Shown: piece by piece, positions 1-25,514 of the stretch
How positions within the stretch are numbered: position 1 is the first letter of the stretch
How the letters are laid out: each line of letters opens with the position of its first letter
IMG/VR virus record: IMGVR_UViG_3300023198_000288
Location: 1 to 25,514 of that record
Source of the DNA: a virus
Reading direction: 5' to 3' (one strand)
Length of the DNA stretch: 25,514 nucleotides
Program-made: the position numbers and the translations under genes
Notes under the pieces: model-generated
What the model was told of the DNA's origin: nothing
Database searches by the model: none
Seen by the model: only the letters and a program-made list of their open reading frames with translations

Positions 1-1868
1 ATGAGGATGAGTTAGAAGGAGTAGTAAGACGAAAAATTAAGAAGACTGCTGCCTCCAAGATTACAACTTTACCTGATTTTTGGGATGGAGATTATGATTA
101 CTTCCACGCTCTTAATATAGCTAGATGGGGGATTAATAAGAAGGTATATGAGAAACTACGACTAGGAGTTTCTATACATCCTGATGATATAGAACCAGGA
201 GGTCTACACTTATGTGTAGCTAAGGCAAGACGTAAAGGATTCTCATATAAGAATGCTTCTATAGTTGTCAACAGATATAAGAGAGAACCTGAGAGTGTAT
301 CTGTAATTGCAGCATATGATAGTAAGTTTCTTTATCCAAAAGGAACTACAGCGATGGCCAATAGTTATATTGACCATATTAATGAGCATACTGCATGGAG
401 ACGTAGAAAGACTATTGATAGAATAGCTCACCAAGAAGATGCCTATATCATTAAGATAGATGGTGTAGAAATAAAGAAAGGATACCAAGCTCACATTGTA
501 TCTGTATCTTGTCAAGATAACCCTGATGCAATTAGGGGAAAAGATGGAACCTTAGTACTACTAGAAGAAGGTGGTAAGTTCCCTAATATATCTGATACTG
601 TAGATAGTACACTTCCTACCTTAAAGGATGGTATCTATGTAACAGGTCAAATGGTTATATTTGGTACAGGTGGTGGAGACAACACTAACTGGGAAGGATT
701 TGAAGAGATATTCTATGCTCCTACCTCATATGATTTTATGAGACTTCATAATGACTATGATAAAGGAGGTAAAGGAACTTATTGTGGGTTCTACTTTCCT
801 GACCATAAGAACAAGAAAGGATTCATAGATGATCAAGGCAACAGTAAGATGGATAAAGCCTATGATTATCAGATGTCTTATAGGAAACGAATTGCCAAGG
901 ACACAAAAGACCCCGATAGGGCTAGAAGACATAAGATGGAAGAAGCGGTTTGTCCAGCAGAGACCTTTGCTAGATCAGCTAATAACATCTTCCCTGTTGA
1001 AGAATTAGAAGAACAACTAAGATATGTAACTGCACAGAAGTTATGGCATAGGGGCAATCCTGGTAAGGTGATAGTTGGGGGAGATGGTAAGATGACCTTC
1101 TGGCCAGATACCGATCTTAAGCCTATACTTACTTATCCTCACAAGGGGATAGATGACTTATCTGGTTGTGTAGTTCAGTACTACCCACCTCATCATGTCA
1201 ATGGTGAAGTACCTCCCCATTTATATATTGTATGTCATGACCCATATGAATTTGATAAGAGTACTAATGAAGAATCATTAGGTTCTACTTACGTTCTAAT
1301 GAACCCTAACAATATCGTACCAGGTATGAAAGGGGGAGATGTAATAGTAGCAAGCTATATAGGGAGACCTAACTCATTAGATGAATACAATCAGAACTTG
1401 TTCAACTTGGCAATGTACTATAATGCTAAGATAGGGTATGAGAATGATAGGGGTGATGTACTAGGGTATGCAAAAAGAAATAAACATTTACTTGAATATT
1501 TGGAAGGAGAGTTTGAACTTGGTTGGACAGATGGATTGAACAACAAGTTAGGTAGAGGATACGGTATGTCAATGGGGGGTGGTAGAGATAATAAGAAGAT
1601 GAAGACAGGTGACGTATTCATTAAGGACTGGTTGAATACAGTTAGAAGTGTAAATGAAGAAGGTAAGGTATTTAAAAACTTACACACTATAGTAGACCCT
1701 GGTCTATTAAGTGAACTTATTAAATACGGTAAAGGTAACTTTGACCGTGTATCAACATTACGTATTGGTATGTACTTCATGAAGGAGTTAGATTATACAG
1801 GCACTGTTGCAACAACCAATACTAAGAAGTCACAAAATACATTCTTTGAAACTAAAATGTGCGCATAG
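1..1868 (+). CDS. Terminase large subunit (TerL), N-terminus missing
   Basis: The DNA-packaging motor ATPase/nuclease, which pumps the genome through the portal and cuts it. The frame is open from the first full codon (base 3), so the first in-window ATG (354) is internal and the gene starts upstream; 621 codons are visible. Seen: a deviant Walker A-like motif KARRKGFS near bases 222-245, Walker B TLVLLEEGG near 552-575 with its acidic pair, and a coupling-type motif FGTGGG near 660-677. In the nuclease half there is an acidic position in CHDPYEF (Asp at 1239), a second in GYENDRGD (Glu at 1440) and a third candidate in IVDPGLLSEL near 1689. The ending (NFDRVSTLRIG) also fits TerL proteins of Bacteroidota phages. 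The stop TAG lies 2 nt before the preferred portal start. Assignment by motif and by TerL-portal order is strong; lineage is inferred. Confidence 0.9.
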   Translation, partial: EDELEGVVRRKIKKTAASKITTLPDFWDGDYDYFHALNIARWGINKKVYEKLRLGVSIHPDDIEPGGLHLCVAKARRKGFSYKNASIVVNRYKREPESVSVIAAYDSKFLYPKGTTAMANSYIDHINEHTAWRRRKTIDRIAHQEDAYIIKIDGVEIKKGYQAHIVSVSCQDNPDAIRGKDGTLVLLEEGGKFPNISDTVDSTLPTLKDGIYVTGQMVIFGTGGGDNTNWEGFEEIFYAPTSYDFMRLHNDYDKGGKGTYCGFYFPDHKNKKGFIDDQGNSKMDKAYDYQMSYRKRIAKDTKDPDRARRHKMEEAVCPAETFARSANNIFPVEELEEQLRYVTAQKLWHRGNPGKVIVGGDGKMTFWPDTDLKPILTYPHKGIDDLSGCVVQYYPPHHVNGEVPPHLYIVCHDPYEFDKSTNEESLGSTYVLMNPNNIVPGMKGGDVIVASYIGRPNSLDEYNQNLFNLAMYYNAKIGYENDRGDVLGYAKRNKHLLEYLEGEFELGWTDGLNNKLGRGYGMSMGGGRDNKKMKTGDVFIKDWLNTVRSVNEEGKVFKNLHTIVDPGLLSELIKYGKGNFDRVSTLRIGMYFMKELDYTGTVATTNTKKSQNTFFETKMCA

Positions 1869-1870
1869 AG

Positions 1871-4276
1871 ATGACAACACCTGAGAAGTTACGTAATATA
1901 AAAGGAAGATTAGCAGGTCAGACAGCAAGACCTAAGCATAAGTTACCCTTTAGCTCTAAGAAGAGTAAGGCAAATGGAGATGCCTCTGATTGGGGTATGA
2001 ATGCCATAGATTACTATGGAACACAAACTTGTATATCTACTTCAATTAAACAGGAGATGCGAGTCCTTTATAGACTTGCTAATGGTGTTATAGACGAATC
2101 TGATTATAGCTTTGTACTTAACCCGTATGGAGAAGAACAACGTAAGAGAGAAGCACTACAAGGTGATCCAGCAAGACTTAGGAACTACGATATAGTAGGG
2201 CCTGTAATGTCTAGGATCGTAGGAGACTTCATGATTAGAGATACTAACTTCCAAGTTGTTGCTACTAACTCAGATGTAGAAGAGAGGAGACAAGAGCAGA
2301 TACATAGTCAGATGAAAGCTGGCTTGATGCAACAGTTTAGGAATGAGTTGGCTAACCAAGGTATAGATACTGGATTTAGTAATCAAGAAGCTGAACTACA
2401 GGTAGATCAAATATTATCTGATGCTGCCGCAGTACCTGATGCCATGACTGTTAAAGGTCAGAGAGCAATGGACTATATCCAATACTATAATGAGTTGGAG
2501 AGAAAATATCGAATGGGCCTAGGAGACTATATGACAGTTGGTAGAGTCTTTAGTTATAGGGATGTATTTAGAGATAACACAGTCTTTGAAATAGTACATC
2601 CTATGGACTTTAACTATGTAGCTAATCAGAACGAAGAGTTTGTAGAAGACGGAGAATCATGCTACAAACGTATGTCTCTAACAGTTGGAGAAACTATTGA
2701 TCTATTTAGAGAAGATTTAGATGATGTTGAAATTGACTGGCTTGAGAGTGAGTACGGTATGGGCAGGACAGGTTTTGGAGACTCTAGAGAACAAACTCTA
2801 AGTGATGTAGATAACGATTGGAGAAGAAAGGATATGGATACCTTCTTCCAGAATGTATTTGGTGAAAGGCGCAATAAGAAGAAGTCTAATGTTATAGTTA
2901 AACACGTAACATTTAGGTCTAAAAGAAAGTTAGGTTATATGACCGTCTATAATATGATGGGAGAACCTGACACTATGGAGGTAGATGAGGATTTCAAACC
3001 ACGTGCAGGAGAAGAGGTAGAATGGGTATGGGTAGATGAGATATGGGAAGGATATAAGATTGGAGACAATATCTATAAGAGAGTACGACCATTACCTCTA
3101 CAGAGAGGTGACGTAAATGATCCTACTAACTGTAAGTTACCTTACAATGGTAGAACATTTGGATCACGTACAAGCATACCCAATACACCAGTCAAGAAAG
3201 GTAAATCTCATCAAGAACTATATAACATTCTTAAGTATAGATTAGAACGTACTATAGCTAAGAATAAGGATAAGTTTACAATCATACCTCTAGGTTTAGT
3301 ACCTGAGAAGGATAATATGGATATGTTTAGCATGATGTATTATGCTGACTACCACGGTTATATGTATGTAGATGAGTCCGATCCTAAGAAGATGCAAGCT
3401 CTACAACACATACGAGCAGTAGATGCAAGTATGAGAGAGTATATTAAGTTCCTACACGATATCTGTACTGGTATCAGAGCAGAGTATCTAGAGATAGTAG
3501 GAATACCACGACAGAAGATGGCTGATATTAAAGCCTCAGATGATGTAGGTAATACACAGACTGCATTGAATGAAGCGTCTTTGATACTAGAAGATAGCTT
3601 TGTATCATTTGAAGAGTTTATGGAGAAAGACTATACAGCTCTATTAGAGTTAAGTAAGTTTTCATGGATCAATGGTAGGAAAGCACAGTTCTTGAATACA
3701 GAGGGAGAGATGACTTGGATAGATATTGATCCGTTCATGCACACTGCTGCTGACTACTCTATATTTGTAAAGGGTAATAAGAGTGAGAGAGAAAAGCTAC
3801 GACAGATGAAAGCTCTATCGCAAGCCTTTGCTCAGAACTCAGCTACTCCTACAATGGTAGGTAAGATACTACAAGCTAATAACTTCGACTCTCTTATGAA
3901 GGAACTTGGTAGAATGGAAAAAGAGATGCAACAATCTCAACAAGCTAATGCAGAAGCAGAGCAGGCTTTAGCAGTTGAAGATCAGAAGAATAAGAAAGAT
4001 GAACTTGACTTCAAATACTATAAGACAGATGCAGACAATGCTAGTAGAGAGAAGATAGCATATGGCAGTGATAAAGCAGCTATCAGTACTAGTATGGTAG
4101 GAGAAGAGGCAGGAAATGCTGCATTGATTTCAGCTAATGAGAAGTTAGATGATCTATACAGTAAAGGTCAGGATGCAGCAGTAGAGTCAGATAAGACTCA
4201 GGCTAGTAGAGATAATAAGATGATTGATCTCGCTATAGCTAAGGAGAATAAAAATCAATACGACAAAAAGTCGTAG
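1871..4276 (+). CDS. Portal protein
   Basis: Forms the dodecameric ring at one capsid vertex through which DNA enters and leaves, and docks TerL and the neck. I start it at ATG 1871 (MTTPEKLRN, 801 aa); a GTG at 1859 would add four residues and overlap TerL by 10 nt, which is less likely because nearby genes start with ATG. The pattern follows crAss-like portals: an early segment with YRLANGVIDESDY and LNPYGEE, the conserved stretch NYDIVGPVMSRIVGDFMIRD, a mid-protein wing region, then EYLEIVGIPRQKMADIKASD followed by VGNTQTALNEAS, which matches the recalled signature of this family. The C-terminal roughly 150 residues are Gln/Glu/Lys-rich and probably coiled coil (QQSQQANAEAEQAL), as is usual for these portals. 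It ends with two adjacent TAG codons (4274-4279) inside a 6-bp hairpin. The next gene begins 23 nt later. Confidence 0.85.
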   Translation: MTTPEKLRNIKGRLAGQTARPKHKLPFSSKKSKANGDASDWGMNAIDYYGTQTCISTSIKQEMRVLYRLANGVIDESDYSFVLNPYGEEQRKREALQGDPARLRNYDIVGPVMSRIVGDFMIRDTNFQVVATNSDVEERRQEQIHSQMKAGLMQQFRNELANQGIDTGFSNQEAELQVDQILSDAAAVPDAMTVKGQRAMDYIQYYNELERKYRMGLGDYMTVGRVFSYRDVFRDNTVFEIVHPMDFNYVANQNEEFVEDGESCYKRMSLTVGETIDLFREDLDDVEIDWLESEYGMGRTGFGDSREQTLSDVDNDWRRKDMDTFFQNVFGERRNKKKSNVIVKHVTFRSKRKLGYMTVYNMMGEPDTMEVDEDFKPRAGEEVEWVWVDEIWEGYKIGDNIYKRVRPLPLQRGDVNDPTNCKLPYNGRTFGSRTSIPNTPVKKGKSHQELYNILKYRLERTIAKNKDKFTIIPLGLVPEKDNMDMFSMMYYADYHGYMYVDESDPKKMQALQHIRAVDASMREYIKFLHDICTGIRAEYLEIVGIPRQKMADIKASDDVGNTQTALNEASLILEDSFVSFEEFMEKDYTALLELSKFSWINGRKAQFLNTEGEMTWIDIDPFMHTAADYSIFVKGNKSEREKLRQMKALSQAFAQNSATPTMVGKILQANNFDSLMKELGRMEKEMQQSQQANAEAEQALAVEDQKNKKDELDFKYYKTDADNASREKIAYGSDKAAISTSMVGEEAGNAALISANEKLDDLYSKGQDAAVESDKTQASRDNKMIDLAIAKENKNQYDKKS

Positions 4277-4299
4277 TAGTTAATTAATATAATAAGAGT

Positions 4300-5595
4300 A
4301 TGGAAGACATCACAATACCTTCAAACTTAGGTAAGAAGTTTAAACCTTCTACACCATCAGAAGGAGGCAAGTCCGAAGCCGAGATAGCAGCAGCGGCAGC
4401 ATTAACAGCAAAGACAGCAGCAGATGACGCTGCCCAAAAGGCTAAAGACGATGCAGCGGCAGCAGAAAAAGCTAAAGGTGGTGGAGGCGCAGGTGGAGGA
4501 ACCCCACCTGATGCTAGTGCAGGAGCTGGAACAGCAGATGACAAACCTGTTGATTTCTCACTCCTAGAAGGGGCTGATGAAGCTCTAGTAACAGATCTTG
4601 AGAGGATACTTGCTACAGAAAATGAAGCTGATGTATCAGAAGCAGATCAAAAGATACTTGATGCAAACTTAGAACTTGTAAGGGCTATTGCAAATCAGGA
4701 GGGAACTCCATTTGAGCAGCTGAGACAAAACGAAAGATACGTAGAAAGTGGTGAGTTTGAAGAGACCGCAGAAGGTTATCAAAACTACCAAACAGCAAGA
4801 GATGCTGTACGAGACAAGGAGGTTATAACTAACTTCTTAGATGGTGCTCCAAAAGAAGTAAAAGACTTATATGAGCACGTAGTAACTAATAAGCATCCAA
4901 TCAATACGTTTATGGCTCAGGTCAATCGACCTCCAGTTCTTGATGTAGTGATTGGTACAGTAAAGACAGATACCCCAGAGGTTGATAAGAACAATATTCT
5001 TGCAGTACAAGAAGAAGTAGTTCGTATCAACTTAACGTCTACAGGTATGGATAAGACTACTATAGATGGTGTAATCACAGCAGCTAAAGCAGGGGGTACT
5101 CTAGAGGGTATGGCTAAGAGCAGTCAGGAAAGTATGAAAACTAGATACTCTCAAGAGATAGAAACTGAGAACACAAGGGTCAAAGGTCTACAAGACGCAG
5201 AGATTGCTAAAGCTGCTAAAGAGATGGCCGATGCAGAAGCCCTCATTAAGACTGGAAAGCTAACTCCTAACATAAGCATACCTAAGGTGGACGAAGCTAA
5301 CTTCATTGCATATCTAAAGAAGCCTATCAATGACAAAGGACAGACTATGGCCGATATAAAATATAATGAATTAAGTCTTGAAGAACGCACCGCAATAGAC
5401 TATATTGTGTATAAGGGTCTAAAGCTTCCAAATACGACTAAATCAAGCGTATTAGATAAGTATAGGATAGGAAAGAAGAACAACGATAGTAGGAAACCTA
5501 CTAAGACTAGTTCTGGTGGGGCAACATCAAGTAATAAAATGTCACTTGGTAAGCTCAATCTTAGAAAGATGGCAGAAGATGCCAATGCCCTTTAA
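4300..5595 (+). CDS. Candidate capsid scaffold protein
   Basis: 431 aa between portal and capsid genes, the usual place for a scaffold that guides capsid assembly and is then lost. No motif names it directly. The first 85 residues are low complexity: a Lys/Ala/Asp helix-forming run (AAAAALTAKTAADDAAQKAK) and then a Gly/Pro linker (GGGGAGGGTPPDASAGAG). The middle is acidic and predicted helical (for example VSEADQKILDANLELVRAIA, and later repeated Ala/Glu/Lys heptads near residues 270-320). The C-terminus is Ser/Lys/Arg-rich with a short basic helix (MSLGKLNLRKMAEDANAL), similar in design to scaffolds that contact the capsid by a basic tail. The start ATG follows AATAAGAGT with no Shine-Dalgarno. 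It could instead be a minor head protein. The functional call is inferred from position and composition. Confidence 0.55.
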   Translation: MEDITIPSNLGKKFKPSTPSEGGKSEAEIAAAAALTAKTAADDAAQKAKDDAAAAEKAKGGGGAGGGTPPDASAGAGTADDKPVDFSLLEGADEALVTDLERILATENEADVSEADQKILDANLELVRAIANQEGTPFEQLRQNERYVESGEFEETAEGYQNYQTARDAVRDKEVITNFLDGAPKEVKDLYEHVVTNKHPINTFMAQVNRPPVLDVVIGTVKTDTPEVDKNNILAVQEEVVRINLTSTGMDKTTIDGVITAAKAGGTLEGMAKSSQESMKTRYSQEIETENTRVKGLQDAEIAKAAKEMADAEALIKTGKLTPNISIPKVDEANFIAYLKKPINDKGQTMADIKYNELSLEERTAIDYIVYKGLKLPNTTKSSVLDKYRIGKKNNDSRKPTKTSSGGATSSNKMSLGKLNLRKMAEDANAL

Positions 5596-5658
5596 ATGAA
5601 GAAACCTAATTTTAGATAGAAATAGTAAAGTAAGTTAAACTTAAAAGTTAAAAAGAAA
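5596..5658 (+). promoter_or_regulatory. A-rich leader of the capsid gene
   Basis: This 63-nt gap is the translation leader of the capsid gene. It is A-rich immediately before the start (AAAAGTTAAAAAGAAA then ATG), which in Bacteroidota substitutes for a Shine-Dalgarno sequence. An ATG directly abutting the scaffold stop opens a seven-codon frame (MKKPNFR, then TAG at 5617-5619); it may be chance. Short related words AAGTTAAAC and AAAGTTAAA occur here, and AAAGTTAA occurs again before the next gene at 7154-7161. I could not identify a convincing promoter. Confidence 0.4.
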
Positions 5659-7149
5659 ATGGGTGCATTTAATAAGGATTTACAACTGTATTCTGCTCAA
5701 TTCAATGATGATGAGTTCACAGCAGAAAACCACATGGCTAGAGCTTTGCAAACTGAAAGCGAGTGGCTTAGTCCAGCAACGACATTCCTGTATGGATCAG
5801 GTAGTGACTCGTTTGCTAATTACAACTTTCCAATGTTGTATTTAACCGAAGGACTTGGAAACATTTCTGATTCGGTATCAATTAGTAACACAGACCTTTC
5901 TTACAAGTGGCCTGTATTGGGTAGACCAAAGAAGACTTCTTCTATATCACAAAACCCATACGCAGCCACTGATAAGCCAGGAGCTGGTCACAGGACATTT
6001 AGAATGTACTTTAAAGATAAGCACTTCTTTAAAGGACAGGTGTGTTATACACCATCAGGTCTTGAAGCTCAAGTTCAGAGAGACCCAGAAAAGAATGGGG
6101 CTAATACTGACTACATCTATGAGTTTCAGTTGATTACTGGTAATGTCAATCTTTTCGTGCCACCACGTGACTTAGCAGTTGGAAAGAAGTGGGCGCAAGG
6201 TATCAAGAAAGTTTCCAAGGCACGTTCTAGAGGTGGAGAGCACAGAAGCTACACTCCTTATGAACTTACCAACCAGTTGTCAGTAGTTAGAGATTCCTAC
6301 AACATCGCTGGTAACATGGCCAATAAGGTTATGGTATATGAGGTAAGAGCAGGTGGAGAGAGCTTTAAGTTCTGGGCACAATGGGAGATGTACTTATCTG
6401 ATCTAGCACTTCGTGAGAAGTTAGAACATGATCTGTGGTACAGTAACTATAACAAAGACCCTGATGGAGTTATTCATAACCTTGACCCTGATTCAGGAGA
6501 GGTAGTAACTTCAGGAGCTGGTATTCTTGAGCAGGTCGATAACGTGGACACTTATGTGAACATGACTGCCAAGAAGATTGAAACTATTGTGAATGATCTA
6601 GTGTATAACGCTAGTGGAGCGCAGAACGTTTCTATTGACATCTTTACAGGTACAGGCGGTCTCAATGAGGCTTCTAAAGCGATGGAGAACAGAATGACAA
6701 GTTCAGGCTTGACATATGTTGATACATCAGGTGTTTCTGAGAAAGATGGTAACAACAAACGTACATACTACGGATTCTATTTCGATAGATACGTAACACG
6801 TGAAGGTCATACTATCAGGTTCCGACACCACCCTATGTTTGATAGAGGTGCGAAGTCAGAAACTGCCGAGTTACACCCAATTGATGGACGTCCAATGGAG
6901 TCATACAATATGTATGCCATTGATACTTCCACATATGATGGAGAGCCTAACGTACAGTATGTATCTGAAAAAGGAAGAGAGAACATTGAGAAGATAGTTT
7001 CAGGTATGTCTCCAATACCATTTGTAAGTGATTCCATGCAAGCATCTAGTGATATTGATGCAAGCTCTATTGAGCGCATGAAGACACAAGGTATTGCAAT
7101 CAAGAGACCTACAAACTGTCTTAAAATATTCAATACTATTTTAGGGTAA
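5659..7149 (+). CDS. Major capsid protein (probable HK97 fold)
   Basis: 496 aa, the size expected for the capsid protein of crAss-like and related podoviruses, and placed directly after the scaffold candidate. The protein is mixed alpha/beta with few charged repeats. Seen: an N-terminal arm (MGAFNKDLQLYSAQFNDDEF), segments that look like the E-loop and spine-helix region (NPYAATDKPGAGHRTFRMYF; FWAQWEMYLSDLALREKLEH), and a C-terminal half with beta strands (YYGFYFDRYVTREGHTIRFR; FRHHPMFDRG). Codon use differs from its neighbours: many C-ending codons (AAC, TTC, GAC, TAC), as seen for very highly expressed genes. It is preceded by a 63-nt A-rich leader without Shine-Dalgarno. The next gene begins 12 nt after the stop and carries a hairpin that may reduce read-through. 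The fold is inferred; no search was possible. Confidence 0.72.
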   Translation: MGAFNKDLQLYSAQFNDDEFTAENHMARALQTESEWLSPATTFLYGSGSDSFANYNFPMLYLTEGLGNISDSVSISNTDLSYKWPVLGRPKKTSSISQNPYAATDKPGAGHRTFRMYFKDKHFFKGQVCYTPSGLEAQVQRDPEKNGANTDYIYEFQLITGNVNLFVPPRDLAVGKKWAQGIKKVSKARSRGGEHRSYTPYELTNQLSVVRDSYNIAGNMANKVMVYEVRAGGESFKFWAQWEMYLSDLALREKLEHDLWYSNYNKDPDGVIHNLDPDSGEVVTSGAGILEQVDNVDTYVNMTAKKIETIVNDLVYNASGAQNVSIDIFTGTGGLNEASKAMENRMTSSGLTYVDTSGVSEKDGNNKRTYYGFYFDRYVTREGHTIRFRHHPMFDRGAKSETAELHPIDGRPMESYNMYAIDTSTYDGEPNVQYVSEKGRENIEKIVSGMSPIPFVSDSMQASSDIDASSIERMKTQGIAIKRPTNCLKIFNTILG

Positions 7150-7161
7150 TACTAAAGTTAA

Positions 7162-8181
7162 ATGGAAGCAATTGATAACACTATAAAACCTGTCTCTGTA
7201 AAAGAGGCAGGTTCTTCTCATGCAGGAGATAGTATAGCAGCATCACCTCCTAAACAAAAGTTTAAGGAGATAGAAGTATTTGCAGCTAGAGAATTTACCA
7301 CTTTACCTAAGAAGGTACAAAGTGAAACACGTACAAGAATTGGAGCATTTGCTGAACCAGAACAACTGACAGCATATAGATCATTAAGCGACAGTGAGAT
7401 AAAGGCTTTCGGCTTAGGTATTATAGGCACTAGTGCAAACTCGCCTAACTACACAGATAAGATACTTGATTACTTTAATGAGTATGACGTAGTAGTACCT
7501 TATGACGAACCAAAGAAATTACGAGTACCAATTGACGAAAAAGGAGAAGCAGTACTTAATGCGAGTACAGCTCGTTATATTACTGATATAATGGCTTATC
7601 GTCATGTTATGAAACATCCAAGGGTAGCACCTTCATATGCATCATATCAAGAAATGCCTATGTTTTATGTAGGATATATTGTTGATAGGAGAATATTAAG
7701 AGAAGAAAGTATATCAGGTAAGAATGTCAGAAAACAAGCAGACAGAAACTACTTGATACTAACTAGTGAAAAGAACGTAACCAAATTAGATTGGGTATTA
7801 GAAGTTGCAAGAAAAGGTATTTATACTGGCAATCTTAATGATCCTGAGACTGGTTATGTACCGTCTACTTTAATGGGAGTCAGAAGAATTGACGATCTAT
7901 TAGTAGATGAGAAAGAGTTGGCTATGGAAGAGTTTAAGAACCAGAGGCCAGACGAATTTGTAAAGTTGGTTACTGATACAGACTTAGAGTGGAAGGCATT
8001 ACTAGAGAAGTTGATTATAAACAACATCTTTGTAAGAGAAGGTAATGTAATATTACACAAAAGAGAAGTAGTAGGCGGTAACGATGAGCAGGCAGTAGCT
8101 AAGCTTAAGACAGAGGACTTCGCTGAGAAGTTAGTAGTTGCTAAGCAAGAGCTAGAGAATGCACTTAAGGATAACAGATAA
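7162..8181 (+). CDS. Unknown protein following the capsid gene
   Basis: 339 aa; I do not recognise the family. The first 35 residues look disordered (Ser, Ala, Pro, Lys), followed by a globular domain. Visible features are an alpha-rich stretch (AAREFTTLPKKVQSETRTRI), a beta-like central part (YDVVVPYDEPKKLRVPIDEK), the segment SYQEMPMFYVGYIVDRRILR, and a helical, charged C-terminus (KLKTEDFAEKLVVAKQELEN) that may form a coiled coil. Position between capsid and adaptor genes suggests a head or head-vertex protein, but a chaperone or a protein needed only for assembly is equally possible. A strong hairpin sits within codons 9-18. The stop overlaps the next ATG by one base (TAATG), implying translational coupling. 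Codon use is ordinary for the window and unlike the capsid gene, so lower expression is likely. Confidence 0.75.
   Translation: MEAIDNTIKPVSVKEAGSSHAGDSIAASPPKQKFKEIEVFAAREFTTLPKKVQSETRTRIGAFAEPEQLTAYRSLSDSEIKAFGLGIIGTSANSPNYTDKILDYFNEYDVVVPYDEPKKLRVPIDEKGEAVLNASTARYITDIMAYRHVMKHPRVAPSYASYQEMPMFYVGYIVDRRILREESISGKNVRKQADRNYLILTSEKNVTKLDWVLEVARKGIYTGNLNDPETGYVPSTLMGVRRIDDLLVDEKELAMEEFKNQRPDEFVKLVTDTDLEWKALLEKLIINNIFVREGNVILHKREVVGGNDEQAVAKLKTEDFAEKLVVAKQELENALKDNR
7187..7213 (+). terminator. Hairpin inside the start of the gene after capsid (possible attenuator)
   Basis: An 11-bp stem (7187-7197 with 7203-7213, one G-U pair) closes a 5-nt loop. It starts 38 nt after the capsid stop and lies in codons 9-18 of the next gene. 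It is followed by TTCTTCT rather than a clean T run, so it may be a weak terminator, or an RNA-stabilising 3' end for the capsid message. Pairing was checked base by base; the function is inferred. Confidence 0.5.
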
Positions 8182-8858
8182 TGACTCAAAAGAACATAGC
8201 TCGTTTATTAGAGACTAAGTTACAAACATTAGGCTACTTCCTCCAAGGTAATATGGAGCCGGAGGAAGTAGACCTTATGCTTGATAATAAGACTAGTGAC
8301 TTCATAGATGAAGTTATAGCGGGTCTAAGAAGGGTAGAGATAGATGGAGGGAGTTTTGAAAGTAACAGTTTAAGGTTAGATGAACTGAGGCGGTTAAAGG
8401 TAACAAGTGATCCTATAACACCTGAATCAGGAGCCACAGATGGTCAGGCATGGTTTAAGCTACCTACTGAGTATCGAGATTACATTATAATTAAAGCTAC
8501 TGTAGAAGCAGAATGTTTAGAGGAAGCTGTAGTAAGAAAAGCTAGAATAATTCAATCTGACGAGTTACAGGAACTACTGGATGACACTTATCATACAACG
8601 AAGATACAGAGTCCAGTATCTGAAATTGAGAATGACTTAGTAAAGATCTATTTAGATGACTTTACTATTAAAGATATAATAGTACAATACATTAAGAAGC
8701 CTGAGAACTTTAACGTAAAGACTAATGGGGCAAGTGAATATCCATTATCAGATAAGGCAATGTATCGTATAATTGACAAAGCAGTAGTGGAGTTATCTCC
8801 TATATTGGAGAAACTTCAACAGGCATCACAAGCGATGTCTACAAATAAACTTTATTAA
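8181..8858 (+). CDS. Head-tail adaptor / neck ring protein (probable)
   Basis: 225 aa. The pattern resembles the adaptor or first ring protein that sits under the portal in podoviruses of Bacteroidota: an N-terminal helical half with a conserved-looking segment (NKTSDFIDEVIAGLRRVEI), then the element FKLPTEYRDYIIIKATVEAE, a middle region IQSPVSEIENDLVKIYLDDF, the strand IIVQYIKKPENFNV, and a closing helix YPLSDKAMYRIIDKAVVELS. The combination of a hydrophobic-LP-x-[DE]-Y strand, a YIKKP strand and a final helix is what I recall for crAss-like ring proteins. It is translationally coupled to the gene before it through TAATG. A 29-nt AT-rich gap follows. Family assignment is from pattern memory only, so the exact position in the neck is not known. 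Confidence 0.55.
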   Translation: MTQKNIARLLETKLQTLGYFLQGNMEPEEVDLMLDNKTSDFIDEVIAGLRRVEIDGGSFESNSLRLDELRRLKVTSDPITPESGATDGQAWFKLPTEYRDYIIIKATVEAECLEEAVVRKARIIQSDELQELLDDTYHTTKIQSPVSEIENDLVKIYLDDFTIKDIIVQYIKKPENFNVKTNGASEYPLSDKAMYRIIDKAVVELSPILEKLQQASQAMSTNKLY

Positions 8859-8887
8859 TCTTTTGTTTAATCTAAATATACATAAAA

Positions 8888-10135
8888 ATGAGAAAGGTAA
8901 TCGTTTGTCAAGACAAAGCTTATGGAGCTAGCAAAGGTAGTGCTACAGAACATACAGCTTTATCTCCTGCGGATTTAGCTGTGGGAGCAGTTGGTATCTA
9001 TGGTATTCCATATGTATCAGCTAACAACAAGGATAAGTCAGCATTAATTACTGAAGGAGGAGCAGATGCCGCAGGACTTGTACCTGATGCTTCTTTTGAT
9101 GGCCCTGCTATCTTTATTAATGTTGGTACTGAAATAGGGAATCAGTCCTCATTTGCAATTGAGCCAGGTGGTGTAAATGTACATAGAGCAGTAGCTTATG
9201 TAGCCCCTGTGTATCAAGTACACAAGATAGGTAAGAATTTGAATACTCCTGCTACTGTTAATCAGTACGATGAGAGTCAAGTCAGAATCACAGACTTTGA
9301 GAATACCGATCAAGGAGGTTCAATTAAGACTGAACATATCAACTCTTCTATTTATGCAGTTGATAGTGAGGGGGATTATAGTTTATTACTGAAACACGTA
9401 GTAGACCTTAATCTGCATCCATATCAATGGGTACTTGCTACAATTGAGAGTACAACTGCCGGAGCAGTATTTGCAGCTACTGCAACTGTTACCGCTGTTA
9501 ATGGGGCAGTTAGTTTAGTAACTAGTGCAGCTCACGGTGTTGGTGTTGGTGATTATGTAAGACTTACTGGTTCTAATGGTGTTGAAGATACTTATCTTGC
9601 CGTTACTGGTACTGCTGCTAGTTTACTAGTACTTGATAGTCCTTATAGAGGTGCAACTGAAACTGTAGTCAATGCTGATACCAAAGATTTAGGTACTGCT
9701 ACTGGCGAAGTAGCTCTTGTATTGACCTCATTAGTTCTTGGTAAGAACTTTGGTTTTAGTGCAAGTGGGTTATTTGAGAGTGCAGATCATCTTGCAGTAA
9801 CAGCTGGTACTGAAGGACAAGGTTCAGGTATTCTTGTACAAAGAGAAGAAAATTTACAACGTGGTTACAAGGGAACTTCTATATCAAGAGATCGAACAAT
9901 ACCATTTGAAGACTTGAAAGCAGTAGAAGGAACTAACTACGATGTTTATGTATTCAACCTAAGAACTGTAGCACAAGGGAACTCAGGAAGTACAGCAGGT
10001 AAAGCTCATAAACTTTATAATGAGTTAGTTGTAGCATTCCCTGATGGAGGTTCAGCAACTGGTCAAGGAGATTTTGAAAAGATACTAGGTGAAATCCTTT
10101 ATGGAACAACTGACCTAGGAGATTTATATACCTAA
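8888..10135 (+). CDS. Virion structural protein with an inserted beta-rich domain
   Basis: 415 aa; probably an abundant capsid-surface, head-fibre or neck protein. The N-terminal part (MRKVIVCQDKAYG, then AVGAVGIYGIPYVSANNK) and the C-terminal part (YDVYVFNLRTVAQGNSGSTA, then ending GDLYT) look like one domain with mixed strands. Between residues about 190 and 275 (bases about 9455-9715) lies a Thr/Val/Ala/Gly-rich stretch (TVTAVNGAVSLVTSAAHGVG; YVRLTGSNGVEDTYLAVTG) that reads as a compact all-beta domain, and whose codons are strongly T-ending (GTT, GCT, ACT, GGT), unlike its neighbours. The gene is the last before a strong terminator, which supports high expression of the upstream segment. 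No specific family is recognised; a decoration protein or a tail-tube-like protein are alternatives. Confidence 0.6.
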   Translation: MRKVIVCQDKAYGASKGSATEHTALSPADLAVGAVGIYGIPYVSANNKDKSALITEGGADAAGLVPDASFDGPAIFINVGTEIGNQSSFAIEPGGVNVHRAVAYVAPVYQVHKIGKNLNTPATVNQYDESQVRITDFENTDQGGSIKTEHINSSIYAVDSEGDYSLLLKHVVDLNLHPYQWVLATIESTTAGAVFAATATVTAVNGAVSLVTSAAHGVGVGDYVRLTGSNGVEDTYLAVTGTAASLLVLDSPYRGATETVVNADTKDLGTATGEVALVLTSLVLGKNFGFSASGLFESADHLAVTAGTEGQGSGILVQREENLQRGYKGTSISRDRTIPFEDLKAVEGTNYDVYVFNLRTVAQGNSGSTAGKAHKLYNELVVAFPDGGSATGQGDFEKILGEILYGTTDLGDLYT

Positions 10136-10163
10136 AATCCGGTTCTTTTTTATAATGATGATC

Positions 10164-10196
10164 AAAAGGGTGAGGTCTATACCTTACCCTTTTTTT
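10164..10196 (+). terminator. Intrinsic terminator
   Basis: A 13-bp stem (10164-10176 pairing with 10181-10193, one G-U pair) with a 4-nt loop CTAT and a T run at 10190-10196. This is a standard Rho-independent terminator, 28 nt after the stop of the 415-residue structural gene. Only 13 nt separate its T run from the next start codon at 10210, leaving no space for a new promoter between them. Confidence 0.9.
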
Positions 10197-10209
10197 AAAC
10201 CCTCTTGTT

Positions 10210-10836
10210 ATGACCTTAAAAGAAGCAGTCGATAATCTAGCGTACCGATTTGGAGAGTCTTCTAACGATCCATTTAAAGATAGACTTAGAAGAGACGTAT
10301 CTGTAGCTAGAGCAGAAATATTACGAAGAGAGATCAATAAAAGAGGCTCCCTACCTTATACTCATGCACATACACTCTCTAACATGGAAGTGATAGAAGA
10401 TAAACTAGGGTATCTAAAGCCAGAAAACTCTAAAAAGAAAGTTTGGAGGACAGTAGAAAGAATACCTAAGCCTCTAATGTATCACGATCAAGACCCTGGA
10501 TTTATATTTGTAGGTTCTTTAGATCAAGATAATCCCCACCAATTTATTCGTCCTGAACGATTAGCAGTAAGAACAACTAGGTTCAAACAAAACCCATACT
10601 ATGTATATCTAGATGGATATGTGTTCTTCTTTGATAATATAGAGAATCCAACCTTTAGAGCTATATTCTCTGACATGGTAGCATTAGAGAAGATAAAGAA
10701 TAAAGATAAAAAGATTTGTGTACCTGAGATTATTATATCTGATGACTTGTTCACAGGTATCCTAGGACTAATCCTAGAGAAAGAAGGTAACATTAAGTTT
10801 AATCCAGAAGTAGAGGTTAATGCAGATAAGCAGTAG
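10210..10836 (+). CDS. Neck ring protein candidate
   Basis: 208 aa. The order of features fits ring or neck proteins of crAss-like phages: an N-terminal helix LRRDVSVARAEILRREINKR, a strand pair around VWRTVERIPKPL, the element DPGFIFVGSLD, then RPERLAVRTTRFKQNPYYVY, a beta turn YVFFFDNIENPTFRAIFSD, and a C-terminal helix IIISDDLFTGILGLILEKEG after a PE dipeptide. These would be parts of the stacked rings that link portal to tail. It is the first gene downstream of the strong terminator, so its expression may depend on read-through. Its 3' end overlaps the next start by 17 nt. The call is by pattern and position; I did not see a catalytic motif. Confidence 0.55.
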   Translation: MTLKEAVDNLAYRFGESSNDPFKDRLRRDVSVARAEILRREINKRGSLPYTHAHTLSNMEVIEDKLGYLKPENSKKKVWRTVERIPKPLMYHDQDPGFIFVGSLDQDNPHQFIRPERLAVRTTRFKQNPYYVYLDGYVFFFDNIENPTFRAIFSDMVALEKIKNKDKKICVPEIIISDDLFTGILGLILEKEGNIKFNPEVEVNADKQ

Positions 10837-11302
10837 AGAAGCCTATAAGACGTTTCCTCTAAAGCACAAATTGACTTACGAGGAATTTAATGAGATAGTA
10901 AAAAGTACTATGCTTAAAGCTCGTAAACTCATGGTAGATGGAAAGCAGATTCAAACCCCATTAGGGGTTATTAAGGTTAAAGAAAGAAAGCACAGTTTCC
11001 ATAAGCCTTCTGTTAATCCAATAGCTACAAAAGTGAAGAGAGATAAGATACTAGCTGAGGGTGGTACTATCTATAAACCCGTTAGGAATGAAAAGGGAGA
11101 GATTGTAGGAGATAATGGTGGTGAGAAGTATCTTTGTTATAGTACAGCAGATAGTTTCCATTACGTAACTACAGGGGTTAATAGGTATATAGAGATAGAA
11201 GGTAATAAATATAAGTTCCTTCCGTTCGCCACTACAATTAGGGCAGTTAGAGCGAAGAAACATTCAGACGATTTAATTGTATTGAGTTATGCAGAAAATT
11301 AG
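10820..11302 (+). CDS. Small conserved neck/tail-module protein
   Basis: 160 aa, basic. It starts inside the previous gene and overlaps the following gene by 14 nt, so the three are a tightly coupled translation unit. Visible parts: helix KLTYEEFNEIVKSTMLKARK, a strand pair with a glycine turn QIQTPLGVIKVKERKHSF, a central insert, and a C-terminal segment ending NKYKFLPFATTIRAVRAKK. The pattern of a helix, then PLG-x-I-x-[IV]-x-x-[KR], then Y-x-F-x-P near the end is one I recall in small proteins encoded among the tail genes of Bacteroidota phages, with no assigned role. A faint similarity of the first half to HU/IHF DNA-binding proteins exists but is too weak to use. It could be a ring accessory protein or a regulator. 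Confidence 0.65.
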   Translation: MQISSREAYKTFPLKHKLTYEEFNEIVKSTMLKARKLMVDGKQIQTPLGVIKVKERKHSFHKPSVNPIATKVKRDKILAEGGTIYKPVRNEKGEIVGDNGGEKYLCYSTADSFHYVTTGVNRYIEIEGNKYKFLPFATTIRAVRAKKHSDDLIVLSYAEN

Positions 11303-12128
11303 CGCAAGAGTAATAACGGATAGAATCTATAGAGATTTTAAACCCTCAGACTCTACTTGGTTTGGGGATGCTTGGGATATGATAGGAGAAGCTATTGAAG
11401 GTATAGGGTATCACGTAGCCTTTGATAAAGTAGAAGATATATATAATGTGACTAGTGGTAATGTTAAGTGGACGAGAAAGTACACAGATATTAATTTTAT
11501 TGAGTATAAAGGATTAAATTTACCACTAGGAGGGGATAAGACTTCTGGAGGTATAGCTGGTAGTGAACAACCTACTGTTACAATAGATCCTTATAGGTTG
11601 AATAGAATGAATGAACTTATAACTCAGTGGGACAATCTAGAAGAGATGAAAGCTGGAGCTAGTCCAGAAGACGTTATAATCTACACAGCTAAACAAGCAG
11701 AAATTAGTAAAGAAATATCTAAACTAGCTAGTGAGTTAGCAGTTAAGTTAAATACTAATACTATAATAGGTCAGTACTATCAACTACTTGATGACTACAT
11801 ACTTACTTCTTTCCCTGAAGGAGAGATCAAAGTATATGGTACTGCGTTTCCTGTAGACCAAAATAATATACCTATGATTATAGATACCTATAAATATAGG
11901 AATGCTTGTTTCTTTAAGGTTGCAAGTCTGCTATGTCTACAAGGATACAAACATCCTGAGCTTGACTACGACAAAGCAGATGCTAAGTGGGAAGATTTTA
12001 GACACCAAGCATCTAACGAACCTAGAATAATGGATGCTGCCAAGCATGAGAGGTTTGCTAAGTTGTGGACTAGGTATAAGACTGATCCATATGAAGCTAG
12101 TACGTTCTTTAAAAACATTGAGCAATAA
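11289..12128 (+). CDS. Neck/tail structural protein
   Basis: 279 aa. The opening MQKISARVITDRIYRDFKPS followed by DAWDMIGEAIEGIGY resembles the N-terminus of a ring or tail-hub protein of crAss-like phages, in which a helical start is followed by W-x-x-IGEA and a glycine-containing turn. Later parts are a short loop rich in Gly and Pro (PLGGDKTSGGIAGSEQPTV), a long central coiled-coil-like segment (IYTAKQAEISKEISKLASEL), and the strand-turn-strand GEIKVYGTAFPVDQNNIPMI. The C-terminus is helical and charged. It overlaps the preceding gene by 14 nt and the next gene by one base (TAATG), so it is translated as part of the tail block. Specific identity within the neck is not resolvable by eye. 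Confidence 0.6.
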   Translation: MQKISARVITDRIYRDFKPSDSTWFGDAWDMIGEAIEGIGYHVAFDKVEDIYNVTSGNVKWTRKYTDINFIEYKGLNLPLGGDKTSGGIAGSEQPTVTIDPYRLNRMNELITQWDNLEEMKAGASPEDVIIYTAKQAEISKEISKLASELAVKLNTNTIIGQYYQLLDDYILTSFPEGEIKVYGTAFPVDQNNIPMIIDTYKYRNACFFKVASLLCLQGYKHPELDYDKADAKWEDFRHQASNEPRIMDAAKHERFAKLWTRYKTDPYEASTFFKNIEQ

Positions 12129-15100
12129 TGAAGTTACTTAAAGGGTCACAAACAGATATACCAGCGAAGAAGGCACCACAGGGTACTTGGAGACAGGCGC
12201 ATAACATAGTTATGAGAGGCGGAGTTCCAACTAACGAAGATGGAGTTGTGGAGGTAGCAAGCTTCTTGACTTTCACTCCTATAGGGGAGTTACTTCTACC
12301 TGATAATAGTTTACTTACTTGGCAAGTAGATGATGTAAACAACCGTATTGTTAGAACTAAAGATGGTATAGAGACTGTAGTTACTCCATTTAATTTTGGG
12401 TTGACTAAAGAGTATCCAGTAATAGCTAAAGCAAAATATACTAATGACTTAGATATAGAGGTTGTCTTCTCAGATAACTTTGGTAGACCTAGATTTATTA
12501 CTATTGATAAAACTACAGGGTTTATACAAGAAGATCAAATTGAAGATACCCTGTTGTTCCCTAAGATTACCATACCAGACTTTGAACTGATAGAAGTAGG
12601 TGGTGGAGGAAATTGGAGGAAAGGTAGTTATCAGGTATCCATAGCTTACCGGTTTACGGACGGGGGGTTCACGAACTGGATAGGTTCCTCTAATCCTATA
12701 ATCTTAAGGAGCAACGGTGGTAGCTTCACTATTAAGATAAACAATATAGATACTAACTTTGAAGAGTTTAAGATTGGTATAATTGCTGACAATGATGGTG
12801 TAGTTACGGCAGAAGAAACTTTCAATAACTTTACCATAATAGGAGATACGAAGAGTGCTACTCTCATAGGTGGAGGTAGTACAATAGCTATTGAGAGTAT
12901 CTTAGTTAAAGGGTTGAATTATAATAGAATAGGAGATTTTGCTGATATATCAGGTACTTTATATGCTAGTAACCTATCAAGAGATACCTCTATAGATTAT
13001 CAGCAATACGCTAACAATATAAAGATAGAACCTATATGGGATGATCCTGTAGCTTTAGATATTGTAGAAAGCTCATATGCGGATGCTATTATACTATTTG
13101 ATAAGAAGCACTTCACTAACGAAGAGATATATGCTTTCTATATCAATTGGATAGGAATGGATGGTATACCTTTAGGTAGTTGGCATATACCAATGACTAC
13201 AGGGCCTAGTACAATGAATCTTCATACTAACCTGAATGAAAGATACCCATCAGGTAAAGGGTATCCTGAAACAGGTGGGATAGGCGATCCAGTACGACAT
13301 CATAAGTTCCCTAAGACCTCAGCAGCTGACTTCTTAATAACTCCAAACAGTGGAGCTGCTAATGTATCTTCTTCATCGGGTATATCTCTTGTAGATAACT
13401 TTGATGGAAGTGGTTCATCAGCAGTTGCTTTTACATCAATATCAGGGACTTACGGTGTATTTGAGAATGACTCTCAGTATGCAGCTTTAACTAAGAATAC
13501 TTGGGTTGCAGGAACTACTGATGATATAGACATTACTATAGACTTTAAAATTACAAATACAGGAGACGATTCTGGTGCAATTCAAGTACTTGCTGAAGTG
13601 TATAGTGCTGGTGATGTTTTTATAAGAGGAGAAATAGATAGGTATTGGGTATATGACGGTAATGATACTGCGGAGATTACAACTAATGCTACTATATCTC
13701 TCAATGCAGGGGAGAAAGTACAAGTAAGGCTTATAGTTTATGGTGTATATACAGGTATACAAGTTACTACTGGAATAATTAAAATCTCAGAAGCTGATAC
13801 AGCCTTTGGTTCAGGAGCTAAGTACTTTACTAAGCCAATGGGTATTAAAGTTAGTAACGTAGTAATACCTCAAGGTCTACTAGATAGAGTACAATCATTT
13901 GAGATAATGTACGCTAAGAGAACACCAGCTAACTCATCAGTTGTAGCTCAGGATATTATATATCCTAGAGTCTACACAGGTTCATATATTGCAGATAGAG
14001 CAAAAGTGCATGACTTTGGTTTGATGTTAGATAAACCTAGTGTTAAACCTAACAAATTAAGAGGTCAATATACCTTACGAGAAAACTCTAGTGTAACTTT
14101 AAAGTATACTTATGTAGGAGATACTCCTACTTTAGTTACAGTAAATAGAAATATTGTAAGTAGTAAGTATGTACCTCACGATAATGTAGCAGCTAATAAT
14201 AAAAAAGGTGAAGAGCACTTTGAAGTTACATTAGATGCTCCTTATGATCCAACATCAGATAGTAGATTATTAGGTAATATTATTAATGAGAGAGATGATT
14301 ATTACTTATCTCTAGATACTCAGAATCTAGTAAGTACTGGTAAACAACACATAATTCCAAGTGATACAGTCAGTCCTCCACAAGGTTGGGTATGGGCTGG
14401 TAATCAATGGACAGTAACTATTGATAAATTGTATGGAGGTGACACTATAACTAGTTACTCTAAATTTAAGTTAAGCAAAGAGAATCCAGGTGTAGATGGT
14501 GGAGACACTAGTACTCTTAATATAAGACTCTCAACAGTACCAACTCAACAAAAAGTAAACTCTGCTTTAAGAGAGTGGGGTGATATATGGTATGAGAAAG
14601 AGCCACTTACTTATCCTGATAGAGGTACTTTAATCTCAGCTAATATACATCAAGATATAAGTGATAATAACTTAAATCAAGTTACTACTAAAGCATATGA
14701 GTTGTCTAAAGAGTATGCGGTGTATAAGGAGATAGATAGAGGATTCTTAGCCGAGAATGATAAGTTACAAGTTACTATACAAGGTCAATCAGTTACAGAA
14801 CATCCTCATAGAGTTATAGCTACACTAGAGCAGAACAAGGAGAGTGAAATTTCCTCATGGAGACAGTTCAAAGCTTCAGATTACTATGAACTAAATAAGG
14901 ATAGAGGTGAGATAACTAACTTAGCAGTATATGATACAGATAAGTTAGCTATACATCATGAAAGAGGTTTATTTGTTACCGCAGGTAAAGAGGTGCTTAA
15001 GACTGACATCTCTGAGATATTCTTAGGTTCAGGTAAGGTGTTCTCACGTGACCCTAAAGAACCTATCTATAGTGAGGAAGGGTTTTTAGGTAGTACTCAT

Positions 15101-15898
15101 AAGTTCTTTAATAAGACTACACCACTAGGATATGTATTTGAAAGCGAAGGTAAGATATTCATACTATCTAAGAGCTTAGAAGAAATATCTAAGAAGGGTA
15201 AAACGTATCACTTTGCTGACCTAATAGATGGAGTAGGGGATAACCCTTATATACAGAACGAGACTGATCCATCATTTGTAGGAGGTATGTCACTATCTTA
15301 TGATAAGAACTTAAATAGAATCTTAGTAAGTATCAATAAACTGAATGCTTCTGAAACTTGGTCATACTCTTTAGATATAGGAGCGTGGATAGGTACTCAT
15401 GACCTTACATTAAGTAAGTTATTCAATTCAGCTAAGAAGTATTATTCATTAGCTAAGAACAAACTATTTAGACATGAGGCTAATAATAAGTGTAAGTACT
15501 ATGATGGAGTAGCTAGAGATCATTGGATAGAACTATCACTTGTTGATGGAGAGGATATAACTAAGTTACATGAAGCAGTATTGTGGAATGATACAGTTAT
15601 AGATGGTAATACTACTTTAAAGGATGAAACATTTAAGTCTATACAAATCAAAGACAGTCATCAAGATACAGGTGAAAGAACTTTGGTTAAGCTAGTAGAT
15701 TTAAACACGGATCACAATCTACGTAAAGCTTTTAATACTTGGAGATATAATAAGTTACGTTTAGAAGCAGTAGATTATGATAATAGAAAGAAGTTTATAG
15801 ATGATCATATCATAGTTAAACTTACCTTTGATAATATCAATCAGTATGAGCACTTCATATCTGACATTTCAATAAGTTATAGAGTTATAAATATATAA
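12128..15898 (+). CDS. Long tail protein of stabilisation/muzzle type
   Basis: 1256 aa. The start MKLLKGSQTDIPAKKAPQGT followed by WRQAHNIVMRGG is characteristic of a large family in Bacteroidota phages, recalled as tail stabilisation or muzzle protein, in which a leading disordered segment is followed by a beta-propeller-like scaffold. The body has repeated beta strands (YPVIAKAKYTNDLDIEVVF; FGRPRFITID), a Gly-rich turn (EVGGGGNWRKGSYQVSIAYR), and the paired motifs VRHHKFP (residue 389 on) and MGIKVSNVVIP (residue 571 on). Between them lies about 165 residues of Ser/Thr/Gly-rich all-beta sequence that looks like an insertion. The C-terminal third contains more strand-like blocks such as FVGGMSLSYDKNLNRILVSI, DIGAWIGTHD and a closing HFISDISISYRVINI. 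It likely forms the distal nozzle of the tail. One-base overlap with the preceding gene. Confidence 0.65.
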   Translation: MKLLKGSQTDIPAKKAPQGTWRQAHNIVMRGGVPTNEDGVVEVASFLTFTPIGELLLPDNSLLTWQVDDVNNRIVRTKDGIETVVTPFNFGLTKEYPVIAKAKYTNDLDIEVVFSDNFGRPRFITIDKTTGFIQEDQIEDTLLFPKITIPDFELIEVGGGGNWRKGSYQVSIAYRFTDGGFTNWIGSSNPIILRSNGGSFTIKINNIDTNFEEFKIGIIADNDGVVTAEETFNNFTIIGDTKSATLIGGGSTIAIESILVKGLNYNRIGDFADISGTLYASNLSRDTSIDYQQYANNIKIEPIWDDPVALDIVESSYADAIILFDKKHFTNEEIYAFYINWIGMDGIPLGSWHIPMTTGPSTMNLHTNLNERYPSGKGYPETGGIGDPVRHHKFPKTSAADFLITPNSGAANVSSSSGISLVDNFDGSGSSAVAFTSISGTYGVFENDSQYAALTKNTWVAGTTDDIDITIDFKITNTGDDSGAIQVLAEVYSAGDVFIRGEIDRYWVYDGNDTAEITTNATISLNAGEKVQVRLIVYGVYTGIQVTTGIIKISEADTAFGSGAKYFTKPMGIKVSNVVIPQGLLDRVQSFEIMYAKRTPANSSVVAQDIIYPRVYTGSYIADRAKVHDFGLMLDKPSVKPNKLRGQYTLRENSSVTLKYTYVGDTPTLVTVNRNIVSSKYVPHDNVAANNKKGEEHFEVTLDAPYDPTSDSRLLGNIINERDDYYLSLDTQNLVSTGKQHIIPSDTVSPPQGWVWAGNQWTVTIDKLYGGDTITSYSKFKLSKENPGVDGGDTSTLNIRLSTVPTQQKVNSALREWGDIWYEKEPLTYPDRGTLISANIHQDISDNNLNQVTTKAYELSKEYAVYKEIDRGFLAENDKLQVTIQGQSVTEHPHRVIATLEQNKESEISSWRQFKASDYYELNKDRGEITNLAVYDTDKLAIHHERGLFVTAGKEVLKTDISEIFLGSGKVFSRDPKEPIYSEEGFLGSTHKFFNKTTPLGYVFESEGKIFILSKSLEEISKKGKTYHFADLIDGVGDNPYIQNETDPSFVGGMSLSYDKNLNRILVSINKLNASETWSYSLDIGAWIGTHDLTLSKLFNSAKKYYSLAKNKLFRHEANNKCKYYDGVARDHWIELSLVDGEDITKLHEAVLWNDTVIDGNTTLKDETFKSIQIKDSHQDTGERTLVKLVDLNTDHNLRKAFNTWRYNKLRLEAVDYDNRKKFIDDHIIVKLTFDNINQYEHFISDISISYRVINI

Positions 15899-15901
15899 GT
15901 T

Positions 15902-16657
15902 ATGAGCTGTATAAGTAAAAGACATACACGTAAGCAGATGGGTATGGGTGGTCAGATAGCTGGTGGCGCTTTGAAAGGTGCAGGTAAAGGAGCTTCAATA
16001 GGCTCAATTATCCCTGGAATTGGTACAGGTATAGGAGCAGCGGTAGGTACTGTTATAGGAGGAGTTAGTGGTTGGTTACGAGGAAAAAAAGAAGAGGAAG
16101 AAGCAGAGGCAGCAGCTAGAAGAAGTTCCGCTATAGCTGATGCAGGAAATTATATGCAAGACTTATCTTATCTACAGGCATTTGATAATCAGTATAATGG
16201 AAAATTTGGATTGGATATGGGATCTAGTTTCAATAGGGGTGTTGGAGTACCATTTAATGCAGAGATAAACCCTCAGTTAATAGCTTCTGATGTAACACAG
16301 ATAGAAGGGCCTGATCACAACAATGGTGGTGTAGGGGTAGATGCTGATCTTGATGGGTATAGTGAATTTGAGCTAGAGGGTGACGAGACCACAAAGGGAC
16401 AATTAGTCTTCTCAAAGAGGTTAAAGGTGCCACAAGGTTTTGTTGATATGGCATCAGATGAAGGCTTCTCAGTTAAGAGAGGCAACTATGCAGAAGTTGC
16501 AGAAAGTCTTGGTAGGCAACAAAAGAAGTATGAGGATAAAAGTGAGACGATGGATAGGGCGACAGCCAATACTTCGATGTTAATGCTAGAAAGAATAGAA
16601 AATTTGTTTGATAACTTGTATTATACGCAAGAATTTAGTAAGTTGAATAAAAGGTAA
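15902..16657 (+). CDS. Glycine-zipper protein, possible membrane-active or internal virion protein
   Basis: 251 aa. Residues about 15-63 form a long small-residue hydrophobic segment with repeated GxxxG spacing (GGALKGAGKGASIGSIIPGI, then GTGIGAAVGTVIGGVSGWLR), ended by a charged run KKEEEEAEAAARR. Such segments occur in phage ejection proteins, membrane-channel formers and holin-like peptides. The middle carries IEGPDHNNGGVGVDADLDG followed by EFELEGDE, which resembles a G-P-x-H-x-x-GG-[VI] then E-x-E-G-x-E motif I recall from other Bacteroidota phage structural proteins, function unknown. The C-terminus is helical. It lies 3 nt after the tail gene and before other candidate ejected proteins. 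The sequence contains an A7 run (16085-16091) at GKKEEE; frameshifting there is not supported. Confidence 0.6.
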   Translation: MSCISKRHTRKQMGMGGQIAGGALKGAGKGASIGSIIPGIGTGIGAAVGTVIGGVSGWLRGKKEEEEAEAAARRSSAIADAGNYMQDLSYLQAFDNQYNGKFGLDMGSSFNRGVGVPFNAEINPQLIASDVTQIEGPDHNNGGVGVDADLDGYSEFELEGDETTKGQLVFSKRLKVPQGFVDMASDEGFSVKRGNYAEVAESLGRQQKKYEDKSETMDRATANTSMLMLERIENLFDNLYYTQEFSKLNKR

Positions 16658-16664
16658 TAAGATT

Positions 16665-17930
16665 ATGCCAAAAGGAATAGGTTACTTACGTAAGACTAGA
16701 AAGATGCCAAAAGGAGGCAAGCTAGAAGGGGAAGAGAAAGCTTCTACTAAAAAGGAGAAGCCTAAGTACGTAGCCCCTGAGTCCAATAGTCCGTTCGCAG
16801 GAGATGATATAGGAAACAATACTACCTTAGATTTTCTTAACTCAGGTAATTTATCGGGAGAAGAACAGAACTATATTTTTAGAAATGTACTTAGAGTTGA
16901 CAATCCGATTAGTGGTAAGAAAGAAACGTATGGGGAACTGTTCGATTTCTTTACCAACCCTAGGAATAAAGGTCAAGTTGGTAACTACTTCTTTAAACAA
17001 GGGAAGTTAGGTAACCAAACAGATATAGCAGATTATGTTTCTAGAACCTTTAATAAATCAAGAAGAAAGTTTAGAGACATCTCTAAGACTGTACCTGATA
17101 AGAACTTAATTCCTACTGAGATAGTAGGTGAGATCATGCGTAATAACCCCGGATTTAAAAATCCTATAGAATCAGCAGACTCGACCACTATCGCCAATAC
17201 TCTAGGGTTCTACCCAGAAGCAGGGGAATTTACTCCAAGGCCACGACCGAGCGAGGTACATAGGACTAACCCACGAGGATTTAAAGATGGTGGAAACATG
17301 AGAACAAAAGGAAACTTTGGTACATTCTTAGGGAATAATGCCGACATACTATCTAGTGTAGGCAATACAATAGGTAATATATTTCAAGCTAGCAATCTAG
17401 AAACAGATGTTACACCACAGACAGCTAGATTTAAGAGATCACAATTTAAGTCTAGTCAACCTGATATAGAAAGAATGAATGAAGAAGGTTTCTCTACATA
17501 TCTACAAAGTCTTAAAGGGGCAGGAGGTACAGATGCAAGTAGAGCATCAGCAGTAGCTAACTTTACTAAAGGAGCTAATGAAGGCATCTTAGGAGATAGA
17601 CAACAAGAGAACCGATTTAATCAAGGCCAGGATAGACTTCAAGCTGGTGTAAACCTAGCTAATACTCAGACTATTAATCGACAGGAGAATATAAACTTAT
17701 CTCGTAGAAACGATAGACGAGGTGCTATACAGAATGCAATTCAAGGAGGTACTCAGGACTTTATGAATGTCTTAAGTAATAGACAAGTACAGAATATGCA
17801 ATCTAAGGAGCTTATTATAGAAGCAATGAAGTCAGGAGATACAGGTGTAGTAGAAGAAATTGCAAGGTCTTTGGGTATGACTTTAGAAGAGTTTATGAAG
17901 ACATTAGGTGATCCAAATCAGACATTTTAA
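16665..17930 (+). CDS. Unknown virion-module protein (421 aa)
   Basis: I do not recognise this protein. The N-terminus repeats a motif (MPKGIGYLRKTRK then MPKGGK; the second ATG at 16704 is in frame and could be an alternative start). It is rich in Asn, Gln, Gly, Arg and Lys. The central region (EVHRTNPRGFKDGGNMRTKG) is basic and probably flexible. From residue about 265 the sequence becomes helical with a Gln/Asn/Arg bias: FKSSQPDIERMNEEGFSTYL, then NEGILGDRQQENRFNQGQDR and TINRQENINLSRRNDRRGAI, suggestive of a long amphipathic helical bundle. The ending EEIARSLGMTLEEFMKTLG looks like a small helix pair. Context (between the glycine-zipper protein and giant proteins) suggests an internal or injected protein. 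Seven nucleotides separate it from the preceding gene. Confidence 0.65.
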   Translation: MPKGIGYLRKTRKMPKGGKLEGEEKASTKKEKPKYVAPESNSPFAGDDIGNNTTLDFLNSGNLSGEEQNYIFRNVLRVDNPISGKKETYGELFDFFTNPRNKGQVGNYFFKQGKLGNQTDIADYVSRTFNKSRRKFRDISKTVPDKNLIPTEIVGEIMRNNPGFKNPIESADSTTIANTLGFYPEAGEFTPRPRPSEVHRTNPRGFKDGGNMRTKGNFGTFLGNNADILSSVGNTIGNIFQASNLETDVTPQTARFKRSQFKSSQPDIERMNEEGFSTYLQSLKGAGGTDASRASAVANFTKGANEGILGDRQQENRFNQGQDRLQAGVNLANTQTINRQENINLSRRNDRRGAIQNAIQGGTQDFMNVLSNRQVQNMQSKELIIEAMKSGDTGVVEEIARSLGMTLEEFMKTLGDPNQTF

Positions 17931-17939
17931 ACATAAAAG
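17922..17939 (+). repeat. Direct repeat copy 1 around a gene start
   Basis: The word ACATTTTAAACATAAAAG covers the stop of the 421-residue gene and ends 8 nt before the 74-codon gene. A near-identical copy, one base shorter, occurs at 18172-18188. It may be a shared translation leader or the scar of a small-gene insertion. Confidence 0.55.
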
Positions 17940-17947
17940 ATATTATC

Positions 17948-18172
17948 ATGAAGTACACAACAAAAGTGAATCAGAATAAGAATCGTTTAGTAGGGAAAGC
18001 AATAGAGAACCAATCAGATAGAAAAGCAGTAGTTGAAGAGTCTAAGGAAGAAGTAAAGGAAGAGATAAAGGAAATAGAAGTAGAAGAAGTGAAGGAGGAT
18101 AAAGGTACTGAGACAGGAAGCTTTCAGAAACTTGTTGATGCAGTAAAAGGTGTGACAGGATCTAAAGAGTAA
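17948..18172 (+). CDS. Small charged protein (74 aa)
   Basis: Very short, with no recognised family. The middle is a Glu/Lys/Val repeat (ESKEEVKEEIKEIEVEEVKE) that should form a single charged helix, preceded by a basic N-terminus (KYTTKVNQNKNRLVGKAIEN) and followed by a short amphipathic tail (FQKLVDAVKGVTGSKE). It sits between two virion-module genes on the same strand with 17 and 19 nt gaps. It has an ATG start, an AT-rich leader and codon use like the window, so I keep it as real. Both its leader and the leader of the next gene carry the same approximately 17-nt sequence. It may be a small structural linker or a chaperone; no role can be assigned. Confidence 0.6.
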   Translation: MKYTTKVNQNKNRLVGKAIENQSDRKAVVEESKEEVKEEIKEIEVEEVKEDKGTETGSFQKLVDAVKGVTGSKE

Positions 18173-18188
18173 CATTTAAACATATAAG
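18172..18188 (+). repeat. Direct repeat copy 2 around a gene start
   Basis: ACATTTAAACATATAAG begins at the last base of the 74-codon gene and ends 3 nt before the ATG of the 645-residue gene. It differs from copy 1 by one missing T and one A-to-T change. Confidence 0.55.
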
Positions 18189-18191
18189 GCG

Positions 18192-20129
18192 ATGCCAGAA
18201 ATGAATTTTCAACCTTTAGATAGGAGGGTAGCAAAGGCACCAGTAGGTGCTTTTTCTTCTTTAATAGGACAAAGGTTAGAAGAATATAGGATGGGTGAGA
18301 ACATCACCGAGACTGCTAAGGAGGCATTAGGAACCTTTGCAGTAGCAGGTGGAGATGAAGAACTTAGAAATAGTATAGCTGATTCTCTTAATACTGATTT
18401 AGATGTACTTCTTGATCAGTATAATGGGAGGTATGAATCTGTAGCATTCCAACGTGATGCCAAAAAGACTATATTAGACTACGCTAAGAAGATGGAATTT
18501 CCAGCCATGAAAGGAACTTTGGAGTCAATCGCTTATGAAGATGAACTTAGAAGAGAGGTAGCCTCTAATCCAAACTTACAACTATATGACTTCAAACCTG
18601 GTGCCCCCAAAGCTACAACGTGGACACCTGAACTAGGACATCAAAGTTATCAGACAGGTCTAGAGGTTGCTCAAGATCATCTAACAGATGCTAAAAATCA
18701 TATAGGTAAGATAGTTGCTAATGCAGGAGATATAGGCAATGGCCCTTCTTTTGAGTTACTACAACAAGAGGGTATGAAAGACCTATGGGCAATGTCCAAA
18801 GGTAGCTGGGAAGGAGTATCTAAAGGAAGAGCTAAGACTAGAGCAGATGAAGTAGTAGAGCAATTTGCACAGTCTTCACAAGGAGGTCATCAATTCTTAC
18901 GTAAGTACTTGTTAGAGAACCCTGAGCTAAAGGGAGAAGCCTATAACGAAGATGGCAGTATGAAAGATTCAGTACGAGCTAAGATAGCTGGTTACTTATA
19001 TACTGTTGCTAAAGGTCAAACATTCAGTAGATCACATACTGATTGGTCTGTACCTGCTGCACTTAATAGGAAGACAGAAACTATTGACCCACTTACAGGT
19101 GCGAGAGTTACACAAGTTGATCTTCATAATAACCCATTGTCTGCAAGAATGCAACCATTAGAAGAAGAGAATTTTGAAGGTAAAGGATTGCAAGGAGAGT
19201 TAAGAGAAGAGAGAAACAGACTTAATATGTTGTTTTATAGAGCAGTACCTCCTGGTACTAAATCACATCTTTCGGAGGAAGAAAAAGAGAGAAGGCTTAA
19301 GCTAAACAACATGAATGAAAGTTTAGTTGATAAAAAAGGTCTTACTTCTTTTATACAATCATTTATCAAACAAGATGGTACGTGGGATAGAGAAAGTTTA
19401 GAAGAAGATCATCTTGGACTTCCACTTGTATATGAGACAGCACTTGCAGATTTAGGAGTTACTAATGAGGAGATTGTAAATCTCGATCCTGCTATGACTA
19501 CCTTCATAGATGATAAGGTGTTGAAGATGTATAATACCAAGATACAAAGTAATGAAGTACAAATAAGTAAAGGATATACTTTAGATAAGCAGGGAGTAGA
19601 AGATTGGGATCGTAATATGATGGGTAAAGGTAAGTCAAACTTTGGTCGTCTTAAGAACTCAGGATTTATTGATGCTAATGGAAAAGGATTAGTTTGGGAA
19701 GATATTATTAAGAGACATAAGATTGATGAAGATGATCCTAAAGCTATGGCAGCTTTTAAAGAGTCAGTTGTTCTTAATCAGAACTTAATACCTATACTAG
19801 ATAATTCAGTATCTCTCATTAATATAGGATCACAACAATATAGAGTACAGAGTTCAGAGGCAGCACAAGCAATGAAAGCTGCTAACTTATCAGCTATTGG
19901 AGAGATAGCTAGAGGAGATAAAACTGAGGGTGAAATTGTAAGTCTATCCTTTATGGGTGGAGTATCAGGTCAGTTTGTAGCTCATGACTCCTGGGATGAT
20001 AACGACTCCTATGATGGAACGGGGATTGCTTTTAGAATACGTGATCCAAAAGACCCTACTAAGTTTGGTCTTATACCAGTAAATCAAGTGATAGAGCAAT
20101 ACTTAAGATTTTCTAACTTCTATAAGTAA
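18192..20129 (+). CDS. Large virion-module protein, possible internal (cargo) protein
   Basis: 645 aa; family not recognised. It is largely helical and soluble with scattered acidic and basic clusters. The N-terminus FQPLDRRVAKAPVGAFSSLI is followed by an amphipathic helical region (VAFQRDAKKTILDYAKKMEF), a moderately Gly/Ser-rich central part (LLQQEGMKDLWAMSKGSWEG), the polar loop ITSHTDW-like area at residues 275-295 (SRSHTDWSVPAALNRKTETI), and later strands (QYRVQSSEAAQAMKAANLSA; VSLSFMGGVSGQFVAHDSWD). The end has FRIRDPKDPTKFGLIPVNQ followed by a short helix. A second Met at residue 4 is an alternative start. The gene overlaps the giant gene by one base (TAATG), which strongly links the two in translation. 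Being coupled to the giant protein, it likely shares its role, such as packaging into the head or ejection at infection. Confidence 0.65.
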   Translation: MPEMNFQPLDRRVAKAPVGAFSSLIGQRLEEYRMGENITETAKEALGTFAVAGGDEELRNSIADSLNTDLDVLLDQYNGRYESVAFQRDAKKTILDYAKKMEFPAMKGTLESIAYEDELRREVASNPNLQLYDFKPGAPKATTWTPELGHQSYQTGLEVAQDHLTDAKNHIGKIVANAGDIGNGPSFELLQQEGMKDLWAMSKGSWEGVSKGRAKTRADEVVEQFAQSSQGGHQFLRKYLLENPELKGEAYNEDGSMKDSVRAKIAGYLYTVAKGQTFSRSHTDWSVPAALNRKTETIDPLTGARVTQVDLHNNPLSARMQPLEEENFEGKGLQGELREERNRLNMLFYRAVPPGTKSHLSEEEKERRLKLNNMNESLVDKKGLTSFIQSFIKQDGTWDRESLEEDHLGLPLVYETALADLGVTNEEIVNLDPAMTTFIDDKVLKMYNTKIQSNEVQISKGYTLDKQGVEDWDRNMMGKGKSNFGRLKNSGFIDANGKGLVWEDIIKRHKIDEDDPKAMAAFKESVVLNQNLIPILDNSVSLINIGSQQYRVQSSEAAQAMKAANLSAIGEIARGDKTEGEIVSLSFMGGVSGQFVAHDSWDDNDSYDGTGIAFRIRDPKDPTKFGLIPVNQVIEQYLRFSNFYK

Positions 20130-23100
20130 TGGGTAAGGAGAGAACTATAAACATAGATGAAGTAGTAGGAACTCTAGGAGCAGGTTCTCGTGGATACGAA
20201 GGTATTAAAGAGGACGAAAGAATCATAACTCCGGAAGAGATCAACGAACTTTTTTCACAGGACGTAAGTACCTATGGGCAGTTCAATACACAAACTCCTT
20301 ACAGTACTCTAGGTAAGTATGATAAAAACATGGTCTATGGTCAAGACCAACGACTATTTAGAGCAACACACCAACCAGCGTCACATCAAGCTACTAATGC
20401 TATAGTAGGAGGTTTAGGAAGTGGGCTATTAACTATGATAGAAGATGCAGGTTATATAGGAGACTTACAGAATAATCTAAGTAGATTACAAGGAATAGAG
20501 AACGTAGAGAGTAATTGGCTATCTGACTGGGCTAAGAAGAACAAAGAAACTATCACTCAGGACTTACTACCTATTTATAGAAGGAATGATGATATGATAG
20601 ACTGGGGAGACTCAGGTTTCTATTGGGAGGCTATGAGAGGCTTACTTGATTCTGCCGTAGGATTCGGTGGGTTAGGTCTTGGAGTAGCTACAGGAGTTAA
20701 GACTATAGGTAAATTAGTTTCTCTTAGTAAGAGAGCTAAAAGATTAGGAGCTTATATGGAAGGTATAGCCCCTTTCCTTGAAGGAGCAGGAGGTAAAGCA
20801 CAACAGTTTACTTCTGCCTACATTACAAACTTCGGAGAAGGTAAGATGATGGCTCTTGAGATGTATGAGAATACATTCAATGAGATCAAAGAGGCTAATC
20901 CTAATATGTCAGAAAGAGAGATCAGGACTATAGCAGGACATAGAGCTGACCAATTCATGTTAGCCAACAAAGCATTTATAATAACTGATGCTTTCGCATT
21001 AGCTGGACTTGCAAGAGGTGTTAATAGCACAAGGAATAAGGCTAGAGAGTTGTCAGCTAGATCATTCATGAAGAGCTTCGGTAAGGTATCTAAGGATAAC
21101 CCACTAATGCAAGCAGGAGCAGAAGCTTTAGAGGAGATAGGACAGAATGCTGCACAGATGGAAGCTGATTACAGAGCTAAACTAGATGCAGGTATTACTC
21201 AGGATAAACTTCCTACTAACTTGGAAGAGAGACTCTTCAAGTTTGCTACTAGTGAGCAGGCACTTCTTGAAGGAGCAATGGGTTTCTTTGGAGGCCCAAT
21301 CCAGTATGGTATAATACAAGGGCCACAAGACTTGGCTAATCGTAAGGATATACGTAGTCACTTCGATGAGCAAGTTAAGCAAGTAGAAGCTAACAAGCAA
21401 TTCTTCAATAAGAAACTTAAGAGTCATATTGATACTCATATAGCAGTAGAAGAAGCTCAACTTAATGGTCAGCAATTCATAGCTAGTGAGCATAGAGAAG
21501 ATTTATTCTCAGATATAGCTTATGATAACTTTGAGAGAGGTACTACTGATCAACTAGAGAGATCATTAGAAGACATAAGAGATAATGAGGAACAAGCAGC
21601 TGAGCTAGGATTAGGAGAGAACTATAAAGAAGATGTTGCTAATCAACTTGCTCAACTCCAAGAAATGGAAGGTGAGTATATCAAAATGAAGAGGAAGTAT
21701 AGTGATCCTATGTATCAACGCTTCCATAAAGACATTTTTAAAACTCAACGTTTATTAAACAAAGCTCAAGAGAGATTATTAGGTGTAGACAATGCTTATA
21801 ACGCTAAGCAGACTGAAATAGTAGATAGGTTAAATCGGGATAGAGCAGAGAAGTTACATTCGGCAACTACTCAGTTACCTATGCTTAAGATGGAACGTAA
21901 TACTATCCAAGATACTTTAAATACTTCTAATAAGATCAAAGAAGGTATTCAGTATCGTAATAGGCAGATAGACTATAGAAGAAAAAAAGGTCTTGATAAG
22001 AAGGAGATTAAGGCACGTACTAATCGCATTACTGGGATCATAAAGAATACTGAGAAGCAACTAGCTTCTATAGAGGAGAAGATTAAAATTAATGAGCAGT
22101 TACTTAAAGACTTAAATCAACCTCAACAATCAGTTGAGTTAGATGATATGATGAGTAAGGAGATAACTGATTTACAGGTTGAAAGAAACTTACTTGGAAG
22201 TTATGCGAAAGAATTACAAGATAGACTTACTACTGTCACAAATGAGCAATCAGTTAAAGAACTGTTGCAAGATATCGAAGAGATTGATAGAGAGGCTATT
22301 GCTAATGCAAAAAACTCGGAAGATAGGGAACAAGATCAACTACAAGAAGAAGAAGAGGCGGCGAATGCTGCTGCAGAGCAAGCTCAATCCCAAACACCTG
22401 ATGAAGTTGAAGGGCAGACTCAATCAACCCCAGCTCAGAAACAGGGAGACGAAGAGCAATTGGAAACACCAACAGAAGGAAATGTTGCAGTAGTAGGTGA
22501 AAAGAAACCTAAAATTATTAAGAAGAAAAAGACTAAGGCTGAGGAAAATGTACCTACAGTATCTACATCTGCTCAAGAGAGTGAAGATAGTGATCAGTCT
22601 ATTTCTCCACAAGAGACAACTACAAGTACTTCTAAGAGACAAGCTGCTACAGACTTTAATGATTTAATGCACCGTTTAATAGTAGAGACATCAGAATTAG
22701 TTACTGATGATAACCAGACTAGTGAGATCGCAGATGAAGATAGGGGGAAGATAAATTTTAGTTTTAATAGTATAGCCTACTTATCACGAAACTATATCCA
22801 TATACTTAAGTTGAAGGATGGTAAACTTACTAGCCAACTAACTGACTCTAGCGATCAACTATCTGGTGATCTAAAAGATCCTAAACTATTATCGGTTAAT
22901 GAATACCAAGAAGGAACTAATCTTACTTTATTTATAGATGAAGATTTTGTAGACCCTAAGACAAAAGAAACTTATAACGACTTACTTGAGAAAGGAAAAG
23001 AACTAGAGGCCGCACGTTCAGTGGAGCCAGGAACAGAAGTATTAGGAGATCGTACGTATGACTTCATCCCTATAGGAATTAAGAATAAAGGGGGTAAACT

Positions 23101-25514
23101 AATAGGTAATTTACATAATACAGACTATCCAGCTAAAAGAACTAAGGAGGAGAATAGAGATGAAGATGAGGTAGAAATAAGGAGGATTAGGAATATCCTT
23201 ATGAAGCAGATGGGCGGAACCTTTGATACAATAGTAACAGAGAAGAGATTAGGGAAGCTTGCAGTTATAAAGGGTGGAGAACCTATAACACTAGGTGAAG
23301 CAATGAAAGATCCTAATCTTATATTAGCCACTAAAACATCTAAGGGAATCATTACTTCAACTGGACAAACTATAGATACAGGAGGATCAGTAATAAGACC
23401 TGGATTTGCCTATGCTTTAGTGAAGAAAGATAATAAAGAGTATGTTGCTATACCCCTACTATCTAAGCGGTTGAGTAAGGAGCATCGGTCTTCACTCCTA
23501 TCGGGTCTAAAAGTCTTTCTCGATAAGGACGTAACAAGTAGTACTGCCAGAGATATGAAAGAAAATGGCTACAACCTTGCTACACTTGGGGATATGCAAA
23601 AGTACGTTAGATCGTTTATGGGGTTAGCAAACCTTCCTAGAGGTAAGTTCCTAAGAGAGTTTATACTATCAGATAATAGTGCTAACTCTTACTTAGAGAT
23701 AACAAACACAGGTATTGAAGCTACAACTGGTGGAGCTACTGAGTATATTACTGCCTTTGAAGAGGGTGGAGTTATGAAGTACTATGCAGGTCTTGGCTCA
23801 CAGAATAAGATAGTTACTCAACAGAGAGTTGATGAGTTTATAGATAAGAATGGTAGAGAGCCTAATGAAGAAGAAGCTCTAGCTATAGCTAATGATATAG
23901 CAGCTAAGTCTAATAAAGTAGAACGAAAGTCTATACAACAAGATGAGTTCTTACGTAGATTAGATAGTATTCTCAATAAGGCATACTACCATACTAATGC
24001 TACTAGATTACAAAGTAATGATGGTTCTATACCTATTATCTCTCCTGATGATGGTACAGTATCTAATGAAGGAACTAGTTATACTGACTTCCTTAAGAAT
24101 GCTTATGAAACTAATGTAATAGATTTTGACTTAGGAGATGGAGAATATACTTCTTTTGTTCAGCCTATTATAAGGTTTGATACTTCCTTTGGGGGTACAC
24201 AAGAACAAGTAAATCAAGCAGCAGTTGTACCAGCAGGGCCAACAACAGCAGCTACTGTTCCATCAACTCCAATAATAATTGAAGATAAGAATGTAGGACT
24301 TACTATAGCTCTTGATGAGTATGAAGATTTTCCTGATGTAGATATACCATTTGATGCTGGTATTAAACAGGGTGTAGATTCCGTATTTGAACAAAACCCA
24401 GAATTATCTAGTATAGGAACTCAAGAACAATACTCTCAGTATCTTGATACTATCTTTCCAGATAGTAAAGAGAAAGATATTGTATATCACGGTACAACAG
24501 AATTTGTAGGAGATACATTTAAGAAAGAAAAATTAGCTTCCCTAACAGGTAAAGGTACAGCAAGTGTAGGTTTTCACTTTTCTGACAAACCTACAGCAAC
24601 CTCTTTTGGTATCCCAAGTAAACTAAGAACAGGAAAAGAAATATTTACAATTCCTGTATTACTTAATATGCGTAGTCCTAAACCTATGCAAGATATAACA
24701 GAGTTAAGAGGTAGTTTAGCAAAAGGGGGACATATTGAACCTTCTACAAAAGCAAGAGAATTAATTACACAAGGATATGACTCAATAGCGATAAGAGAGT
24801 ACCAAGGAGGTATTGATAACATAGTATTTGAACCACAACAAATACATATATTAGGTTCTAAAAAAGATATAAGAGGGTTTAAGAGTTATATAGGAAGAAG
24901 AACTTCTAGTGTACCATTCGATGCAGAAGCTCAGAAGAATCTAACAGAAGGACTTAAACGACATAGGATACTAGATATGTCTGCTATGCAACAAGAAGAA
25001 CTACTTAGTTCTTTTACTGCTAGTATCCTTAAAGAGTTAGTAGATACTAAGGGCAAAGTAACAATGTCCGCAGCTTTTAAAAGGTTACAGAGTCATCTAG
25101 AGGTAACAAAGATAAACGTACAGTCATCAAAGGTTAAACAGACTACTAAAGATACTGTAGTAAGTAACATAGATAACGTACTAAGTCAGTGGGATAAAGT
25201 ACAAGAGCTTTTAGTTAGAAAGGTTCGAGCTACTACTGCTATTCGATCTAAAGTTATCATAGCTGAGGAAGAAGAGTCAAGTGGTGTAGATGCTGAGATT
25301 CAAGATACTATTGCTGATATAGAAGGTTATAATGAGAAGGTTGATTATGATCGTAGTTCTTTAGAACTTGATCCTAAGGATACTATAAGTATGAGACTTA
25401 AGCATTTCTTCTCTAGTATAGTAGATGTTAATAAGAATACTAATAAGTCTAAGATTAACTCTTACATACCTTATCTTAAGTTTGTACCTTACGATGCAGT
25501 TTATGCTGAGTTAT
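20129..25514 (+). CDS. Giant multidomain (polyvalent-type) virion protein with ADP-ribosyltransferase-like domain, 3' end outside window
   Basis: One frame runs without a stop from ATG 20129 to the window end (1795 codons). Order of regions: residues 1-165, polar with a GYEGIKEDERI-type start; 176-200, a glycine-rich hydrophobic segment (AVGFGGLGLGVATGVKTIGK); about 330-400, AGAEALEEIGQNAAQ and a second Gly/hydrophobic patch (EGAMGFFGGPIQYGIIQG); about 408-740, long charged coiled coils; about 740-845, a low-complexity Gln/Glu/Pro/Thr/Ser linker with a Lys cluster (PKIIKKKKTK); about 845-1405, a globular region I cannot name, with FIPIGIKNKGGKLIGNLHNT; 1421-1580, an ADP-ribosyltransferase-like domain; then TTAIRSKVIIAEEEE and a final part with ISMRLKHFFSSIVD. 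Giant proteins of this layout in phages and conjugative elements are known as polyvalent proteins and can be injected with DNA. Packaging here is inferred from position after the tail genes and coupling to the 645-residue gene. Confidence 0.85.
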   Translation, partial: MGKERTINIDEVVGTLGAGSRGYEGIKEDERIITPEEINELFSQDVSTYGQFNTQTPYSTLGKYDKNMVYGQDQRLFRATHQPASHQATNAIVGGLGSGLLTMIEDAGYIGDLQNNLSRLQGIENVESNWLSDWAKKNKETITQDLLPIYRRNDDMIDWGDSGFYWEAMRGLLDSAVGFGGLGLGVATGVKTIGKLVSLSKRAKRLGAYMEGIAPFLEGAGGKAQQFTSAYITNFGEGKMMALEMYENTFNEIKEANPNMSEREIRTIAGHRADQFMLANKAFIITDAFALAGLARGVNSTRNKARELSARSFMKSFGKVSKDNPLMQAGAEALEEIGQNAAQMEADYRAKLDAGITQDKLPTNLEERLFKFATSEQALLEGAMGFFGGPIQYGIIQGPQDLANRKDIRSHFDEQVKQVEANKQFFNKKLKSHIDTHIAVEEAQLNGQQFIASEHREDLFSDIAYDNFERGTTDQLERSLEDIRDNEEQAAELGLGENYKEDVANQLAQLQEMEGEYIKMKRKYSDPMYQRFHKDIFKTQRLLNKAQERLLGVDNAYNAKQTEIVDRLNRDRAEKLHSATTQLPMLKMERNTIQDTLNTSNKIKEGIQYRNRQIDYRRKKGLDKKEIKARTNRITGIIKNTEKQLASIEEKIKINEQLLKDLNQPQQSVELDDMMSKEITDLQVERNLLGSYAKELQDRLTTVTNEQSVKELLQDIEEIDREAIANAKNSEDREQDQLQEEEEAANAAAEQAQSQTPDEVEGQTQSTPAQKQGDEEQLETPTEGNVAVVGEKKPKIIKKKKTKAEENVPTVSTSAQESEDSDQSISPQETTTSTSKRQAATDFNDLMHRLIVETSELVTDDNQTSEIADEDRGKINFSFNSIAYLSRNYIHILKLKDGKLTSQLTDSSDQLSGDLKDPKLLSVNEYQEGTNLTLFIDEDFVDPKTKETYNDLLEKGKELEAARSVEPGTEVLGDRTYDFIPIGIKNKGGKLIGNLHNTDYPAKRTKEENRDEDEVEIRRIRNILMKQMGGTFDTIVTEKRLGKLAVIKGGEPITLGEAMKDPNLILATKTSKGIITSTGQTIDTGGSVIRPGFAYALVKKDNKEYVAIPLLSKRLSKEHRSSLLSGLKVFLDKDVTSSTARDMKENGYNLATLGDMQKYVRSFMGLANLPRGKFLREFILSDNSANSYLEITNTGIEATTGGATEYITAFEEGGVMKYYAGLGSQNKIVTQQRVDEFIDKNGREPNEEEALAIANDIAAKSNKVERKSIQQDEFLRRLDSILNKAYYHTNATRLQSNDGSIPIISPDDGTVSNEGTSYTDFLKNAYETNVIDFDLGDGEYTSFVQPIIRFDTSFGGTQEQVNQAAVVPAGPTTAATVPSTPIIIEDKNVGLTIALDEYEDFPDVDIPFDAGIKQGVDSVFEQNPELSSIGTQEQYSQYLDTIFPDSKEKDIVYHGTTEFVGDTFKKEKLASLTGKGTASVGFHFSDKPTATSFGIPSKLRTGKEIFTIPVLLNMRSPKPMQDITELRGSLAKGGHIEPSTKARELITQGYDSIAIREYQGGIDNIVFEPQQIHILGSKKDIRGFKSYIGRRTSSVPFDAEAQKNLTEGLKRHRILDMSAMQQEELLSSFTASILKELVDTKGKVTMSAAFKRLQSHLEVTKINVQSSKVKQTTKDTVVSNIDNVLSQWDKVQELLVRKVRATTAIRSKVIIAEEEESSGVDAEIQDTIADIEGYNEKVDYDRSSLELDPKDTISMRLKHFFSSIVDVNKNTNKSKINSYIPYLKFVPYDAVYAEL
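22340..22650 (+). other. Low-complexity linker in the giant protein
   Basis: The encoded stretch is mostly Glu, Gln, Ala, Thr, Ser and Pro (for example EEEEAANAAAEQAQSQTPDE and later SAQESEDSDQSISPQETTT) with one Lys-rich patch. It separates the coiled-coil half of the giant protein from its globular half. It is likely disordered, which would suit a protein that must unfold to pass through the portal. Confidence 0.6.
24389..24868 (+). other. ADP-ribosyltransferase-like domain (polyvalent-protein ART type) within the giant protein
   Basis: Residues about 1421-1580 show the expected order of this enzyme fold, which transfers ADP-ribose from NAD to a target. A lead-in NPELSSIGTQEQYSQYLDTI is followed by VYHGTT (His1454, the NAD-binding strand), then SVGFHFSDKPTATSFG (G1481-F-H-F-S, the second conserved strand), then FTIPVLLNMRSPKP, the turn GYDSIAIREY, and the last strand NIVFEPQQIHI with Glu1568 and Gln1571 as candidates for the third catalytic position. 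I recall this combination (YHGT, GFxFS/T, VFxPxQI) from the ART domains of phage polyvalent proteins. The family call is strong by pattern; whether it is active is uncertain, as the third catalytic residue cannot be placed without alignment. Confidence 0.82.

Follow-up and report, generated by a model that had tools for sequence, protein, structure and literature searches.

A predicted ADP-ribosyltransferase domain at the joint of a fused RNA polymerase polypeptide in a Crassvirales-type phage fragment

Results

The window analyzed here, which is the whole 25,514-nucleotide stretch (positions 1 to 25,514) of the IMG/VR virus record IMGVR_UViG_3300023198_000288, is a Crassvirales-type fragment. 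It codes in crassvirus order for a large terminase, a portal, a major capsid protein, two ring proteins (1 and 2) and a muzzle protein, with matches to phrog_6681, phrog_6547 and phrog_11589 and with PF24228, PF25702 and PF25731 over their cut-offs. The major capsid protein (5659..7149, + strand, as are all features described below) is of the crassvirus type (phrog_11589, E 7e-80; crassvirus matches), and its relatives belong mostly to crAss-like phages, among them gut phages of this type and phi14:2-like phages of Bacteroidota. The muzzle protein (12128..15898; PF25731, 62.6 bits) is followed by a 251-aa ORF (15902..16657) with weak matches, below cut-off, to crassvirus cargo protein 1 and glycine-zipper proteins. 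A 645-aa ORF (18192..20129) is homologous to the ORF that precedes the giant gene in the nearest relative, contig G002; its position fits that of cargo protein 2, but there is no detectable homology to it and the assignment was rejected. Directly after it comes a giant ORF (20129..25513), whose start codon overlaps the end of the 645-aa ORF (TAATG) and which runs for 1795 codons with no stop to the contig end, so that its product has at least 1795 aa.

A previous sequence-only reading of this DNA had described a frame of at least 1795 codons carrying YHGTT, GFHFSD and NIVFEPQQI, and re-reading of coordinates and residues found the motifs as claimed, all of them inside residues 1421-1580 (24389-24868). 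When the giant protein was shuffled 20,000 times, a regular expression that fixed the order and spacing of the three motifs never matched. The giant gene follows the tail genes, as that reading had noted, the phage is crAss-like, and the protein is homologous to virion cargo. The giant protein is, however, no separate internal protein beside the RNA polymerase (RNAP): it joins the RNAP-associated protein to the RNAP in one chain, and the ADP-ribosyltransferase (ART) lies at the joint.

The giant protein is an RNAP-associated virion protein, an ART and the start of a crassvirus virion RNA polymerase in one ORF. The RNAP-associated part (residues 1-1348; 20129..24172) matches cr108_1 gp054 over residues 45-665 with 28% identity and is collinear with G002, and profile comparison links its wider family to phi14:2 g067 (E 4e-6). 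It is followed by a 262-residue segment (1349-1610; 24173..24958) that contains the ART. Residues 1633-1795 (25025..25513), which end at the contig end, are matched by positions 102-263 of an iterated phi14:2 gp66 profile (45 bits), and a profile built from this stretch and six relatives, with phi14:2 left out, matches 6vr4 (E 2.2e-4), a solved phage DNA-dependent RNA polymerase. The window covers only the first ~160 residues of the RNAP part, and the catalytic DFDxD would lie past the contig end. With unrelated enzymatic domains (RNAP-associated, ART and RNAP start) in one giant polypeptide, this is a polyvalent-type protein.

G002 codes for the same fusion in a single 5331-aa ORF, where the RNAP spans ~1548-3777 and GSDFDVDK lies at ~3130. 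Window and G002 align in order over residues 50-774/65-811, 842-1348/952-1404 and 1611-1795/1544-1721, but G002 has no ART, only ~140 residues where the window has 262. Since the parts on either side of the ART are fused and collinear in the relative as well, the ART is, on comparison of the two proteins, a clean insertion at the joint of the RNAP-associated and RNAP parts. ART-PolyVal was absent from 17 other records, which included five annotated crassviruses and eleven relatives of the giant protein.

The ART domain (residues 1421-1580; 24389..24868) matches PF18760 (ART-PolyVal) in Pfam-A over residues 1451-1572. Its curated cut-off is 31.2 bits; the whole ORF scored 26.6 bits, below it, while the domain alone scored 35.1 bits (E 2.7e-8), as the sequence-only reading had predicted for this region, and a six-frame search of the record gave 33.2 bits, again above it. 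The PARP profile (PF00644) in Pfam did not match the window domain, which has an H-H-D rather than an H-Y-E active site, and PHROGs, PADLOC and NCBIfam returned nothing significant for the domain. A PDB sequence search that used the ART profile yielded nothing beyond weak matches to KptA, so the fold assignment rests on the Pfam match and on a structural model. The AlphaFold2 model, made from 42 aligned modules (pLDDT 85, pTM 0.81), resembles the ARTs of PARPs and tankyrases. The best PDB matches by Foldseek were ADP-ribosyltransferases and close kin, namely tankyrase (probability up to 0.98), AcrIF11, MbcT, NatT and KptA, although none had an E-value below 1e-3 (best E 6e-3). After structural realignment all 50 entries listed were PARP1, PARP2 or tankyrases (Z 8.3-8.9, ~130 residues aligned). 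The matches agree as a group but are distant, with 8-14% identity. The comparison with ART folds thus came out as the earlier reading expected, and the model points to a split beta-sheet ART fold within the giant ORF.

His1454 (24488..24490), the H of YHGTT, occupies the first active-site position, as had been proposed, and is conserved as His in 70 aligned modules against Arg in 9, among those with a letter there. The proposal of Glu1568 as the catalytic residue fared less well. The structural superpositions stop at model residue 173, which is window residue 1577, opposite PARP1 1002, TNKS1 1305, TNKS2 1152 and PARP2 572. The catalytic glutamates, which we take to be PARP1 988, TNKS1 1291, TNKS2 1138 and PARP2 558, each lie 14 residues before that end, and this places Asp1563 (24815..24817), not Glu1568, at the position of PARP Glu988. 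The catalytic acid is therefore most likely D1563, probably not E1568, if the structural ranges are read without gaps, a reading that we infer from the alignment anchor. The triad would be H1454-H1483-D1563. Its second member, His1483 (24575..24577), stands at the Tyr position of GFYF (GFHFSD in the window), which is normally Tyr or Phe; the column holds Y 40, F 23 and H 8, so that His occurs in only ~8 of 71 aligned modules, and phage F116 has Tyr. Of the ART-PolyVal features, then, the strand-1 His is present (H1454), the strand-2 Tyr is absent (H1483), and the strand-5 acid would be D1563. The make-up of this column shows that the strand-2 Tyr is a loose feature in this branch, and the domain is an ART-PolyVal variant rather than a canonical member.

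Because H1483 replaces the usual Tyr, activity of the domain is not assured, and the module could be an inactive ART fold that serves as a spacer or folding unit at the fusion joint, its catalysis lost with the change from Tyr to His. Some relatives have lost other catalytic positions as well (Arg for His, Thr or Val at 1563). On the other side, His1454 and the acid at 1563 are retained, a spacer is unnecessary since G002 does without the module at this joint, and a pure spacer would leave unexplained why ART folds are found at three kinds of sites (see below). We regard this explanation as improbable. The conservation of H1454 and of the module ends across many phages argues for a working protein.

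Relatives of the ART domain were found at 71 loci in IMG/VR, retrieved through part of the N-terminal motif of the module. They often share a contig with a crassvirus capsid gene and lie in the ORF of a crassvirus-type RNAP or in an adjoining one, and the accompanying RNAPs retain GSDFDxDK. The site of the module varies. It can be at the joint before the RNAP or follow the RNAP, it can lie at the start of a g065-like protein (in G020 its site corresponds to the stretch between residues 104 and 123 of phi14:2 g065), and in a single case, G037, it is within the RNAP, shortly past the catalytic DFDID region. Module positions were counted as 39/7/1, mostly at loci found via the module's own motif, and this count is not a frequency estimate. 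A less biased figure comes from sampling by RNAP alone, where 11 of 80 crassvirus-type RNAP loci (one near-identical pair included) had an ART within reach, 7 of them in the same ORF, as detected with an HMM that contains the module ends. In this sample L136, L138, L142 and L163 have the ART directly before the RNAP, like the window. On an RNAP tree of 74 rows, the 10 rows with ART require 10 state changes, and the trait is therefore scattered on the tree.

Searches outside these samples gave little. By tblastn against 50,697 annotated phage records, the window domain found only a distant F116 protein and two other modules found no matches. Neither the whole giant protein nor the portal, used as single sequences, matched anything among viral contigs, while alignment queries did retrieve relatives there.

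The module has conserved ends and a variable core. The N-terminal end (residues 1424-1457, ...LSSIGTQEQYSQYLDTIFPDSKEKDIVYHGTT; 24398..24499) has ~59% pairwise identity outside the search motif among 42 modules, and the C-terminal end (residues 1563-1590, DNIVFEPQQIHILGSKKDIRGFK...; 24815..24898) has 62%. The mean pairwise identity of 59-62% in these ends, ...NPELASIGTQEQYSQYLDTIFPDSKVKDIVYHG and EPEQIHILGSKQDIEGFK, compares with 19% in the core of the same 42 modules, and modules sampled by RNAP gave 64% and 58% for the ends and 21% for the core. The C-terminal end was never seen without the N-terminal end in 69 ORFs, and 29 of the 42 modules match ART-PolyVal by themselves. Between phages, codons are identical at ~70% of the shared residues of the module ends. 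At codon level the ends are only slightly above the core, and recent gene conversion is for that reason not supported.

Very similar module ends in many phages might mislead an assembler, and the window could then be a metagenome misassembly in which this repeat-like module joined two phages. The lower GC3 of the ART (0.13, against 0.26 and 0.22 on its two sides) would fit such a join. Both flanks, however, match the same G002 protein, in order and far better than any other, the codon identity just given makes for modest nucleotide identity of the ends between phages, and the four loci named above have the same joint architecture. Misassembly is very improbable, the least credible of the explanations considered here.

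Discussion

The ART carried by this phage has its closest described counterparts in the polyvalent proteins. Like the ART-PolyVal domains of the Tox-ART-HYD2 clade, such as gp60 of Pseudomonas phage F116 (Iyer et al. 2017, PMC5512222), it has the profile match, the strand-1 His and a strand-5 acid, and it resides inside a giant phage protein. The active site of that family is described as H-Y-D (PMC5512222), whereas the window has His for the strand-2 Tyr, its own ends (IFPDSKVKD..., EPEQIHILGSKQDIEGFK), a short strand-1 lead and a crassvirus RNAP cargo setting. Fusion of an ART to a virion RNA polymerase is also known, since N4-like virion RNAPs with ART and metallopeptidase domains have been reported, as in Roseovarius Plymouth podovirus 1 (PMC5512222). 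In both cases an ART is joined to a polymerase that accompanies the DNA into the cell, or in the window protein would be expected to do so. The N4-like enzyme, however, is a T7-like single-subunit RNAP, while the RNAP start in the window, the remainder of which lies past the contig end, matches the unrelated two-barrel crassvirus type (6vr4). What was known already is thus the ART in polyvalent proteins, including those fused to N4-like RNAP; what is new is the crassvirus-type polymerase, the His in place of Tyr and the conserved ends. ARTs were surveyed in ~3% of siphoviruses and podoviruses (PMC9503650), and we found no description of an ART in crAss-like phages or Crassvirales in a literature search that covered mainly open-access papers and is not proof of absence.

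Among crassviruses, the RNAP cargo of phi14:2 (g065-g067), phiCrAss001 (gp47/49/50), cr108_1 (gp054) and p-crAssphage (an 'RNAP associated protein fused to zincin protease') has homologous parts in the same order behind the muzzle, but ART-PolyVal was not found in any of the five annotated crassviruses searched. In cr108_1 gp054 the same joint, between an RNAP-associated part (65-717) and an RNAP part that starts at 1753, holds HESFH, an HExxH zincin-like motif. These homologues also bear on delivery. The annotation of phi14:2 g067, g066 (the RNAP) and g065 comes from virion MS/MS, and the RNAP-associated gp47, gp49 and gp50 of phiCrAss001 were detected in a mass spectrometry study that proposes their ejection before the DNA, in a partly unfolded state (PMC10172136). 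Delivery of the window's giant protein into the host would be expected by analogy with these homologues. The earlier comparison with phage T4 Alt, a head-packaged, injected ART that acts on the host, stands as an analogy for delivery but not as one of family, since Alt is a separate protein of the Alt/VIP2 clade with an R-S-E active site and the window has H-H-D.

The reading we favor, with a probability of roughly 0.6, is that the ART is a cassette in one RNAP-associated/RNAP polypeptide that is packed in the virion, injected and ADP-ribosylates host macromolecules at the start of infection. The profile and fold, the fusion, the insertion and the recurrence come from our analysis and the virion presence and ejection of homologues from the literature, and delivery, catalysis and a host target are what the reading adds to them. 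The giant polypeptide (RNAP-associated part, ART and RNAP) would be packaged in the capsid, pass through the tail in unfolded form before the DNA and refold once it is in the host cytoplasm. Tethered to the phage polymerase, the ART would there consume host NAD+ and mono-ADP-ribosylate host macromolecules before phage gene expression, with the transcription machinery or a defence factor as candidate targets.

The strongest rival is that the injected ART is an anti-defence enzyme that disables an immune system, as AcrIF11 does, the hypervariable core reflecting changing immune targets. AcrIF11 (6kyf) is a phage ART of the same fold and the second Foldseek match, it ADP-ribosylates Csy1 of the Csy/CRISPR complex (PMC12421852), and, by mutation, its activity relies on His/Tyr and Asp/Glu residues (PMC12421852). 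The low core identity between conserved ends (19-21%) and the patchy distribution on the RNAP tree (10 changes for 10 ART rows) fit such a role. AcrIF11, however, is small, stand-alone and expressed in the cell, no sequence similarity links it to the window domain and PADLOC had no match, while early delivery is compatible with both readings. We hold an anti-defence role to be unlikely, if less so than the other alternatives.

Another alternative is that the targets of the ART are the phage polymerase or its associated proteins, whose modification would switch or license early transcription. The module is in or beside the RNAP gene at most sampled loci, and once inside the RNAP. Most crassvirus RNAPs nevertheless work without it, 69 of the 80 RNAP loci having none within reach, and the phage ARTs known so far mostly target host molecules. 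Self-modification seems to us a poor candidate, somewhat behind the inactive module discussed above.

Crassviruses dominate gut viromes, and a question on which this ART bears is the role of their huge injected cargo proteins beyond transcription. Under the favored reading of an injected, host-directed cassette, the ART, as part of the polymerase chain, would reach the cell ahead of all phage gene expression and serve in host takeover, probably to reprogram or disarm the bacterium within the first minutes after infection starts. A broader proposal, which we advance tentatively and hold at a little under even odds, is that the ART is an exchangeable, mobile effector cassette of crassvirus virion polymerases, with a fast-changing catalytic core, inserted repeatedly at joints of, beside or inside the polymerase, and with ends that may be a docking, processing or recombination element. 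If so, the polymerase that these phages deliver has a tailored host-modifying enzyme joined to it. The pattern of conserved ends around a variable core can also serve in the search for crassvirus effectors in metagenomes. A scan of a genome collection found the module on five MAG contigs, two of them from an archaeal MAG, which are probably stray phage contigs.

In the crassvirus cr108_1, gp054 (L002, 19818-28721) carries a zincin-like HExxH motif at residue ~1520, at the joint between the RNA polymerase (RNAP)-associated and RNAP parts, where the giant protein of the window has the ADP-ribosyltransferase (ART) module. With HExxH in one protein and ART in the other, this joint looks as if it were an exchangeable slot. 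A copy of the module was also observed within the RNAP itself, at residues ~1413-1545 of a 2441-aa ORF at locus L043 (G037), where it lies ~50 residues downstream of the catalytic DFDID, at a site equivalent to that between positions 1413 and 1433 of the phi14:2 RNAP, gp66.

Two to three ART modules per giant protein or across adjoining ORFs are present in L022, L032, L021 and L034, and their cores are strongly diverged.

The 645-aa protein of the window (18192-20129, + strand) occupies the position of crassvirus cargo protein 2 and is conserved in the nearest relative (G002), but no homology to known cargo proteins was found. The 251-aa protein (15902-16657, + strand), which combines a glycine-zipper stretch with a weak match to cargo protein 1, is possibly a membrane-channel ejection protein.

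Five contigs with the ART module (L117-L121) come from bacterial or archaeal MAGs, assigned to Nomurabacteria, Nitrososphaeraceae, Flavobacterium and uncultured organisms. Two of them belong to a single archaeal MAG and are probably misbinned phage contigs.
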